64,000 nt of DNA, from contig JASJAW010000023.1 in assembly GCA_030066795.1 (NCBI GenBank), positions 1-64,000 on the forward strand, given 5' to 3'. Position numbers and translations under genes: made by a program. The stretch's first letter is position 1. Each line of letters starts with the position of its first letter. Positions 1-64,000 of the stretch are shown here, one piece after another. The notes under the pieces were generated by a model. The model did not search any database, was not told where the DNA came from, and was given only the letters and a program-made list of their open reading frames with translations. This DNA is from Dinoroseobacter sp. Its GTDB lineage: Bacteria > Pseudomonadota > Alphaproteobacteria > Rhodobacterales > Rhodobacteraceae.

Positions 1-27
1 TTAACTCTGCGGATCGACTGACCAAGC

Positions 28-54
28 AAAAGACGGCCCGGAGGCCGGGCCGCC
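28..54 (-). terminator. Rho-independent terminator
   Basis: A 7-bp GC-only stem (GGCCCGG at 35-41 pairing with CCGGGCC at 45-51) is followed, in the minus-strand direction, by a T-rich run (GTCTTTTG). It lies about 40 nt past the stop of the minus-strand membrane-protein gene that ends at 92 and probably ends that transcript. Confidence 0.6.
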
Positions 55-91
55 TTGAGGCGCAGCATAGCTGTCAGGGAGGAAAGACCTG

Positions 92-1141
92 CTACGCCAG
101 CTGCAAGAACCGGGTTTCCGCCTCTGCCATGTGAGCATCGCGCTGACGTTGAAGATTCGCGATCCTGGCAAGGGCTTCGTCAACGGTTTTCTCGCGGATG
201 GAACTCGCATCTGAAATCACCGCTTCAAACCCTGAGCGCTCCGTAGCAAGGGCGTTAAGTTGGGCCTCAAGAGGCGCCATGAGCTTCTCTGTCAGCAGGT
301 AGTCCTCACAGACCCGCACATCACGGCGTCTTCCTTTTTCGGTCCGGCTGCGGAGCACCGCCCGAATGCCCAAAGCTGCGGAGAACAGCACGTCGGACAA
401 GACATGGGTCACGAGCAAGGCTGTGCCCAATGCCGACGTTGGGAACAAGATCTCCATTAGGCTCGGTTCAGCCGCGTCGAGCGCGAATAGTACTTCTTCT
501 CCGCCTTCAAGACCAATGAACAGCCAGCCAGTCAGAACGGCCCAGATCGCAAACACGACCACCCCGAGCACCACAACGCGCTTGCCTATCCGGCGTAGCT
601 TCGTCAGATCTGGCTCGAATGCGACAAAGGCCGCGATCCCTGTTGCTGCAAGCACCACTGGAAAAGCATAGCCAATCGAGCGCAACCAGGAACCGCTGAG
701 TTCGAGGCTGTAGGTGGAGCTTTTGACGAAAGCCGCCACAACATAGACCGCCATCACAAGGGCTGCGAGGCTTAGCACAAGCTCAAATGCTGCCTTTATC
801 TTCTCGCCCGTTGGCAAACGATAGAGTTTGTCACCGCTACGTTCATACCGAACCTCATAGCGCAACGAAGTCTTTAGCTTGGTTGCCAATGGGTTCAGTT
901 TTTGTTCCGTGCGCGCTTCGTCTCGGCTGATCCGGTCAATGTGCGCTTGAGCTTGCGCCGCTGTTCCGCGTGTCGCAATCGCTGCCAAGCCCTCCGCTAT
1001 TCGGCTTGCTGCCAGCTTCGGGTCTGCGGAAGAGAGGGCGGGTTTGAGATCTACATCCGTCAACTCCGGCGTATAGAGCTCTTTCCGCAGGCGCTCTGCG
1101 GTTGTAAGAGCGTCGGGTTCAGGCAGCATATGTACGTTCAT
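92..1141 (-). CDS. Membrane protein with coiled-coil tails, unknown function
   Basis: I do not recognise a family. The 349-residue protein has a soluble N-terminal part (about residues 1-115), four hydrophobic segments near residues 119-139, 155-175, 188-211 and 234-260, and a charged, probably coiled-coil C-terminus (about 275-349, rich in Glu, Arg and Ala). There is no signal peptide, so both ends are probably cytoplasmic. It lies 137 nt downstream of the TPR-CHAT gene on the same strand and could be co-transcribed with it; a terminator follows at 28-54. A membrane anchor or pore partner for the CHAT protein is possible, but this rests on position only. Confidence 0.7.
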   Translation of the reverse strand: MNVHMLPEPDALTTAERLRKELYTPELTDVDLKPALSSADPKLAASRIAEGLAAIATRGTAAQAQAHIDRISRDEARTEQKLNPLATKLKTSLRYEVRYERSGDKLYRLPTGEKIKAAFELVLSLAALVMAVYVVAAFVKSSTYSLELSGSWLRSIGYAFPVVLAATGIAAFVAFEPDLTKLRRIGKRVVVLGVVVFAIWAVLTGWLFIGLEGGEEVLFALDAAEPSLMEILFPTSALGTALLVTHVLSDVLFSAALGIRAVLRSRTEKGRRRDVRVCEDYLLTEKLMAPLEAQLNALATERSGFEAVISDASSIREKTVDEALARIANLQRQRDAHMAEAETRFLQLA

Positions 1142-1278
1142 GTCAGGTCTCCTTGTTCAACTGAGACCATGCTGCTGCAAAAGCCATTCCCTCTAAATGA
1201 AATGAAACTCTAGATAATGAGTTGGTAGCCAGAATAAATGGCAGGAAATGCTGTGCTGTGTCATCAAAAGCGCCGGTC

Positions 1279-4200
1279 TCAGGGCCCTATACCGCCTGCA
1301 TCAGTGCCTATCGCTACATATGCTGCCCAATAAAATGCGCGTCGATTTAGATCAAGCTCGGCCTTCGAATGAGTGTCAGGCGGGGACGGCGCTCTGAGCA
1401 ATGCTTCGGGCTTCGCCTTGCTCTCGCCATTTCCCACGCGCGAAATGGGAACCGGGATAGCCGTAGCCTGAGAGGTTGCTTCGATAGCGGGTGGTAGCAA
1501 AGTAGCAGGGTCAGGGTGTGGTGATCCGTGTTCGAGGATATAGGACAACGCCCTGTCGCCCCCATAGGCGGCGGCATGTTGTGCCTGTGCCAGTGCGATC
1601 GGCATCGAATAATTGATTGAGCCAAGGTGTAGCGCCAATGCCGCGTCCAAGAGCAGTTTGGTCGCATCCGGTGTGACGGGAAAAAGGGTTGATACGACCA
1701 TTGGGACGCTTAGCGAAAGTGCATGGGCAAAGCCGGAAAACTCATCCGGCACCAACAGGCCCACGGGAGCCGTTTCGCAGGCGGCCAAGATGCACATTCG
1801 AACCCGCTGAAGCTCAGCAGCTTCTTCAACCAGTCTATCGATTGTCATCATCTCGCCCGGCCATGGACCATCGACACTCTCGACCCCTTCTTGGGTCGCT
1901 GCGAGCATCAGACCTGAGTCGGTTCCGCGGTCGCGATCCCAGCCTCCATGACAGAAGAAAACCGCATGAGAGGCGTTGGATAGCGCATCACAAACGGCAG
2001 GGATCGTAGCGCCCCGATGCAAAAGCTCGGTACGGCGATCCGGCTCAAACTGCGTCCATCCTGGAGCACGCCAACCCAGCATGCGCTTGGGACGTCCCAA
2101 TGCATCTCGCTTTGGGACCAGGTTCCAAGACGTCTCAGTTTTCTTGTAGTTTCGCTCGACCGCAAGGTCCTCGGTTGGATCGGCAATGCTGAGAAGATGA
2201 CGTGGGCCTGTGGCGCGGGTCCGTGCTCGGTCATGGGCGATACACCACGCCGTCAGGCTCTGACTGTAGGCGACGGGCCAATCGCTTAGAAATGGCCGGT
2301 GCATATGACCCGCACGTGCTGCGCCAAGCGGAAGGCCCGCCATACGGCCCGGCGGGATCAGCGTAATCGTTCCCAGTCTCCGCCCCCCAGGTGTTCCGCG
2401 ATCAAGAGCGGCATGCAGCGGCCCCATCAAAATTTCCCACAGTTGTACGAGAAGACGGTCCAAAGCTGCCATAAAACGCTGCGCGGCTGGACTGAGCGGA
2501 TCCCAGACTTGCTGGCTGACATTTGCGAAAGTGTGCGCGTAGACCTGTGTCCAACCCGTCTCTGGTGTTTCGAGAATGCGATCGAGTGTATGAGAGGTGA
2601 GCCCGGGCAGATTCAAAAAAGAAAGACCAAAGCCGGCTTCAGAACCCGACACTATAAGGACGCCGCCTCCGGTTTCTGAGATCACGGGTACCGCTAGCCG
2701 ATCGTGGTCGCCGAGGGTCGCTTTTAACTTGGCTGGATCGGAGCGTCCAAGGCCCCAGCTCTGCAACGCATCAGCGAGCGCTGTATCGAGATTAGTTTGA
2801 GCCGCTGTTAGATCGGTTTGTGCCAGCTCAAGCTCTGCACTTGTCTCATTATCTTCTCGTCCCGACTCTTCAAGCAGTTCTGTTAAATGGTCCACTTTTG
2901 CGCGCGCTTCGAACAGAATTGTGCGCAGATCAGCTAGATTCTTGCTCTCGTCGGCAAGTGCAAAGTCTCGCGAGGCGCGCACAGACCTTCCTTGGGTTAC
3001 GGCGTCGAGCGCTCCGGTCAGATCGCCTTGGCGAGCGCACAGTACCGCCAGCCGATCTCCGACACCGGCGATCGCCCTCAGGGCAGCTTCTTGCCCTTCG
3101 GTATCGGGTAACGACATCACCAGCCGGAGTCCCTGAGACAAGACCTCCTGGAGAGCTCCTTTCGCCAATCGGTCCTCGGCCAAGAAAAGCGCTCGGCAGC
3201 GAACCTCTGCGGCAGAAAGCCAAGCACGCGGTTTGACAAAAGGTGTGTAGGTCGCAACAGCACGATCGGCGCACGCAATAGCACGCTTTAGTCTGGCGAC
3301 GCGATCGGAAGCGCCGTTTTGGGCCTGCCAAGTGGTCAGCTCTGCAAGTGCCACCAAGGGATCGAACGCATCTACGGCATCCTCCGATCCTTCGAAAACA
3401 TCAAGTGCACGGTCAAAAAGAGCCTCCGCGCGCCGAGCATCTTGGTTCAGCGGATCAATATTGGCCTCTCCATCGGAGGGCAGAACCTTCGCCCGCATCG
3501 CGTACGCCAAGCCACAGTTGAACGAAGTTGAGGCTATGGAGCGCGCGTCATGAGGCATTTCAAGCATAGCGATGTAACGCTCCAAAAGACCGATCGCTTC
3601 GTCTAAATCCTTTAGGCGCTCGTTTCCGGACAAAGAGCCCGCGCGTGTCAGAAGCGCGGCACCCTTCTCAGCTCCTATGTCCGCTAGCAGCTGCGCATCG
3701 GTTTCGGAGTCATAAACCGTCATCGTCCGATCAAACGCTTCAATGGCCTTGGAAAGGCTTATGCGTGCCGCCGCACCCGCGACGTAGTCGCCTCTGTTGC
3801 TCCAAGCCGATGCGAGATTGCGGGCCACAAGCGCGGCGCCAAAATCATCACCAGCCTCTACCTTCATCTCATAGGCGCGTTGGAACATGGCGATGCCGCG
3901 ATCAATACTACGCAGGGCCTCCGCACCAATGTGGGCCTCGCCAAGACTGGCGTGGACGATCGCTTGATCCATAAGACAGCTGGCCTGTTCGCTTACTGCA
4001 TCGAGGCGACGCCAAATCTCCTCTGCTTCGCGATGGCACTTTAGAGCCTCGGACAGTTGTGCCCGCGCAGTCGCCCCTGTCATGCGGCGTGACATTGACC
4101 AACGAGCGGAGCCTCTTTGCGACCACGCTCGGCCCAAATCACCTTCGTTTCCTGGCATGTGGAACGTATCGATGGCACCGGCGCAAAGCGCTTCAGCAGC

Positions 4201-5193
4201 CTCGAAGTCCTTCAGACCCTCGCGCGCGGTACGCAGACGACCACGATGACTGGTGACGACTGCTTGGTTGACCATTGCCTTCACCCGCGATCCGCGATGC
4301 ACCTCGCCGCTCCAGATCTCCCGTAATGCCGCGAACCCCTCTATTGATTCCGTTAGAGCCACCTCTCGGGCTTCAGCCGTCTCACGATTGGCTCGCTGAA
4401 AATGGAGAATCGCAAGATTGAATTGAGCAAGAGATGCGGTCTCCACATCCTCCTGCAAGCGCGCCATTCGAACGACGTGCTGCAATAGTTCGACTGCATC
4501 TTTAGTGTCCCGAGCAGAAGACGGGCCGCTTGCAAGGTTTGCGCGGTTCTTCAGGCAGCTTGCAAGATTGCTGAGCACCTGCAGGTGATCGCGTGGATGG
4601 TTTTCAGGTCCCCAATGCGCACGCAGGTATTCATACGTGGTGATTGCATTGGACAGGTCTTCCTCCGCATTGTCCGACGCCCCGGCGGCCACGCGATCCA
4701 CGCGGATATTCGCATCGAGAAACTGAGCATCTGCGCGCAGCGCCGCTGACAGTGTCGCGTCGTTTGTGCTTCGGGCAACTTCAAGCGCGTTGGCGCGCAG
4801 GTTCTTGGCCTCCTCAAACGGTGCAATCAACGCAAGGTCCTTCATCTGCCTCGCACGTGCCAGATAGACCACATCCCGCGACAGGCCTTGGACCAAGTTG
4901 GGCCAATCTGCAGAGAGCTCGAGCAAGCCGCGTGGATCGCCGTCGTTGGTTTGGCTCTCCGGCCAGATCAGCGAGATAGATTCGCTAACCGATATCGATC
5001 TCGTCATGTCTTCCAGCTGAAGAACGGCCAGAGTTTGTAGAAGGCGCAGTTGCGTGCCTTCGCTCCTGGCCTCGATGTCGCATTCAAGCAGACTGGATTG
5101 GGCCGCAGTCCTCTGCTCCAGCGTTAGTCCGGCGATGAAGTCGCGAACCTTCGCATCGGCAAGTTCAGCGAGGGTAGATACAAAATCACTCAT
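1279..5193 (-). CDS. TPR-rich protein with C-terminal CHAT (caspase-like) protease domain
   Basis: This 1304-residue protein looks cytoplasmic. Most of its length (about residues 100-720) is alpha-helical repeats of TPR type, for example stretches with SLAQFNLAILHFQRA. The C-terminal third matches a CHAT domain (caspase family, clan CD): a His-Gly pair in HAVFFCHGG (His about 1082) and a Cys in CILAACETA (Cys about 1139) form the expected catalytic dyad, and the family's closing motif appears as FYWAAYVAIG near the end. About 60-70 extra low-complexity residues separate that closing motif from the core. The start at 5193 is chosen because GAGAGGG sits just upstream; an in-frame start 54 nt earlier lacks this. 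CHAT proteins usually cleave a partner when the repeat domain senses a signal; the partner here is unknown, but the neighbouring exported proteins are candidates. Confidence 0.85.
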   Translation of the reverse strand: MSDFVSTLAELADAKVRDFIAGLTLEQRTAAQSSLLECDIEARSEGTQLRLLQTLAVLQLEDMTRSISVSESISLIWPESQTNDGDPRGLLELSADWPNLVQGLSRDVVYLARARQMKDLALIAPFEEAKNLRANALEVARSTNDATLSAALRADAQFLDANIRVDRVAAGASDNAEEDLSNAITTYEYLRAHWGPENHPRDHLQVLSNLASCLKNRANLASGPSSARDTKDAVELLQHVVRMARLQEDVETASLAQFNLAILHFQRANRETAEAREVALTESIEGFAALREIWSGEVHRGSRVKAMVNQAVVTSHRGRLRTAREGLKDFEAAEALCAGAIDTFHMPGNEGDLGRAWSQRGSARWSMSRRMTGATARAQLSEALKCHREAEEIWRRLDAVSEQASCLMDQAIVHASLGEAHIGAEALRSIDRGIAMFQRAYEMKVEAGDDFGAALVARNLASAWSNRGDYVAGAAARISLSKAIEAFDRTMTVYDSETDAQLLADIGAEKGAALLTRAGSLSGNERLKDLDEAIGLLERYIAMLEMPHDARSIASTSFNCGLAYAMRAKVLPSDGEANIDPLNQDARRAEALFDRALDVFEGSEDAVDAFDPLVALAELTTWQAQNGASDRVARLKRAIACADRAVATYTPFVKPRAWLSAAEVRCRALFLAEDRLAKGALQEVLSQGLRLVMSLPDTEGQEAALRAIAGVGDRLAVLCARQGDLTGALDAVTQGRSVRASRDFALADESKNLADLRTILFEARAKVDHLTELLEESGREDNETSAELELAQTDLTAAQTNLDTALADALQSWGLGRSDPAKLKATLGDHDRLAVPVISETGGGVLIVSGSEAGFGLSFLNLPGLTSHTLDRILETPETGWTQVYAHTFANVSQQVWDPLSPAAQRFMAALDRLLVQLWEILMGPLHAALDRGTPGGRRLGTITLIPPGRMAGLPLGAARAGHMHRPFLSDWPVAYSQSLTAWCIAHDRARTRATGPRHLLSIADPTEDLAVERNYKKTETSWNLVPKRDALGRPKRMLGWRAPGWTQFEPDRRTELLHRGATIPAVCDALSNASHAVFFCHGGWDRDRGTDSGLMLAATQEGVESVDGPWPGEMMTIDRLVEEAAELQRVRMCILAACETAPVGLLVPDEFSGFAHALSLSVPMVVSTLFPVTPDATKLLLDAALALHLGSINYSMPIALAQAQHAAAYGGDRALSYILEHGSPHPDPATLLPPAIEATSQATAIPVPISRVGNGESKAKPEALLRAPSPPDTHSKAELDLNRRAFYWAAYVAIGTDAGGIGP

Positions 5194-5259
5194 TTGCGCC
5201 CTCTCTCGAGATTGCCCTTTGCGATCATAGCCAAAGAGCGGGCACAAGCCACAAACAAC

Positions 5260-5871
5260 TTACCTTGGGAGTCGGGGGGGCGGCGCTACTCTACGGAACT
5301 GCGATCCCATTCGACCCGGCGGCGTGGATCGGAAGGTCTTGAGCTGCTTTGGCGTCGAGCGCGCTACAACGGGGTAGGCATTCTTGATCCGGAAACCCAG
5401 TTTGCTCTTGGGGTCACGCTGCAAAACAACACGCGCCCCGTAAGCCGGTATCGTCATGCCGCCAGGCGTCGCCGCGGTGCCCAGCTTGCCCTGGCCCATG
5501 TTGACACCAGCAAGCGGTTTTTTGGTTTGTGTCCCGATCGCCTTTACTGTTCCAGGTTTCGCTGTCTTGAGCCACTGCGCGATTTCCTTGCTGTTGGCTT
5601 GGATCAGTTTGCGGGTGGCTTTGATCGCAGTCTTCTTATCGGCGAAGCTGCTTTTAGGCTTGTCCGAAGCGGCTGCTTGCGACTTCAGGCCTGATCTTGT
5701 CTGCCCATAGTGGTTGCGACTGTGTGTCGTGCTCCGCTTGAGTTCTTTGCCGACCCATTGAGGGCTGGCCATCTTAACAAGCTGGTCGCCGCTCGGGGTC
5801 TTCGGGTTTGCGGTTGCCTGTGCGCTGACGAACAAAAACGCAGCCGCAATAGCAAGTGTCAGGTTTCTCAT
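5260..5871 (-). CDS. Exported protein with bacterial RNase A-like (CdiA toxin type) domain
   Basis: The 203-residue protein begins with a signal peptide (hydrophobic residues 4-20, cleavage near ATANP). Residues about 50-170 match the pattern of the bacterial RNase A-like domain known from CdiA toxins: H-x3-H-[VY]-G-x-T (HSRNHYGQT, 50-58), SSFADKKTA, a helix ending in IAQWL, ARVVLQRDP and the closing xAYP (NAYPV). From memory of the Yersinia kristensenii CdiA toxin, catalysis uses His, Arg, Thr and Tyr. Here His54 and Tyr166 are present, but the Arg position appears to be Gln65 and the Thr position Asn164. The protein may thus be a weakened RNase, an RNA-binding relic or a decoy. No immunity gene is recognisable beside it. 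It is 66 nt upstream of the CHAT gene on the same strand, so the two may be co-transcribed. Confidence 0.65.
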   Translation of the reverse strand: MRNLTLAIAAAFLFVSAQATANPKTPSGDQLVKMASPQWVGKELKRSTTHSRNHYGQTRSGLKSQAAASDKPKSSFADKKTAIKATRKLIQANSKEIAQWLKTAKPGTVKAIGTQTKKPLAGVNMGQGKLGTAATPGGMTIPAYGARVVLQRDPKSKLGFRIKNAYPVVARSTPKQLKTFRSTPPGRMGSQFRRVAPPPRLPR

Positions 5872-6097
5872 CTGAGCCTCCAGTGGGTTGAAGTCTCTTT
5901 CCGATAGCGAAATCGGCCCCCCTCAGGACAGGTAGTCGAATGGCAGTTAATCCATCTGTCCCCAGAGAAAATGGGACTTAATTCCACTTCAGAATTTCTT
6001 CCCATTTCGTCCAGATTTCACGTTTGCAAATAGAGGGTTGGGCCGTTGATCAAGAGGCAGCAGCAAGCATGCTGTCAGATCAAACAGGAGAAAAACC

Positions 6098-6736
6098 ATG
6101 TCGAAATTTACCACCTTCCTCGCTGCCGCGACTGCAGCCAGTCTAGCAACGGGGGCCATTGCACCCGCCAATGCACAGGGTGCGATGATGAATACGGGTC
6201 AACAGGTGCAGGCCACTCAGGCCGGTGTCCATCCCACTTTTGCCCACTTCCGCGAACCACAGCTGATGACTTCTCTATACGACGGCGACATCCGCAACAC
6301 CGGCAAGTCGAAGGTCGACACCATGTATTATCTGATGAAGATCATCTCGGTCTTTGACGAACCTCAGGTTTGGTATCGGATCGGCCAACATGCGGACGTA
6401 GCTCTCGACCCAGAACTCGCCCCGGTGGCGCGTGGATTGATCGCCACCAATCCTGAGCTTATGCGCCCCATGGGTCAGGCTGGTCTCCAGGGAGTGCTAG
6501 GTGCGTTGGTCGCCATGGGGAAGGAACGTCGCAATCAGATGAACCGCGGAACGTTTGACCCTTTCGCCGAGATCGCAGCTTTCAACCGCGGCCAGATTCA
6601 GCATACGAGCCCCTTCGCCCGTCTCGCCGCAAACGCGAACCACGACGCAAAGAACCTGATGCTTCTGGCGCAAGAAGACCCCGACGCCTTCATGCAGGCT
6701 TATGAGGGGATCCGGCAATTCGTCTATCGTTACTAA
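6098..6736 (+). CDS. Exported protein of unknown function
   Basis: The 212-residue product has a clear signal peptide (residues 1-26, cleavage after PANA). The mature part is mostly helical and not repetitive, and I see no known catalytic motif. CAGGAG a few nt upstream supports the start. It is divergent from the RNase A-like gene across a 226-nt spacer and is followed 14 nt later by another exported protein, so the two form an operon. Function is unknown. Confidence 0.75.
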   Translation: MSKFTTFLAAATAASLATGAIAPANAQGAMMNTGQQVQATQAGVHPTFAHFREPQLMTSLYDGDIRNTGKSKVDTMYYLMKIISVFDEPQVWYRIGQHADVALDPELAPVARGLIATNPELMRPMGQAGLQGVLGALVAMGKERRNQMNRGTFDPFAEIAAFNRGQIQHTSPFARLAANANHDAKNLMLLAQEDPDAFMQAYEGIRQFVYRY

Positions 6737-6750
6737 GTTGGAGATGTGAC

Positions 6751-7122
6751 ATGCAGATTGGAAAACTCTTCATTCCTAGTGCGCTTGCGTTCATCACAAG
6801 TCTTGCACTGGTGGCCGGAGCAAACCCAGCGCAAGCAAAGCCACCCTTTCTGAAACCCAGTTTCAACGCAGCAGCAAAGGCACCAAAACTAAAGCCCCAT
6901 TTCAATTGGGTCGCCCGTAAGCCGGCTCCAATTTCCCGTGGGTTCAATGGTACTGCATCCGGCAAACCGCCAAAGATCAGTAAGCCATTCAATAATGTGG
7001 CCCGAAAGCCGATCCGTCCCCGAACGTTTTCGGGCAACGGTCAACAGAAAAGCGGCCGGGGGACCGCCGGCTTTAGCGGTCCGAGGTTCCCCGGCCCCAA
7101 GTTCCGGCCCGGTGGATTCTAA
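6751..7122 (+). CDS. Small exported basic protein with F-N repeats
   Basis: The 123-residue product has a signal peptide (about residues 1-29, ending AQA). The mature part is very basic and rich in Pro, Lys, Phe, Asn and Gly. Four imperfect repeats centre on Phe-Asn pairs at residues 38, 51, 65 and 80 (PSFNAAAKAP, PHFNWVARKP, RGFNGTASGKP, KPFNNVARKP), then a Gly/Arg/Pro tail ends GPRFPGPKFRPGGF. Nothing suggests an enzyme; a cell-surface, nucleic-acid-binding or peptide-like role is possible. It is in one operon with the exported protein just upstream, and a terminator follows. Confidence 0.7.
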   Translation: MQIGKLFIPSALAFITSLALVAGANPAQAKPPFLKPSFNAAAKAPKLKPHFNWVARKPAPISRGFNGTASGKPPKISKPFNNVARKPIRPRTFSGNGQQKSGRGTAGFSGPRFPGPKFRPGGF

Positions 7123-7162
7123 CTCGTCAATCCCGTGACCTATTGGTCTTGTGGGCCACTAA

Positions 7163-7195
7163 CCCGCGCCGATGCTCCAAGGCGCGGGTCTTTCT
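7163..7195 (+). terminator. Rho-independent terminator
   Basis: An 8-bp stem (CCCGCGCC at 7163-7170 with GGCGCGGG at 7181-7188) is followed by TCTTTCT. It ends the transcript of the two exported-protein genes before it. A possible upstream ATG for the next gene (7172) falls in the loop, which argues against that start. Confidence 0.65.
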
Positions 7196-7231
7196 GTTGT
7201 CAGATGGCAGAACTTCGCTAGGCTCTGCGTC

Positions 7232-8212
7232 ATGGATCTGGACTGCCTCTGCACCCCTGACACGAACCCGCTCAACGCGGCCGCTCGCGCCCCGAATGCG
7301 CCTGCGCGCAAGGGGCGACCCAGCGAAGCGCTGGGAATGTTTGATCTGCGCGACCATATCGACATCGCCTTGCGTCGACTTGGCATAAAACCTGAAGCAG
7401 CAGATCGCGATCAATGGTTGCGCCAAGAATGGGCGGCGCGTAATCCGACCGCAAGCTTGGAAGGTGAGACCTACTTCATCAGGAAACTCCACGGGAAACG
7501 CGACCTCGTGGGTCGAGATTTTAAACTTCTACACAGTATTCTGGGCCTGTATCAGATTGGTCTCATGGAGTGCTGTATTTGGCTTGAGTTTGCGAAGGGG
7601 ACCCCTTCGCGCAAATTGAAGTATACCCCTGCTGCCTTTGACTCACTTCTACAGAGACATTTAAAAAACTACGAAGATCCTTTCTCTGTTTTTGCGGACA
7701 ACACATCTCTGGCCTTGTTCGCGGAGTATGAGCGCGCAGGACTAGAAAACTTGGCCATGGTCGATGGCCACGAAGCACCAAAATCTTCGCAGTCGAATCC
7801 GCACACCCGCCCGCGGCGCATGCGCGTCGGCGAAAGCTATCGCTTGATGGTTGCTTCTGTAGTGCCTGGAAACCTCTTTGTGCTTCACAGTCGCAAAGGG
7901 AGCGATGTCGTTCAGATCGCCAATGAAGCTTTTGGCCTAGACCGTACTGAAACGTGGATGCCTGATGACATGTTCTCGAGCCCCGCTGTGCAAGCCCCAG
8001 CGGAGCCCGGGGTTCGCAACGTCATCTTTGTGAATTGGCCGGCTGGTCTAGACCCGACGCCGTTTGGTCTCGGCGATCTCTTCGAAGAGAGGAATACTCA
8101 GTTTGGTTTTTCGCTTCTGGCGCGTCTTGCAGGTGCCCTTCTGCAAACACGAACCGCAGACGAGCAACGGCGGCTACATCTGAGACTACTTCCAATGGAC
8201 GTGGTCGAATGA
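7232..8212 (+). CDS. Hypothetical protein, possible DUF4384-like C-terminal module
   Basis: The 326-residue protein has no signal peptide or membrane segment. Residues about 1-180 are unrecognised; residues about 197-310 (starting MRVGESYRLMVASV and including GNLFVLHS) resemble the beta-rich DUF4384 module often found attached to caspase-like or CHAT-linked proteins. That match is by eye and weak. The start at 7232 is preferred over 7172 because the latter lies inside the upstream terminator; the ribosome site is weak in both cases. The gene may belong functionally to the CHAT block at 1.3-7.1 kb. Confidence 0.6.
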   Translation: MDLDCLCTPDTNPLNAAARAPNAPARKGRPSEALGMFDLRDHIDIALRRLGIKPEAADRDQWLRQEWAARNPTASLEGETYFIRKLHGKRDLVGRDFKLLHSILGLYQIGLMECCIWLEFAKGTPSRKLKYTPAAFDSLLQRHLKNYEDPFSVFADNTSLALFAEYERAGLENLAMVDGHEAPKSSQSNPHTRPRRMRVGESYRLMVASVVPGNLFVLHSRKGSDVVQIANEAFGLDRTETWMPDDMFSSPAVQAPAEPGVRNVIFVNWPAGLDPTPFGLGDLFEERNTQFGFSLLARLAGALLQTRTADEQRRLHLRLLPMDVVE

Positions 8213-8991
8213 TTGGACCGCCCTTGGGGGCTTTCTGAGGAAATGTGCTTGGGATGGCGCGGCGCTGAGTGCTGAGCACTGTAAAAGTACCGCGATCGGA
8301 AGAGTGGAACGTCGCTCATGAACGTTTCGAGACGACGAAACCGAGCCCCATTAACTACCTGGCACCTGACCTGAGATCATTCGCTGGACCGCAATGCACT
8401 TGGTTTGCTTTCCGCTCTCAATGCGCAACATTGAAAGTCTACCGCATGGGCGCTGGATTGATAACCTGCGTGATAATACCGAACACGCATGCGTATTTAG
8501 CGAATACCATTTCAGGTTATACTTTGATGGATACGGACAAGCAGTGAGTCTTATCAAACGGGGAATGCAGGTATCTGCAGTTGTTGGCCGGCGTGGCTAA
8601 GAAATTTACTCATTCCGATGCACCTGATCTGAACAATTAACTGTTATTGCGTAACGAGTTGAATGTCAGTTTGTTCGTATAGTGGTCATTCATCCGGTCT
8701 GCTGCGCGAAAGAACCTGACAGGAAACGTCAGATGTCTCCTATGAGCGGAAAGCCGACGGTCGTGATGCAATTCAGTCCGCCTCCAGCTCAACAGCTCGC
8801 CCGTCAAGCGAATGGAGAAAACGGGGAAGGCTTGCGAGCCCGGCGCGCAAACAACTGAACACAATTGCTTATTTTGAAGTATTGGAGAGCACTGTTCCAA
8901 GTAACGCTCGCAAAGAAACCTAACTGCTGAAATTTGTTGCTAAAAATGAAAAGCGGTGTTCAGCTTGCAGGAAGTAACTAGGGAGGAAGTT
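8213..8991. other. Gene-free region upstream of the ABC importer
   Basis: I see no convincing coding sequence on either strand in these 779 nt; the short open frames have no ribosome sites and no recognisable domains. The region looks more AT-rich than the genes to its right. The promoter of the importer operon must lie near its right end. I looked by eye for Fur, Irr and RirA-like boxes and saw none. No tRNA, insertion sequence or long repeat is visible. Confidence 0.5.
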
Positions 8992-10017
8992 ATGAAAATA
9001 AGAACGACTGCTATCGCCAGCTCGATATTCACACTGACAGTTTCAGCGGGTGCGGCCTATGCCGATAGCCTCACGCTCTATTGCTCGGCCCAGGAAGACT
9101 GGTGCCAGCTTATGGCCCGTAGTTTTGAGGATGCCACCGGTATTGACGTTGACATGACGCGCAAGTCGTCCGGCGAAACTTTTGCGCAAATCCGGGCAGA
9201 GTCGTCTAACCCGAAAGGGGACGTTTGGTGGGGTGGCACCGGTGATCCGCATCTTCAGGCCGCCGAAGAGGGTCTGACGATGGAGTACATGTCGCCTGTG
9301 CGCGACCAGCTCCATGACTGGGCTATCAGCCAGGCCGAAAGCGCCGGAAATAGAACGATTGGGATCTACTCAGGCGCGCTTGGCTATGGCTACAACACGG
9401 ACCTCCTGGCAGCAAATAACCTGCCGGAGCCGACCTGTTGGAAAGACCTTTTGAAGCCTGAGTACAAAGGTCATGTTCAGATGGCCAACCCGAACTCTTC
9501 GGGTACTGCCTATACGACGTTGGCCTCTATGGTTCAGATCTTTGGTGAGGACGAGGGCTTCGAATTTATGAAGGGCCTTCACGCAAATATAAACCAGTAC
9601 ACCAAGTCAGGCTCGGCGCCGATCAAGGCTGCTGGCCGAGGCGAGAACACGATCGGCATCGTTTTCATGCACGACGCCGTCAAACAAGCTGTTTCGGGCT
9701 TTCCGGTAAAGGTCGTGGCACCCTGCGAAGGCACGGGCTATGAAATCGGATCGATGTCGATCATTGACGGGGCTCGGAATGAGGACGAGGCCAAAGCCTT
9801 TTACGACTGGGCTTTGAGTACGGAAGCACAGAACCTCGCGTTGCAGGTCAACGCATTCCAAGTGCCGTCTAACAAAGGCGCCGATACTTCGGAAAGTGCG
9901 CCTGACATGTCGTTGATCAAGCTGATCGACTACGATTTCAAAAAGTACGGCTCTTCGGACGAAAGAAAGCGTCTGTTGCAGAAGTGGGACGAGGAGGTCT
10001 CTGTCCTTCCGCAATAA
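8992..10017 (+). CDS. ABC transporter periplasmic binding protein, Fbp/AfuA type
   Basis: The 341-residue protein is a type-2 periplasmic binding protein. Residues 1-24 are a signal peptide ending in AYA; the mature start DSLTLYCSAQEDWCQ is typical of the ferric-iron (FbpA/AfuA) group, and IGIYSGALGYGYNTD is a conserved core segment. GGGAGGAAG just before 8992 fixes the start. It is the first gene of a three-gene importer operon. This group also includes binders of phosphonates and polyamines, so iron is likely but not certain. Confidence 0.85.
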   Translation: MKIRTTAIASSIFTLTVSAGAAYADSLTLYCSAQEDWCQLMARSFEDATGIDVDMTRKSSGETFAQIRAESSNPKGDVWWGGTGDPHLQAAEEGLTMEYMSPVRDQLHDWAISQAESAGNRTIGIYSGALGYGYNTDLLAANNLPEPTCWKDLLKPEYKGHVQMANPNSSGTAYTTLASMVQIFGEDEGFEFMKGLHANINQYTKSGSAPIKAAGRGENTIGIVFMHDAVKQAVSGFPVKVVAPCEGTGYEIGSMSIIDGARNEDEAKAFYDWALSTEAQNLALQVNAFQVPSNKGADTSESAPDMSLIKLIDYDFKKYGSSDERKRLLQKWDEEVSVLPQ

Positions 10018-12234
10018 GTGACTGACTCGACAACAAAGACGTCCCATCCGGTTTTGAGGTTTTGGATCATTGCCGGATGGGTCGGTTTTTTCTTTCTACC
10101 ATGGTACATGGTAGATGGCGGCCTTTGGTCGTTTGAATGGCTGTTCGACGGCTACCCGTTCGATGAAGACTACGCGCCAGCGGCGTTTCTTATCGCGCAA
10201 GGCGAAAAGCTCTGGCTTACTCCGTTATTGATACCTCTCGTCCTTCCGTTGCTCGTTGTCCGGCGACAGAAATCCGACCCTCTTTATGCTCGCATACTTA
10301 TCCTATCGGGCGCTTTGGGGTTTGGCTGGCTGATTGCGCAAGGTTTCGGTATAGGCATTCGCGGCTTCAATTTCGAATGGCTTAAGGCGCTTTTTGGGGA
10401 GCCCAAGATCCGACAGTTCGGCATGGGATACGGCGCCATGATTTGTGCGTCGGCGTTTTTGTTTCTTCTGACGCAAGGGATTGCTGCTCGAGGTGCCGTA
10501 AACGGCGATGTGTTCGTGGTCGGCGCGATTGGCGGTGTAATTACCATCGTTACTGCGTTTGTGTTCTTCCCGATCGCCAACATGTTGTTCGCCGCATTCG
10601 TTACGGACGACGGCGCCTATTCTCTGTCCGTCTTCGCGTCGAAGTTCTTTGACGACCGTCTTTGGGGGCTTGGATGCTTTGCCGGCGCCCGATGCGGTGC
10701 CGCCTGGAACTCGTTGTTCCTTGCCGTTTTGGTGGGGCTGATAACGACGGCGCTTGGTCTTTGTTTTGCGCTTGTGGTGACCCGGTCCGGCTTTCGTTAC
10801 AAGCGCGCGATCCGCGCTCTTACCGTTTTGCCGATTATCACTCCGCCTTTTGTGATCGGGCTGGCGCTAATACTGCTGTTTGGCCTGTCTGGTTCTGTGA
10901 CCGTCTTCGTGGCAGATCTCTTCGGGGTTCAGCCAACGCGTTGGCTATACGGCATGCCGGGCGTTCTGATCGCGCAGACCCTTGCTTTCACGCCCATCGC
11001 ATTCCTTGTTTTGATTGGGGTGGTTGAAGGGGTTTCTCCGTCAATGGAAGAAGCCGCGCAAACACTGCGCGCGAACCGCTGGCAAACCTTTCGCACCGTC
11101 TCGTTGCCGCTGATGCGACCTGGGCTGGCCAACGCCTTCCTGCTGGGCTTCATCGAGTCCATGGCAGACTTCGGAAATCCACTCGTGCTGGGCGGAAATT
11201 TCGATGTACTGTCGACAGAAATCTTCTTCGCAATTGTGGGTGCGCAGTATGATCAGGGAAGGGCAGCGGTTCTTGCCATGGTGCTCCTGTTCTTCACGCT
11301 CTCGGCGTTTTATGCGCAACGTGTCTGGCTGGGGAAGAAGAGTTACACAACCGTGACCGGCAAAGGGGATGCAGGCGTGCATCCATTGATGCCAACCGGT
11401 CTGTCGGTGCCGGTTCTGATCATTGCACTTACTTGGGCGCTCTTCACAGGCATCGTATATGCGATGATCATCTACGGCAGCGTGGTCGAGCTTTGGGGGG
11501 TCAACAACTCTCTAACCTTCAAGCACTACGTCACAGCATTCAGCGTTCGTTTCGAAGAAGAAGGCATACGTTGGACCGGTGCAGCATGGGACAGTTTCTG
11601 GACGACGATAACCATCGCTGCGATCGCGGCGCCTTTGACGGCGGCTGTCGGTCTGGTGACAGCCTATCTTCTGACCCGGCAGACCTTTGCAGGTAAAGAC
11701 GCGTTCGAGTTCGGGACCATGCTCAGCTTTGCGATTCCGGGCACGGTGATCGGCGTCAGCTACATTCTGGCCTTCAACGTGCCACCGATCGAGATCACCG
11801 GGACAGGTGTTATTCTTGTCATAAGTTTCATCTTCCGGAATATGCCCGTTGGTGTGCGTGCGGGCATTGCGTCGATGAGCCAGCTCGACAAGTCGCTTGA
11901 CGAGTCATCTCTCACGCTTGGCGCGAACTCATGGCAGACCTTTAAACGTGTAATCTTGCCCTTACTCCGCCCGGCAATTCTTGCTGCGCTGGTCTACAGT
12001 TTTGTACGCGCGATGACCGCAATCTCGGCAGTGATCTTCTTGGTGTCGGCCAAGTACGACATGGCTACCAGCTACATCATTGGGCGGGTTGAGAATAATG
12101 ACTACGGTCTCGCGATCGCATACTCGACGACACTGATCTTTGTGATGTTGGGTGCGGTCGGGCTGCTGCAATTCCTTGTGGGCCGGGTGCAAATTGGAAG
12201 ACGAACACAGCTTGCTACGGAGAAAAAGGTATGA
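10018..12234 (+). CDS. ABC importer permease with two fused transmembrane domains
   Basis: The 738-residue inner-membrane protein contains two BPD_transp_1 domains in one chain, as in FbpB/AfuB. The EAA loops that touch the ATPase are visible as EEAAQTLRANRWQTF and DESSLTLGANSWQTF, each followed by a Pro-Leu-x-Arg-Pro motif. About 220 extra residues with several hydrophobic segments precede the first domain, longer than usual for the family. The start is a GTG that directly abuts the stop of the binding-protein gene; the nearest good ribosome site (GAGGAGG) is about 20 nt upstream, so translation is probably coupled. Confidence 0.9.
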   Translation: MTDSTTKTSHPVLRFWIIAGWVGFFFLPWYMVDGGLWSFEWLFDGYPFDEDYAPAAFLIAQGEKLWLTPLLIPLVLPLLVVRRQKSDPLYARILILSGALGFGWLIAQGFGIGIRGFNFEWLKALFGEPKIRQFGMGYGAMICASAFLFLLTQGIAARGAVNGDVFVVGAIGGVITIVTAFVFFPIANMLFAAFVTDDGAYSLSVFASKFFDDRLWGLGCFAGARCGAAWNSLFLAVLVGLITTALGLCFALVVTRSGFRYKRAIRALTVLPIITPPFVIGLALILLFGLSGSVTVFVADLFGVQPTRWLYGMPGVLIAQTLAFTPIAFLVLIGVVEGVSPSMEEAAQTLRANRWQTFRTVSLPLMRPGLANAFLLGFIESMADFGNPLVLGGNFDVLSTEIFFAIVGAQYDQGRAAVLAMVLLFFTLSAFYAQRVWLGKKSYTTVTGKGDAGVHPLMPTGLSVPVLIIALTWALFTGIVYAMIIYGSVVELWGVNNSLTFKHYVTAFSVRFEEEGIRWTGAAWDSFWTTITIAAIAAPLTAAVGLVTAYLLTRQTFAGKDAFEFGTMLSFAIPGTVIGVSYILAFNVPPIEITGTGVILVISFIFRNMPVGVRAGIASMSQLDKSLDESSLTLGANSWQTFKRVILPLLRPAILAALVYSFVRAMTAISAVIFLVSAKYDMATSYIIGRVENNDYGLAIAYSTTLIFVMLGAVGLLQFLVGRVQIGRRTQLATEKKV

Positions 12235-13301
12235 GCGAAACGACCATAAGCTCCAAAGCCGCCCCGGTTCAATTCGAAAAGGTCTCAAAAGTCTTCGGCA
12301 AAGACGTGATAGCTGTTGATGCAATCGACTTGCAGGTCGACGCCGGCAAGTTGGTTACCCTTCTAGGGCCTTCTGGATGCGGAAAGACGACAACCCTTCG
12401 CATGATTGCTGGGCTTGAGATGGCCAGTTCGGGACATATCCGCATAGGGGACAGGGACGTTACAAAGCTGCCTGCAACGGATCGCGATGTCTCCATGGTG
12501 TTCCAATCCTATGCGCTTTTCCCACATATGACTGTCCTTGAGAATGTAATGTACGGCCTGACATTCTCAGGCTTCGGCAAAGAGGAGGCGCGAAGCCGCG
12601 CACTGGCCGGGCTTGAGCTGGTTGGTCTTAAGGGATTTGATGCAAGGCTGCCTTCTGAGCTGTCCGGCGGACAGCAGCAAAGGGTTGCCGTTGCGCGCGC
12701 CCTTGTTCTCGAACCGCAGGTGCTTCTCTTTGATGAACCGTTGTCGAACCTAGACGCCAAACTACGCCGCCAGGTACGCGAAGATATTCGCGCCATTCAA
12801 CAGGATCTTGGTCTGACCGTGGTTTACGTCACTCACGATCAGGAAGAGGCATTGGCCGTGTCCGACGAGATTGTTGTGATGCGTAATGCTGCGATTGCGC
12901 AAAAGGGCACACCGCGCGAGCTTTACGACTCTCCGAATGATCGGTTTGTGGCGGACTTCATCGGCGAGGCCAACCTGTTGGCCTGTAGCATCACTTCGAT
13001 CGACGGGGAAACTGCAACCATCGAAATTGAGGGATACCAGCACCAGCTCCCGGCGCGTGGGCTAGGGATCGGACCCGCGACTCTTGCTGTCCGGCCTTCG
13101 CGTATAACTTTGGGGTCAGACACAGGTATTCCCGCGCTGGTTTCCAAAGCCACCTATGTAGGCGTCCGGATGGAGTACACATTGACCGGAGAGTTTGGAA
13201 AAGTCTTCGCGGTACAGGACGAAGTCGATGACCCACTGCGCCCTGGCATGCAGGTCAACATGTCATTTGCTTCTAAAGGACCGGTTCTCCTCTCCGATTG
13301 A
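12231..13301 (+). CDS. ABC importer ATP-binding protein, FbpC/PotA type
   Basis: The 356-residue cytoplasmic ATPase powers the importer encoded by the two preceding genes. Visible motifs are Walker A GPSGCGKTT, Q-loop FQSYALFPH, signature LSGGQQQRVAVARAL, Walker B VLLFDEPLSNLD and the switch His in THDQEEAL. A C-terminal TOBE-like regulatory domain covers roughly residues 270-350. It overlaps the permease gene by 4 nt (ATGA), which indicates translational coupling. The next gene is convergent, so this ends the operon. Confidence 0.92.
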   Translation: MSETTISSKAAPVQFEKVSKVFGKDVIAVDAIDLQVDAGKLVTLLGPSGCGKTTTLRMIAGLEMASSGHIRIGDRDVTKLPATDRDVSMVFQSYALFPHMTVLENVMYGLTFSGFGKEEARSRALAGLELVGLKGFDARLPSELSGGQQQRVAVARALVLEPQVLLFDEPLSNLDAKLRRQVREDIRAIQQDLGLTVVYVTHDQEEALAVSDEIVVMRNAAIAQKGTPRELYDSPNDRFVADFIGEANLLACSITSIDGETATIEIEGYQHQLPARGLGIGPATLAVRPSRITLGSDTGIPALVSKATYVGVRMEYTLTGEFGKVFAVQDEVDDPLRPGMQVNMSFASKGPVLLSD

Positions 13302-13319
13302 CCCTCCAATTGTCAGGGA

Positions 13320-14111
13320 TCATCCCAACCATGCCGCGTCCGCAATCGCTTTGATCTCGGGGAACACGGCGGGTGTGCCAACCACGACGCGTCCACCCTC
13401 TCTGATCATGTCATAGACGTCCTGATCCTCGATAGTTCCACCCGCCTCTTGCACGAGCAACTGTCCCGCAAGACAATCCCACGCATTCATGTGCTCTTCT
13501 ACATACCCCAAGAGCCGACCAGCCGCGACATATGCGAGGGAGAGAGCGCCACTGGCATTGCGATGGTACAAAGCTCCGCTCTTCATCAGAGCTTCGATGA
13601 CGTCCAGCACAGGCTCCGCACGAACGCGATTCGAATATCCCACTGAGACTGTCCCTGCGTTCAGGGGCACATCTGCCGCTACAGACAGGGTCTTTCCATT
13701 CAGCAACGCGCCTTTTCCGCGCTCGCCTACATACATTTCGGCAACGTTGGGGTCATGAATAACGCCGATTTCGATTTGATTGCTCGACACACCCGCAAGA
13801 ACAACCGTCCAGGCCGGAATGCCATTCACGAAATTCGTTGTCCCATCGATTGGATCAATGACCCAATCGAACCCGCTGGTACCTCGTTGAGCCCCATGTT
13901 CTTCGCCGAAAATGCCGTCGTCAGGCCATGCCTTTGAGAGCTCTTGCCGAATAAACGTTTCTACGTCCTTGTCTGCTTCGCTGACCCAGTCCTGCGCGCC
14001 TTTACGATCGACGATCAGGTTATCGCGATCCCGAAAATAGCTAAGTGCCAGTTCTCCAGCGGATTGGCAGACTTCGAAGGCAAAGGCCCTTCTATCAAAA
14101 GCGTTGCTCAC
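13320..14111 (-). CDS. Inositol monophosphatase family protein
   Basis: The 263-residue protein belongs to the Mg2+-dependent IMPase/CysQ/FBPase family. Metal-binding motifs are present: the Glu pair in FGEEHG, DPIDGTTNF, and WDCLAGQLLVQEAGG. It should hydrolyse a phosphate monoester such as inositol-1-phosphate, histidinol phosphate or a related compound; family members vary and the substrate cannot be read from sequence. The start codon is GTG. It is convergent with the ABC importer, 18 nt away, and stands alone on its strand. Confidence 0.9.
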   Translation of the reverse strand: MSNAFDRRAFAFEVCQSAGELALSYFRDRDNLIVDRKGAQDWVSEADKDVETFIRQELSKAWPDDGIFGEEHGAQRGTSGFDWVIDPIDGTTNFVNGIPAWTVVLAGVSSNQIEIGVIHDPNVAEMYVGERGKGALLNGKTLSVAADVPLNAGTVSVGYSNRVRAEPVLDVIEALMKSGALYHRNASGALSLAYVAAGRLLGYVEEHMNAWDCLAGQLLVQEAGGTIEDQDVYDMIREGGRVVVGTPAVFPEIKAIADAAWLG

Positions 14112-14759
14112 TGCTCTGGTGCTCCCATCCGTTGTCGTAAAGAGATACTAGTCCCTAAGTTGGCATTGCCAAAGGCGCCTTTCTTTTTCCGGGTACGACA
14201 AAGCGTCGATAGATGAATGTCTGAGAAAGGGTTTGGTTCTTGTAAGTGCAGTTTGTCGAGTACCAAAATCTGGTACGCGAGCACTCTGCTTCGCGAACAG
14301 CAGCTTTGTCCGCAAAGCGGACGAATGACATACCCCATGTCGTATCAAGACGGCCTGCTTGGTCGCGCACTCTGCTTGGCAAGGTCTGCGGACCGTTGAA
14401 GAGCGATTTCATTGTCCGTGTTTAGATTGACCGGGTATCTCCTGACAGTGCGCTTGAAGTGCGTTCTTTACAACGAAAGTGCAGAGCTTTGGGATGGTCG
14501 GAAGTCAGCCCGCTGACCCGGACCCGTACAATCCGCTCGTGATATCGATAAGGTCACGACGCGGTTGGATAAAATTGAGATGTACTCAACGACCGCTGCG
14601 TCCGGTACGAAATCGTTTGCCAGATAACGCGTCAACTGTCGGTGCTGAGGCCCCGCACAGGGTCGAACAACAAAATCCCGACCGTTTCTGATCTCGATCA
14701 TGTCGCGTGCCAAATTGTTCAGCACTCTTGAACGCATGGGTTCGGCTCGGGAGGTAGCT
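14112..14759. other. Gene-free region with several short perfect palindromes
   Basis: These 648 nt between the divergent IMPase-family and ppsA genes contain no supported coding sequence. Three exact inverted repeats stand out: TTGGCA-T-TGCCAA at 14160-14172, GTACCA-5 nt-TGGTAC at 14260-14276 and GTCCGC-AAA-GCGGAC at 14308-14322. The first is immediately followed by the self-complementary AAAGGCGCCTTT. They could be operators for ppsA or the divergent gene, or RNA hairpins in a leader. No regulator gene lies nearby. Confidence 0.45.
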
Positions 14760-17138
14760 ATGCTGAAAACGTCTGAACTGGTGCTGGATTTCACGCAAGT
14801 GAAGCGAGACGATGTCGGTCTGGTCGGAGGAAAAAACGCGTCGCTGGGTGAGATGATCGGGACGCTCGCGCAGAAAGGCATCGACGTCCCGCCCGGGTTC
14901 GCGACGACCTCAGGCGCTTTCCGGCGTTTCCTTTCCGAAAACCACCTCGCAGGTCCCATTGGCCAGCAACTTGAAGCCTTGGCTTCGGGAAAAACCTCTC
15001 TCCAAGAGGTGGGTCAGACGATCCGGGGCTTAATCCTGGAAGGATCCTGGCCCGAGGAACTGTCCCAAGCGCTGCGAGCCTCCTACAGGTCATTGGGGGC
15101 AATGGCCGGCGAGGCCGACCCGCCTGTTGCTGTGCGCTCCAGTGCAACGGCAGAAGACCTGCCTGATGCCAGTTTTGCCGGCCAGCAAGAGACGTTTCTC
15201 AACATTCACGGCGAGGACGCGTTGCTGGACGCTTGCAAGCGGTGCTACGCCTCGCTCTTCACTGACCGAGCGATTGCCTACCGTCAGATGAAAGGCTTCG
15301 CGCATGACCAGGTGGCGTTATCCGTCGGCGTGCAGCAGATGGTGCGCGCCGAAACAGGTGGCTCGGGTGTCATGTTCTCTATCGATACCGAGTCCGGATT
15401 CCCGGACGTGGTGTTGATCAACGCTGCCTGGGGACTTGGTGAAAATGTCGTGCAGGGCACGGTGGACCCGGATGAATACCAAGTCTTCAAGCCGTTTCTG
15501 GACAAGCCAGATACCAGGCCAATCGTCGAAAAACGGCTTGGGGCCAAGGAAATCAAAATGATCGGCGACCGGGATGGGGCGCCGCGGAACGTGCCCACGT
15601 CCAAGGTCGAGCGCGCGAGCTTTGTGCTCAGCGACGCCGAAATCCTCTCTCTGGCCCGGCAAGCGAAGATCATCGAAGACCACTACGGGCTCCCGATGGA
15701 TATGGAATGGGCGCGGGATGGCGTGACTGGAAAGATCTTTATCGTGCAGGCGCGCCCTGAGACCGTGAAGTCACGTGCCGATCTTGGGTCGATCAAGACA
15801 TACTCTGTACGGTCGCCCGGCACGACTCTTGTACAGGGCCTCAGCGTCGGAAATGCGGCTGTGTCTGGTCGGGTTTCGATCATCGAGAGCGCCGAAGACA
15901 TCGATCGGTTTATCGACGGCTCCGTTCTCGTGACCGGGACTACGAACCCGGACTGGGTGCCCATCATGAAGCGCGCGTCAGCGATCGTAACGGATCATGG
16001 GGGACGCACATCGCACGCCGCCATCGTCAGTCGGGAGCTTGGGTTGCCAGCCGTGATCGGCTGCGGCGATGCCACCCGAGTTTTGCATGATGAGCAAGAT
16101 GTGACTGTGTCTTGCGCCGGGGGCACCGAGGGCGTTGTTACCGAGGGCATTTCCGAAGTCAGTGTGACCGAGGAAGCCTTGGACCAGCTTCCAGACACTA
16201 AGACAAAGGTTATGCTGAACCTTGCAAACCCCGGGGCTGCATTCCGATGGTGGCAACTACCAGCCGCGGGCGTCGGGCTTGCGCGTATGGAATTTGTGGT
16301 GAGCAACACGGTGCGGGTTCATCCGATGGCGCTTGCGCACCCCGAGGCCGTTCGCGATCCAGACGCCCGTGCGGAGATTGAAACGCTTACCACCGGCTAT
16401 GCCAGCAAACCGGATTACTTCGTTGAGCAGCTGGCTCGGGGTTTGTCCCGAATTGCCGCCTTTTGCTTTCCAAAGCCTGTCATCATTCGCATGAGCGATT
16501 TCAAGACAAACGAGTATGCCGAGCTTCTGGGGGGCGCTGATTTTGAACCGCATGAAGAAAACCCGATGATCGGCTTCCGAGGGGCCAGCCGGTATTACTC
16601 GGAGGCCTATCGCGACGGTTTCGCCTTGGAGTGTCGGGCAATTTCACGACTGCGCAGTGACTTAGGGTTTTCCAATGTTATAGTGATGATCCCATTCTGT
16701 CGCACTCCGGACGAGGCCGATAAGGTGTTGGAAACAATGAAAGCTCATGGTCTGGAGCGCGGCACGGATGGATTGCAGGTCTATATGATGTGCGAAGTTC
16801 CTTCCAATGTTATTCGCGCGCGGGAGTTTGCCGCCCGGTTTGACGGATTTTCGATTGGCTCGAACGATTTGACCCAGCTGACACTGGGGATCGATCGGGA
16901 CTCGGACGCGTTAGCGGACTTGTTCCGCGAAGATGATCCCGCGGTGCTTTGGATGATCGAAACGGTGATCCGCGACGCCCATGCGGCAGGCTGCAAGGTT
17001 GGGTTCTGTGGGCAGGCGCCCAGTAATGATCCCGCGTATGCACAACACTTGGTCGATTTCGGCATCGACAGTATTTCGGTCACGCCAGACAGTTTCGTCG
17101 AGGTTTTACGGAATGTGAAAAGAGCTGAGACCCCCTAG
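14760..17138 (+). CDS. ppsA: Phosphoenolpyruvate synthase
   Basis: At 792 residues this equals the length of E. coli PpsA. It makes PEP, AMP and phosphate from pyruvate, ATP and water, the entry to gluconeogenesis on C2/C3 substrates. Motifs: an N-terminal ATP-grasp domain beginning VGGKNASLGEM, the phospho-accepting His in GGRTSHAAIVSREL of the swivelling domain, and a C-terminal PEP/pyruvate barrel with the catalytic Cys in GFCGQAPS. GGGAGG before 14760 supports the start, excluding 20 upstream in-frame residues. The role fits an organism living on inositol, taurine and other compounds degraded to acetyl-CoA and pyruvate. Confidence 0.95.
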   Translation: MLKTSELVLDFTQVKRDDVGLVGGKNASLGEMIGTLAQKGIDVPPGFATTSGAFRRFLSENHLAGPIGQQLEALASGKTSLQEVGQTIRGLILEGSWPEELSQALRASYRSLGAMAGEADPPVAVRSSATAEDLPDASFAGQQETFLNIHGEDALLDACKRCYASLFTDRAIAYRQMKGFAHDQVALSVGVQQMVRAETGGSGVMFSIDTESGFPDVVLINAAWGLGENVVQGTVDPDEYQVFKPFLDKPDTRPIVEKRLGAKEIKMIGDRDGAPRNVPTSKVERASFVLSDAEILSLARQAKIIEDHYGLPMDMEWARDGVTGKIFIVQARPETVKSRADLGSIKTYSVRSPGTTLVQGLSVGNAAVSGRVSIIESAEDIDRFIDGSVLVTGTTNPDWVPIMKRASAIVTDHGGRTSHAAIVSRELGLPAVIGCGDATRVLHDEQDVTVSCAGGTEGVVTEGISEVSVTEEALDQLPDTKTKVMLNLANPGAAFRWWQLPAAGVGLARMEFVVSNTVRVHPMALAHPEAVRDPDARAEIETLTTGYASKPDYFVEQLARGLSRIAAFCFPKPVIIRMSDFKTNEYAELLGGADFEPHEENPMIGFRGASRYYSEAYRDGFALECRAISRLRSDLGFSNVIVMIPFCRTPDEADKVLETMKAHGLERGTDGLQVYMMCEVPSNVIRAREFAARFDGFSIGSNDLTQLTLGIDRDSDALADLFREDDPAVLWMIETVIRDAHAAGCKVGFCGQAPSNDPAYAQHLVDFGIDSISVTPDSFVEVLRNVKRAETP

Positions 17139-17171
17139 AGAGGTCCCAAAAGCAGAAAAAAGCTGACGCCT

Positions 17172-17543
17172 TTAAAGCTTCTTTAGTGTCGCGGTAAGTC
17201 GAAAGATCGCGGAAAGGATGGCTTGTGACAGAACCGGTCCATGACCGATACCGATCGCAGCGTCATTGTCGGCCATTCCGCCGTCCCGCAAGCTGCAGCG
17301 CCAGTTTCCTCTTTCCTCAGCGGCTGTTCCCTCCAGCTCTACAGCCCAGTTCGGGTATGCGCACGCAATCAGATGGAGCGCACCGTCGGTGGTTGCGGCT
17401 TTTGCCGCCAGTTCGGGCTCCTGAGCCAGTGCCTCTGGCAGAATGAACTGCAGTGCATGCGCGACCCCGTCATAATCGGCCGGAGACAGGTCATGTCTTT
17501 GCTCCAGTTCCTCAATAATCAACTCCAGCTCTCTGTCTTTCAT
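17172..17543 (-). CDS. Conserved hypothetical protein
   Basis: This 123-residue acidic cytoplasmic protein has a strong ribosome site (GGGAGG) ahead of its ATG. An N-terminal helix (residues 1-20) precedes a compact domain ending in AILSAIFRLTATLKKL, an arrangement loosely like the phage ABA-sandwich fold; this is a weak by-eye likeness. No catalytic motif is seen. It is convergent with ppsA. Confidence 0.6.
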   Translation of the reverse strand: MKDRELELIIEELEQRHDLSPADYDGVAHALQFILPEALAQEPELAAKAATTDGALHLIACAYPNWAVELEGTAAEERGNWRCSLRDGGMADNDAAIGIGHGPVLSQAILSAIFRLTATLKKL

Positions 17544-17732
17544 TGCGCCACCTCCCGCTGCAACACTAACACGTTAGCCTAGGTCGCGTAGCGGTGCTTT
17601 GACGCCGGTCAAAAGAACATGCGCTTCTTATTTGCTGTGAGACAGATTTATCCGCGTCTCATTTTACTAAGGGAGTAATGGTACGCGGCGGCTTCCGTTT
17701 GGGCTTCGGTCACCTCTCGACGACTGGTCCGT

Positions 17733-17954
17733 TCAATCCGGAACATTGTCGATTCCGGACCCGCCCCAGGGATGGCAGCGCAGGATGCGGCGCGCGGCCA
17801 GATAACCGCCCTTGATCCCGCCATGTTTTTGCAAGGCCTCTAATGCATAGGCGGAGCAGGTCGGGTGGTAACGGCAGTTGTGACCGACCCACGGTGAGAA
17901 TACCACGCGGTAGGCACGCACCGGTAACGCAAGGACCCAGGCAAGCGGTGTCAT
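17733..17954 (-). CDS. yidD: Membrane protein insertion efficiency factor YidD
   Basis: The 73-residue protein has the family hallmarks: an amphipathic N-terminus, then [19 protein letters not shown] and a closing RCHPWGGSG. YidD helps YidC insert proteins into the inner membrane. It overlaps the end of rnpA by 4 nt and follows rpmH-rnpA in the usual order, usually continued by yidC; the neighbour downstream here is not yidC, so the cluster is broken at this point. Confidence 0.95.
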
Positions 17955-18355
17955 TTGCGGGCTTTGTGAACGGCGCGCAGAGCCTTCGCGAGATCCCGGC
18001 GCAACGCTTCGAATTCACGGGAGGCCGTCGCATCCTTTCGACCCACGAGCACATAGTCCCAGCCGGGGTAACCGTGGTTGGGAAGCTCCTGCCGGGCAAT
18101 CTCGCGCAAGCGGCGCTTGGCGCGGTTGCGGGCGACAGCATTGCCGACCTTCTTCGAGCAGGTGAAACCGACACGAATTATGTCGGGGTCCGCGTCTTCT
18201 GCCCGGCGCTTGCGGGCCTGCAACAAAAACGCAGGAGTCGCTTCACGCCTTGCGCGGGCGGCGGCAAGAAAATCGGTTCGCTTAGTCAAAACAACAAGCG
18301 CCGCCGGCGAGGACGCGGGCGGCGTGGAGGACACGGATGTGTCGGTATGCGTCAC
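17951..18355 (-). CDS. rnpA: Ribonuclease P protein component
   Basis: The 134-residue basic protein is the protein subunit of RNase P, which trims the 5' ends of tRNA precursors. The RNP signature is [25 protein letters not shown]. The N-terminus carries about 20 extra residues rich in Ser, Thr and Pro before the conserved domain; no internal Met offers a shorter start. It sits 20 nt downstream of rpmH and overlaps yidD. Confidence 0.95.
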
Positions 18356-18375
18356 AGCCCGAAGGCCGAACAGGT

Positions 18376-18510
18376 TTAAGCGCTCAGCGACTTGCGGCCG
18401 CGAGCACGACGGGCGTTCAGGATCTTACGGCCGGCCTTGGTGGCCATGCGCGCGCGGAATCCATGGCGCCGCTTGCGAACAAGGTTCGACGGTTGGTACG
18501 TGCGCTTCAT
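18376..18510 (-). CDS. rpmH: Ribosomal protein bL34
   Basis: This 44-codon gene encodes a very basic protein beginning [19 protein letters not shown] and ending [10 protein letters not shown], an unmistakable bL34. It binds 23S rRNA in the large ribosomal subunit. The order rpmH-rnpA-yidD is standard. A GGAG ribosome site precedes the ATG. Confidence 0.97.
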
Positions 18511-18663
18511 CGCTTTTCTCCTTCATTGGCCGGTCGCCCGAATGGCGATGCAGCCAGATATTCTTCAGGGCCCGTCAATTAGGCATGCGAGCCAATCAAG
18601 TCAACGCGTTTCAGGCGTCTTCCCTACCGTTTAGGCTGTTTCAGGCCCAAGATCGGAGAGAAA

Positions 18664-18740
18664 TGGCGCGCTGGGGAGGATTCGAACCCCCGACCCCTTG
18701 ATTCGTAGTCAAGTACTCTATCCAGCTGAGCTACCAGCGC
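18664..18740 (-). tRNA. tRNA-Arg (anticodon ACG)
   Basis: A full cloverleaf reads on the minus strand: acceptor GCGCTGG/CCAGCGC, D-arm with AGCTCAGCTGGATAGAG, anticodon stem CTTGA/TCAAG around the loop CTACGAA, and T-arm GGTTCGAATCC. The anticodon ACG (A34 normally edited to inosine) reads CGU, CGC and CGA. The 3' CCA is encoded (18664-18666). Confidence 0.97.
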
Positions 18741-18801
18741 GTGAGGGTGCTGACTAACGCCACGCCCGGGCCAATGCAAGCGTGTTTTTTGGCGGAAAAC
18801 T

Positions 18802-20205
18802 CTATTCCGCCGCGGCGTCCAGCAAGGCTGTGTTGCGAGGCAGGCGAATGCGGAACTCCGTCCCGCTTTCGTCGGATCCTTTCAGTTCCAACGCGCCCCC
18901 ATGCCCGCGGACCAACTCGGAGGCAATCACAAGGCCCAGCCCCGTCCCCCCCTTTCGGGCGCCGCCCTGAAAGGCCGTGAACAGGTTTTCGCGTGCCTTG
19001 GGCGGCAGGCCAGGACCCGTGTCTGCGACGCAAATGATCCATTCGGTGTCTTCTTCGCGAGCCTTGATGCAAATCTGGCCGGGTTGACCCGTCGCCTCGA
19101 TTGCTTGACGTGCATTACGTACAAGGTTGGTCAACACGCGGTAGAGTTGCTCTGTGTCTCCGCGGACGATCATTCCGGGTGGGATGTCGGCCAGGAAGGT
19201 CAGGGTGTTGGCCTGACAGGACAGTTCTTCGCTGCTTAGTACGTCTTCGACCAGAGGTCCAAGCTGTAGACGTGTCAGTTCAGGCGGGTGCTCTTCCGCC
19301 TTTCCGAAGGCCAGCGTGCTTTCACAAAGCGTAACGGCGCGCGAGATCGCGTTCACAAGCTTGGGCGCGGCCCTTTTCACGGTTGGGTCCTCAGATGCCT
19401 CCATCCTGTCCGCAAGAAGTTGGGCCACGGTCAGAACGTTGCGCAGGTCGTGACTGATCTTCGCGACAGCGCTGCCAAGCTGGGCCAACCTGTCTTTCTG
19501 TTTCAGCGCCGACGTAAGCTGGGTTTGCAGAGACATCAGCGCATCTTCGGCGTCTCGCAACTCGGTGACGCCTGCGTCCGGGGTAATCACCCTGCGTGCG
19601 TCTTCGGGCGCTTCGGCATAGGCGGACATATGGTCGACGACCCGACGGATCGGTTTCACGAGGAAGCGACGGACAGCAAGGAAGAGAAGCGTCGCTGTGA
19701 AAATCGATATTGCCGCGGACAGGATTAAAATACGAATTCCGTAGTCAATAAGCGCCGCGCGCAGCGGTCCCGTGGTCATCGTGACTTCGATCACCTCGCC
19801 GGCACCTCGGACCGGTGTCCCGATGACCCGAATGACGTGTTCTTCCGGGTCGATGATCCCACGCAGCGCATCGCGGATCAGCTCAAACGCGGACGGGTCG
19901 CGCAGGTCATAGGTGCCGTAAATCTCGCCCGGAACCGGTTGGTTCAGGATCAGTTCCCGCACCTCATCGCGTTGCAGAACGATGTTCAAAACCTCGGCGT
20001 TGGCCAGAAGCTCCTCTTCCAGTTCCGGAGCGACCATGTCGTCCGGCGTAGCAAGGAGTGCAAGCGAGGCAATCTGCGCGCGCTCCAACCGGTTGAGCAG
20101 GTAGTCTTCGCGGAATCGCGCCACCGATGGGACAAAGATCAACACTTCGGCCAACATGACGAAGACCACCGTGAGGATCAGGAAGCGTCCGGACAGCGAG
20201 TTCAA
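18802..20205 (-). CDS. Membrane sensor histidine kinase
   Basis: The 467-residue kinase has two membrane segments (about residues 6-28 and 155-178) flanking a periplasmic sensor of roughly 125 residues, then a HAMP linker. The kinase core shows the phospho-acceptor His in AKISHDLRNVL, the N box NLVRNARQAI, and the ATP-lid motifs DTGPGLPP and GGTGLGLVIA. The start is TTG with a good AAAGGAG site. No response-regulator gene is adjacent, so it is an orphan by position; the cognate regulator is unknown. Confidence 0.93.
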   Translation of the reverse strand: MNSLSGRFLILTVVFVMLAEVLIFVPSVARFREDYLLNRLERAQIASLALLATPDDMVAPELEEELLANAEVLNIVLQRDEVRELILNQPVPGEIYGTYDLRDPSAFELIRDALRGIIDPEEHVIRVIGTPVRGAGEVIEVTMTTGPLRAALIDYGIRILILSAAISIFTATLLFLAVRRFLVKPIRRVVDHMSAYAEAPEDARRVITPDAGVTELRDAEDALMSLQTQLTSALKQKDRLAQLGSAVAKISHDLRNVLTVAQLLADRMEASEDPTVKRAAPKLVNAISRAVTLCESTLAFGKAEEHPPELTRLQLGPLVEDVLSSEELSCQANTLTFLADIPPGMIVRGDTEQLYRVLTNLVRNARQAIEATGQPGQICIKAREEDTEWIICVADTGPGLPPKARENLFTAFQGGARKGGTGLGLVIASELVRGHGGALELKGSDESGTEFRIRLPRNTALLDAAAE

Positions 20206-20241
20206 CGAGGCTGCTCCTTTCTTTTTCCTGACATAATCGTG

Positions 20242-21654
20242 TCAGAAGCGTTGGACAATGCGCACGATGCGCTTGACCATGTCGCTTTCAAAGAGCCTTG
20301 GCGAGAAGTAGGCGCCGGCGGCGCGCTTGTTCACTTCGCCAAGGGTAGGGTAGGGGGCGACCATGTTGGCGACTGCTGACATCTTGTGCCCGTTAGCGAT
20401 CGCATAGGCCCAAAGCCCGATCAGTTCCCCGGCGTCCGCTCCAACGATGGAGGCACCGACCGGCTTGCCCTTGACCACCATAACCTTGATCAATCCCGTG
20501 GTACGGCCTGAGGCAATTGCGCGGTCGTTCTCCTCAAATTCAAACCGTGCAACCTCCAGTTTGTCTCCATGGGTTTTGCGCGCTTGCTCTTCCGTCAAAC
20601 CAATCTGTGCGATCTCGGGGTCTGTATAGGTCGCCCAGGGGATATGATCGGTGCGCGCTTTAGCGGGCATGCCGAGCACAAGCTGACGGATTAATACACC
20701 TGCATGATAGCCCGCGACATGGGTAAACTGCAGTCCACCGGCCACGTCGCCGGCAGCATAAACCTTTTTGTTCGTGGTCCGCAGAGAGGCGTCGACTTTT
20801 ACCCCACGGCGGTCATACTCGATGCCCGCGGCTTCAAGGTTCAGCTTCTCGACATTTACCGCGCGCCCCACCGCCATCAGAAGATGCGAGCCGTCGAAAC
20901 TCCGCCCGTCCTCAGTCTTCACAGTAATATCTCCGGCCTCGCCCGAAACCTCGGATACTTGCGCGCCTTCGACAATCTCGATGCCTTCGCCGCGCAGGCG
21001 TTCCAGTGCGATGGCTGCCATTTCCGGATCATCCTTGCCGAGGGCCGTCAAGCCCTCCAGCACTGTCACCTTCGACCCGATCCGGACATGGGCCTGCGCC
21101 ATCTCCATTCCGATCGGCCCGCCACCGATGACGATCAGATGCTCAGGAAGGTCGCGGAGGTCGAAGAGACTTTCGTTGGTCAGATACGGCACATTGTCGA
21201 TGCCTGGGATCGGCGGGACGAACGGGCGCGATCCAGTTGCGATGACGAAGCGGCGGGCGGTGATGATATTTTCGCCGGCCTTCACTTCGGTTGCGGAGGT
21301 GAACTCTCCGAACTCCCGGATGACATGCACGCCGAGCCCTTCGAAGCGTTCCTGGCTGTCGACAGGCTCGATCGTGGCGATCACGTTGTACACGTGGTCC
21401 TTGGCGGCCGAATAGTCGATCACGGGGTCCGCCGGGGCGATACCGAAGCCGCCTTTGCGCACGGTGTGCGCCTGCTTGGCCGCGGCGATCAGGGCCTTTG
21501 ACGGAACGCATCCATAGTTCAGGCAGTCACCGCCCATCTTGTGGCCTTCGAGAAGGACGACCCGGGCGCCCATCTGCACTGCGCCGGCTGCCACGGACAG
21601 CCCCCCGGAGCCTGCGCCGATTACGCAGATGTCTGTTTCAATGCGATTTGTCAT
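20242..21654 (-). CDS. Pyridine nucleotide-disulfide oxidoreductase (dihydrolipoamide dehydrogenase / MerA-like)
   Basis: The 470-residue flavoenzyme has an FAD dinucleotide fold at its start (VIGAGSGGLSVAAGA), the redox-active disulfide GGDCLNYGCVPSKA, an NAD(P)H-binding fold (VIGGGPIGMEMAQ), the FAD motif VYAAGDVAGG and a C-terminal dimer domain. The usual active-site His-Glu pair is not obvious in the C-terminus (MVAPYPTLGEVNKRA takes its place), as in MerA-like reductases. The start at 21654 is taken because it follows the upstream stop by 4 nt. Pairing with a TVP38-type membrane gene is a recurrent arrangement of unclear purpose. Confidence 0.88.
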   Translation of the reverse strand: MTNRIETDICVIGAGSGGLSVAAGAVQMGARVVLLEGHKMGGDCLNYGCVPSKALIAAAKQAHTVRKGGFGIAPADPVIDYSAAKDHVYNVIATIEPVDSQERFEGLGVHVIREFGEFTSATEVKAGENIITARRFVIATGSRPFVPPIPGIDNVPYLTNESLFDLRDLPEHLIVIGGGPIGMEMAQAHVRIGSKVTVLEGLTALGKDDPEMAAIALERLRGEGIEIVEGAQVSEVSGEAGDITVKTEDGRSFDGSHLLMAVGRAVNVEKLNLEAAGIEYDRRGVKVDASLRTTNKKVYAAGDVAGGLQFTHVAGYHAGVLIRQLVLGMPAKARTDHIPWATYTDPEIAQIGLTEEQARKTHGDKLEVARFEFEENDRAIASGRTTGLIKVMVVKGKPVGASIVGADAGELIGLWAYAIANGHKMSAVANMVAPYPTLGEVNKRAAGAYFSPRLFESDMVKRIVRIVQRF

Positions 21655-21658
21655 GGGA

Positions 21659-22402
21659 TCAGGCGCTTTCGGACTTACGGAATTTCTTGATGACAATCGG
21701 CAGAGCCGCAAGCGCGCTCAGGCCTAGGATTGGGCCGAGGATATGCGGCTCAAAAATGATACCAAGATTTGGGGTCTCACCGCTGGCGAACACTTCGCCA
21801 AGACCTGCACCGACCCAGGTGTAGACTGCGGTACCCGGAATGATTCCGAAGAAAGTGGTGAACACGAAACGGTCCAAACGAACGCCCACCAGAGCAGGAA
21901 GTAGATTAGCCACAAAAAATGGGATTGCTGGAACGAGGCGCATCAGAAAAAGCACCGATAGCTCGTTCTCTTTCAGTCCTTCCTTGAGCTGCTTCACCTT
22001 GCCTTCGGAAGCATCCATTTTTGCGGCCAGTCGGTCGCCGAGTCCCCAGCGCGCCGCCAGGAAGATAATCGTGGCGCCGATCGTGGCGGCAAACACTGTC
22101 AGGAGTGTGCCTGTGGCCAGCCCGAATAAGAACCCGCCAGTCAGAGTGGCGATTGTGGCGCCTGGGAAGGAGAATGCGACGATCAGAATGTAGATTGCCA
22201 AGTACGCAGCAATGGTGGCCGTAAGATTTGCGTCCCGGAATGCGATCAGGGCCTCGCGGTTCGCGGCCAAGGCCTCGAAGGTCAGTGTGTCTTTGAGCGT
22301 GACAGCCCCAAAAACGGCGACAAGACCTATGGCGGCCAGCGGGACCCATTTGGGTAGGCCGCCTTTTGCCTGTGGCTGGGGTTTCTCTTCCATGACGGAC
22401 AT
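21659..22402 (-). CDS. TVP38/TMEM64 (DedA-like) membrane protein
   Basis: The 247-residue inner-membrane protein has about six hydrophobic segments and the family core GGFLFGLATGTLLTVFAATIGA with the later RLVPAIPFFVANLLPALVGV. DedA-superfamily proteins are linked to lipid-carrier or phospholipid flipping across the membrane; the substrate here is unknown. It is immediately upstream of, and apparently co-transcribed with, the flavoprotein reductase gene. Confidence 0.9.
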   Translation of the reverse strand: MSVMEEKPQPQAKGGLPKWVPLAAIGLVAVFGAVTLKDTLTFEALAANREALIAFRDANLTATIAAYLAIYILIVAFSFPGATIATLTGGFLFGLATGTLLTVFAATIGATIIFLAARWGLGDRLAAKMDASEGKVKQLKEGLKENELSVLFLMRLVPAIPFFVANLLPALVGVRLDRFVFTTFFGIIPGTAVYTWVGAGLGEVFASGETPNLGIIFEPHILGPILGLSALAALPIVIKKFRKSESA

Positions 22403-22633
22403 ATCCGGGGTTCCTTGTTCGGTGTGACTGTTGAACCACGAAATCGGGTCAGATGCGCCCTTGTGTAAGCCTGATCACGTCCCGTTGATGGCCGGTGAGG
22501 TTTCGACATCGATTTGCAACAGTGTGGGCGCGTTTCTGTAACGTTGACTCTTTAACGGCTTGTGTTTGTTACAGACTGGACCAAGCGCATTCCGATTATT
22601 AGGGTTGGCGCAACAGCAGCAAAGGATGCAGTC

Positions 22634-23251
22634 ATGCGGCGCATAAGTTTGGTTTTTGGCGTGATCTTCGGTTTGACGATGGCAACTGGTCCTGGACCTG
22701 CCGACGCGCAGTCCGCGATGCGAGAGGATGTTTTCGATCTCCAGACCGCACTCCATTATTTCCAGTTTATGAGTGGCCCGGTAGATGGCGAAATCGGCGC
22801 GGATACGGAGCGCGGCTTGCGTCGCCTTGGGAGCTATCTGCGTCTTGGCCCGATCAGCCCGGAGGCCATGGAGACAACGCCTTTGCCCTTGCCCTTGCGC
22901 AGTCTGATGGATGCCTATGTCGGGCGCAACGATATCGACACGACTTTGCTCGACGAACGCGATCTTGGGCGTCTAAACCGAGAAGGCGACCGGTTCTGGA
23001 TCCGGAAAGAGCTGCAACCTGATCCGTCGACGTGGGGTGTTGATGTGGACGCGGCGGCTGATACCTGTTCGGCGTACTCGAATGAAGGATTGATCGGTAC
23101 AGTGATTGACCCGGACGAATTGCCGGAAATTGAAGGCCCCGCTTCTGTGCGGGTCATCTATTTCGGTCCGGTCACCGCCGACTTTAGGCCAGATCGCCTG
23201 AACATTTTCGTAGATCCATGGAATATGGTCACGAAACTGACCTGCAACTGA
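22634..23251 (+). CDS. Exported protein with peptidase inhibitor I78-like domain
   Basis: The 205-residue product starts with a signal peptide (hydrophobic residues 4-18, cleavage near ADAQ). Residues about 32-60 resemble a short peptidoglycan-binding helix repeat (LQTALHYFQFMSGPVDGEIG). The C-terminal part matches the I78 elastase-inhibitor fold: a lone Cys, then GTVIDPDELP, TADFRPDRLNIFVD and a final LTCN. I78 proteins block serine proteases in the periplasm or outside the cell. The start at 22634 has an AAAGGA site; 24 upstream in-frame residues are excluded. It converges on mipZ. Confidence 0.75.
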   Translation: MRRISLVFGVIFGLTMATGPGPADAQSAMREDVFDLQTALHYFQFMSGPVDGEIGADTERGLRRLGSYLRLGPISPEAMETTPLPLPLRSLMDAYVGRNDIDTTLLDERDLGRLNREGDRFWIRKELQPDPSTWGVDVDAAADTCSAYSNEGLIGTVIDPDELPEIEGPASVRVIYFGPVTADFRPDRLNIFVDPWNMVTKLTCN

Positions 23252-23254
23252 ACT

Positions 23255-24064
23255 TCAGAAATCGACCTCAACGTCGGGAAGCTTAATCTCCTTCATCAGC
23301 TCGCGCAGTTCCTGCCGCGCGGCCAAGTTCGACATGTTGAGCTTATCGATTCCTATGTCGCGCAGATCGAGCAGGGTCATGCCGCGGGGAAACAGCTCGC
23401 GGAAAATAACGCGTTCGGAGAACCCGGGCGCAATCCGGCAGCCGATCCGGTCTTGTAGGTCTTTTAGCGCGTCTCCGATCTTCTTCTTGTTGTGCATGTA
23501 CTGCGTACCAAGACGGTTGCGCACAACGATCCAGTCGATTGGTGGAAGTCCGGCACGGGCCCGCAGCTGGCGAGAGCTCCATACCATTTCCGAATAAACA
23601 GAGGGACCCAAAACCTTGTTGGTTATCGGATCTACGCGGGCGATCATGTCGAAATCAACATAGCTGTCGTTGAGAGGCGTAATGAGCGTATCTGCCAGAG
23701 AATGCGCGACCTGGCTCAGGCGGGTGAAAGAGCCCGGACAATCCAAGACAATGAAGTCGCACTTGTTCTCCACCGAGGCAATCGCAAGCGTCAGGCGGCG
23801 ATCCCAAACGTTTTCACCTGGCTCTAGCTGAGTTTCGTCAACTTTGGGCAGTTCTATCAGTTCTGGTGAAGGTAACGAAACGCCCTCTCTGGCGGTGGTT
23901 GCCGCGCGGTTCTCGAGATAGCGACCGAAACTGCGTTGCCGCAGATCGAGGTCAATGCCGCCTACTGTTTTTCCCGCACGGGCCAACGCTGTCGCCACGT
24001 GCATACAGGTCGTCGATTTCCCCGACCCGCCTTTTTCGTTTCCGAAGACAATGATGTGCGCCAC
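23255..24064 (-). CDS. mipZ: Division-plane positioning ATPase MipZ
   Basis: The 269-residue ParA/MinD-type ATPase has the deviant Walker A GNEKGGSGKSTT, the Asp-containing switch DLDLRQRSFGRY and Walker B FIVLDCPGS. MipZ forms a gradient from the ParB-bound poles and inhibits FtsZ assembly, placing the division site at midcell; it is an alphaproteobacterial protein that replaces MinCD. The gene stands alone. Confidence 0.93.
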   Translation of the reverse strand: MAHIIVFGNEKGGSGKSTTCMHVATALARAGKTVGGIDLDLRQRSFGRYLENRAATTAREGVSLPSPELIELPKVDETQLEPGENVWDRRLTLAIASVENKCDFIVLDCPGSFTRLSQVAHSLADTLITPLNDSYVDFDMIARVDPITNKVLGPSVYSEMVWSSRQLRARAGLPPIDWIVVRNRLGTQYMHNKKKIGDALKDLQDRIGCRIAPGFSERVIFRELFPRGMTLLDLRDIGIDKLNMSNLAARQELRELMKEIKLPDVEVDF

Positions 24065-24246
24065 AGCCCGATCCGATCTTTTTTAGCGGCTCGAATGGCC
24101 GCCTTTCGCGCAGACTACCGGGGCAGCACTCAGTTTTAAATCTCAAAAAAGAGGATTCTCACCGAATAAGCAGTTTCCGCCGTCGAAAATGCGCGAAAGC
24201 GACAGGTCGCATTCTAGTAATTTGCGCTAAGCAGGGGCGCGCAGCC

Positions 24247-24269
24247 GCGAAAGCGCTTTCCGCTTTCGC
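24247..24269 (-). other. Perfect 9-bp hairpin
   Basis: GCGAAAGCG at 24247-24255 pairs with CGCTTTCGC at 24261-24269 around a 5-nt loop, 40 nt past the stop of the DUF1127 gene. Without a clear U-run it is more likely a 3' stabiliser or weak terminator. Confidence 0.4.
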
Positions 24270-24310
24270 TCTGAGTACCTGTGTGTCAACCGGGCTGAGA
24301 ACTTGTCAAA

Positions 24311-24487
24311 TCAGGTGGCTTGGGCCGCAGCTTCCCGCGCCAGATGCGCGATGGCCGCTCGGCTGATCCCGATATCGTTCAGTTCTGCATCGGTCATGTA
24401 ACCGAGTTCGCGCCGTACCTGACGGGCAACGTCTTGGCGACGGCGGTATCGTGACAGCGCGTGCCGCGCATTAGCAAATGAAAACAT
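24311..24487 (-). CDS. DUF1127 small protein
   Basis: This 58-residue basic protein (start MFSFANARHALSRYRRR) has the DUF1127 pattern: an Arg-rich N-terminal helix then REL..MTDAELNDIGISRAAI. Small DUF1127 proteins in alphaproteobacteria bind RNA and have been tied to phosphate and C1 metabolism and RNA turnover in related species; the role here is inferred from that. It is monocistronic, with a hairpin downstream. Confidence 0.88.
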   Translation of the reverse strand: MFSFANARHALSRYRRRQDVARQVRRELGYMTDAELNDIGISRAAIAHLAREAAAQAT

Positions 24488-24618
24488 AGCGACAATCCTT
24501 GTGCAGGCGTTGCGACTTCTGCGTGCAACGCGTTGAATCGCTATCTACGCTCTTTTCAAACGCGCACAATTGACGCTTTCGCAAACGCGCCATGCAACTG
24601 TGTCAAAGCAGCGGTGGA

Positions 24619-25428
24619 TCACACGCTGTCCCGCTGAACAATCCAGTCGTGATCGGGATGGTTCGCGAAGCGCCACTTCCGCAACGGGCCGGCCATGACA
24701 TTCAGGTAGTACATCTCGTACCCATATGGTGCAGCGCAGGGGTGGTGCCCGCGCGGCACCAGAACAACGTCATGGTCCGCGACTGACAACGTTTCGTCCA
24801 GACTGCCATCTTCGGTAAACACACGTTGAATGCCGAAACCTTTTGCCGGGTTCAGACGGTGATAGTAGGTCTCTTCGAGATAGGTCATCCGTGGATAGTC
24901 ATCTTCGTCATGCCGGTGTGGCGGGTAGGAGGACCAGTGGCCCGCAGGCGTAAACACCTCCGTCACCAGTAAGCTGTCCGCCACATCGCGATCTTCCATT
25001 GCAATATTGTTGATGTACCGAAGGTTAGTGCTGGTTCCGCGTTCCATCAGAGAAATGCCGGCAGGACCGATTACCTGCGCAGGATGCCCGCCCTGACCGG
25101 GGGCGGAGCATACAGCGAGCGTGCAAGTTGTCGCCGCTTTTACTGCCCATCCGCTATCCGAAGGGACATAGACGCAATGGGGCGGAGTTTTCTCGAACAC
25201 ATCCATGCGGTCGCCGAGACGTCCGAAATCGCGCCCATCCGCGGTTACCTGGCCCCTACCTTCAACAAGCACGAGAATCACTTCGCGGTCGCCGGTCTCT
25301 GCGGCGGCAACTTCCCCCGGTGCCAGGCGATGCAGATCGAACCCGACATAGGACCACCCGGCGGAGGCCGGGGTGATCGCGTGCACATGGCCTTGCACGC
25401 CTTTTGGGCGAATATGGAGTTTGGACAT
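24619..25428 (-). CDS. iolB: 5-deoxy-glucuronate isomerase
   Basis: The 269-residue double-cupin protein converts 5-deoxy-glucuronate to 2-deoxy-5-keto-gluconate, a mid-pathway step of myo-inositol breakdown. Conserved metal and substrate residues lie in SSYPPHRHDEDDYPRM, LEETYYHRLNP and PRGHHPCAAPYGYEMYYLNVMAG. It is the last gene of the importer-PhyH-iolB transcript, 3 nt after the PhyH gene. A second IolB-like gene lies at 36.9 kb. Confidence 0.93.
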   Translation of the reverse strand: MSKLHIRPKGVQGHVHAITPASAGWSYVGFDLHRLAPGEVAAAETGDREVILVLVEGRGQVTADGRDFGRLGDRMDVFEKTPPHCVYVPSDSGWAVKAATTCTLAVCSAPGQGGHPAQVIGPAGISLMERGTSTNLRYINNIAMEDRDVADSLLVTEVFTPAGHWSSYPPHRHDEDDYPRMTYLEETYYHRLNPAKGFGIQRVFTEDGSLDETLSVADHDVVLVPRGHHPCAAPYGYEMYYLNVMAGPLRKWRFANHPDHDWIVQRDSV

Positions 25429-25431
25429 GAG

Positions 25432-26592
25432 TTAGGGCCTGCGCCGGTGAGTGTAGTCAGACAGCGCCTCGTTGAAAGCGCTGGGGTGCATCTCGGCCCG
25501 CAAGGCGCGCCGCATCAGATCGGCTTGCGTTTCCGGTGCCAGCCCGCCGACCGGCGGATCGCTGTCGAGATTGGTCGGAAACGCATATCCTTCCGCTGCG
25601 GCGGCGATCGCTGCGTCGAGTTCCGCGGGCTCCGAAGCCCCTTCAGCGGCCAGTTCAATGAGGGCCGGATAGAGTTGTCGGCAAATCTGATCGCGATCGA
25701 CGCTTTCCATCGCCCGTCCGAAAGCGCTTGAAACCTGTAGCAGGTTGGCCATGCGTTCAATGCCTTTGCTACGGTTCTCGCCAGCTGCATGGAACAGCGC
25801 TGGATTGAAGAACACCGCATCGCCCTTTTGTAGCGAAAGCTGGACGAAATGCGCCTCGAAATACGCCTGAAACTCAGCGCGTCGGAAGGTGAGGTAGCCT
25901 TCCGGGGAGAGCTGTGAGAACGGCAGGAGCTTGGTAGGGCCGCTTTCCACTGGCATGTCACAATGGGCAATAGCTCCCTGCAAGGTCAGCGCGGCCGTGA
26001 GCAGATGCGCATGCTTCGGGAATCGCGCCGCCACTTCTGCAGTCTGAAAGCCGAGATGATAGTCGCGATGCGCGTCCTGCGCCTGGCCACCTGGGCGCAC
26101 GACATTAATCTGCGCCGTCATCTGATACTGTGGCCCGAGCCACGCCTCGCAAACCGCCGCAATCGCAATATTCCCGAAATAGCGTGCAAAGAGAACCGGG
26201 TCCGCTGCGCAGAGCTTTGGAAGTGCATTCCATAGCCGATCATTTGCTCCGGCCGTCGCAAAGTGATCGCCTTGTCCGCTACCTGAAGCTTTCTCTTGCC
26301 CGATCAGACTCTGATAGACCGATGTGACTTTATCCAGTACGGCGGTATCCTCGTATGCTGACCGCAGCACCAGCACGCCAGGTCCCGAATTCAGGACAGT
26401 GGCCCATTCGGCCAGAAGCGATTTGCGTGCCTCAGGCTCGGTCAGGGCTTCAGGCAACTTTGGCACATTATAGATTGGGATGTTCTGCGCGATCTCGACA
26501 GCCAAAGGACAGTGCGTCGGGTCGGTCGTCTGCTCCGTCAGCTTAGCGAATGCGTCGAGGGAACAGGTCTGGGGATCAAAGCCGCCGTCCAT
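25432..26592 (-). CDS. Phytanoyl-CoA dioxygenase (PhyH) family protein
   Basis: The 386-residue protein is an Fe(II)/2-oxoglutarate oxygenase of the PhyH family. The H-x-D iron ligands appear in AHRDYHLG, and the distal His and 2-oxoglutarate-binding Arg in FHAAGENRSKGIER. It sits between the importer ATPase and iolB with near-zero spacing, so it is part of the inositol response. A plausible but unproven job is oxidising an O-methylated or otherwise modified inositol (pinitol, ononitol type) to feed the pathway. Confidence 0.85.
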   Translation of the reverse strand: MDGGFDPQTCSLDAFAKLTEQTTDPTHCPLAVEIAQNIPIYNVPKLPEALTEPEARKSLLAEWATVLNSGPGVLVLRSAYEDTAVLDKVTSVYQSLIGQEKASGSGQGDHFATAGANDRLWNALPKLCAADPVLFARYFGNIAIAAVCEAWLGPQYQMTAQINVVRPGGQAQDAHRDYHLGFQTAEVAARFPKHAHLLTAALTLQGAIAHCDMPVESGPTKLLPFSQLSPEGYLTFRRAEFQAYFEAHFVQLSLQKGDAVFFNPALFHAAGENRSKGIERMANLLQVSSAFGRAMESVDRDQICRQLYPALIELAAEGASEPAELDAAIAAAAEGYAFPTNLDSDPPVGGLAPETQADLMRRALRAEMHPSAFNEALSDYTHRRRP

Positions 26593-26622
26593 AAGGGAGC
26601 CGTCCTCGTGATGTTCAGAGTT

Positions 26623-26649
26623 CGCAAGGCCAGAACAACCGGCCTTGCG
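26623..26649 (-). other. 9-bp hairpin between importer and PhyH genes
   Basis: CGCAAGGCC at 26623-26631 pairs with GGCCTTGCG at 26641-26649. It lies in the 75-nt spacer inside the operon and has no U-run, so it may partly terminate or protect the upstream importer mRNA. Confidence 0.45.
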
Positions 26650-26667
26650 TCTTGAGTGCGTCCGGCC

Positions 26668-27462
26668 TCAGACAGTCCCGCCCAGCGAGCCTTCGAGCGT
26701 AGCCAGTTCCTGCCCGCCCGCCATCATGTCCTGCAACTCATCTGGGGTGATCTGACCGCGTTGCGCGGTGCCCAGCGTCTGTCCCCGGTTCAGTACCGTA
26801 AACCGGTCGCCGACCGCCATGGCGTGGCGCACATTGTGGGTGATAAATACCACTGCAATGTCCTGTTTGCGCACCCGGTCGATGGTCGCCAGTACGTTCG
26901 ATGTTTGTCGGACCCCGAGGGCCGAAGTTGGCTCGTCGAGGATCAGCACCTTCGCGCCGAAATGGACAGCCCGCGAGATGGCGACGGTTTGCCGTTCGCC
27001 CCCGGACAAAGTGCCCACCGCCTGATCCGGTCCGCGCAGGTTGATGCCCATCTTTCGCATTTCTTCCATGGTCACCCGGTCGGCGTACTCGTGGTCGAAA
27101 AACGGGATGCCAAACCGCTTCTTCGTGGGCTCGTTGCCCATGAAGAAGTTGCGGCTGACCGACATCAGAGGGATCATTGCAAGGTGCTGATGCACAGTTG
27201 CGATCCCGGCGGCGATGGCATCGCGCGGGTCATCAAAATGCATCGGGGCTCCTTCGAAAATGATCTCGCCCTTCGTTGGTTGGTGAACGCCTGACATCGT
27301 CTTAATGAAGGTCGACTTGCCCGCGCCGTTGTCTCCCAGAAGACAGTGGCATTCACCCGGATAGACATCGACTGACACCCCGGCGAGCGCAATGACGCTG
27401 CCGAAATGCTTCTCGATGTTCTTCATCCGAATTATCGGAGCGTGTTCGGTTCGAGAGTTCAT
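26668..27462 (-). CDS. Sugar/inositol ABC transporter ATP-binding protein
   Basis: The 264-residue ATPase has a single nucleotide-binding domain: Walker A GDNGAGKST, signature LSGGERQTVAISRAV, Walker B VLILDEPTSALG and the switch His in FITHNVRHA. Single-domain ATPases are one of two common forms in the ribose/xylose/inositol importer class (the other is a double-domain RbsA type). It begins 1 nt after the permease gene ends. Confidence 0.92.
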   Translation of the reverse strand: MNSRTEHAPIIRMKNIEKHFGSVIALAGVSVDVYPGECHCLLGDNGAGKSTFIKTMSGVHQPTKGEIIFEGAPMHFDDPRDAIAAGIATVHQHLAMIPLMSVSRNFFMGNEPTKKRFGIPFFDHEYADRVTMEEMRKMGINLRGPDQAVGTLSGGERQTVAISRAVHFGAKVLILDEPTSALGVRQTSNVLATIDRVRKQDIAVVFITHNVRHAMAVGDRFTVLNRGQTLGTAQRGQITPDELQDMMAGGQELATLEGSLGGTV

Positions 27463-27463
27463 C

Positions 27464-28579
27464 TTACCGCTCCCCCGTGATCATGCGCCGAATGTAGGTA
27501 TTCAGCACCACCGCGCCGAGCAGGATGACCCCAAGGAACACCCGGAACAGGCTCGACTCCACTCCTGCAAAGAACAGGCCCTGCTGGACGACGCCGAAGA
27601 TCAACGCGCCAAGCGCCGCGCCGATGACTGAGCCATAGCCGCCGGTCAGCAGGGCGCCGCCGATAACCACTGCAATGATCGCTTCGAATTCCTTCAGAAG
27701 GCCACGGTCCGCGCCTGCGGAGCCGAACTCCATGACCTGACAAAGTGCAAACACCGTCGCGCAGAAGGCGGTGAACATGAACATCAGCACTTTGACCTTG
27801 TTCACAGGAACACCAGAGTTCCGCGCGGCTTCCGCATCCCCGCCCGAGGCAAAGATCCAGTTGCCGAAACGTGTGCGTGTCAGCAGGACATGGCCAAATA
27901 CGATCAGGATAATTGCCCAAACCACCAGCATGGGCAGGCCATCGATCACCGGTTGCCCGGCACGATTGCCGCGCGTGAAAGTTTCGATCATGCCGACATC
28001 GCCCATCCACTGGAACAGACCCTGCCCAATCTTGCCACCGAAGATAGGTGCAAGCCAGTCGCCCTCAGCCGCGTCGCGAATACCGCCAATGATGGTTTTG
28101 CTCTCGATCGTCTGCGGAATGTAGATCGTGAATCCACGGAGGATGAACAGGAAGGCAAGCGTCACGATGAAGCTCGGCAGGCCGGTCTTGATCACGATGA
28201 AGCCGTTTATCGCACCGATGGCGAGGCAGAGTGCAAAGGTGATCAAAATCGCCATCCACATGGGCCAGCCAAGCACCACGCCAAACACCGCGATCATCAT
28301 CCCGGCGAAGCCGATCATGGAGCCGACACTCAGGTCGAATTCACCCGCGATCATGAGAAGACAGGCACCTACGGCGATGATCATGAATTGGGCGGATACA
28401 ATGGTCCAGTTCATGATGCCCTGCGGTGCGAACATACCGCTGTCGAATGCGGTCAGAAGAAAGAATGCGAAGACGAGTACGGCGCCGCAGATCCCGCCCA
28501 GTTCAGGGCGAATAAGCGCGCGACGCCATGCGGGGATCTCTTTGACCCGTTCGTCCCCGGTTGCGGCCGTATCAGCCAT
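27464..28579 (-). CDS. Sugar/inositol ABC transporter permease
   Basis: The 371-residue inner-membrane permease has about ten hydrophobic segments and the RbsC-class motif AGEFDLSVGSMIGFAGM plus the ATPase-contact region GGDAEAARNSGVPVNKVK. An insertion of about 60 residues follows TIYIPQTIES. It imports the ligand delivered by the binding protein upstream; myo-inositol or a derivative is inferred from the neighbouring catabolic genes. Confidence 0.92.
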   Translation of the reverse strand: MADTAATGDERVKEIPAWRRALIRPELGGICGAVLVFAFFLLTAFDSGMFAPQGIMNWTIVSAQFMIIAVGACLLMIAGEFDLSVGSMIGFAGMMIAVFGVVLGWPMWMAILITFALCLAIGAINGFIVIKTGLPSFIVTLAFLFILRGFTIYIPQTIESKTIIGGIRDAAEGDWLAPIFGGKIGQGLFQWMGDVGMIETFTRGNRAGQPVIDGLPMLVVWAIILIVFGHVLLTRTRFGNWIFASGGDAEAARNSGVPVNKVKVLMFMFTAFCATVFALCQVMEFGSAGADRGLLKEFEAIIAVVIGGALLTGGYGSVIGAALGALIFGVVQQGLFFAGVESSLFRVFLGVILLGAVVLNTYIRRMITGER

Positions 28580-28616
28580 CTCGGGTCCTCCGGAAGTTTT
28601 GCAAGAAGCAAGAAAG

Positions 28617-28649
28617 CCGGGGCGCCGGCTGGGATCAGCGGCGCCCCGG
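28617..28649 (-). other. Strong hairpin after binding-protein gene
   Basis: A perfect 10-bp stem (CCGGGGCGCC at 28617-28626 with GGCGCCCCGG at 28640-28649) sits in the 78-nt gap between the binding-protein and permease genes. Such hairpins commonly protect the binding-protein mRNA 3' end so that it is made in excess over the permease. Confidence 0.65.
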
Positions 28650-28657
28650 TGGAAGGA

Positions 28658-29599
28658 TCAGCGGTACTCGCCCGCGAACGCTTCGACCTTCTCAAGGCCG
28701 GCGGCGGTCACAAAGCCAGGGCCGGAGTTCAGGTTGTTGCCCGGCAGAACGCCATAGCGGTCCCAGTTGGCGAGGATCACGACCGGCATATAGGCCTGAA
28801 GGAACGGCTGCTGGTCGATACCCCAGTTGATCGTTCCATCCTTGATGCCTTTGACGATTTCTTCGCCCAGGTCGAAGGTGCCGAAGTGAATCTCACCGGC
28901 AAGGCCCATTTCGTTGAGCGCCGCAATGGTGGGGTCTGCCGAAACCGGACCAAGGGTCAGGATGCCGTCCACGTCTTCGTTGGCGGACAGGTAGGCCATG
29001 ACCTTGTTCTTAATCTCCGCCGGGTCGGTGCCGGAGTCCATCATCGCGTCACCAAGCTCGATGCCCAGGCCGTCGGCATAACCGCGGCAGCGCTCACCCA
29101 CTGTCGGCTGCTGAATGGCATGGTTCACACAGAGGAACTTGTTAACGCCTTCACCTTTTGCCCGGAGACCGGCAGCAAAACCTGCATCATATTCTGGCTG
29201 ACCGACATACATCAGCGCACCAACCTCGCGCGCCTGATCCGGGGTGCCGGTGTTCATGATGATGACGTCGATGCCCTGATCGACCGCGTTCATGATCGGG
29301 CCTTTCAGCACGTCATAATCCGCAAGCGTAGTGATAATGCCGTCCGGAGCGGAGGCTGCCGCCTGTTCGATGATCCGCGCCATATCGGCGATGTCACCAG
29401 TGGGTGGGTTACGGTACTCGACCTCGACGCCCATCTGGTCGCCGGCGAGTGCGATGCCGTTCTTGATGGTGTTCCACCATGTGTCGCTGTCGGGCGCGTG
29501 GCTCACCAGCACGTAGCTGAGCGAGTCTTGGGCCGTGGCCGCGACCGGCGCCACCAGCGCGGACGCACCAATAGCAATAGATGCAATAACTGACTTCAT
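28658..29599 (-). CDS. Sugar/inositol ABC transporter periplasmic binding protein
   Basis: The 313-residue protein has a signal peptide (residues 1-23, ending ATA) and the type-1 periplasmic binding fold of the ribose-binding group (SYVLVSHAPDSDTWWNTIKNG at the start, DGIITTLADYDV, and FDLGEEIVKGIKDG). It is the first gene of the importer-PhyH-iolB transcript, whose promoter region holds the palindromic operator at 29684-29699. The ligand is probably inositol or a related cyclitol. Confidence 0.92.
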   Translation of the reverse strand: MKSVIASIAIGASALVAPVAATAQDSLSYVLVSHAPDSDTWWNTIKNGIALAGDQMGVEVEYRNPPTGDIADMARIIEQAAASAPDGIITTLADYDVLKGPIMNAVDQGIDVIIMNTGTPDQAREVGALMYVGQPEYDAGFAAGLRAKGEGVNKFLCVNHAIQQPTVGERCRGYADGLGIELGDAMMDSGTDPAEIKNKVMAYLSANEDVDGILTLGPVSADPTIAALNEMGLAGEIHFGTFDLGEEIVKGIKDGTINWGIDQQPFLQAYMPVVILANWDRYGVLPGNNLNSGPGFVTAAGLEKVEAFAGEYR

Positions 29600-29683
29600 G
29601 TTTTCCTCCCAGAATTCTTAAAGGCCGTCCTTTGGGCTGTACCCATGTGCCTCGAAAAAAACGGTAGCGCTGTTCGGTTCATT

Positions 29684-29699
29684 TTGCAACCGGTTGCAA
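29684..29699. promoter_or_regulatory. LacI-type operator (copy 1)
   Basis: TTGCAACCGGTTGCAA is a perfect 16-bp palindrome with the central CG typical of LacI/GalR sites. It lies between the divergent importer operon and the LacI-family gene, so it probably controls both. An identical copy lies at 33987-34002. Confidence 0.85.
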
Positions 29700-29733
29700 T
29701 TTTTTCTGCTTTGCCCCATCTTTTTATGAGGTA

Positions 29734-30777
29734 GTGGAGCGCGCGCGCTCAAAGCAAACGAGAATGGCGCTTAAAATCTTGGCAGTTACTCTGAAGGATG
29801 TGGCGGAAAAGGCAGGCGTTTCGCGCTCGGCCGTCTCGCGCACCTTTACCGAGGGAGCCTCCGTCTCGCCTAAGACCCGCACGAAAGTGGAAAAGGCTGC
29901 TGCGGAGCTTGGGTATAGCCCGAATGCCTTGGCCTCTAGTCTTACCACCGGACGCACGAAACTGATCGGGCTTGTGTCCAACAATTTCCACAACCCCCTG
30001 TTTCTGGAAGTCTTTGATTTGTTCACGCGTGGGCTGCAGGATCGGGGCTTGCGGCCGCTTCTGGTAAACCTCAGCGATGAGACGGATCCCCTTAGTTCGA
30101 TCCGAATGCTGCGACAGTATTCCGTGGACGGTGTGATCGTAGCCTCCTCAACCCTGCCGCCGAGCTTTGCCGAAGCCTTCAAGGATGCGGGAGTCCCGGT
30201 GGTGCATTCCTTTGGCCGGTACACCAGCGCGCCCCATGTCCATGTGGTGGGGATCGACAACGTCGCCTGCGGGCGGATGGCGGCAGAGACGCTGGTCGCG
30301 CGCGGCTATAAGCGGGTTGCTTTTCTGGGTGGCCCGGAGACCGCTACATCGACCCAAGACAGGGCGCGTGGCTTTCTCAGCGCTTTGGACGGTCACCCCG
30401 AGGTAGAGGTGTCGATGAGCTACGCTTCGGCCTACTCATTTGATGCAGGCCGTGTGGAAATGACCAAGCAGCTCATGTCCGATCCGGCAGAGGCTTATTT
30501 CTGCGGTGACGACGTAGTCGCCATTGGCGCTTTAAGCGCTGTCAATGATGCCGGGCTTTCAGTTCCTGCAGATGTTGGTCTGATAGGCCTCAATGACATG
30601 GAAATGGCAAGCTGGCAGAACATTGATCTGACCACGATCCGTCAGCCGGTCGCCGAGATTATTCGCGCGTCCATTGATCTGGTTGTTGCCACGATAGAAC
30701 AGCCAAGCCGACATGCCGAAACACGACTGTTCCCGTGTCGTTTGATCGATAGACGTACGCTTCGAAAGGCAAGCTGA
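29734..30777 (+). CDS. LacI-family transcriptional regulator of inositol genes
   Basis: The 347-residue protein has an N-terminal HTH (VTLKDVAEKAGVSRSAVSRTF) with hinge helix ALASSLTTGRT, followed by a periplasmic-binding-like effector domain. It is divergent from the importer operon and convergent with the dehydrogenase cluster. The two identical LacI-type palindromes flanking the region make it the likely repressor of the whole inositol set, released by inositol or a breakdown product. Start choice is uncertain: GTG at 29734 with GAGG very close, or ATG at 29764, which gives the more usual distance to the HTH. Confidence 0.88.
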   Translation: MERARSKQTRMALKILAVTLKDVAEKAGVSRSAVSRTFTEGASVSPKTRTKVEKAAAELGYSPNALASSLTTGRTKLIGLVSNNFHNPLFLEVFDLFTRGLQDRGLRPLLVNLSDETDPLSSIRMLRQYSVDGVIVASSTLPPSFAEAFKDAGVPVVHSFGRYTSAPHVHVVGIDNVACGRMAAETLVARGYKRVAFLGGPETATSTQDRARGFLSALDGHPEVEVSMSYASAYSFDAGRVEMTKQLMSDPAEAYFCGDDVVAIGALSAVNDAGLSVPADVGLIGLNDMEMASWQNIDLTTIRQPVAEIIRASIDLVVATIEQPSRHAETRLFPCRLIDRRTLRKAS

Positions 30778-30793
30778 AGCGTTTTCCGCTCCG

Positions 30794-31930
30794 CTAGTCC
30801 TGAAACATTGGGGGACGGGCGTCGAGCCATTTTCCGTTTTGCTTGGCTGACGCCACAGCCGCATAGACCGCAGCCATCGAGCGCAACCCGTCGGCAGCAG
30901 AGGGTAGGGTGCCTGCAGGCTCGCCGCGAATAGCGGCAGCAAGGTCGACGTAAATGTTCGCAACCGCTAGCGGGAAACCTTCGGGGTGGGCAATAGCGAC
31001 GCGGCTGAGGCGCGCCGCTTCGCTCGACAGTCCAGCCTCGCCCTTCTCCATGATCTGCGTGCGCCCACCCACGGGCGTGAAATACACCTGATTGGGCTGT
31101 TCAGAGGCCCACCGCATCCCGCCGGTCTCCCCAAACACCTGAATGTCGAACCCATGTTGGCGTCCGATCGCGACTGAAGAGGACCAGAGCCGCCCAACCG
31201 TGCCGCCCTCCATGCGGAAATTGACCATCGCGTCGTCTTCCAACTCGCGGCTGGGGATGGTGGAGGCGAAATCGGCTGACAAGCTGCGTACTTCGTCACC
31301 TGCGATGAAGCTCGCCATATGAAGCGCGTGGATCCCGCAATCAGCAAACTGGCCGGACACACCTGCCATCTCCGGATCGTAGCGCCAGCGCACGCGCGGG
31401 TTGTCGGCGTCAGTTGCGTCACCGTGATGTCCGTGGCTGAAATTGGCGACCACAAGACGGACCTTGCCGATCTGACCGCTGGATACGATGTGCCGCATCT
31501 CGCGCACCATCGGATAGGCGGAGTAGCAGTAATTCACCGCGCAAATCTTGCCACTGTCCTCGGAAATCTTCACGATTTCCTCGCCTTCCTCGACCGTCAT
31601 CGTCATGGGCTTTTCGCACAGCACGTTGAAGCCCGCTTCGAGAAAGGTCTTGGTGATCTCGAAATGGGTCGAGTTTGGCGTCGCAACCGTAACCAGATCC
31701 AACCGATCCTCGCGCGCGCGTTCCCCCTCCAGCATCTCCTGCCAGTTGCCATAGGCGCGATCTGGCGATACGCCGAGCGACTGCGCATAGGCCTTGCCCT
31801 TGGCGGCATCGACATCCAGCGCGCCAGCCGTGAGCGCAAAGTGCCCGTCCGCATGCGCGCCAAGACGGTGCGCCGGTCCGATCTGACTGCCTTCGCCACC
31901 TCCGATGAGGCCCCATTTCAGCTTGTTCAT
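30794..31930 (-). CDS. Gfo/Idh/MocA-family oxidoreductase (inositol dehydrogenase-like)
   Basis: The 378-residue NAD(P)-dependent dehydrogenase has the Rossmann motif GLIGGGEGSQIGPAHRLGA, the CEKPMT motif that contacts the cofactor, and a catalytic His region GQFADCGIHALHM. It is larger than IolG proper and of the IolW/IdhA-like sort, so scyllo-inositol, a keto-inositol or another cyclitol may be its substrate. GGAGG before 31930 fixes the start and removes 38 upstream in-frame residues. It is the last of three minus-strand genes controlled from the operator at 33987. Confidence 0.88.
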   Translation of the reverse strand: MNKLKWGLIGGGEGSQIGPAHRLGAHADGHFALTAGALDVDAAKGKAYAQSLGVSPDRAYGNWQEMLEGERAREDRLDLVTVATPNSTHFEITKTFLEAGFNVLCEKPMTMTVEEGEEIVKISEDSGKICAVNYCYSAYPMVREMRHIVSSGQIGKVRLVVANFSHGHHGDATDADNPRVRWRYDPEMAGVSGQFADCGIHALHMASFIAGDEVRSLSADFASTIPSRELEDDAMVNFRMEGGTVGRLWSSSVAIGRQHGFDIQVFGETGGMRWASEQPNQVYFTPVGGRTQIMEKGEAGLSSEAARLSRVAIAHPEGFPLAVANIYVDLAAAIRGEPAGTLPSAADGLRSMAAVYAAVASAKQNGKWLDARPPMFQD

Positions 31931-31941
31931 TGTGGCCTCCT

Positions 31942-32835
31942 TCAGGTGAAACCAATGGACTCGAGATACTCGCGGTTGGCCCGCGCATCCGAGATCGGGT
32001 CGACGTCCAACGTTGGGTCGCAATCCTGTTCCACGGTGCACCACCCCTCGAAACCCGCGTCGACAAGGATCTGACGAACAGCCGGAAAATCCACGTCGCC
32101 CTGACCGAGATTGCAGAAAATCCCTTGCCCGCAGGCATCGTAGAACCCGGTGCCTTTGGCAATCACATCTGCTTTGACCGCCGGGTCGATATCCTTGAAA
32201 TGCATGTAGGAAATGCGCCCGATATGCCTTTGCATGAAGGCTACAGGATCGAATCCGGCATAGGAGTGATGCCCCGTATCGAAGCAGATTTTCAGAATGC
32301 TCTCATCGACCTCATCCAGCAGGCGTTCCAGCTCTGGTTCGAAATCCATGAAGCCGGCCGCATGGGCGTGGATGCCCACAGTCAGTCCATATTCCTCTGC
32401 GCCGATTCTCGCGACATGGGCAATCCGGTCGCGGTAGGCTGTCCATTCGGTTTGGTCCATCTGCTCCGCTGCATCGGCACGCCCGGCCGTTGGTGCGCGG
32501 CGCGGAGAGATCGAGTCGATCAGCACCAGATGCTGTGCTCCATGAGCGACAAGTGCCTTACAGGTGCGCACAGCGCCATCTAGCACGTCGTCCCATTGAT
32601 CCGAGTCGTGAAAGGGTCGGAACACAACACCCCCGATCAGCTCCAACGCATGTTCTGACAGGGCGTCGGCCAGCACGGCAGGGTCTTCAGGCATGAATCC
32701 CACAGGCCCAAGCTCGATGCCGGTGTAACCAGCTTCGGCATTTTCCTTGAGTACCGTGCGCCAGTCCGGGTTTCGGGGGTCGTTTGCAAACTCAACCCCC
32801 CAGGAACAGGGCGCGTTGCCGATACGGATGGTCAT
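31942..32835 (-). CDS. TIM-barrel sugar isomerase/epimerase, IolE/IolI-like
   Basis: The 297-residue AP-endonuclease-2/xylose-isomerase-fold protein shows the metal-site segments IELGPVGF, HAHAAGFMD, CFDTGHHSYAG and MHFKDIDP. In inositol clusters such proteins act as 2-keto-myo-inositol dehydratase (IolE) or inosose isomerase (IolI). No other IolE candidate is in the window, so the dehydratase step may fall to this gene, though the start motif GNAPCSWGVEF resembles IolI/IolH-type proteins. The start at 32835 has an AAAGGA site. Confidence 0.8.
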   Translation of the reverse strand: MTIRIGNAPCSWGVEFANDPRNPDWRTVLKENAEAGYTGIELGPVGFMPEDPAVLADALSEHALELIGGVVFRPFHDSDQWDDVLDGAVRTCKALVAHGAQHLVLIDSISPRRAPTAGRADAAEQMDQTEWTAYRDRIAHVARIGAEEYGLTVGIHAHAAGFMDFEPELERLLDEVDESILKICFDTGHHSYAGFDPVAFMQRHIGRISYMHFKDIDPAVKADVIAKGTGFYDACGQGIFCNLGQGDVDFPAVRQILVDAGFEGWCTVEQDCDPTLDVDPISDARANREYLESIGFT

Positions 32836-32848
32836 GGCCGATGTCCTT

Positions 32849-33976
32849 TCAGTCTTTGGAAACAGAGTGCCACCGGCCCGACTCGGCCGAGGCGAAGGCG
32901 GTGTCAATCACGCGGGAGACGGTGAGTCCATCGCGGAAGGTGGGCCAGACGGGCTTTCCTGTGGCGATGGCCTGCAGAAAGTCCCGCGCCTCGATGATGA
33001 TCTGGTCCTGATAGCCCGTGCCATGCCCCGGCCCCTGGCAGAACGGCAGATAATCGGGATGCGATGGACCGGTCAGGATCTTGCTGAAGCCGCGCGTCGC
33101 ATCTGGTCCCTCGGCGCGATACAGCCAGACTGCATTCTGGTCTTCCTGATCAAAGCGGATCGCGCCTTTCGTACCGTGGATTTCGTAGGCGTATCCCATT
33201 TTCCGACCCGTCGCGATGCGGCTGAAATAGAGGTGCCCAGACGCGCCGTTCTTAAAGCGCACCATCATCTGCCCCTGATCGTCATTGTCGACCGGAACAG
33301 GGCCATTGGGCCCCGGTCTCATTTTATGGACAGTTTCAATCTGTGCCGAAACGCTGTCGACCGGTCCCATCAGGGCCAGCGCGCAGTTGATCATGTGTGG
33401 TGACAGATCGCCCATTGTCCCGTTCGCGCGCCCGGTGGTGCGCCAGTTGGCTGGAATGTCCGGGTCCGCGAGGAAGTCTTCGGTGTGTTCGCCCCGGAAC
33501 CACGTCACCTCACCGATGGCGTCTCCCGCGAGCAACTGACGGACAAATTGCGTCGCGGGCGTCCGCACATAATTGAAGCCGATCATATTGGGCTGACCCG
33601 ACGCGTCCGCCGCTGCAACCATCGCCTGCGCATCCTCCAGCGACGCGCCGAGCGGCTTTTCGCAGAAGACAGGTTTGCCTGCCGCAAAGGCGGCTTCGGC
33701 AATCGCGCGGTGCGTTTCCTGCGGCGAGGCAATCACCACCGCCTCCACGACCGGATCGGCGACCAGCGCTTGCCAATCCTCCGCCGCGCGCGCGAACCCA
33801 AATGCCTGACGATACCGGTCTGCCGATTCTGGGCTGGAGGCTGCGATCATCTCAAGACGTGGCCGCAGCGCGGTATCGAAGACCGCGCCAACTGCCGACA
33901 TGGCAACCGCATGGGCTTTGCCCATGTAGCCCCCGCCAATAAGTCCGATCCCAATCTCGGCCAAAAGCGCCCCCAT
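32849..33976 (-). CDS. Gfo/Idh/MocA-family oxidoreductase
   Basis: The 375-residue NAD(P)-dependent dehydrogenase shows GLIGGGYMGKAHAVAM, the CEKPLG motif and the catalytic His region MGDLSPHMINCALAL. It is the first gene after the divergent operator at 33987-34002. Two ATGs stand side by side (33979 and 33976); the second is better spaced from AGGG. Upstream in-frame codons overlap the operator and are rejected. Its substrate is probably an inositol isomer or a keto-inositol. Confidence 0.87.
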   Translation of the reverse strand: MGALLAEIGIGLIGGGYMGKAHAVAMSAVGAVFDTALRPRLEMIAASSPESADRYRQAFGFARAAEDWQALVADPVVEAVVIASPQETHRAIAEAAFAAGKPVFCEKPLGASLEDAQAMVAAADASGQPNMIGFNYVRTPATQFVRQLLAGDAIGEVTWFRGEHTEDFLADPDIPANWRTTGRANGTMGDLSPHMINCALALMGPVDSVSAQIETVHKMRPGPNGPVPVDNDDQGQMMVRFKNGASGHLYFSRIATGRKMGYAYEIHGTKGAIRFDQEDQNAVWLYRAEGPDATRGFSKILTGPSHPDYLPFCQGPGHGTGYQDQIIIEARDFLQAIATGKPVWPTFRDGLTVSRVIDTAFASAESGRWHSVSKD

Positions 33977-33986
33977 CATCACCCTG

Positions 33987-34002
33987 TTGCAACCGGTTGC
34001 AA
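33987..34002. promoter_or_regulatory. LacI-type operator (copy 2)
   Basis: TTGCAACCGGTTGCAA, base-for-base identical to the palindrome at 29684-29699, lies 11 nt before the minus-strand dehydrogenase operon and 85 nt before iolD. It is positioned to repress both divergent operons. Confidence 0.85.
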
Positions 34003-34086
34003 AAGTCGTATCCTGAGACCGGGCGCTTCGCAACTGTCAATCGCGGACCGAGGCGCGGAAGCACCGCTCAGGGAGGGATGTCAGCC

Positions 34087-35952
34087 ATGTCAGGCAAAAC
34101 GGTTAAACTGACCACGGCGCAGGCCATTGTGCGGTATCTGGTCAACCAGTTCATCGAGGTCGACGGTGTGGAAACGCGCGTATTTGGCGGCGGTTTCGGG
34201 ATATTCGGGCACGGCAACGTCCCCTGTCTTGGCGAGGCGCTTTACCCGGTACAGGACATCCTGCCTCTATATCGCGGCCAGAACGAACAAAGCATGGGCT
34301 TTGCAGCCGCCGCCTATGCCAAGTACCACCTGCGCCGCCGGATCATGTTCTGCACCGCCAGCGCCGGTCCAGGTACCGCGAATCTTCTTACCGCTGCTGC
34401 GCTGGCACATGCCAACCGTTTGCCGATGCTGATGCTCTGCGGAGATACTTTCATCACACGACTGCCGGACCCTGTCTTGCAGCAACTGGAGCATTTCGGG
34501 AATCCCACACTTGGCGTAAACGACGCGTTTAAACCTGTGACCCGCTATTGGGACCGCATCACACATCCCGCACAAATCATCCAATCGATACCCGCCGCCC
34601 TCGCAACGATGCTCGATCCTGCCGATTGCGGGCCGGCATTCATCGGTCTGCCACAGGACGTGCAGGGCTGGACCTATGACTACCCTGAAGAGTTCTTCGC
34701 GCGCCGTGTGCATCGGATTCGCAGGCAGGCGCCGGACGCCGCAGAAGTCGCCGATGCAGCGGCGCTGTTGCAAAGCGCCGAACGCCCAATGATCATCGCA
34801 GGCGGTGGCGTGCAGTATTCCGGCGCTGTGGCCGAGCTGACCGCTTTCGCCGAGGCGCGCGGCATCCCGGTTGTCGAAACCATTGCCGGACGCGCCAATC
34901 TGCTGAACGATCATGCGCTGAACATCGGTCCGATCGGTGTGACCGGCTCCGACAGCGCCAACGCGATCAGCGAACGCGCGGATGTGGTTCTGGCGGTGGG
35001 CACGCGGTTGCAGGATTTCACCACCGGGTCGTGGACGGCCTTTGCCAAAGACGCGCGCTTTATCGGGCTCAATGTGGGGCGACATGATGCGATGAAGCAC
35101 TTGTCTACACCCGTTGTCGGGGATGCCAAGCTCTCGCTTGCGGCGCTGGAGAAAGGGATGGGCACCTATCGGGCGCCGGAGGCTTGGACGTCAGAGGCAA
35201 AGGCCGAGCGCAAGACCTGGGATGCCTATGTTGCCGACAACGTCTCCCATGGAAACCGTCCGAACTCCTACGCGCAGGCCATTGGCGTGGTGAACGCTCT
35301 GTGTGATCCGCGTGATCGGGTGGTCGCGGCTGCGGGTGGTTTGCCTGCCGAGGTCACAGCTAATTGGCGTACGCTCGATATTGGCACTGTTGACGTTGAG
35401 TTCGGCTTCTCCTGCATGGGATACGAGATCGCAGGCGGTTGGGGTGCGCGGATCGCGCAGTCCGAAGGGGAGGCGGATAAGGACACCATCGTTTTCACGG
35501 GTGACGGCAGCTACCTTTTGATGAACTCAGACATCTACTCCTCCGTTCTGACCCAGAAGAAACTGATCATTCTCGTGCTCGACAACGGTGGTTTTGCGGT
35601 GATCAACAAACTTCAGAACAACACGGGCAATGAGAGCTTTAACAACCTCATCAAAGACTGCCCGACCGTGCCCGAAGCGTTCGCAGTAGATTTCGAAAGT
35701 CACGCGCGGGCCATGGGCGCCAATGCCGAAACCGTCGCAAACCCCGCCGAACTGGGTGAGGCATTCAAACGTGCAAAAGAGTCCGACAAAACAAGCGTGA
35801 TTGTCATGCAGGTCGACCCCTACGAAGGATGGACGGCACAAGGCCACACCTGGTGGGAAGTTGGCACGCCACAAGTTTCTGAGAACGCCAATGTGCGGGA
35901 GAAGCACGCCGAGTGGGAATCCGCGCGGGCCAAGCAAAGGCAGGGCGTGTGA
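34087..35952 (+). CDS. iolD: 3D-(3,5/4)-trihydroxycyclohexane-1,2-dione hydrolase
   Basis: The 621-residue thiamine-diphosphate enzyme opens the inositol-derived ring to 5-deoxy-glucuronate. The N-terminal Glu needed for TPP activation is in RGQNEQSMGFAAAAYA, and the C-terminal TPP/Mg2+ motif runs from GDGSYLLMNSDI to LDNGGFAVINK. The start at 34087 is chosen because GGGAGGG is 9 nt upstream; an ATG at 34078 lies too close to that site. It is first in the iolD-iolC-iolB2-iolJ-iolG operon and overlaps iolC by 1 nt (TGATG). Confidence 0.95.
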   Translation: MSGKTVKLTTAQAIVRYLVNQFIEVDGVETRVFGGGFGIFGHGNVPCLGEALYPVQDILPLYRGQNEQSMGFAAAAYAKYHLRRRIMFCTASAGPGTANLLTAAALAHANRLPMLMLCGDTFITRLPDPVLQQLEHFGNPTLGVNDAFKPVTRYWDRITHPAQIIQSIPAALATMLDPADCGPAFIGLPQDVQGWTYDYPEEFFARRVHRIRRQAPDAAEVADAAALLQSAERPMIIAGGGVQYSGAVAELTAFAEARGIPVVETIAGRANLLNDHALNIGPIGVTGSDSANAISERADVVLAVGTRLQDFTTGSWTAFAKDARFIGLNVGRHDAMKHLSTPVVGDAKLSLAALEKGMGTYRAPEAWTSEAKAERKTWDAYVADNVSHGNRPNSYAQAIGVVNALCDPRDRVVAAAGGLPAEVTANWRTLDIGTVDVEFGFSCMGYEIAGGWGARIAQSEGEADKDTIVFTGDGSYLLMNSDIYSSVLTQKKLIILVLDNGGFAVINKLQNNTGNESFNNLIKDCPTVPEAFAVDFESHARAMGANAETVANPAELGEAFKRAKESDKTSVIVMQVDPYEGWTAQGHTWWEVGTPQVSENANVREKHAEWESARAKQRQGV

Positions 35953-36932
35953 TGGCCGACCTTGCGCGCCTCTCAGGCAAGAACTTCGTGATCGTCGGCC
36001 GAGCGGGGATGGATTTCTATCCCGAGCCGCCGGGCACCAAGACCGAGGAGGCGACGCAGTTTTTCGCGTGCCTTGGCGGCTCTTCTGCCAATATCGGCGT
36101 GGCATTGACGAAACTCGGGGCGAAGGCCGATCTGGTCACCTGCGTATCGGATGATGCCATCGGGCGCTTTGCGTTGAATGAGCTCGACAAATACGGGATC
36201 GGGCGAGCGCATGTCAGGTCTGTTGGCGGTGAGGCGCGCAACTCGCTCGCAGTGGTCGAGACCCGGATAGAGGATCATCAGTCGGTGATCTACCGCAATG
36301 GTGCGGCAGATTTCGAGATGACGGAGGCTGATGTCGAAGCCGTCGAATACCAAGATTATTCCGCGCTGATCACTACCGGCACGGTTTTTGCAGCAGAACC
36401 CTCGCGCAGCGCCGCATTCAAGGCCTTTGAGTTGGCCAAGGCCGCCGGATTGCCTCTCATCTTCGATGTGGACTATCGGCCCTACTCCTGGCCCTCGGCT
36501 GAGGTTGCCGCAGACGTCTATTCACGCGCAGGTGCCATGTGCGACGTGATCGTCGGCAATGACGTGGAATTCGGCTTCATGGCGGGGGATTACGACAGGG
36601 GCCTCGACAAAGCACGCGAACTGGTGGCCCAAGACGCCGCCATTGCCGTCTACAAAATGGGCGAGAAGGGTGCCATCACAATTACCGCTGACGGCGAGAC
36701 CGAAACCGGAATTTACCGAACCGAGGCGCTGAAACCCACCGGTGCCGGCGACAGTTTCATGGGGGGCTTCGTGTCTGGACTAGCGGACGGATTATCGGTC
36801 CGCGACGCGGTGCTGCAGGGGTCTGCTTCTGCTGCGATGGTCGTGGCCCGCGTTGGTTGTGCCCCCGCGATGCCGAACCGCTCAGAACTGGATGCGTTTC
36901 TTGCCGACCATGCCGGCCCAAGCGCGGCCTGA
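35952..36932 (+). CDS. iolC: 5-dehydro-2-deoxygluconokinase
   Basis: The 326-residue PfkB-family kinase phosphorylates 2-deoxy-5-keto-gluconate. Motifs: GGSSANIGVALTKLG near the N-terminus and the anion-hole/catalytic Asp in PTGAGDSFMGGFVSGL. It starts within the stop of iolD (TGATG) and is followed 12 nt later by the second IolB-like gene. Some alphaproteobacterial IolC proteins carry a fused aldolase domain; this one does not, which agrees with the separate aldolase gene downstream. Confidence 0.95.
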   Translation: MADLARLSGKNFVIVGRAGMDFYPEPPGTKTEEATQFFACLGGSSANIGVALTKLGAKADLVTCVSDDAIGRFALNELDKYGIGRAHVRSVGGEARNSLAVVETRIEDHQSVIYRNGAADFEMTEADVEAVEYQDYSALITTGTVFAAEPSRSAAFKAFELAKAAGLPLIFDVDYRPYSWPSAEVAADVYSRAGAMCDVIVGNDVEFGFMAGDYDRGLDKARELVAQDAAIAVYKMGEKGAITITADGETETGIYRTEALKPTGAGDSFMGGFVSGLADGLSVRDAVLQGSASAAMVVARVGCAPAMPNRSELDAFLADHAGPSAA

Positions 36933-36944
36933 AAGGACAAACCG

Positions 36945-37784
36945 ATGCATATTCCGCCATTTGACAACGCCCAAAAGCCCATCGTTGACGTCGATGACGC
37001 ACATGTCCCGCTGGTTTACTTCAACATCGTCAAGCTGAAGGCTGGCGAGCATTTCGACTACCGCGTGGCGGGGTATGAGACCTGTGTCGTGCCCGCGACC
37101 GGCACGGTAACGGTCGAAACGACGGGAGAAACCTTTGCCGAGATCGGCAACCGGGGTGTCGATGTCTGGGACGGCGAACCTGAGGGTGTTTACGTTCCTA
37201 CAAATACAGGCGCGCGGATCACGGCCCAAACCGACACCGAGGTGTTCATCGCGGGCGCGAATTACGCAGAGACGCTCAAGCCCTTTGCCGTGCGTCAGGA
37301 CGAACTTGATCTTGTGCAGTATGGATCGGACGACACCAAAACACATCGGAAGATCAAGCACATCCTCGGTGCGGGCCATCATGACCGGGTCGGGCGATTG
37401 CTTGTCAGCGAGCTGTTTACTGTGGGCGCGGGCGGCTGGTCCGGATTTCCCAGCCATAAGCACGACACCGACCGGCTTCCCGACGAGACGCGCCATGACG
37501 AGTGCTACAATTTCCGTTTCAAGCCGAACTACGGCTCGGGCCTGCAAATGCTTCAAAGGGTCGATAACGAACCCGGAGACGCCTATCACATCGTCGACGG
37601 CTCCACGATCCTGATCGACAAGGGCTACCATCCGTGCTGCGCCTTGCCGGGCTACGAGATGTATTACTTCACCATTCTCGGAGGGCTCAGTCAGCGCAGC
37701 CTGAAGCAGTATTTCCAGCCAACCCATGCCGAGCAACTGCACACGATCCCTGGTATCATGGACATGGTGGCCAAGTTCAAATGA
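36945..37784 (+). CDS. IolB-family cupin, second copy
   Basis: The 279-residue double-cupin protein is an IolB homologue: GGWSGFPSHKHDTDRLPDETRHDE in pieces, FRFKPNYGSGLQMLQ, DKGYHPCCALPGYEMYYFTILGG. It lies inside the iol operon between iolC and the aldolase gene, the normal position of iolB, whereas the copy at 24.6 kb is in the importer operon. The two are clearly diverged, so they may serve different substrates (for example uronate isomers) rather than being a recent duplication. AAAGGA precedes the start. Confidence 0.88.
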   Translation: MHIPPFDNAQKPIVDVDDAHVPLVYFNIVKLKAGEHFDYRVAGYETCVVPATGTVTVETTGETFAEIGNRGVDVWDGEPEGVYVPTNTGARITAQTDTEVFIAGANYAETLKPFAVRQDELDLVQYGSDDTKTHRKIKHILGAGHHDRVGRLLVSELFTVGAGGWSGFPSHKHDTDRLPDETRHDECYNFRFKPNYGSGLQMLQRVDNEPGDAYHIVDGSTILIDKGYHPCCALPGYEMYYFTILGGLSQRSLKQYFQPTHAEQLHTIPGIMDMVAKFK

Positions 37785-38620
37785 CGCTCGCCACGCTGTC
37801 TGAGGTTCTGCTGCCCGCAAAGGCGCAGGGGTATGCGGTGCCCGGGCTCGTCTGTCTCGGCTGGGAAGAAATGCGCGCCTACACCTTTGCCGCGCAGGCC
37901 GAGCGCGCGCCCGTGATCCTGCAAGCTGGCCCCTCCTGCCGTGAGCACACCCCACTTCCGGTGCTGGGCGCGATGTTTCGCAATCTGGCCGCATCGGTCG
38001 ATGTCCCGGTCGTGGCGCATCTCGATCATGGCTACACACTCGAGGAATGCCGGGAGGCGCGGGATGCCGGGTTCACGTCTCTGATGTATGACGGCTCCCG
38101 CAAACCGCTTCAGCAGAATATCGACGAGACTGCCCGGATCGCCCAGATTGCGCACGAGGCCGGAATTTCCTGCGAGGGCGAGATCGGGTTTGTCGGGTAT
38201 TCAGGTGGAGAAGACTCGGCCGGGACCGACCCCGCGGAGGCCGCGGTGTTTGCGCGAGACAGCGGTGTTGATGCCATGGCCATCTCGGTTGGAAACGTAC
38301 ATCTGCAACAGGACCGCGAAGGCGGGTTGGACGTCGACCGCATCCGGGCGATCGAGGGCAAGACCGACACCCCCTTGGTCATTCATGGCGGTTCGGGAGT
38401 TCCGGTCGCACAGCGCGCAGAACTTGCCGCGAAATCGAACATCTGCAAGTTCAATATCGGCACGGAGCTTCGCATGGCCTTTGGCGCTGCGCTGCGTACC
38501 GCCGTGAACGCGGACCCCGATCGTTTTGATCGCGTGTCGATCTTGAAAGAAACACATGACCCCGTAATGGAAGCCGCGCGCGGCGTGATCCGGGGGATGG
38601 GCGCCTCCGGGAGGGTGTAG
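37781..38620 (+). CDS. iolJ: Class II aldolase, IolJ-like (6-phospho-5-dehydro-2-deoxygluconate aldolase)
   Basis: The 279-residue class II Zn2+ aldolase shows the catalytic Asp and Zn His in VVAHLDHGYT, a Glu in CEGEIGFVG, a Zn His in ISVGNVHL and IHGGSGVP. It should split the phosphorylated intermediate to malonate semialdehyde and dihydroxyacetone phosphate, the last step before central metabolism. It overlaps the preceding gene by 4 nt (ATGA). The gene name is given by pathway position as well as family. Confidence 0.87.
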   Translation: MTLATLSEVLLPAKAQGYAVPGLVCLGWEEMRAYTFAAQAERAPVILQAGPSCREHTPLPVLGAMFRNLAASVDVPVVAHLDHGYTLEECREARDAGFTSLMYDGSRKPLQQNIDETARIAQIAHEAGISCEGEIGFVGYSGGEDSAGTDPAEAAVFARDSGVDAMAISVGNVHLQQDREGGLDVDRIRAIEGKTDTPLVIHGGSGVPVAQRAELAAKSNICKFNIGTELRMAFGAALRTAVNADPDRFDRVSILKETHDPVMEAARGVIRGMGASGRV

Positions 38621-38623
38621 GGT

Positions 38624-39610
38624 ATGCTTCGGATCGGGCTACTGGGATGCGGACGGATCGGACAGGTCCATGCGCAAAGCATCAAGACCCTAAAGGGCGC
38701 AACCGTCACCGCTGTTGCGGACGCCATGCCCGAGGCTGCGAATGTAATTGCGACCGAGGCCGGAGCGCGGATCGACACCGCACAAGCGATACTGGAATCG
38801 GACGACGTGGACGCGGTTGTTATCGGCACGCCGACGGATACGCATTTCGACCTAATCCACGGGGCGGCAGCATCCGGCAAGGCGATTTTCTGCGAAAAGC
38901 CGATCGATATGTCGGTCGACAATATTCGGGCCTGCATCGAAGCGGTCGATGGCGCTGGCGTGCCCTTCATGACCGGCTTCAACCGGCGGTTTGATCCCAA
39001 TTTCGCAGCCGTACGCGACCGGATCGCAGCGGGCGATATCGGCGAGGTGGAGTTGGTCACCATCACCTCCCGTGACCCGGCCCCTCCGCCGGTGTCCTAT
39101 ATCGAGCGGTCAGGTGGTCTGTTCCGCGACATGATGATCCACGATTTTGATATGGCGCGGTTCCTGATCGGGGAGGAATTCGTCAGCCTGCACGCGGTCG
39201 GGTCGAACCTTGTCGACCCGGCGATTGGTGTCGCTGGAGATGTGGACACCGCAGCGGTGATCCTGACAACCGCCAGCGGCAGAATTTGCCAGATCTCCAA
39301 CTCTCGTCGTGCGGCTTATGGCTATGACCAGCGTATCGAGGTGCACGGGGTCTTGGGCATGCTGCGCGCGGAAAACCAATTGGAGACGACAGTTGAACTT
39401 GCGTCCTCGAAAGGCTTCGCACGCTCCCCGGCGCAGCATTTCTTCCTCGAACGCTATACAGCGGCGTATGTCGCGGAGATGGCCGCGTTCATTGACGCTG
39501 TGGAGACGGGCAACGCGCCAGACCCGAGTATTCGGGATGGGCTTGCCGCACAGGTCATGGCAGATGCCGCCACGCTATCGCGCGAAACAGGCAAACCGGT
39601 TTCACTTTAG
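38624..39610 (+). CDS. iolG: Inositol 2-dehydrogenase
   Basis: The 328-residue Gfo/Idh/MocA enzyme has the length and motifs of IolG: LLGCGRIGQVHAQSI, CEKPIDM, GFNRRFDPNF and the catalytic DMMIHDFDMARFL. It oxidises myo-inositol to 2-keto-myo-inositol with NAD+. It is the last gene of the iolD operon, 3 nt after the aldolase gene. Two other family members lie on the other strand at 30.8-34.0 kb. Confidence 0.92.
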   Translation: MLRIGLLGCGRIGQVHAQSIKTLKGATVTAVADAMPEAANVIATEAGARIDTAQAILESDDVDAVVIGTPTDTHFDLIHGAAASGKAIFCEKPIDMSVDNIRACIEAVDGAGVPFMTGFNRRFDPNFAAVRDRIAAGDIGEVELVTITSRDPAPPPVSYIERSGGLFRDMMIHDFDMARFLIGEEFVSLHAVGSNLVDPAIGVAGDVDTAAVILTTASGRICQISNSRRAAYGYDQRIEVHGVLGMLRAENQLETTVELASSKGFARSPAQHFFLERYTAAYVAEMAAFIDAVETGNAPDPSIRDGLAAQVMADAATLSRETGKPVSL

Positions 39611-39807
39611 CTTCCGTCCTTGTCGTCCGGGGACCACTTGATGATCAGATTCCAGCCGAGATACCCGCCAATGGCCGCAAAGAGGTAGGCCCAGAGCGCG
39701 TTTCCATTGGCATACTCGAAAAAGGCCCAGGCAAACGGCGCAGCCGTTGTCAGATAGCGCCGCCATGCAGGACGGAAGAACGGGTGCGAGGGGTCAATCA
39801 AACGCAT
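39607..39807 (-). CDS. Small conserved membrane protein
   Basis: This 66-residue protein (MRLIDPSHPFFRPAWRR...) has a Pro/Phe/Trp-rich basic start and two hydrophobic segments (about residues 20-35 and 38-55). I recall similar small proteins next to rpmE in related bacteria but know no function. It converges on iolG with 4 nt overlap and follows rpmE. The ATG at 39807 has only a weak ribosome site; a TTG 27 nt upstream is an alternative. Confidence 0.7.
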   Translation of the reverse strand: MRLIDPSHPFFRPAWRRYLTTAAPFAWAFFEYANGNALWAYLFAAIGGYLGWNLIIKWSPDDKDGS

Positions 39808-39855
39808 GGGGCGAAATCTTAGGTCGCCAGCCAACTAAGTGCCAGATAGCTGTGA

Positions 39856-39885
39856 AAACAAAAAAGCCGCCCCAAGGGCGGCTTC
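39856..39885 (-). terminator. Rho-independent terminator after rpmE
   Basis: A stem of 7-9 bp (AAGCCGCCC with GGGCGGCTT, loop CAA) is followed on the minus strand by TTTTTTGTTTT. It ends the rplS-rpmE transcript. Confidence 0.9.
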
Positions 39886-39907
39886 TTCATCTTCCGTAGG
39901 CGAGGGT

Positions 39908-40129
39908 TCAGAAGCCCAGACCTGCGTACTTGTTCTTGAACTTCGACACGCGACCGCCGGTGTCCATCAAGCGGGTGCCGCCACCGGTCCAGGCCGGGTG
40001 GGAGGACGGGTCGATGTCGAGTGCCAGTGTTTCGCCCTCTGCGCCATAGGTCGAACGCATCTGAACCACGGTGCCATCGGTCAGTTTGACGTCGATGATG
40101 TGATAATCGGGATGGATATCTTTTTTCAT
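39908..40129 (-). CDS. rpmE: Ribosomal protein bL31
   Basis: The 73-residue protein ([42 protein letters not shown]) is bL31 of the form lacking the four zinc-binding Cys. It bridges the two ribosomal subunits. It follows rplS by 11 nt and ends at a strong terminator. Confidence 0.96.
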
Positions 40130-40140
40130 CTCTCTGTCCC

Positions 40141-40518
40141 TTATGCGTCTGATTTCGGCTTGTAGTTGGTCTGCTCGGCGATCCGTGCGGATTTTCCACG
40201 ACGGGTGCGCAGGTAGTAGAGCTTGGCGCGGCGGACGCGGCCACGGCGGACCACTTCGATGCTTTCGATGTTGGTCGAGTAGAGCGGGAATACACGCTCC
40301 ACACCCTCGCCGAAGCTGATCTTGCGCACGGTGAAGGACGCGGCAATGCCGTCGCCGCCTTTACGTGCGATGCAGACGCCTTCGAAGTTCTGCACACGGG
40401 TCCGGGTGCCTTCGGTCACTTTGTAACCGACGCGTACGGTATCGCCCGCTTTGAAATCGGGAATGTCTTTGCCGAGCGACTCGATCTGCTCGGCTTCAAG
40501 CTGTGCGATCAGGTTCAT
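40141..40518 (-). CDS. rplS: Ribosomal protein bL19
   Basis: The 125-residue protein ([59 protein letters not shown]) is a clear bL19, located at the subunit interface. An AAAGGAG site precedes it, and a 6-bp hairpin (CTGCGG at 40539-40544 with CCGCAG at 40549-40554) lies just upstream of that site. Confidence 0.97.
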
Positions 40519-40858
40519 CTGAACGCTCCTTTGTTTGCCTGCGGTTTTCCGCAGCGTTTCTCGCGTCCCAGAGCTCCGCGTCTTCTATCGGGTCCGCAAA
40601 TGCGCCCGCCGGAGGTTCGGTCGACCTTACTTTTTTCTCTGCGCCGACGTGAAGACCGTGGAATAGCGGGAGAAGAACCCGAGCCAACAGATCCCTTACG
40701 ACGACGTCGCGCCTGAAACCTGAACCATGAGCGCTCCAAAATAGTCGCGCCCGGCGATCCATTTAGGTCCCAAGCAGGCGCCGTATAGACCCGCTTGAAT
40801 TTCCGATCAAGTCTGAATCTGCTGAAGTATCAGGAAAGCTGACCTCTTCGACAATGCT
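40519..40858. other. Gene-free leader region before rplS
   Basis: These 340 nt between trmD and rplS contain no supported gene. The right end must hold the rplS-rpmE promoter or a long leader; the only structure seen is the CTGCGG-TTTT-CCGCAG hairpin at 40539-40554 ahead of the rplS ribosome site. In many relatives trmD and rplS are nearly contiguous, so the gap is unusual. Confidence 0.45.
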
Positions 40859-41686
40859 CTAATTTCCTGAGGGTTCTTCATTGATCTTGGATGACTTGAA
40901 GGCTTTCCAAAGGTCAGGGCGGCGGTCTTTGGTAAGTGCCTCCGACATCTCGCGCCGCCATTCGGCAATGCGCCCATGGTGGCCCGACATCAGCACATCG
41001 GGTATTCGATGGCCCCGCCACACGGCGGGCCGCGTGTATTGCGGGTGTTCAAGCAGTCCGCGGGAAAAGCTCTCATCTTCAGTGGAACTTTCGTTCCCCA
41101 AGACGCCGGGGCGCAGCCGCACCGCTGCGTCAATCATGGCTTGTGCTGCGATTTCTCCACCGGTCAAAACAAAGTCGCCAAGCGAGACTTCCTCGATCGC
41201 GTATTCGTCAAGCACGCGCTGATCGACTCCTTCGAACCGACCGCAAACCAGTGTGATCCCATCGGCGTCCGCCCACTCGGCTGCCTTGGATTGCGAAAAC
41301 GGTGTCCCGCGAGGGCTCAGATAGACGACCGGCCATCTCTTGCGATCAGACGGTGTATTCTTCGCAGCAGCGTCGAGGGCTGCGCCCAGAACATCAGCGC
41401 GCAGGACCATGCCCGCGCCGCCGCCCGCGGGCGTATCATCGACGTTCTTGTGCTTACCCGCTCCGAATGGGCGCAAATCAATCGGCTCCAGCGCCCAAAG
41501 CCCCTTATCGAGCGCCTTCCCTGTCAGGCTTTCCCCCAGAACGCCAGGAAACGAACCGGGAAACAGCGTGATGACTTTTGCGGTCCATGCGCCCTTCAAG
41601 CGCGGGCGAGGGTCCATCAACTCCCGGGGCTGGAGGGTGACGGAGACGGTTTTACGCCCATGTGATCTGCTGGGTGGTTCGGACAT
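40859..41686 (-). CDS. trmD: tRNA (guanine37-N1)-methyltransferase
   Basis: The 275-residue SPOUT-fold enzyme makes m1G37 in tRNAs, preventing frameshifts. The knot region and SAM-binding motifs are VCGRFEGVDQRVLDEY, SLGDFVLTGGEIAA and the C-terminal GHHGRIAEWRR. About 30 N-terminal residues (SEPPSRSHGRKTVSVTLQP) precede the usual start of TrmD, an extension I associate with Rhodobacterales. A shorter start at 41617 has a GGGAG site, so the extension is not certain. rimM, normally upstream, is absent. Confidence 0.95.
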   Translation of the reverse strand: MSEPPSRSHGRKTVSVTLQPRELMDPRPRLKGAWTAKVITLFPGSFPGVLGESLTGKALDKGLWALEPIDLRPFGAGKHKNVDDTPAGGGAGMVLRADVLGAALDAAAKNTPSDRKRWPVVYLSPRGTPFSQSKAAEWADADGITLVCGRFEGVDQRVLDEYAIEEVSLGDFVLTGGEIAAQAMIDAAVRLRPGVLGNESSTEDESFSRGLLEHPQYTRPAVWRGHRIPDVLMSGHHGRIAEWRREMSEALTKDRRPDLWKAFKSSKINEEPSGN

Positions 41687-41794
41687 GGAGGCGGTTTAAC
41701 GGAACACTGGCGCTCTGCAAGTTATTTGAACGCAAAAGGACGAGGGTCGTGTAGCCCTAACCATTGATACTTTGTTGCACACAACCTTGTCGGC

Positions 41795-43159
41795 TTATGC
41801 CATAGCCTGAGCAGCTAACGCTGCGATCGCGCAGGATGCCAGGCGTGCCTCCTTGCTGTCGGCGCGACTGGTGAGGATGATCGGACAGCGGGCCCCCATC
41901 ACAATGCCGCCCGCGTCGGCATGGGCGAGGAAGGTCAGCTCTTTGGCCAGCATATTCCCGGCCTCCAGGTTTGGCGCCACAAGAATGTTCGCGCGCCCGG
42001 CCACAGAAGATGTAATCCCCTTTGTGCGGGCCGCGTTCAGATCAACCGCGTTGTCCATGGCCAAGGGGCCGTCCACAAGCCCGCCCGTGATTTGCCCGCG
42101 CTCAGCCATTTTCGCAAGGATCGCAGCGTCCAGCGTTGATGGAATGGCGGTCGTTACGGTTTCCACCGCTGACAGAATTCCCACCTTAGGCTCGTCGATC
42201 CCGATAGCATGCGCCAAGTCGATGGCGTTTTGAACAATGTCGGCTTTCTGCTTCAGGTCCGGCGCGATGTTGATCGCCGCATCGGTGATCATGAGCAAAT
42301 GTGAGAGCCCGGGAACATCCATGACAAACACATGGCTGAGGCGTCGATTGCGCCGCAGTCCACCTTCATGTTTGACGATGGGCGCGAGAAGCTCGTCCGT
42401 GTGTAAATGGCCTTTCATAATCGCACGCGCTTTGCCCTCGCGCACCATCGCAACTGCCCGTTCGGCGGCCGCGGTATGTGAACGAATCTCGACCATCTCG
42501 TAGGGTGAGATATCCACGCGGGCGGCCTCGGCAGCCGCTTCGATCTTGAACCGCGCGCCGATTAGGACCGGAGAGATCAGAGTATGCTCGGCTGCCAGTA
42601 TCGCGCCCGCCAGCGCCTCTGGTTTTTCTGGTGCAACAATCGCTGTGGGCAAGGCCGGAAGACCTTCGGCCTGCGCCATCAACTTTTCAAAGTGCACATG
42701 GCGATTCACTACAAGGCCCGGCACTTGCGCGGCATCCAGCGGAACTGATGTGAGCGGGGCCTGAACAACAGCCGTACCGTTCACAAGGCAGGTCCCGGCT
42801 TTGTTTTCCACGCGTGTGTCCAGAGTCACCGTGCGCTCGGGCCCTTTGGCCACCACCGAAACTTTAATCGTCAGAGTTTCGCCAGCATTTGCCTGCCCCA
42901 AGAACTCAAGCGTTTGAGATTTGTAAACGGTTCCGGGGCCGGGCAAGCTGTTTCCGAGCACTGACGAGATCAACGAGGCTAACCACATCGCCGGTGCAAC
43001 AGCTTCGGCAACCCCGTCACCGTCCCCGTCCTGCGTCGGGACATGCAGCGGATTAAAGTTACCAGAGGCGTTTGCGAAAACGATCAGGTCTTCTTCGCGA
43101 CAAAGGCGGGTTGTCTCGGCGGTCATGCCAACCGAAAGGTCATCGTAAAGCTTCGTCAT
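41795..43159 (-). CDS. MaoC hydratase-phosphotransacetylase fusion
   Basis: The 454-residue protein joins an N-terminal MaoC-like hot-dog domain (about 1-140; FANASGNFNPLHV holds the Asn/His active site) to a C-terminal phosphate acetyl/butyryl-transferase domain (about 160-454; GRANILVAPNLEAGNMLAKEL, GLVDGPLAMDNAV). It may hydrate an enoyl-CoA and interchange acyl-CoA with acyl phosphate. It lies downstream of the tpa-dehydrogenase genes on the same strand; because Xsc makes acetyl phosphate, it is a good candidate to convert it to acetyl-CoA. Confidence 0.85.
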   Translation of the reverse strand: MTKLYDDLSVGMTAETTRLCREEDLIVFANASGNFNPLHVPTQDGDGDGVAEAVAPAMWLASLISSVLGNSLPGPGTVYKSQTLEFLGQANAGETLTIKVSVVAKGPERTVTLDTRVENKAGTCLVNGTAVVQAPLTSVPLDAAQVPGLVVNRHVHFEKLMAQAEGLPALPTAIVAPEKPEALAGAILAAEHTLISPVLIGARFKIEAAAEAARVDISPYEMVEIRSHTAAAERAVAMVREGKARAIMKGHLHTDELLAPIVKHEGGLRRNRRLSHVFVMDVPGLSHLLMITDAAINIAPDLKQKADIVQNAIDLAHAIGIDEPKVGILSAVETVTTAIPSTLDAAILAKMAERGQITGGLVDGPLAMDNAVDLNAARTKGITSSVAGRANILVAPNLEAGNMLAKELTFLAHADAGGIVMGARCPIILTSRADSKEARLASCAIAALAAQAMA

Positions 43160-43298
43160 TGTGCGACGCTACCTGTTGCGGTTCATAGGCCGAACATCTG
43201 CAAGATGGCCCTGTGATCCTCTTACCCTAACCTATGCATCCTGCATCATGTTGTTTCTATGACATTCGGACGCGGCACACTGCCCTATCCCAATAGCG

Positions 43299-45743
43299 CT
43301 ATGCCCGCATCCGCTCGTGCTTGGGGTCATAAAGCGGCGCAAGGCTGGGCTCTGCCTTCACGCGCCGCCCTCCGATATCGATGTGATACTCAGCACTGAG
43401 AAGTTCTGTACTTTTTGCACCGCGTGTCGGCACATATCCCATTGCTATGCCACCACCAAGGGCATGCCCGTAGTTGCCGGATGTCACGATCGAGGTGATC
43501 TCTCCGTCCTGTACGACGGCCTCGTTGTGAAACACCATCGCATCCGGCTCCGTCAGCCTGAATTGCAACAGGCGGCGCGTAAGCCCCGCTTCTTTGCGCC
43601 GCAAGACTGCGTCGCGCCCTATGAAATCGCCTTTGTCCGCCTTGACCGCGAAGCCGAGACCGGCCTCCAGGACATGATCTTCATCGGTTATATCGTGGCC
43701 AAAGTGACGGAAGGCTTTCTCGATCCGGCAACTGTCCAGAGCGTGAAGCCCGCACAGCTTTAGTCCAATGTCTGACCCAGCCTCGATCACGGTTTCAAAC
43801 ACGTGCGCGGCCTGATCGGCGGTGACGTAGACTTCCCAGCCAAGCTCGCCCACGTAGCTCACACGATGCGCGCGGGCGAGGCCCATGCCAATCTCGATCT
43901 CGCGGGCGGTTCCGAACGGATGTGCGGCGTTTGAGAAATCATTAGGGCTGACCGCCTGCATCAGGCGCCGGGCATTGGGTCCCATGATGCAGAACACCGC
44001 CTCTTGCACCGTTGCGTCACCGATAACCACGAATTCGTGGCGCACATGCCGTTTGAGCCAGGACAGATCGCGGGTGACCGTCGCAGCGGGGACGACCAGC
44101 AGATAGGCTGTTTCCGAAAGCCGCGTGACAGTCAGATCGCTTTCGATCCCGCCGCGTTCATTAAGCATCTGGGTGTAGACCAGCCGACCTGCGGGCACGT
44201 TTACATCGTTGCCGCACATCCGCTGCAGAAAGGCGCAGGCGTCCCGGCCTTCGACGCGGATTTTCCCGAACGAGGACATGTCGAACAGCCCCACATTCTC
44301 CCGCACGGCCATGTGCTCGGCCCTTTGGTTTTCAAACCAGTTCTGGCCTTGCCAGTCGTAACGGTAGGCGCGGTCCTGATCCGCCGCGGCGAACCAGTTC
44401 GGACGCTCCCAACCGGCCAATTCGCCGAAAACGGCTCCTTGGGCTTTGAGATGTTCATGGATCGGACTGCGGCGGACGCCGCGCGCCGTTTCCGGCTGAC
44501 GGTAGGGATAATGGTCGGCAAAGAGCAGACCCAGTGTCTCGCTGACACGTTCTTTCAGGTATCTACGATTACGCTGAAACGGCTGAGCGCGACGGATGTC
44601 GACATCCCACAGGTCAAAGGGCGGCTCGCCCGTGTCGAGCCATTGTGCAAGCGCCATGCCGGCCCCGCCGGAGGACACAATACCGATGGAGTTGTACCCG
44701 GCCGCGATCCAATACCCGCGCAGCTCCGGAGCTTCACCCAGGTAGTACCGGTCATCCGGTGTGAAGCTTTCAGGACCGTTAAAGAAGGTATGAATACCGG
44801 CCGTTTCAAACATCGGCATCCGGTGCATAGCCTTTTCGAGGATCGGCTCAAAATGCTCGAAATCCTCGGGCAGGCTGTCGAACTCGAAATCCTCGGGAAT
44901 ACCGCCCATGCCCCAGGGTTTGGCCCGTGGCTCAAACGCGCCCAGCAGCATCTTGCCAGCGTCTTCTTTGTAGTAAGCGCACTCGTCTGGCACGCGGAGA
45001 ACAGGCAGGGCTTTCAGCCCGGCGACCGGTTCGGTCAGAAGGTAGAAGTGCTCACAGGCATGAAGGGGAAGGGTCACTCCGGACGTGGCCGCTAAGTCGC
45101 GCCCCCACATCCCGCCGCAATTGACGATGATATCGGTGTCGATCCGACCGGTTTCCTCGTCAGCTTCCCAGTGAACGCCCGTCACACGCGTACCGTCGTC
45201 GTCGACTGCTGTGACCCTCACGCCTTCGCAGATCGTCGCGCCGTTCATGCGCGCGCCTTTCGCCAGCGCCATCGCGATATTGGCCGGGTCGCACTGCCCG
45301 TCTTTCGGCAGATAGACGCCTCCGATCGCGTCTTCGGTGGTCAGATGCGGATAAAGCGCGCGCACCTCGTCCGGGCCAATAACCTCTGCCTCCACGCCGA
45401 AGGTCTTGGCGAGTGTCGCCTGACGCCGGACCTCTTCCCAACGATGGTCGGTCAGTGCGAGCGTGATCGACCCGTTCTGGCGCATGCCGGTCGCGACGCC
45501 TGTTTCGGCCTCAAGGTTCGTGTAAAGCTCGGCTGAGTACTTCGCGAGCCGCGTCAGGTTTTGCGATGCACGTAACTGCCCGATAAGGCCAGCGGCGTGC
45601 CACGTGGTCCCGCAGGTGAGTTGCTTGCGTTCCAACAGCACAACGTCGGTCCAGCCCAGCTTTGCGAGATGGTAGGCGACCGAACAGCCGGACACGCCGC
45701 CGCCGATGATGACCGCGCGCGCTTTCTGCGGAGGCCGCTTCAA
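43299..45743 (-). CDS. GcvT-family FAD dehydrogenase (dimethylglycine/sarcosine dehydrogenase-like), copy 2
   Basis: The 814-residue protein has an N-terminal DAO-type FAD domain (IIGGGVSGCSVAYHL; His49 in TCGTTWHAAGL is the usual site of covalent FAD), a linker domain, and C-terminal GCV_T and GCV_T C-barrel domains that bind tetrahydrofolate (LGWEVYVTADQAAHVFE and later VTSGNYGHALGGGIAMGYV). Such enzymes remove N-methyl groups and pass formaldehyde to THF. It overlaps its paralogue upstream by 4 nt. Location after tpa suggests N-methylated taurine or glycine as substrate. Confidence 0.88.
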   Translation of the reverse strand: MKRPPQKARAVIIGGGVSGCSVAYHLAKLGWTDVVLLERKQLTCGTTWHAAGLIGQLRASQNLTRLAKYSAELYTNLEAETGVATGMRQNGSITLALTDHRWEEVRRQATLAKTFGVEAEVIGPDEVRALYPHLTTEDAIGGVYLPKDGQCDPANIAMALAKGARMNGATICEGVRVTAVDDDGTRVTGVHWEADEETGRIDTDIIVNCGGMWGRDLAATSGVTLPLHACEHFYLLTEPVAGLKALPVLRVPDECAYYKEDAGKMLLGAFEPRAKPWGMGGIPEDFEFDSLPEDFEHFEPILEKAMHRMPMFETAGIHTFFNGPESFTPDDRYYLGEAPELRGYWIAAGYNSIGIVSSGGAGMALAQWLDTGEPPFDLWDVDIRRAQPFQRNRRYLKERVSETLGLLFADHYPYRQPETARGVRRSPIHEHLKAQGAVFGELAGWERPNWFAAADQDRAYRYDWQGQNWFENQRAEHMAVRENVGLFDMSSFGKIRVEGRDACAFLQRMCGNDVNVPAGRLVYTQMLNERGGIESDLTVTRLSETAYLLVVPAATVTRDLSWLKRHVRHEFVVIGDATVQEAVFCIMGPNARRLMQAVSPNDFSNAAHPFGTAREIEIGMGLARAHRVSYVGELGWEVYVTADQAAHVFETVIEAGSDIGLKLCGLHALDSCRIEKAFRHFGHDITDEDHVLEAGLGFAVKADKGDFIGRDAVLRRKEAGLTRRLLQFRLTEPDAMVFHNEAVVQDGEITSIVTSGNYGHALGGGIAMGYVPTRGAKSTELLSAEYHIDIGGRRVKAEPSLAPLYDPKHERMRA

Positions 45744-48187
45744 GCCCGCAGCCTTTCGTTTTTGGGGTCCCAGAAGGGCATTTCATGGACAGTTGCCGCA
45801 CGGAGATCTCCGAAAATGTCGATCTCCACTGTAGTCCCGGGTTCTGTCAGATCTCCACGCAGCATGGCAATCGCCAGCGACGCGCCGACACGGTGTCCCC
45901 AAGCGCCGCTTGTGGCTTCGCCCACAAGTTCGCCGTCTTTCCAGATCGGGGCCATATACGGCGCGTCTTGTTCACCGGCATCGATAACCAGCCCGACAGC
46001 GCGCTTGGAAGGTCCACTTTCCTTCTCGGCGGCTAGTGCCGCGCGTCCCGGAAAATCGGTGTTCTTTTCAAGATCGAGGAAACGGTCGAGGCCCGCTTCC
46101 AGAACCGAATAATCGCTGGACAGGTCCTGCTTCCACCCACGGTAGCCTTTTTCCACCCGAAGGCTGTCGAGCGCATACATGCCAAACGGTTTCACCCCGG
46201 CGCCGAGCAACGCGTCCCATATGATCGGCGCGCTTTCGGGCGGGCAATGCACTTCCCACCCCAACTCCCCGGCGAAACTCACCCGCAGCAGCGTGCAAGG
46301 CTCTCCGGCGACTGTCCCTTCGAAGCTGGCGCTGAGCCAGCCGCGCGCGAGGTCATGCCCTTCGGTCATTGGCGTCAGGATATCCCGTGCCTTCGGTCCG
46401 GTGACCAGCAGACAGTCCTTCGTGTCGGTCTGGTCGGTGATTGTGATCCCCTCAGGCGCGGGGCCAGTCAGCACTTGAAGATCGTGCCATTGCGCAATGG
46501 CTGCTGTGATAAGATCGACCTCATCATCGCCGCGCACAACGACGGTCATCTCGGTCACGATACGACCGCGGCTATCGGCGAAATAGGCAAGGCCTACCCG
46601 GCCTTCCTTTGGCAGACGCGACACTGTCAGACTGTCGATAAACGCGCGTGCGCCGGGGCCTTCAACCTTGTAGCGCGTGAAACCGGAGATCGGCAGGACG
46701 CCGCAATCGGTTTGCACGGCCTCGACTTCTTCAGCGATACGGGCGTACCAAGGCCCTTCCCGGTTCCATGTGAGCGTTGCCTCTTCCGAGAGATCATCGC
46801 CCGGCTTGGCGAACCAGTTCGCGCGCTCCCATCCGTTGAAAGCGCCAAAAACGGCGCCAGCATCCGCCAGTCTGGAATGCAGGGTGGACTGCTTCTTGTC
46901 TCGCGCGGCGGGCCACTCATGATGCGGGAAGTGCATGGCATACTCATGGCCATAGACCTCCATCCCCTTCGCGTCGCAGTAGGCCTGATCGGCGTGACCG
47001 GTAAAACGCCGCGGGTCGACCGCCCACATATCCCATTCCGTCTCACCTTCGGTGATCCATTCCGCCAGAACCTTGCCGGCCCCACCTGCCTGCGCGATTC
47101 CAAAAGTAAACACGCATGCCTCAAAGGCGTTCGGAACGCCCGGCATCGGACCGATAAAGGGGTTTCCGTCCGGGGAGTAAGGGATTGGTCCGTTGATGAC
47201 CTTCGACAGCCCGGCTTCGGCGAGCAAAGGCACGCGGCCCATGGCGTCTTCGATATACCACTCCAGCCGTTCCAGATCGTCGGGATAAAGCTGGAAGCTG
47301 AAATCATCGGGCATCGGATCATCCGGGCTGAGCCAGTGACCTTTGCAGTTGAGTTCATAGGGGCCGAGGTTAAAGCCGTTGATCTCCTGCCGGAGGTAGT
47401 ACGAACTGTCGACATCGCGAAGGATTGGCAGTTTCCCACCTGTCGCCTCGGTCCGGGCTTTCACCTCCGGGACTTCCTCAAACAGCATGTACTGGTGGCT
47501 CATCACCATCATCGGCACTGTGCGCCCGCCGAAGGGTTTGAACATCTCACCGACGCGCTGGGCATAATAACCCGCTGCGTTGACGACGTATTCTGCGCGC
47601 ACTTCGCCCTTAGGCGTTTTGACGATCCATTCGCCATTGTCGCGGTCGATCCCGGTGACCGGGCAGAACCGTACGATCCGCGCGCCAAGATCACGCGCGC
47701 CTTTTGCAAGGGCCTGGGTCAGCTGCGCCGGGTCGATATCGCCGTCGTACTGATCATACAGCACGCCGGTCAGATCGTGCGTTTCGGCAAACGGATAGAC
47801 ATCTGCCAACTCGCTGGGGGACAGGATTTCGAGGTTCATCCCCTGGGCCTGACCCATCCCGCGGGCGCGCTCGAACTCCTGGAGCCGTTCCTTGGAATGT
47901 GCCAGGCGGACCGAACCCGACACGTGGTAATTCACGGGGTAATCGACCGCCTCAGCCAGTCCCCGGTAAAGACCTGTGGAATACCGCTGCATGTTCATGA
48001 TCGCCCAGGACGGTGAGAAGGTGGGCACGTTACCCGCCGCGTGCCACGTCGACCCGGCGGTCAGTTCGTTCTTTTCCAGAAGCAGGCAGTCGGTCCAGCC
48101 AGCTTTCGCCAAGTGATAGAGGCTGGACGCGCCGACCGCGCCGCCGCCAATGATGACCACGCGGGCCGAGGCTGGCAATTCGCTCAA
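45740..48187 (-). CDS. GcvT-family FAD dehydrogenase (dimethylglycine/sarcosine dehydrogenase-like), copy 1
   Basis: The 815-residue protein has the same layout as the next gene: FAD domain (IIGGGAVGASSLYHL, His49 in TAGSTWHAAGN), central domain, GCV_T (LGWEVHCPPESAPIIWD) and the barrel tail (ATSGAWGHRVGASLAIAML). Sequence identity to its neighbour is moderate, so the pair probably has two different substrates or forms one two-step route (for example removing two successive methyl groups). It lies 59 nt after tpa and overlaps copy 2 by 4 nt. Confidence 0.88.
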   Translation of the reverse strand: MSELPASARVVIIGGGAVGASSLYHLAKAGWTDCLLLEKNELTAGSTWHAAGNVPTFSPSWAIMNMQRYSTGLYRGLAEAVDYPVNYHVSGSVRLAHSKERLQEFERARGMGQAQGMNLEILSPSELADVYPFAETHDLTGVLYDQYDGDIDPAQLTQALAKGARDLGARIVRFCPVTGIDRDNGEWIVKTPKGEVRAEYVVNAAGYYAQRVGEMFKPFGGRTVPMMVMSHQYMLFEEVPEVKARTEATGGKLPILRDVDSSYYLRQEINGFNLGPYELNCKGHWLSPDDPMPDDFSFQLYPDDLERLEWYIEDAMGRVPLLAEAGLSKVINGPIPYSPDGNPFIGPMPGVPNAFEACVFTFGIAQAGGAGKVLAEWITEGETEWDMWAVDPRRFTGHADQAYCDAKGMEVYGHEYAMHFPHHEWPAARDKKQSTLHSRLADAGAVFGAFNGWERANWFAKPGDDLSEEATLTWNREGPWYARIAEEVEAVQTDCGVLPISGFTRYKVEGPGARAFIDSLTVSRLPKEGRVGLAYFADSRGRIVTEMTVVVRGDDEVDLITAAIAQWHDLQVLTGPAPEGITITDQTDTKDCLLVTGPKARDILTPMTEGHDLARGWLSASFEGTVAGEPCTLLRVSFAGELGWEVHCPPESAPIIWDALLGAGVKPFGMYALDSLRVEKGYRGWKQDLSSDYSVLEAGLDRFLDLEKNTDFPGRAALAAEKESGPSKRAVGLVIDAGEQDAPYMAPIWKDGELVGEATSGAWGHRVGASLAIAMLRGDLTEPGTTVEIDIFGDLRAATVHEMPFWDPKNERLRA

Positions 48188-48246
48188 GTGATGGCTCCTT
48201 CTCGGGCTTCTTTGCGCTATGTGCCGTTCAGAACGAAGGACGGGTT

Positions 48247-49629
48247 CTAGTGGCCAAATACGCGGGTTAGTGCTTGATCGACAGAGTCGGTAATAGCGTC
48301 GATGTCGTCAGCGGTCGCGATCAGCGCCGGGCTTAGACAGAGTGTATTGTTGAAGCCAGGAATGGAGCGGTTCGTTGCGCCGATAATGAAACCTTGCGCC
48401 ATGCAGTCGGCGACGACTGCCTGAACCATCTTTTCCGGTGCCGGCTCGCGAGTTGTGCGGTCCGCGACAAGTTCAACGCCGCAAAACAGACCCTTACCGC
48501 GGACATCACCGACAATGGCATGTTTGTCGGCGAGCGCTTCCAGGTTGCCGATCAAGCGCGCACCCATCGTGCACGTGTTCTCCAGAAGGCCCTCTTCCTC
48601 GATGATTTTCATGTTCTCGATGGCCGCTGCCGGTCCGGCAGTGCATCCGCCGAAGGTCGAGATATCCCGGAAGTAGTCCAGCGGGTCAGAGGGGTCTTCT
48701 TTGAACATCTCGAAGACCTTTTCGGTCGTGACCATGCAGGCAATCGCTGCGTAGCCGGAGGCGACCCCTTTGGCCATCGTCACGAAATCAGGCTGGATTC
48801 CGAATTGCTGGTATCCGAACCATTTGCCGGTCCGGCCAATGCCACAGACGACCTCGTCAATGTGCAGAAGGATGTCGTATTTCTTGCAAATCTCCTGCAC
48901 GCGTTCCCAATAGCCTTCTGGCGGTGTGATCACTCCGCCCCCGGCTGTGACAGGCTCAAGACACAGCGCACCCACCGTGTCCGGACCTTCGCGCAGGATC
49001 ACCGCTTCAATCTGGTCCGCAGCCCACAGGCCGTAGTTCTCTGTCTCGACCTGCGCGCGGTACTCCAGACAGTGCGGCACTTCTATGAAACCCGGCGTGA
49101 ACGGCCCGTATTGCATATTGCGTTCCTGCTGGCCGCCCGCAGACATCGCGGCGATGCTGGAGCCGTGATAATCGCGCTCGCGGTACAGGATCTTGTGCTT
49201 CTTGCCGCCATAGCGCTTGTGCGCGATCTGACGGACGATCTTGAAGGCCTTTTCGTTCGCCTCTGTGCCTGAGTTCACGAAATACACGCGGCTCATGCCG
49301 GGCATCTTGTCGATGAGCATTTCCGCAAAGCGCGACCCGGGAATCGACCCTGCGGATTGCGCGAAGTAATTCATCTTGACCAGCTGGTCGCGTACGGCAT
49401 CGGCAATCCGCTCGCGGCCATAGCCAACATTGACGGTCCAGACACCGCCGGACACTGCATCGAGATGTTCTTTCCCGGTCTGGTCCCAAACCCGAATGCC
49501 TTTGCCTTCCACAATGATCCGCGGATCATTCGTTTCCAGCGACTTGTGCTGCATCAGGTGGTGCCAGAGATGCGCGCGATCGGCTTCGATTACGCGGCTC
49601 AGATCGTTGGGTGAAAGCTGTGTATTCAT
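48247..49629 (-). CDS. tpa: Taurine-pyruvate aminotransferase
   Basis: The 460-residue class III PLP aminotransferase converts taurine plus pyruvate to sulfoacetaldehyde plus alanine. PLP-binding parts: GTEANEKAFKI, DEVVCGIGRTGKW, and the Schiff-base Lys in DFVTMAKGVASGY. The assignment rests on the adjacent divergent tauR and xsc. The start at 49629 has GGGAG; 43 upstream in-frame residues are rejected because they run through the regulatory region. Confidence 0.9.
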   Translation of the reverse strand: MNTQLSPNDLSRVIEADRAHLWHHLMQHKSLETNDPRIIVEGKGIRVWDQTGKEHLDAVSGGVWTVNVGYGRERIADAVRDQLVKMNYFAQSAGSIPGSRFAEMLIDKMPGMSRVYFVNSGTEANEKAFKIVRQIAHKRYGGKKHKILYRERDYHGSSIAAMSAGGQQERNMQYGPFTPGFIEVPHCLEYRAQVETENYGLWAADQIEAVILREGPDTVGALCLEPVTAGGGVITPPEGYWERVQEICKKYDILLHIDEVVCGIGRTGKWFGYQQFGIQPDFVTMAKGVASGYAAIACMVTTEKVFEMFKEDPSDPLDYFRDISTFGGCTAGPAAAIENMKIIEEEGLLENTCTMGARLIGNLEALADKHAIVGDVRGKGLFCGVELVADRTTREPAPEKMVQAVVADCMAQGFIIGATNRSIPGFNNTLCLSPALIATADDIDAITDSVDQALTRVFGH

Positions 49630-49762
49630 CGGCTGGCTCCCTACTGTGGCGCAGGCTTGCGGCCTACGACTGTTGCGATAGCAATGACTCAGGGTCACAG
49701 GGTGCAATAGGGCCAGTCCCGCGTCTAGAGTAAGGCCAGATCGGCTTGTCCCGAACACGGTG

Positions 49763-49782
49763 CCATTCCGGGAACAGAATGG
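49763..49782. promoter_or_regulatory. Inverted repeat in tpa-tauR spacer
   Basis: CCATTC at 49763-49768 and GAATGG at 49777-49782 form an inverted repeat in the 243-nt divergent control region. It could be a regulator site or a promoter element. Confidence 0.35.
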
Positions 49783-49826
49783 TTCGTTGGAACCCGTTGA
49801 GAGCGGCTACTGGCTGCTCCTGTGAT

Positions 49827-49870
49827 CTGGACATATAGTAGACCGCAATTCCACAGCGGGCTAGGTCCAG
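49827..49870. promoter_or_regulatory. Possible TauR binding elements
   Basis: CTGGACATA (49827-49835) and, in inverted orientation, TAGGTCCAG (49862-49870, complement CTGGACCTA) match the CTGGAC-type repeats I recall for TauR of Rhodobacter. The second ends 2 nt before the tauR start, fitting autoregulation. Confidence 0.5.
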
Positions 49871-49872
49871 AA

Positions 49873-51366
49873 ATGGCGATTCACGCGGAAAGTTTCCATC
49901 TCGATCCGGGTTTTGAAGGAACCCTGCAACACCGGATCAAACGGCGCGTCGTCGACGGAATTCTTGCCGGTGAGTTCGCGCCCGGAGAAAAGATGCCCTC
50001 CAGTCGTGCCCTGGCTCGGCAATTGGGTGTGAGCCGAATAACAGTGACCTTTGCCTACACCGACCTCGTCGCGGATGACTATCTGATCTCACGGGGCAGG
50101 TCAGGGTATTTCGTGTCCCCTTCTGCTCCAAGCACTCCAACGTTTGATATCAGCCATCACGACGCGGGAGATACCGTCGACTGGTCAAAGCATATCGCGC
50201 GGCGCACGCCCCCGCGCGCGGTAATTGACCGGCCCGCGGATTGGCAGAGCTACAGCTATCCATTCGTCTATGGGCAGACTGACCCGAAGTTGTTCGATCA
50301 CCAGAAGTGGCGCCTCTGTGCGTTGCAGGCCCTCGGGCAGAAGGAATTCGATTCTCTGACTTCGGACCACTACGAGCGGGATGATCCTAAACTCGTTGAA
50401 TATATCCGCCGCCAGATCTTGCCGAGACGCGGGATTTCGGCCGCTCCCGAGAGCATTCTGATCACCATGGGGGCGCAAAACGCGCTCTGGCTCTGCGCAC
50501 AGCTTTTGCTGACCCAACGCCGCCTGGCGGCGATCGAAACGCCTGGGTATCCCGGTCTGAGGCAAATTCTCGACCAGACCCGGTGCCGTACTGTGAGCAT
50601 CCCGGTCGATGCGCAGGGACTGCCACCGAAAGACTTGCCTGAAGATATTGATGTCGTCTTCACCACTGTCAGCCACCAGTGTCCGACAAACGCCACCATG
50701 CCCATGGACCGTCGCAAGGAGCTTTTGCGCCTCGCCCATGAACGCGATTTTATTGTTGTGGAAGACGACTACGAATTCGAGCTGTCGTTTCTGCGTGCGC
50801 CGTCCCCTGCGTTGAAGTCTTTGGACACGACCGGAAACGTCATCTATGTCGGCTCTTTCTCGAAATCGCTGTTTCCCGGCCTGCGGCTCGGGTACCTTGT
50901 GGCGCCACCAGCTCTGGTACGCGAGGCGCGGCATCTGCGGACAACTGTCTTGCGCCACCCACCAGGACATATCCAAAGGACAGCCGCCTACTTCCTGTCT
51001 CTCGGCCACTACGACGCGCAGATCAACCGAATGCGCAAGGCGTATCAGGTCCGGCGCGAAACCATGCTTGCAGCCATCCGAGGCAACGGCCTGACCCTTG
51101 TCAGCCCGGTTGACGCCGGGGGCTCCTGCTTTTGGTTGAAGGCGCCTGACGGCGTTGACACGGCCGATCTTGCCAAGCGTCTGCATAATCGCGGTGTGGT
51201 GATCGAACCCGGTCACGCGTTCTTCGACCCGGATCAAGCGCCGACCGAGTTTTATCGCCTTGCCTATTCGTCGATCCCGGCGCCAAAAATCGCCAAAGGT
51301 ATCGAAATACTGGCTGAAGAACTTCGGCAAACTGGACCGATGTCACCAGGCCGTCTGGCCCTATGA
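49873..51366 (+). CDS. tauR: MocR-type regulator TauR
   Basis: The 497-residue protein has an N-terminal GntR-like winged HTH (MPSSRALARQLGVSRITVTFAY) joined to a class I aminotransferase-like domain with a PLP Lys in VGSFSKSLFPGLRLGY. In Rhodobacter TauR activates tpa and xsc with taurine. It is divergent from tpa and 73 nt upstream of xsc. The ATG at 49873 is preferred; a GTG at 49822 would put the HTH further in and overlap the candidate binding elements. Confidence 0.92.
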   Translation: MAIHAESFHLDPGFEGTLQHRIKRRVVDGILAGEFAPGEKMPSSRALARQLGVSRITVTFAYTDLVADDYLISRGRSGYFVSPSAPSTPTFDISHHDAGDTVDWSKHIARRTPPRAVIDRPADWQSYSYPFVYGQTDPKLFDHQKWRLCALQALGQKEFDSLTSDHYERDDPKLVEYIRRQILPRRGISAAPESILITMGAQNALWLCAQLLLTQRRLAAIETPGYPGLRQILDQTRCRTVSIPVDAQGLPPKDLPEDIDVVFTTVSHQCPTNATMPMDRRKELLRLAHERDFIVVEDDYEFELSFLRAPSPALKSLDTTGNVIYVGSFSKSLFPGLRLGYLVAPPALVREARHLRTTVLRHPPGHIQRTAAYFLSLGHYDAQINRMRKAYQVRRETMLAAIRGNGLTLVSPVDAGGSCFWLKAPDGVDTADLAKRLHNRGVVIEPGHAFFDPDQAPTEFYRLAYSSIPAPKIAKGIEILAEELRQTGPMSPGRLAL

Positions 51367-51439
51367 GCAGCCCTTGCGCCCGCGATACATAACCGCAAAT
51401 CTTACGCTACTGAACCGACATCCCAGGGAGAGTTCTGCA

Positions 51440-53212
51440 ATGAAAATGACGACGGAAGAAGCATTTGTAAAAGTCCTGCAGCGGCACGGCATCAGCGATG
51501 CGTTCGGGATTATCGGTTCGGCCTTTATGCCGATTTCCGATCTGTTTCCAAAGGCCGGGATCACGTTTTGGGACTGTGCGCATGAAGGTTCTGGCGGGAT
51601 GATGGCCGACGGCTACACCCGCGCCAGCGGCAAAATGTCGATGATGATCGCCCAGAACGGGCCGGGGATCACCAATTTCGTGACCGCCGTCAAAACAGCC
51701 TATTGGAACCACACGCCGCTGCTGCTGGTGACACCTCAGGCCGCGAACAAAACAATCGGGCAGGGTGGGTTCCAGGAAGTCGAGCAAATGGCCCTGTTCG
51801 AAGACATGGTGGCCTATCAGGAGGAAGTCCGGGACCCCAGCCGCGTCGCTGAAGTGCTGAACCGGGTGATCCTGAAGGCCAAGCGCGCTTCCGCGCCGGC
51901 TCAGATCAACATGCCGCGGGACTTCTGGACACAGGTTATTGATATCGACTTGCCGGCAATGGTCGCGTTCGAACGTCCGACTGGCGGCGAGACGGCGATT
52001 GCGGAAGCCGCGGACCTTCTTTCGGAGGCCGAGTTCCCGGTGATCCTGAACGGCGCCGGGGTCATTCTGGCCGGTGCTATCGACGCCTCCAAGGAGCTTG
52101 CAGAGCGGCTCGATGCGCCGGTCTGCTGTGGCTATCAGCACAATGACGCGTTTCCCGGCTCGCACCCGCTGTTTGCAGGCCCGCTGGGATACAACGGCTC
52201 CAAAGCCGGGATGGAGCTGATTTCGAAGGCCGATGTTGTTCTTGCGCTGGGCACGCGCCTCAACCCGTTCTCGACGCTCCCGGGATATGGCATCGACTAC
52301 TGGCCAACGCAGGCGAAGATTATTCAAGTCGATATCAACCCCGATCGGATCGGGCTTACCAAACCCGTGAGCGTGGGTATCGTCGGAGACGCGAAGGATG
52401 TCGCCGAGGGCATTCTGGGCAAACTGTCCGACACCGCGGGCGATCGCGGGCGTGAGGACCGCAAGGCGAAGATTGCGCAGACAAAATCTGCCTGGGCACA
52501 GCAGCTTTCCAGCATGGATCACGAAGACGACGATCCAGGCACCACATGGAACGAGCGCGCGCGCGCTGCCAAACCGGACTGGATGAGTCCGCGCATGGCA
52601 TGGCGTGCCATTCAGTCCGCGCTGCCGAAGGAGGCGATTATCTCATCGGACATTGGGAACAACTGCGCCATCGGAAACGCCTACCCAACTTTCGAGGAGG
52701 GTCGAAAGTACCTTGCACCGGGGCTGTTTGGACCGTGCGGATACGGCTTGCCCTCGATTGTGGGCGCGAAAATCGCCTGTCCGGATACGCCGGTGGTTGG
52801 GTTCGCCGGGGACGGCGCCTTTGGCATCGCGGTTACGGAGCTCACCGCAATAGGCCGCGGCGAATGGCCTGCGATAACCATGATCGTGTTCCGCAACTAT
52901 CAATGGGGAGCCGAGAAGCGGAACTCGACCCTTTGGTATGATGACAACTTCATCGGCACCGAACTGGACGACGACGTGTCCTATGCCGGGATCGCTCAAG
53001 CCTGCGGGCTCAAAGGGGTACAGGCACGAACGATGGAGGGCCTGACCGATGCCCTTTCACAGGCGCTGAAGGACCAGAAGGCCGGTGTGACCACGCTAAT
53101 CGAAGCCCTCATCAATCAGGAACTTGGCGAGCCTTTCCGGCGGGACGCGATGAAAGCCCCTGTGGCCGTGGCGGGTATCGATCCGGCGGATATGCAGCCC
53201 CAGCAGGTCTAA
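51440..53212 (+). CDS. xsc: Sulfoacetaldehyde acetyltransferase
   Basis: The 590-residue TPP enzyme turns sulfoacetaldehyde and phosphate into acetyl phosphate plus sulfite. Motifs: the activating Glu in DCAHEGSGGMMADGYTRASG, and the TPP site GDGAFGIAVTELTAIG to FRNYQWGAEK. GGGAGAG before 51440 fixes the start; 60 upstream in-frame residues overlap tauR and are rejected. With Tpa and a phosphotransacetylase it completes taurine use as carbon source; sulfite must be exported or oxidised by genes outside the window. Confidence 0.95.
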   Translation: MKMTTEEAFVKVLQRHGISDAFGIIGSAFMPISDLFPKAGITFWDCAHEGSGGMMADGYTRASGKMSMMIAQNGPGITNFVTAVKTAYWNHTPLLLVTPQAANKTIGQGGFQEVEQMALFEDMVAYQEEVRDPSRVAEVLNRVILKAKRASAPAQINMPRDFWTQVIDIDLPAMVAFERPTGGETAIAEAADLLSEAEFPVILNGAGVILAGAIDASKELAERLDAPVCCGYQHNDAFPGSHPLFAGPLGYNGSKAGMELISKADVVLALGTRLNPFSTLPGYGIDYWPTQAKIIQVDINPDRIGLTKPVSVGIVGDAKDVAEGILGKLSDTAGDRGREDRKAKIAQTKSAWAQQLSSMDHEDDDPGTTWNERARAAKPDWMSPRMAWRAIQSALPKEAIISSDIGNNCAIGNAYPTFEEGRKYLAPGLFGPCGYGLPSIVGAKIACPDTPVVGFAGDGAFGIAVTELTAIGRGEWPAITMIVFRNYQWGAEKRNSTLWYDDNFIGTELDDDVSYAGIAQACGLKGVQARTMEGLTDALSQALKDQKAGVTTLIEALINQELGEPFRRDAMKAPVAVAGIDPADMQPQQV

Positions 53213-53276
53213 GGCCAGCACCGAAACGGTCCTGCGCCACGTTGCAATGAGGCGTGGCCCGGCGTACCCAAGCGGC

Positions 53277-53912
53277 ATGTCAGGTCACCCTGTTCTCTGG
53301 ACCTTTCGCAGATGTCCCTACGCGATGCGCGCGCGTCTCGCGGTCCGCTGCGCTGGCGTGCGCGTGGAGCTGCGCGAGATCCTGTTACGAGACAAGCCGC
53401 GGCAATTTCTGGAGACATCGCCCTCTGCGACGGTGCCGGCTTTGCGCCTGGAAGATCGCGTTCTTGACGAAAGCCTCGACATCATGCTCTGGGCTTTGCG
53501 CCAGCACGACCCGCAGAACTGGCTGGAGATGCCCGATGAGGGCTGGCGCCTGATCGAAGCCAATGACGGCCCATTCAAAGCGGCGCTCGATCACACCAAA
53601 TACGCGGTGCGGTACCCCGACCTCGATCCGGAAGCGGAACGGAAAAAAGCGGCTGATCATCTGCTCGCTCTGGATGAGCGGATCTCGGAAGGCGGCTGGA
53701 TCTTCGGAGCACGCCCAACGCTTGCGGACTACGCAATTCTGCCGTTCGTGCGCCAGTTCGCAAATACGGATCGCGTTTGGTTCGACGCGCAACCCTGGCC
53801 CGCGCTGCGGGGGTGGTTGGACGGGTTCACCGACAGCGCAGATTTCCACGATATCATGCAAAAATACGCGCCGTGGTCGCCGGGTGAGACACCCCTCTGG
53901 TTCGGAACCTAA
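53277..53912 (+). CDS. Glutathione S-transferase family protein
   Basis: The 211-residue protein has a thioredoxin-like N-terminal domain (LWTFRRCPYAMRARLAVRC, a CPYAMRA motif; TVPALRLEDRVLDESLDIM, the Pro and glutathione-binding Glu-Ser) and an all-helical C-terminal domain. It lies 64 nt after xsc on the same strand and could be co-transcribed, perhaps helping with aldehyde or sulfite stress, but that link is only positional. Confidence 0.82.
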   Translation: MSGHPVLWTFRRCPYAMRARLAVRCAGVRVELREILLRDKPRQFLETSPSATVPALRLEDRVLDESLDIMLWALRQHDPQNWLEMPDEGWRLIEANDGPFKAALDHTKYAVRYPDLDPEAERKKAADHLLALDERISEGGWIFGARPTLADYAILPFVRQFANTDRVWFDAQPWPALRGWLDGFTDSADFHDIMQKYAPWSPGETPLWFGT

Positions 53913-53983
53913 AAGCCAGAAAACGTGGTGCGAATTTTGGTTGATCGAATCAAATACCTCTACTATCTCGCGATGCATACAAG

Positions 53984-54152
53984 GCTATACCGGGAGAAGA
54001 CGGGTCACCCCGTCGCCGAAGGAGCAACCGCCCCGGAAACTCTCAGGTCCAAGGACCGGTATGGCTGAAACACTCCGGAAAGCGGCCCGCAAGGGTCCAC
54101 CGTAGGAGAAAGCCCGGCATCGGGTGAAACTCTCAGGTTCCACGCACGGAGG
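53984..54152 (+). promoter_or_regulatory. Tandem glycine riboswitch (gcvT element)
   Basis: Two aptamers in a row show the conserved glycine-riboswitch parts: first copy CGCCGAAGGAGCAACCG and GGAAACTCTCAGGTCC; second copy GTAGGAGAAAGCCCGGC and GTGAAACTCTCAGGTTCC, separated by a short linker (GGACCGGTATGGCTGAAACACTCC region). The ribosome site of dadA (AAGGAA) is about 30 nt past the second aptamer. Glycine riboswitches usually turn on glycine breakdown genes when glycine is high; here the controlled gene is a DadA-type oxidoreductase. Confidence 0.93.
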
Positions 54153-54191
54153 GGGCAAGCGGCAAAAGCCGCACGTGCGAAAGGAACCGAT

Positions 54192-55427
54192 ATGTCCAAA
54201 GTTGCTGTTATCGGCGCAGGCGTTACTGGTCTGACCACCGCTTATGAATTGCTCGATCGGGGCTTCGACGTCACTGTTTTCGACCGGAACCGCTACGCGG
54301 CGATGGAAACCAGCTTCGCCAACGGAGGGCAGCTGTCCGCCTCGAACGCCGAGGTCTGGACCCAGTGGGGCACTGTTCTGAAGGGCCTTAAATGGATGCT
54401 CCAGCCCGATGCGCCTTTGCTGGTGAACCCGGCGCCAACGCTCCACAAAATGCGCTGGATGACGGAGTTCCTGTCCAACATTCCGAACTACAAGGCCAAC
54501 ACGATCGAAACCGTGCGGCTCGCGATTGCGGCACGCGCAGTGTTGTTTGAGATGGCGGATCGCGAAGGGATCGATTTCGATCTCGAACGCCGTGGCATCC
54601 TGCATTTCTACGATCGCCGGAAAGATCTGGAGCACGCGCGCAAGGTTAACCTTTTGCTCCGCGAAGGCGGACTGGATCGCCGCGAGGTCAGCGTCGAAGA
54701 GATGCGCGAGATCGAGCCCGCGTTGCAGGGCGATCTGATTGGCGGGTTTCTGACCCAGTCCGACAGTTCCGGCGATATCCATAAGTTCACGATGGGTCTG
54801 GCGAAAGCCTGCGCGCGCCGCGGGGCAACGCTCCGGTTCGGTGCAAAGGTAGAGGCCGTCAAAACGGTGGATGGCGGTGTGCGTATTACCGAATGCGCGA
54901 CCGAGCATCGCTTTGACGCTGTTGTGGTGAGCGCCGGTATCCACAGCCGGGAAATCGCGCGTCAGTTAGGTGATCGCGTCAACATTTACCCGGTTAAAGG
55001 GTACTCGGTGACAGTCGCGCTTGAGGACGCGGAAAGCAGGGCCTCTGCGCCGTGGATCAGTCTCCTGGACGACCGTGCAAAAATTGTGGCCAGCCGGCTC
55101 GGAGACAACCGGTTCCGGATCGCGGGGACAGCTGAATTCAACGGGGCAAACCGCGATATCCGCGCTGATCGCATCCGCCCGCTGACCGAGTGGTGCGAGC
55201 GGTTCTTCCCCGGCATCTCCACCGAGAACGTGACACCTTGGGCCGGGTTGCGCCCAATGATGCCGTCGATGCTGCCCCGTGTGGGCCGCGGCGCCGCGCC
55301 GGGCGTGTTTTATAACACCGGCCATGGTCATCTCGGATGGACCTTGTCTGCGGCGACAGCTCGGATCGTAGCTGGCGGCGTCGCTGATCAGTTGGGATCA
55401 CAAGCACCGGTATCCTGCGCGGCCTAA
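54192..55427 (+). CDS. dadA: D-amino-acid dehydrogenase small subunit type flavoprotein
   Basis: The 411-residue FAD protein is of the DAO/DadA family: FAD fold VAVIGAGVTGLTTAYELLDRG, TSFANGGQLSASNAEVWTQW, substrate region VYPVKGYS-like NIYPVKGYSVTV, and the closing GHGHLGWTLSAATARIVA. It passes electrons from a D-amino acid (or glycine or sarcosine) to the respiratory chain at the membrane. The glycine riboswitch in front of it implies glycine as a substrate, product or signal, so the classical D-alanine assignment may not be the physiological one. The name is by family. Confidence 0.88.
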   Translation: MSKVAVIGAGVTGLTTAYELLDRGFDVTVFDRNRYAAMETSFANGGQLSASNAEVWTQWGTVLKGLKWMLQPDAPLLVNPAPTLHKMRWMTEFLSNIPNYKANTIETVRLAIAARAVLFEMADREGIDFDLERRGILHFYDRRKDLEHARKVNLLLREGGLDRREVSVEEMREIEPALQGDLIGGFLTQSDSSGDIHKFTMGLAKACARRGATLRFGAKVEAVKTVDGGVRITECATEHRFDAVVVSAGIHSREIARQLGDRVNIYPVKGYSVTVALEDAESRASAPWISLLDDRAKIVASRLGDNRFRIAGTAEFNGANRDIRADRIRPLTEWCERFFPGISTENVTPWAGLRPMMPSMLPRVGRGAAPGVFYNTGHGHLGWTLSAATARIVAGGVADQLGSQAPVSCAA

Positions 55428-55456
55428 AAAAAAAGCGCTCCTGAAATGGAGCGCTT
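55424..55456 (-). terminator. Rho-independent terminator pointing left
   Basis: A 9-bp stem (AAGCGCTCC at 55433-55441 with GGAGCGCTT at 55448-55456) is followed on the minus strand by a run of nine T, an ideal terminator for a leftward transcript. On the plus strand there is no U-run, so it serves dadA poorly. This points to a leftward transcription unit in 55457-55715. Confidence 0.85.
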
Positions 55457-55670
55457 AAGCAGTCAGTTTTGCACACAATGTTTATTTGGGGGCGCGAAGG
55501 CGGAACACAGGATTGTGGTTACCTTCGCGCCGCTTTCATCACTTGGTGACGAAAGCGCCATGAGTGGTGGCTCCGTTGATATGAAGCATTTTGCGATGGA
55601 CGTTCTGTTTCTCCGCGCCAAAAACTTGCGAGTTCGTGCCGAAGCGAGCACTCACGCTCATAGTTGAAGT
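55457..55670 (-). ncRNA. Candidate structured leftward RNA / small ORF
   Basis: Upstream of the leftward terminator the minus strand can fold two more perfect hairpins: GGCGCGAAGG (55491-55500) with CCTTCGCGCC (55522-55531), and CGCTTTC-TCAC (around 55531-55541) with GTGA-GAAAGCG (around 55546-55557). A 40-codon frame (MSVSARFGTNSQVFGAEKQN..., ATG at 55661, stop at 55539) precedes them but lacks a ribosome site. No protein-coding gene on this strand is otherwise supported, so a small RNA, or a small protein gene with structured 3' end, is the best reading. Confidence 0.45.
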
Positions 55671-55715
55671 TGGGGAAGTTCGGGCGCTAGGCTGCCTCGG
55701 AGAAAGGAGCCGCCT

Positions 55716-56309
55716 ATGTGGTCCAGCATGACCGATGGTCAGCGTGCCGTCACCCTCTTCACAGTTGCCTACGTCCTTGCCGCGACGGCTTGGTTCTTGC
55801 TCAGCGGCAACTTTGAGTTTGTCGTCTACGTCATCACGATGGTGGTCCTGATCACCTTGGTAGGGCGTAGTTTGCAAGCGGCCGCCTATCCGACCTCCAT
55901 GCTATGGGCATTGTCGCTCTGGGGGCTTGCGCATATGGCGGGCGGTGGTGTGCCCGTGGATGGCAGCGTGCTTTACAACTGGATGGTCTGGCCGCTGATC
56001 GAGACCGAGAATATCCGCATCCTGAAGTACGATCAGGTCGTCCATGCCTATGGCTTCGGCGTAACAGCTTGGGTTCTTTGGCATCTGCTGACCTATCACT
56101 ATCCCGCTACGCGCGGCACCTGGACAGCCTTCTGGTTCCCTTTTTTTGGTGCATGCGGGCTTGGTGCCACGAACGAGATCATCGAATTCACCGCGGTTCT
56201 TGCGGTCCCGGACACGAATGTGGGCGGGTACTACAACACGGCTCTTGATCTGGTCTTCAACGCTGCAGGCGCACTGTTCGCCTGCCTGCTGCTTGCACGG
56301 CGCACCTGA
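55716..56309 (+). CDS. DUF2238 (YjdF-like) membrane protein
   Basis: The 197-residue inner-membrane protein has six or so hydrophobic segments. The pattern ENIRILKYDQVVHAYGFG followed by GATNEIIEFTAV and NVGGYYNTALDLVFNAAGA fits the DUF2238/YjdF family, with conserved Asp, His, Glu and Asn in the membrane. No function is established. GAGAAAGGAG precedes the start. Confidence 0.82.
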   Translation: MWSSMTDGQRAVTLFTVAYVLAATAWFLLSGNFEFVVYVITMVVLITLVGRSLQAAAYPTSMLWALSLWGLAHMAGGGVPVDGSVLYNWMVWPLIETENIRILKYDQVVHAYGFGVTAWVLWHLLTYHYPATRGTWTAFWFPFFGACGLGATNEIIEFTAVLAVPDTNVGGYYNTALDLVFNAAGALFACLLLARRT

Positions 56310-56397
56310 CCCGGGGAGTGCTGTGAAAGGCTCGCGCTTTCTTGGGACAAACTGTTAGGCTCACGACAGGAATCGCATTTCTAAGAACGGATTAGTC

Positions 56398-58008
56398 GTG
56401 AACAAGCAAAGTGTGGCCAAACTTGCCGATCTGCCAGATCGCTCCCCGAAATATGCGCTCGTGGGCGAGGTCGACCTGGTGGTCGTGCGTTTCGATGAAG
56501 AGGTTTCGGTATTCTATGGCCGGTGCCTGCACCGGGGCGCGCTGATGTCGGACGGTTTTGTACGTGGGAACAATCTGATCTGCGGCGTACATAATTGGGA
56601 TTACCGACTGGACAGCGGTGTCTCGGAATACGCCAACGAAGAGGTGCTTCCGAAATTCAACTCCTGGGTAGAAGACGATCAGGTCTGGGTAGATGCCGAC
56701 GAGATCAACGCCTGGGCCTACGACAATCCACAGCCCTTTGATCGGGATGCTTATCTGGGGCTCTACGCGGACACGTCGCACGGCACGGCTGAAGAACCCC
56801 ACAACGCCCTTATACAACAGTACGCGCGCGATGGGCTGAGCAAGACCGGGCATCACGGCGTTGTGGCATCGATGGGGGTACCTCGGGACGAGCTGCCCAG
56901 CTGGGACGATCTGCAGATCCTGACGGCTCAATTGCATAAGGCACCGCTGCTCGATGACGATCCGGTGGGCACCGATGTGGTGATAGGCCCGAATGCACAG
57001 AGACCGTTGCGTTTGGATATTCCGCTCTTTGTGTCAGACATGTCCTTCGGGGCGTTGTCGGAGCCTGCGAAGGTGGCGTTGGCCCGTGGGGCGGAGTTGG
57101 CAGGAACCGGCATCTGCTCGGGTGAGGGCGGGATGCTGCCAGAGGAACAGCAGGCCAATTCACGGTATTTCTATGAGCTTGCCTCTGCGCGGTTTGGCTT
57201 TGATTGGGACAAGCTCACGAATGTGCAGGCGTTCCATTTCAAGGGCGGGCAGGGCGCCAAGACGGGTACAGGCGGTCATCTACCCGGTAAGAAGAACAAG
57301 GGAAAGATTTCAGAGGTGCGCGGCATACCCGCTGGTACCGATGCGATCTCCCCGCCACGCTTTCCGGAATGGACAGAGCCTGCGCAGATCAAGGCGTTCG
57401 CTGACGAGGTGCGCGACCGTACGGGCGGGATCCCGGTGGGTTACAAGTTGTCGGCGCAGCATATTGAGAAGGACATCGACGCGGCACTTGAGGTGGGTGT
57501 CGACTACATCATCCTCGACGGGCGCGGCGGCGGCACGGGGGCCGCTCCGATCCTGTTTCGCGACAACATCTCTGTCCCAACGATCCCGGCGCTCGCCCGC
57601 GCGCGCCGACATCTGGACCGGCTTGATCGGCGCGACGTGACGCTGGTCATCACCGGTGGATTGCGCAAGCCCGGTGATTTCATCAAGGCCATGGCGCTGG
57701 GCGCCGATGCCGTGGCCGTGTCGAACTCGGCGATGCAGGCGATTGGGTGTCTGGCAATGCGGGCCTGCCATACGAACAACTGCCCGGTGGGCATCGCAAC
57801 GCAGAAACCGCATTTGGTGAACAGACTGGTGGTTGAGAAATCGGCGCGCCAGCTGGCCAACTTCTTTGAAGCGTCAGTGGAGCTGATGCAGGTGATGGCC
57901 CGTGCCTGCGGCCACGATCACCTGTCTCAATTCAACGCCAACGACCTAACCACTTGGAAGCGCGACTTGTCCGATCTGTCGGGTGTGGCCTATGGGGGCC
58001 TGTCCTGA
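56398..58008 (+). CDS. Rieske-glutamate synthase-like FMN protein fusion
   Basis: The 536-residue protein begins with a Rieske domain (about 1-105; ligands in CLHRGALM and, 17 residues on, CGVHNWDY) and continues with the FMN-binding glutamate-synthase barrel (about 170-500): FVSDMSFGALSE, GTGICSGEGGMLPEE, KGGQGAKTGTGGHLPG, and DGRGGGTGAAP. The Cys cluster CHTNNCPVGIATQ, normally part of the iron-sulfur site, is kept. It lacks the glutaminase domain and so is not a complete GltB; it probably moves electrons to a small substrate. The start codon is GTG. Its real reaction is unknown. Confidence 0.85.
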   Translation: MNKQSVAKLADLPDRSPKYALVGEVDLVVVRFDEEVSVFYGRCLHRGALMSDGFVRGNNLICGVHNWDYRLDSGVSEYANEEVLPKFNSWVEDDQVWVDADEINAWAYDNPQPFDRDAYLGLYADTSHGTAEEPHNALIQQYARDGLSKTGHHGVVASMGVPRDELPSWDDLQILTAQLHKAPLLDDDPVGTDVVIGPNAQRPLRLDIPLFVSDMSFGALSEPAKVALARGAELAGTGICSGEGGMLPEEQQANSRYFYELASARFGFDWDKLTNVQAFHFKGGQGAKTGTGGHLPGKKNKGKISEVRGIPAGTDAISPPRFPEWTEPAQIKAFADEVRDRTGGIPVGYKLSAQHIEKDIDAALEVGVDYIILDGRGGGTGAAPILFRDNISVPTIPALARARRHLDRLDRRDVTLVITGGLRKPGDFIKAMALGADAVAVSNSAMQAIGCLAMRACHTNNCPVGIATQKPHLVNRLVVEKSARQLANFFEASVELMQVMARACGHDHLSQFNANDLTTWKRDLSDLSGVAYGGLS

Positions 58009-58036
58009 GCCGATGCCCGGACAGGCCGGTTCTTTT
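57997..58036 (+). terminator. Rho-independent terminator overlapping the stop codon
   Basis: GGCCTGTCC at 57997-58005 pairs with GGACAGGCC at 58019-58027, and TTCTTTT follows. The stop codon of the Rieske fusion gene is in the loop. It sits at the convergent junction with the esterase gene. Confidence 0.8.
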
Positions 58037-58700
58037 AGGCGCCGTTTAGGCCACCGCGCAGGGCGTTGACGTCCGCCTGCAACAGGCCATGTCCTGCACC
58101 GGGCGCGACTTCGAGCCGTGTGTTGGCGCCAAGCCTCTCGAACACCGCGATACTGTCTTGTGCGCGCTGAAGCGGGATATGCGGGTCCTGAGCATGTAAG
58201 CTGACATAGACCGGCAAGTCTGTCAGGTCTGTCGCGTACTCAAACGCCTTGTCGGCAAAGCCGTACAGCGCGGGCGAGGTCGTACCTTGATCTGACGTGC
58301 CCACGAGCCCACCGGACAATCCGTAAACCGAGTGCAATCCAGCGCCAAAGCGTGCCGCATATTCCAGTGCCAGACAGGCACCTTGCGAAAACCCAGCGAC
58401 TGCAATGCGATCGCGCGACAACCCTTCTTGCTCCAGTGCCGAGACCGCGTCTTCTATGGCGGCCAGACCTGCCTGCAACGGCTGGTCCATCTGCGCCATC
58501 GGCGCCAGAAAGGACGTCGGCCACCAGGACCGTCCCGGTGCTTCGGGCGCGGCAAAAGCAAGGTCGGGCAGGCCCAGTGCGTCGCCAAGTCCGAGGATAT
58601 CGGCCGCCGTTCCACCGCGCCCATGGACCAGCACAAGGCCGGCGGTGGCACGGTTGGCGGGCGCGCCGGAGCGCGCCAGCCGTGTATCGAGCCGCATCAT
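58035..58700 (-). CDS. Phospholipase/carboxylesterase family hydrolase (MhqD-like)
   Basis: The 221-residue alpha/beta hydrolase has an oxyanion loop LVLVHGRGGTAADI, the nucleophile Ser in VAGFSQGACLAL, Asp in HAQDPHIP, and catalytic His in APGAGHGLLQ. It overlaps the stop of the dioxygenase-like gene before it by about 4 nt. The pairing matches the MhqD-MhqE arrangement of Bacillus, which detoxifies hydroquinones. The start could be 58700 or 58697. Confidence 0.87.
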   Translation of the reverse strand: MMRLDTRLARSGAPANRATAGLVLVHGRGGTAADILGLGDALGLPDLAFAAPEAPGRSWWPTSFLAPMAQMDQPLQAGLAAIEDAVSALEQEGLSRDRIAVAGFSQGACLALEYAARFGAGLHSVYGLSGGLVGTSDQGTTSPALYGFADKAFEYATDLTDLPVYVSLHAQDPHIPLQRAQDSIAVFERLGANTRLEVAPGAGHGLLQADVNALRGGLNGA

Positions 58701-59620
58701 GCCGCGCTCTTGATCGGAGGCAACACGCGCTCGATCCGATCGCGGATGCCCTCGTACTGTGCGGGCAATTTCAAAGACTCGCCGAGGGTTTCCAGCGGCT
58801 CGTCATGGGCGAAGCCTGGTGGGTCGGTGGCAATCTCGAACAGCACGCCCCCCGGTTCGCGGAAGTAGATCGCGTTGAAATACTGCCGGTCGATCACGGG
58901 CGTGACCGAATGCCCGGCACTCGCAACCGCTTCCCGCCACGCAAGCTGGGTGTCGTTGTCCTCCGCGCGGAAGGCGACGTGATGGATGGTCCCGGCGCCG
59001 GGACGTCCGATCGACGGCGCGTCCGAGCGCATCAGGTCTACGACCGTGCCTTTCGCATCCCCGGGAGCCGCAAGGCGCAGACGTTCCACTCCGTTCATGT
59101 TCTCCGAGCCGCGATCTTCATAGCCGAAGACATCTGTCAGCAGCTTGGCCGTCGGGGCAAGGTCGCGCAGCCACAGCGTGACGGAATGGAACCCGTCAAG
59201 CGCGTCGTCGCTTGTACGGGTGGTCTCCACCAGCTCTACCAGCGCGCCATCGGGATCGCGCAACGTGATCACGCGCTTGCCGAACCGCTCCACCGGACCT
59301 TCGAAGTCGATGGCCTGTTCTGCGAGGCTTTCCATCCAACCGTCGAACTGGCCGGCTGGCACCGAATAAGCATAGGCACTGGCCATCCCCGGACCAGCGC
59401 GGCCGGGGCCGGCATCGGCAAACGGGAAAAAGGTCAGGATCGTGCCGGGGCTTCCGGCATAGTCGCCATAGTACAGGTGGTAGGTGCCGGGATCGTCAAA
59501 GTTCACGGTCTTCTTAACGAGCCGCTGCTGCAGCGTGCCGGTATAGAAATCGACATTGGGCTGCGGCGGTCCGGAGATGGCGGTGACGTGGTGGATACCC
59601 GGAATGTGCGTCTTGGTCAT
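58697..59620 (-). CDS. VOC-family ring-cleaving dioxygenase (MhqE/MhqO-like)
   Basis: The 307-residue protein has two or more glyoxalase-type beta-alpha-beta modules; metal ligands are likely His in GIHHVTAISG, His in TIHHVAFRAEDN and Glu in GVLFEIATD. The group includes Bacillus MhqA/MhqE/MhqO, extradiol-type dioxygenases that act on hydroquinones and catechols. GGAGG before 59620 fixes the start. It is translationally coupled to the downstream hydrolase. Confidence 0.88.
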   Translation of the reverse strand: MTKTHIPGIHHVTAISGPPQPNVDFYTGTLQQRLVKKTVNFDDPGTYHLYYGDYAGSPGTILTFFPFADAGPGRAGPGMASAYAYSVPAGQFDGWMESLAEQAIDFEGPVERFGKRVITLRDPDGALVELVETTRTSDDALDGFHSVTLWLRDLAPTAKLLTDVFGYEDRGSENMNGVERLRLAAPGDAKGTVVDLMRSDAPSIGRPGAGTIHHVAFRAEDNDTQLAWREAVASAGHSVTPVIDRQYFNAIYFREPGGVLFEIATDPPGFAHDEPLETLGESLKLPAQYEGIRDRIERVLPPIKSAA

Positions 59621-59819
59621 TTCTTCCTCCGTAGTTGAGGAGCAGGGTCCATCCCTGCCGTTGAGGCTGAACATAAGCCTCGCGCATATTCACACAATTC
59701 CGCCGGCGCGCGCCATTTCTGTGCATTTGCGCAGATGTCACTGAAGGATATTCGCGGTATCGCTGATCGCTGCACCGATTTAGGCTGCGGCCCCGCATGT
59801 GTTTGCGTTAGAGGACCCC

Positions 59820-60755
59820 ATGGCCGCTCCGATTGTAAGTATTTCGAACCTTGTCAAAGCCTATGCCGGTGGGTTCACGGCCTTGGACGGCATCGACCTT
59901 AGCATCCAGCGCGGCGAAATCCTTGCGCTCCTTGGCCCGAATGGGGCCGGGAAGACGACGCTTATTTCCACGATTTGCGGGATTGCAACGCCAAGCTCCG
60001 GCGCGATCCGGGTCGGAGGCTATGACGTGGTCGAAGACTTTCGCGACGCGCGGCGGATGATTGGGCTCGTCCCACAAGAACTGACATTGGAACCCTTCGA
60101 AAAGGTGCGCGACACCGTTCGCTTTTCGCGCGGGCTTTTCGGGAAACCGCGTGACGATGCCTATCTCGACCAGGTGCTGAAGGACCTGTCGCTCTGGGAC
60201 AAGCGTGACAACAAGATCGTCACGTTGTCGGGCGGCATGAAACGACGGGTCCTGATCGCCAAGGCGCTCAGCCACGAACCGGACGTGCTGTTTCTGGATG
60301 AACCGACCGCGGGCGTGGATGTAGAGTTACGCCGCGACATGTGGCGGGTGGTCGAAGCGCTGAAAGCCAAGGGCACGACGATCATCCTAACCACCCATTA
60401 TATTGAAGAGGCCGAGGCAATCGCAGACCGTATTGCTGTGATCAACAAAGGCCAGATCATGCTGGTGGAAGAGACGGCCGCCCTGATGGATCGGATGGGT
60501 CGAAAAGAGGCCGTGATCGACCTTGCCGCGCCTCTATCGGCTATCCCAGAAGCCCTGCACAACTATGACTTGTCGCTGGCCGGCGACGGGTGTCAGTTGA
60601 TCTATGGCTACGACACAAGCGCGGAGCGGACCGGCATCCGCCGCCTGCTCAACGATCTTGAGGCGGCAGGGATCACCATGCGCGATCTCTCCACCCGCCA
60701 GAGCTCGCTTGAGGAGGTATTTGTCAAGCTCGTTCATGCGGAGGACGCCGCATGA
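59820..60755 (+). CDS. ABC-2 transporter ATP-binding protein, YadG-like
   Basis: The 311-residue ATPase has Walker [10 protein letters not shown], signature [15 protein letters not shown], Walker [13 protein letters not shown] and the switch His in [13 protein letters not shown], then a C-terminal extension (about residues 230-311). GAGGAC before 59820 supports the start. It overlaps the permease gene by 4 nt (ATGA). Substrate is unknown; E. coli YadGH is the closest layout I recall. Confidence 0.9.
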
Positions 60756-61513
60756 ACCTGACTGCGACCCTCGTCATCTTCCGCTATGAGATGAAGCGGT
60801 TTTTCCGCACCATCCTGCAGTCACTCGTGTCACCTATCATCTCGACCTCGCTTTACTTCGTCGTCTTTGGCGCGGCCATCGGCGCGCGAATGGAGGAAAT
60901 CGAGGGTACCTCCTACGGCGCCTTCATTGTGCCGGGCCTGATCATGCTGACCGTGCTCACTCAATCGATCTCGAACGCCTCGTTCGGTATCTACTTCCCG
61001 AAGTTTATCGGCACGATCTATGAAATCCTTTCTGCCCCGGTGTCGTCGCTGGAAATTGTTATCGGCTATGTCGGTGCAGCGGCTGTAAAGGCGCTGATGA
61101 TTGGGCTGATCATTCTGGCCACATCGTTTTTGTTCGTGCCACTCTCGATCGCGCATCCGGTCTGGATGCTGGCGTTCCTTGTGATGACCTGCATCTGCTT
61201 CGCCATGTTCGGCTTTATTATCGGCATCCTCGCCAAGAACTTCGAACAGCTCCAGCTTGTACCGCTACTCGTCGTAACACCTCTGGTATTCCTTGGGGGC
61301 AGCTTCTACTCGATTTCGATGCTCCCGCCCGTCTGGCAGACGATCAGCCTGTTCAACCCGGTGGTGTATCTGGTCTCCGGATTCCGCTGGTCCTTCTTCG
61401 GGGTTGCGGATGTGCCCATTGGCTTGAGCCTGCTGGCCATCGCTGCCTTCACGGCCTTAGCCTTTGGCACGATCTGGTGGATCTTCAAAACCGGGTACCG
61501 GATTCGCGACTGA
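60752..61513 (+). CDS. ABC-2 transporter permease, YadH-like
   Basis: The 253-residue inner-membrane protein has six hydrophobic segments and the ABC-2 signature region [23 protein letters not shown] with [15 protein letters not shown]. It pairs with the preceding ATPase to form an exporter dimer. Confidence 0.9.
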
Positions 61514-61604
61514 GGCAGCAAACGCGGCAGTGCGGCCACACTTATTTTCGAGCGGCACGCGGATTGCCTTGTCGCCCTGCAGAGCGGGCCTTACATGGCG
61601 AGCC

Positions 61605-62402
61605 ATGAAACAGTGGCTGCCATTTGTTAAAAACCACCCCGTTGTCTCCGTTGTTCGCCTGACCGGGGCGATTGCCAGCGGTCCGCGCGGAACTCTGAAC
61701 GATCAATCAGCCGCGCCGCTGCTGGAACGCGCTTTTCGCAAAGGCAAACCTGCTGCAGTCGCCTTGGTTCTCAATTCTCCGGGAGGAAGCCCGGCGCAGT
61801 CCTCGTTGATTGGGGCGCGCATCCGGCGCCTTGCGGAGGAAAAGGAAGTGCCGGTTTACGCATTCGTCGAGGACGTGGCGGCCTCCGGCGGCTATTGGAT
61901 CGCCTCAGCCGCGGACGAGATCTGGGTCGATCCCACCTCGATCGTCGGATCCATCGGCGTTATATCCGCCAGCTTCGGCTTTCACGAATTTATGCAGAAG
62001 CAGGGGATTGAACGGCGGGTTCATACGGCGGGCAAGGACAAGAGCATGCTCGACCCTTTCCGCCCGGAACGCGCCGAGGATGTGGAACGGCTCAAGGGAC
62101 TGCAGGCGCAACTGCATGAGACCTTCAAAGCCCAGATCACAAGCCGCCGTGGCGCCAAGCTGCCCGAAGACCAGGACCTCTTCACCGGGGAAGTCTGGAT
62201 CGGGCAACGCGCCATTGATGTCGGTCTCGCCGATGGTGTCGGGCATGTCGTTCCGGTCATGAAAGAAAAGTTTGGCGACAAGGTGAAGTTTCGCCCCTAC
62301 GGCCAAAAGCGCAGCGTGTTCAGCCGCCTCGGCCTCCGCGCGATGGAGAACGCTCTGAGCACGGTAGAGGAGCGGAGCCTTTGGGCCCGTTACGGGCTCT
62401 GA
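61605..62402 (+). CDS. S49 family peptidase (SppA/SohB-like)
   Basis: The 265-residue protein has the S49 fold: NSPGGSPAQSS oxyanion region, nucleophile Ser94 in VAASGGYWIASAADEIW and the general-base Lys near 146 in HTAGKDKSMLDPF. It probably cleaves signal peptides or membrane fragments; there is no N-terminal membrane anchor, unlike SohB. The start at 61605 is chosen because the open frame upstream runs back into the preceding gene and lacks homology. Its last base overlaps the next start. Confidence 0.88.
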   Translation: MKQWLPFVKNHPVVSVVRLTGAIASGPRGTLNDQSAAPLLERAFRKGKPAAVALVLNSPGGSPAQSSLIGARIRRLAEEKEVPVYAFVEDVAASGGYWIASAADEIWVDPTSIVGSIGVISASFGFHEFMQKQGIERRVHTAGKDKSMLDPFRPERAEDVERLKGLQAQLHETFKAQITSRRGAKLPEDQDLFTGEVWIGQRAIDVGLADGVGHVVPVMKEKFGDKVKFRPYGQKRSVFSRLGLRAMENALSTVEERSLWARYGL

Positions 62403-62578
62403 TGATCCTCAAGATCGTGATGCTGTTTCTCGTGTTCATGGCCGTACTGGCCATGTTCGGGAAACTGCGGGTGCCCGGTATCGGTAAAGTTGGGCTGAAG
62501 AAGCCAAAGAAGTGCAAGTCTTGCGGTCGCTACCTGTTCTCAGACGACCCTTGTAGCTGCAAGAGCCGTAAAGGGTAG
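62402..62578 (+). CDS. Small membrane protein with Cys-rich tail
   Basis: The 58-residue protein starts MILKIVMLFLVFMAVLAMFG (one membrane segment) and ends with a zinc-ribbon-like tail, KKCKSCGRYLFSDDPCSC. Its ATG overlaps the stop of the peptidase gene (TGATGA), so translation is coupled. It probably anchors a small metal-binding module on the cytoplasmic side; function unknown. Confidence 0.8.
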   Translation: MILKIVMLFLVFMAVLAMFGKLRVPGIGKVGLKKPKKCKSCGRYLFSDDPCSCKSRKG

Positions 62579-62581
62579 GCA

Positions 62582-63535
62582 ATGGATTTTGTCTTTGCAG
62601 CCCTTGGCCTTGTCATTCTGGTGCTGGCCGGAGACAGCCTTGTGAAAGGCGCGGTGAACCTTGCTCTTAGGGTTGGGATTCCCGCACTGATCGTTTCGCT
62701 GACCATTGTTGCTTTCGGCACGTCGGCGCCTGAGCTTTTGGTTTCCATCGCAGCGATTGAAGACGGGGCACCGGGGCTCGCATTGGGGAATGTCGTTGGT
62801 TCGAACATCGCCAACATATTATTGGTGTTGGGCGTGCCGGCGATGATTGCGACGATCCACACCAATGCCAGTGATACGCGGCGCAGCTTCACTCAGATGA
62901 TCGCCGCGACTGCGTTGTTCATTGTCATTTGTTTTCTGGGCCCGATCACCTGGATACACGGAACGGTCTTGCTTGCTGCCCTCGCGTGGATGCTTTCTGA
63001 CGCCTTCCGTCAGGCGCGCGCGCACCGCGCTGCGGTAAACGGTCAAGCGGCGAAGGAAGAGGAGGAGCCAGAAGGCGCTGACCCGGATATGCCCTGGTGG
63101 AAGATCATTGTGTTTCTGGCACTTGGTTTGATCGGTCTGCCTCTTGGTGCAGATTTGCTGGTGGACAGTGCTGTGAACATCGCCCGCGCTTTCGGAATTT
63201 CGGAGGAGGTGATTGGGCTAACGCTGGTTGCCTTTGGAACCTCGCTGCCCGAGCTGGCAACTGTGGTCATGGCAGCGATCCGGGGGCAAGCGGATGTGGC
63301 GCTTGGCAATGTCATCGGTTCGAATATGTTCAACCTGTTGGCGATCATTGGCGTTGCCAGTTTTGTCGGGCCAATCCCGGTCGCGGATGAATTCCTTTAC
63401 TTGGACCTGTGGGTGATGGCGGCCGTGTCTGTCCTGCTTTTGCCCTTTGCATTCCAGAAGCTCGATATCACGCGACCCGTGGGCGCGGTCTTGACGGCGT
63501 TCTACGGGGTCTATGTGGTGAGCCTTCTACACTAG
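62582..63535 (+). CDS. Sodium/calcium exchanger family protein (YrbG-like)
   Basis: The 317-residue inner-membrane protein has ten or so helices in two inverted halves, each with the exchanger motif: VAFGTSAPELLVSIAAI then LGNVVGSNIANILLVLG, and VAFGTSLPELATVVMAAI then LGNVIGSNMFNLLAIIG. The two Glu residues are the ion ligands. It follows the small Cys-rich gene by 3 nt, so four genes may be co-transcribed. Confidence 0.93.
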   Translation: MDFVFAALGLVILVLAGDSLVKGAVNLALRVGIPALIVSLTIVAFGTSAPELLVSIAAIEDGAPGLALGNVVGSNIANILLVLGVPAMIATIHTNASDTRRSFTQMIAATALFIVICFLGPITWIHGTVLLAALAWMLSDAFRQARAHRAAVNGQAAKEEEEPEGADPDMPWWKIIVFLALGLIGLPLGADLLVDSAVNIARAFGISEEVIGLTLVAFGTSLPELATVVMAAIRGQADVALGNVIGSNMFNLLAIIGVASFVGPIPVADEFLYLDLWVMAAVSVLLLPFAFQKLDITRPVGAVLTAFYGVYVVSLLH

Positions 63536-63544
63536 AGGTCCCTG

Positions 63545-64000
63545 ATGACAGATCCGAAGATCACAGGTGCTGCGCTGGTCACCGGTGCAGGTAAGCGGCT
63601 TGGTGCCGCGATGGCGCTGTATCTGGCCGAGCGAGGCTTCGACGTGGCGATCCACTACGCCAACTCGGCAGCCGAGGCCGACTCTGTGGCCGACAGCGTG
63701 CGGGCGCTGGGCCGCAACGCCGTCACGCTCCAGGCCGACCTTCTTGAGGACTCGGAAACCGAGTCGCTGATCGCGCGGGCGAATGCAGCATTGGGTCAGC
63801 TATCCGTCTTGGTGAACAACGCCTCGATTTTCGAGTACGACACGATTGCGACGGCGACGCGCGAGAGTTGGGACCGCCACATGCAGTCTAATCTGCGTGC
63901 GCCGTTCATCCTGACGCAAAGCTTCGCGTCACAGGCTCCGGAAACCCGAAGCGATCGGAACGACGAGCCGACAGCTTCAGGTCTGGTCGTTAATTTGATT
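63545..64000 (+). CDS. SDR oxidoreductase, pteridine reductase-like (truncated by window end)
   Basis: The open frame runs off the window after about 152 codons. It begins MTDPKITGAALVTGAGKRLG with a NAD(P)-binding TGxxKRLG motif close to pteridine reductase/FolM, and continues with VLVNNASIFEYDT. A folate or monapterin reductase role is plausible but the catalytic Tyr-Lys region is beyond the edge. Confidence 0.8.
   Translation, partial: MTDPKITGAALVTGAGKRLGAAMALYLAERGFDVAIHYANSAAEADSVADSVRALGRNAVTLQADLLEDSETESLIARANAALGQLSVLVNNASIFEYDTIATATRESWDRHMQSNLRAPFILTQSFASQAPETRSDRNDEPTASGLVVNLI

Follow-up and report, generated by a model that had tools for sequence, protein, structure and literature searches.

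The window, the whole stretch of 64,000 nucleotides that was analysed, is the first 64 kb of a 125,990-base contig, and the block described here starts at the contig end. Six open reading frames (ORFs), termed G1 to G6, fill positions 92-8212, where a previous sequence-only reading had placed them. The minus strand carries, in reading order, G3 (5871-5260), G2 (5193-1279) and G1 (1141-92), which are separated by 66 and 137 bases. The plus strand carries G4 (6098-6736) and G5 (6751-7122), followed by G6, which ends at 8212. A purine-rich stretch resembling a ribosome-binding site can be seen by eye ahead of the ATG of each gene from G1 to G5. Both units are closed by a GC-rich hairpin with a T-rich end. 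The hairpin behind G1 (30-56, minus strand) has 12 pairs, an energy of -23.1 kcal/mol and a z of -4.2, and it is likely the terminator of the G3-G2-G1 unit. The hairpin behind G5 (7162-7189, plus strand) has 9 pairs, an energy of -19.7 kcal/mol and a z of -3.4, and it likely terminates G4-G5. Between the two units lies a divergent intergenic region, which extends from 5872 to 6097 by the ORF positions and presumably holds the promoters of both. A search for sigma-70-type promoters in positions 1-9500 found 0, against 3.5 expected in shuffled sequences. The start of G6 (about 326 aa; 7232-8212, plus strand) is affected by the second hairpin. ATG 7172, the start given in the ORF list, sits in the loop of the hairpin at 7162-7189, so translation probably begins at 7232 or later, with 7232 or 7340 preferred over 7172. 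A further hairpin at 7319-7335 lies just 5' of the possible start at 7340 and may affect G6 expression or mark the later start.

To the right of G6, an AT-richer stretch (8213-8955; 49.5% GC) contains no ORF longer than 92 aa, which agrees with the gene-free border that had been described. A comparison of 8213-8991 with plasmids gave no match. The ten genes scanned further rightward comprise a three-gene ABC transporter, an inositol phosphatase gene of the inositol monophosphatase family, and genes for a PEP-utilising enzyme, a histidine kinase, an oxidoreductase, a VTT protein, a protein without a family and MipZ. At the DNA level, none of the five other same-genus genomes searched has the first part of the transporter (8956-10200), so the variability may reach past the block. 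The ABC transporter genes (8956-13301) have some of the lowest GC contents of the genes examined. Rfam gave no match in positions 1-15000, and the one tRNA of the window, a tRNA-Arg at 18664-18740, is far from the block. The block had also been thought to be lower in GC than its surroundings. Its GC content is 57.1%, the remainder of the window having 59.0%, but 22 of 112 sliding 8.2-kb windows are equal to or below the block, and the five with the lowest values begin at 5501-7501 and cover mostly the right-hand genes. The claim is weak; a low-GC island was rejected because the GC of the block is not an outlier.

G2 (1304 aa; 1279-5193, minus strand, ATG at 5193) joins a TPR-like repeat part to a CHAT domain. 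The CHAT domain matches PF12770 with an E of 2e-21 and 77.2 bits, against a curated cut-off of 24. The dyad residues are His1082 (1948-1950) and Cys1139 (1777-1779). Both are invariant in a three-sequence alignment of G2 with two distant CHAT proteins, which were found by tblastn of the CHAT half of G2 against plasmids. The three-row CHAT profile matches the Craspase TPR-CHAT chains of the PDB at about 2e-12, with the CHG and ACE motifs aligned, and it spans residues 601-698 of the Csx29 chain 7y9x_B. This range contains H615 and C658, which are reported to be catalytic and to be needed for the cleavage of Csx30 (PMC10028731). As a single sequence G2 has no PDB match at E<=1, and the profile match thus leans on the two other rows. 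From its domain score and the position of its dyad, G2 is predicted to be a CHAT peptidase with protease activity. The sequence-only reading of a full-length CHAT protein whose intact His/Cys pair aligns with the catalytic dyad of solved CHAT proteases is therefore upheld. The TPR part of that reading is less firm, as the Pfam match to TPR_12 reaches 0.011 and stays below the cut-off. G2 is taken to be probably cytosolic because it has no signal peptide and no hydrophobic segment near its N-terminus.

One reading of the dyad alignment with the Craspase chains is a Craspase-like or SAVED-CHAT-like defence system, in which an intracellular phage-related signal would activate the TPR-CHAT protein and a toxic activity would be released. 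Of the bacterial CHAT proteases with an established trigger that were considered here, Craspase responds to target RNA within the cell (PMC10028731), and SAVED-CHAT is named among the cyclic-oligoadenylate effectors (PMC11417357). The resemblance to the TPR-CHAT protein Csx29 of type III-E CRISPR lies in the repeat part, the CHAT domain and the CHG...ACE dyad motifs, and a strain-restricted distribution would also fit defence. However, G2 has 1304 aa against 716-751 aa, and its partners in the window are membrane or exported proteins, three of them with export-like signals. By Pfam, no Cas7-11/gRAMP, Csx30 or sigma-factor gene is present in the block and the ten right-hand genes, which include no cas gene; the left side is the contig end. 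A search of the six window proteins against PADLOC-DB 2.0.0 gave no family at E<=1. A defence role of this kind is improbable on this evidence.

G3 (203 aa; 5260-5871, minus strand) has a signal-peptide-like start followed by an RNase A-like domain. It matches RNAse_A_bac (PF18431) at 2.2e-12 with 48.3 bits, against a curated cut-off of 27, and the PDB chain 5e3e_B at 8.6e-7, in line with the RNase A-like exported protein proposed earlier. The mature part is very basic, with a pI of 11.7. The structure 5e3e is that of CdiA-CT from Yersinia kristensenii, whose active site is reported to consist of His175, Arg186, Thr276 and Tyr278 (PMC9086364). When offsets are counted on the 5e3e_B alignment, G3 keeps the general-base His and the Tyr (His54 and Tyr166), whereas Gln65 stands at the Arg186 place and Asn164 at the Thr276 place; Lys63 is near the Arg186 place. 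In eight of nine other aligned members of the RNAse_A_bac family a Thr is found two residues ahead of the aromatic residue, the ninth (L010) being unaligned there. In MafB2, a toxin with an RNase A fold, the general-base His is reported to be needed, whereas two Lys residues near the Arg186 place are dispensable (PMC9970974). Given this precedent and the half-changed catalytic places, G3 may or may not be an active ribonuclease.

G3 could also belong to an antibacterial secretion locus. The protein would then be an exported toxin directed against competitors, G4 and G5 would help to export or deliver it, and the CHAT protein would process a component. PF18431 domains are described in contact-dependent and polymorphic toxins (PMC9086364, PMC9970974). 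A toxin of these kinds would be expected at the end of a large secreted protein with an immunity gene beside it. G3, in contrast, is a 203 aa protein with its own signal-peptide-like start, and Pfam and NCBIfam recognise no immunity family in the block; it differs from CdiA-CT in being free-standing with such a start and in its changed Arg and Thr places. The RNAse_A_bac domain does end longer ORFs in genomes of the family, and an NCBIfam model of RNase A-like lipoproteins matches G3 weakly (1.9e-8, well under the cut-off), both of which speak for such a locus. On the other side stand the change of half of the reported catalytic places, the lack of any immunity gene or delivery apparatus recognised in the block by Pfam, NCBIfam or PADLOC, and a G4-G5-G1-like set in Rhodovulum that has no RNase A-like gene. 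We regard a secretion locus as decidedly unlikely. Two of the longer ORFs, from two family genomes (L012 1044-1884 and L017 540-1884), have a middle part whose motif resembles that of a Mu F-type phage head protein. A related copy of these ORFs (L013) carries an in-frame stop.

G1 (349 aa; 92-1141, minus strand) has no Pfam family. Its hydropathy profile contains four hydrophobic segments (121-139, 156-174, 189-207 and 241-259) flanked by long hydrophilic, coiled-coil-like tails, which matches the membrane coiled-coil protein of the sequence-only reading. G4 (212 aa; 6098-6736, plus strand) and G5 (123 aa; 6751-7122, plus strand) both have signal-peptide-like starts and would be the two additional exported proteins of that reading. 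The signal peptides of G3, G4 and G5 were judged by eye and by hydropathy, and the export, membrane and cytosolic placements of the locus proteins are predictions of this kind. The mature part of G5 is basic (pI 12.0) and rich in Pro, Lys, Gly and Phe. G6 has no Pfam family at E<=1 and no PADLOC or NCBIfam family, and no export signal was seen in it. The DUF4384 assignment once suggested for G6 thus found no backing, and a diverged copy below detection is possible. G6 may belong to the cluster or may be a mere neighbour. Single-sequence structure models had a mean pLDDT of 36 for G6 and 40 for mature G4 and were unused for fold searches.

The gene set is very rare and strain-restricted: in these searches, neither the CHAT gene nor the RNase A-like gene nor G6 had a close relative beyond its own genome. 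The genome and contig scans start from short peptide patterns, which make mainly near relatives visible, and the searches across genomes covered four of the six proteins (G2, G3, G4 and G6, not G1 and G5). On these terms, G2 and G3 were each found in their own genome only among 61 genomes, G4 among 198 and G6 among 295. A two-row G4 profile found only its own genome among 389, with up to seven candidates scored in each. In a survey of 394 family genomes, in which at most two candidates were scored per genome, G2 was found in its own genome and had six weak matches among the 393 others, all within the N-terminal repeat part. Genome contigs gave no match to G2 and the G4 profile, and viral contigs gave none to G3, G2, the G4 profile, G6 or the 397 aa Rhodovulum protein described below. 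A tblastn search of plasmids with G1, G2, G3 and G6 gave no match. In the open-licence literature, no description of the gene set was found among the matches listed, and none was found for DUF4384 together with a CHAT domain or for CHAT proteins in connection with RNase A-like proteins and the envelope.

The CHAT domain is present in 45 of 295 family genomes (41 over the cut-off) and RNAse_A_bac in 10 of 295 (9 over the cut-off). Besides the genome of the window, three genomes have both domains, always on different contigs. One such genome (G010) has CHAT on contigs C4, C13 and C22 and RNAse_A_bac on C7; the respective contigs are C165 and C180 in G027 and C39 and C4 in G154. The contigs of G027 and G154 are short (12-16 kb), and linkage there is still possible. 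The proposal that the CHAT and RNase A-like genes stay together across genomes is mostly contradicted by these data. In forty stretches around family CHAT genes, nothing resembled G1, G3, G4 or G5 at E<=0.1, in a layout survey in which the CHAT gene was picked out by profile in only 23 of the 40. Two short ORFs were read as chance matches: one of 79 aa compared with G6 (0.023), and one of 87 aa compared with the Rhodovulum G5-like protein (0.025).

A tblastn search of plasmids with G4 gave a single record, plasmid pRGUI01 of Rhodovulum sp. P5. The homologue (202 aa) is 29% identical to G4 over 161 aa, and their alignment scores above all of 1000 local shuffles, with a Z of 18.9 in local and 16.1 in glocal mode (free end gaps). 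The locus corresponds to RGUI_RS20105-RS20120. The end of the G4-homologue gene is overlapped by one base by a 124 aa G5-like ORF, which is absent from the PLSDB gene table. Among 1,388 ORFs in 43 stretches this ORF alone fits the G5-like profile (90-170 aa with a hydrophobic start; the rest with a pI >10.5, a Pro content of 15% or more and a Lys content of 10% or more), the thresholds having been chosen after both proteins were seen and ORFs with unread letters having been skipped. Its alignment with G5 is no better than that of shuffled sequences. A likeness of kind between the two, judged by composition, is supported but not proven.

The G5-like ORF is followed by the gene of a 344 aa protein, whose hydrophobic segments start at 112, 146, 177 and 234, compared with 121, 156, 189 and 241 in G1. 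The alignment of the two proteins is no more than suggestive, with a Z of 2.9-3.0 and 12 and 10 of 1000 shuffles equally good. Of 206 genes of 250-450 aa in the same stretches, that of the 344 aa protein scores highest against G1 in raw terms (66, with 55 for the runner-up) and ranks third by Z. Two of the same 206 genes have four segments and a long N-terminal tail, and the spacing of G1 is found in the 344 aa protein only. Its identity as the G1 counterpart, judged from these features, is supported but not proven. Beyond it, a further gene encodes 397 aa and has a signal-peptide-like start. At its other flank, the G4 homologue has a large divergent neighbour that encodes 1365 aa. The 1365 aa protein has no Pfam match at E<=1 and no detected relation to G2, and the idea that it is a hidden CHAT protein was rejected (hhalign probability 0.2%). 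By eye, it (L022 10569-14666) contains degenerate P-loop-like and Walker-B-like stretches that recall inactive STAND proteins. No CHAT, RNase A-like or G6-like gene was recognised among the neighbouring Rhodovulum genes, and the divergent intergenic regions of the two loci have no likeness. The Rhodovulum proteins of 202, 344, 397 and 1365 aa match only themselves in tblastn against plasmids.

The Rhodovulum locus resembles the window in having a G4 homologue, a G5-like ORF, a G1-like protein and a large divergent neighbour. It differs in its large non-CHAT protein, its extra 397 aa protein and its gene order, since G1 is on the CHAT side in the window whereas the 344 aa gene lies behind the G5-like gene in Rhodovulum. 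Within the G4-G5-G1 set, the correspondence is by sequence for G4, by composition only for G5, and by architecture with a weak sequence signal for G1. The genes first described as one set are thus partly kept together, the G4, G5-like and G1-like members recurring and the CHAT and RNase A-like members not. The common part looks exported or membrane-bound, and the unshared part is the CHAT and RNase A-like genes, so the simplest reading is a core with an exchangeable partner. What recurs appears to be the G4-G5-G1 unit, joined by a large and probably cytosolic protein that can be exchanged, and the CHAT and RNase A-like genes appear to be local.

The same observations are also compatible with a chance neighbourhood in a variable region. 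In this case G4-G5, perhaps with G1, would form one unit, and the genes of the CHAT protein, the RNase A-like protein and G6 would be unrelated cargo that came to lie next to it. The absence of CHAT and RNase A-like genes from the Rhodovulum locus points in this direction, as do the three other genomes in which the two domains never share a contig, the hairpin between G5 and G6, and the adjoining transporter that is missing from the five same-genus genomes and makes the region seem variable. Unrelated cargo fits less well with the tight spacing of G3, G2 and G1 on one strand, closed by a single strong hairpin, or with the position of G1, which has a Rhodovulum counterpart, downstream of the CHAT gene in that unit. 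Chance is a doubtful explanation in itself, yet nearly as likely as a module. Our preferred explanation, which we put forward tentatively and at well below even confidence, is that the locus is a strain-restricted, two-unit cluster of an undescribed, very rare envelope-linked module, with a role in stress or conflict as the best guess. The intact CHAT dyad, the G4 homologue with its G5-like and G1-like neighbours, the large divergent neighbour and the hairpins that close both units argue for a module. Against it stand the existence of two loci only, the weak alignment of G1 and the lack of one for G5, the different place of G1, the unrelated large proteins and the dissimilar intergenic regions.

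We infer the following signalling steps, substrate and purpose for such a module. The core would consist of the exported helical G4, the small, basic, Pro/Lys-rich exported G5 and the four-helix membrane protein G1. It would pair with one very large protein, here the TPR-CHAT protein, whose place in Rhodovulum sp. P5 would be taken by the 1365 aa protein unrelated to it. G4 and G5 would act on the cell surface or report about it, and G1 would relay this state through the inner membrane to the repeat part of G2, which would read it and order the His/Cys pair of the CHAT domain. CHAT would cut a cytosolic target, most likely a G1 tail or G6, and the outcome may be a stress response or self-limiting. 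G3 would be an accessory of this locus and may act beyond the cytosol as a cationic or RNA-degrading effector. The proposal that the CHAT protein cleaves a nearby partner needs to be narrowed in view of the predicted topology. Since G2 has no signal peptide and the exported proteins would be outside, cleavage of mature G3, G4 or G5 is unlikely; the G1 tails and G6 would be within reach and are the candidates.

More broadly, the locus could stand for a so far undescribed class of signalling or conflict systems linked to the envelope, in which a fixed exported pair and a G1-type relay would be combined with exchangeable giant cytosolic proteins, the TPR-CHAT protein being one of them, and an extracytoplasmic event would switch on caspase-type cleavage. 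This generalisation is rather unlikely at present. If it is true, the coupling of a CHAT protease to exported proteins through a membrane relay would parallel, in bacteria, the caspase signalling that is driven by receptors. The window cluster and the Rhodovulum plasmid locus provide two test objects with different large proteins and perhaps the same core.

CHAT genes with membrane-protein neighbours are also seen elsewhere. The best single-sequence relative of G2 in the 43 stretches is encoded in a CHAT operon on a plasmid of Nostoc sp. C052 (FD723_RS36555-36565; phmmer 3.9e-9). Its CHAT gene has a membrane-protein gene downstream, whereas its 111 and 507 aa partners are unmatched by any window protein. 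The 507 aa Nostoc protein was tried as a relative of G1, and a 313 aa protein behind a Bradyrhizobium CHAT gene as a relative of G6; both gave no signal. Three CHAT genes (L024 5118-10572, L066 71-4261 and L070 4790-9762), one of them that of the Nostoc sp. C052 plasmid, each have two neighbours, one an ORF of 111-122 aa and the other coding for a protein of 450-515 aa in which two segments are hydrophobic. The three CHAT proteins match each other, and their partners do not detectably do so. They are possibly a second CHAT-membrane arrangement. On plasmid p131_1 of Bradyrhizobium sp. 131 (L023 18-5700 and 7431-20942), repeated DUF4407 membrane-protein genes or fragments lie near two TPR/CHAT genes.
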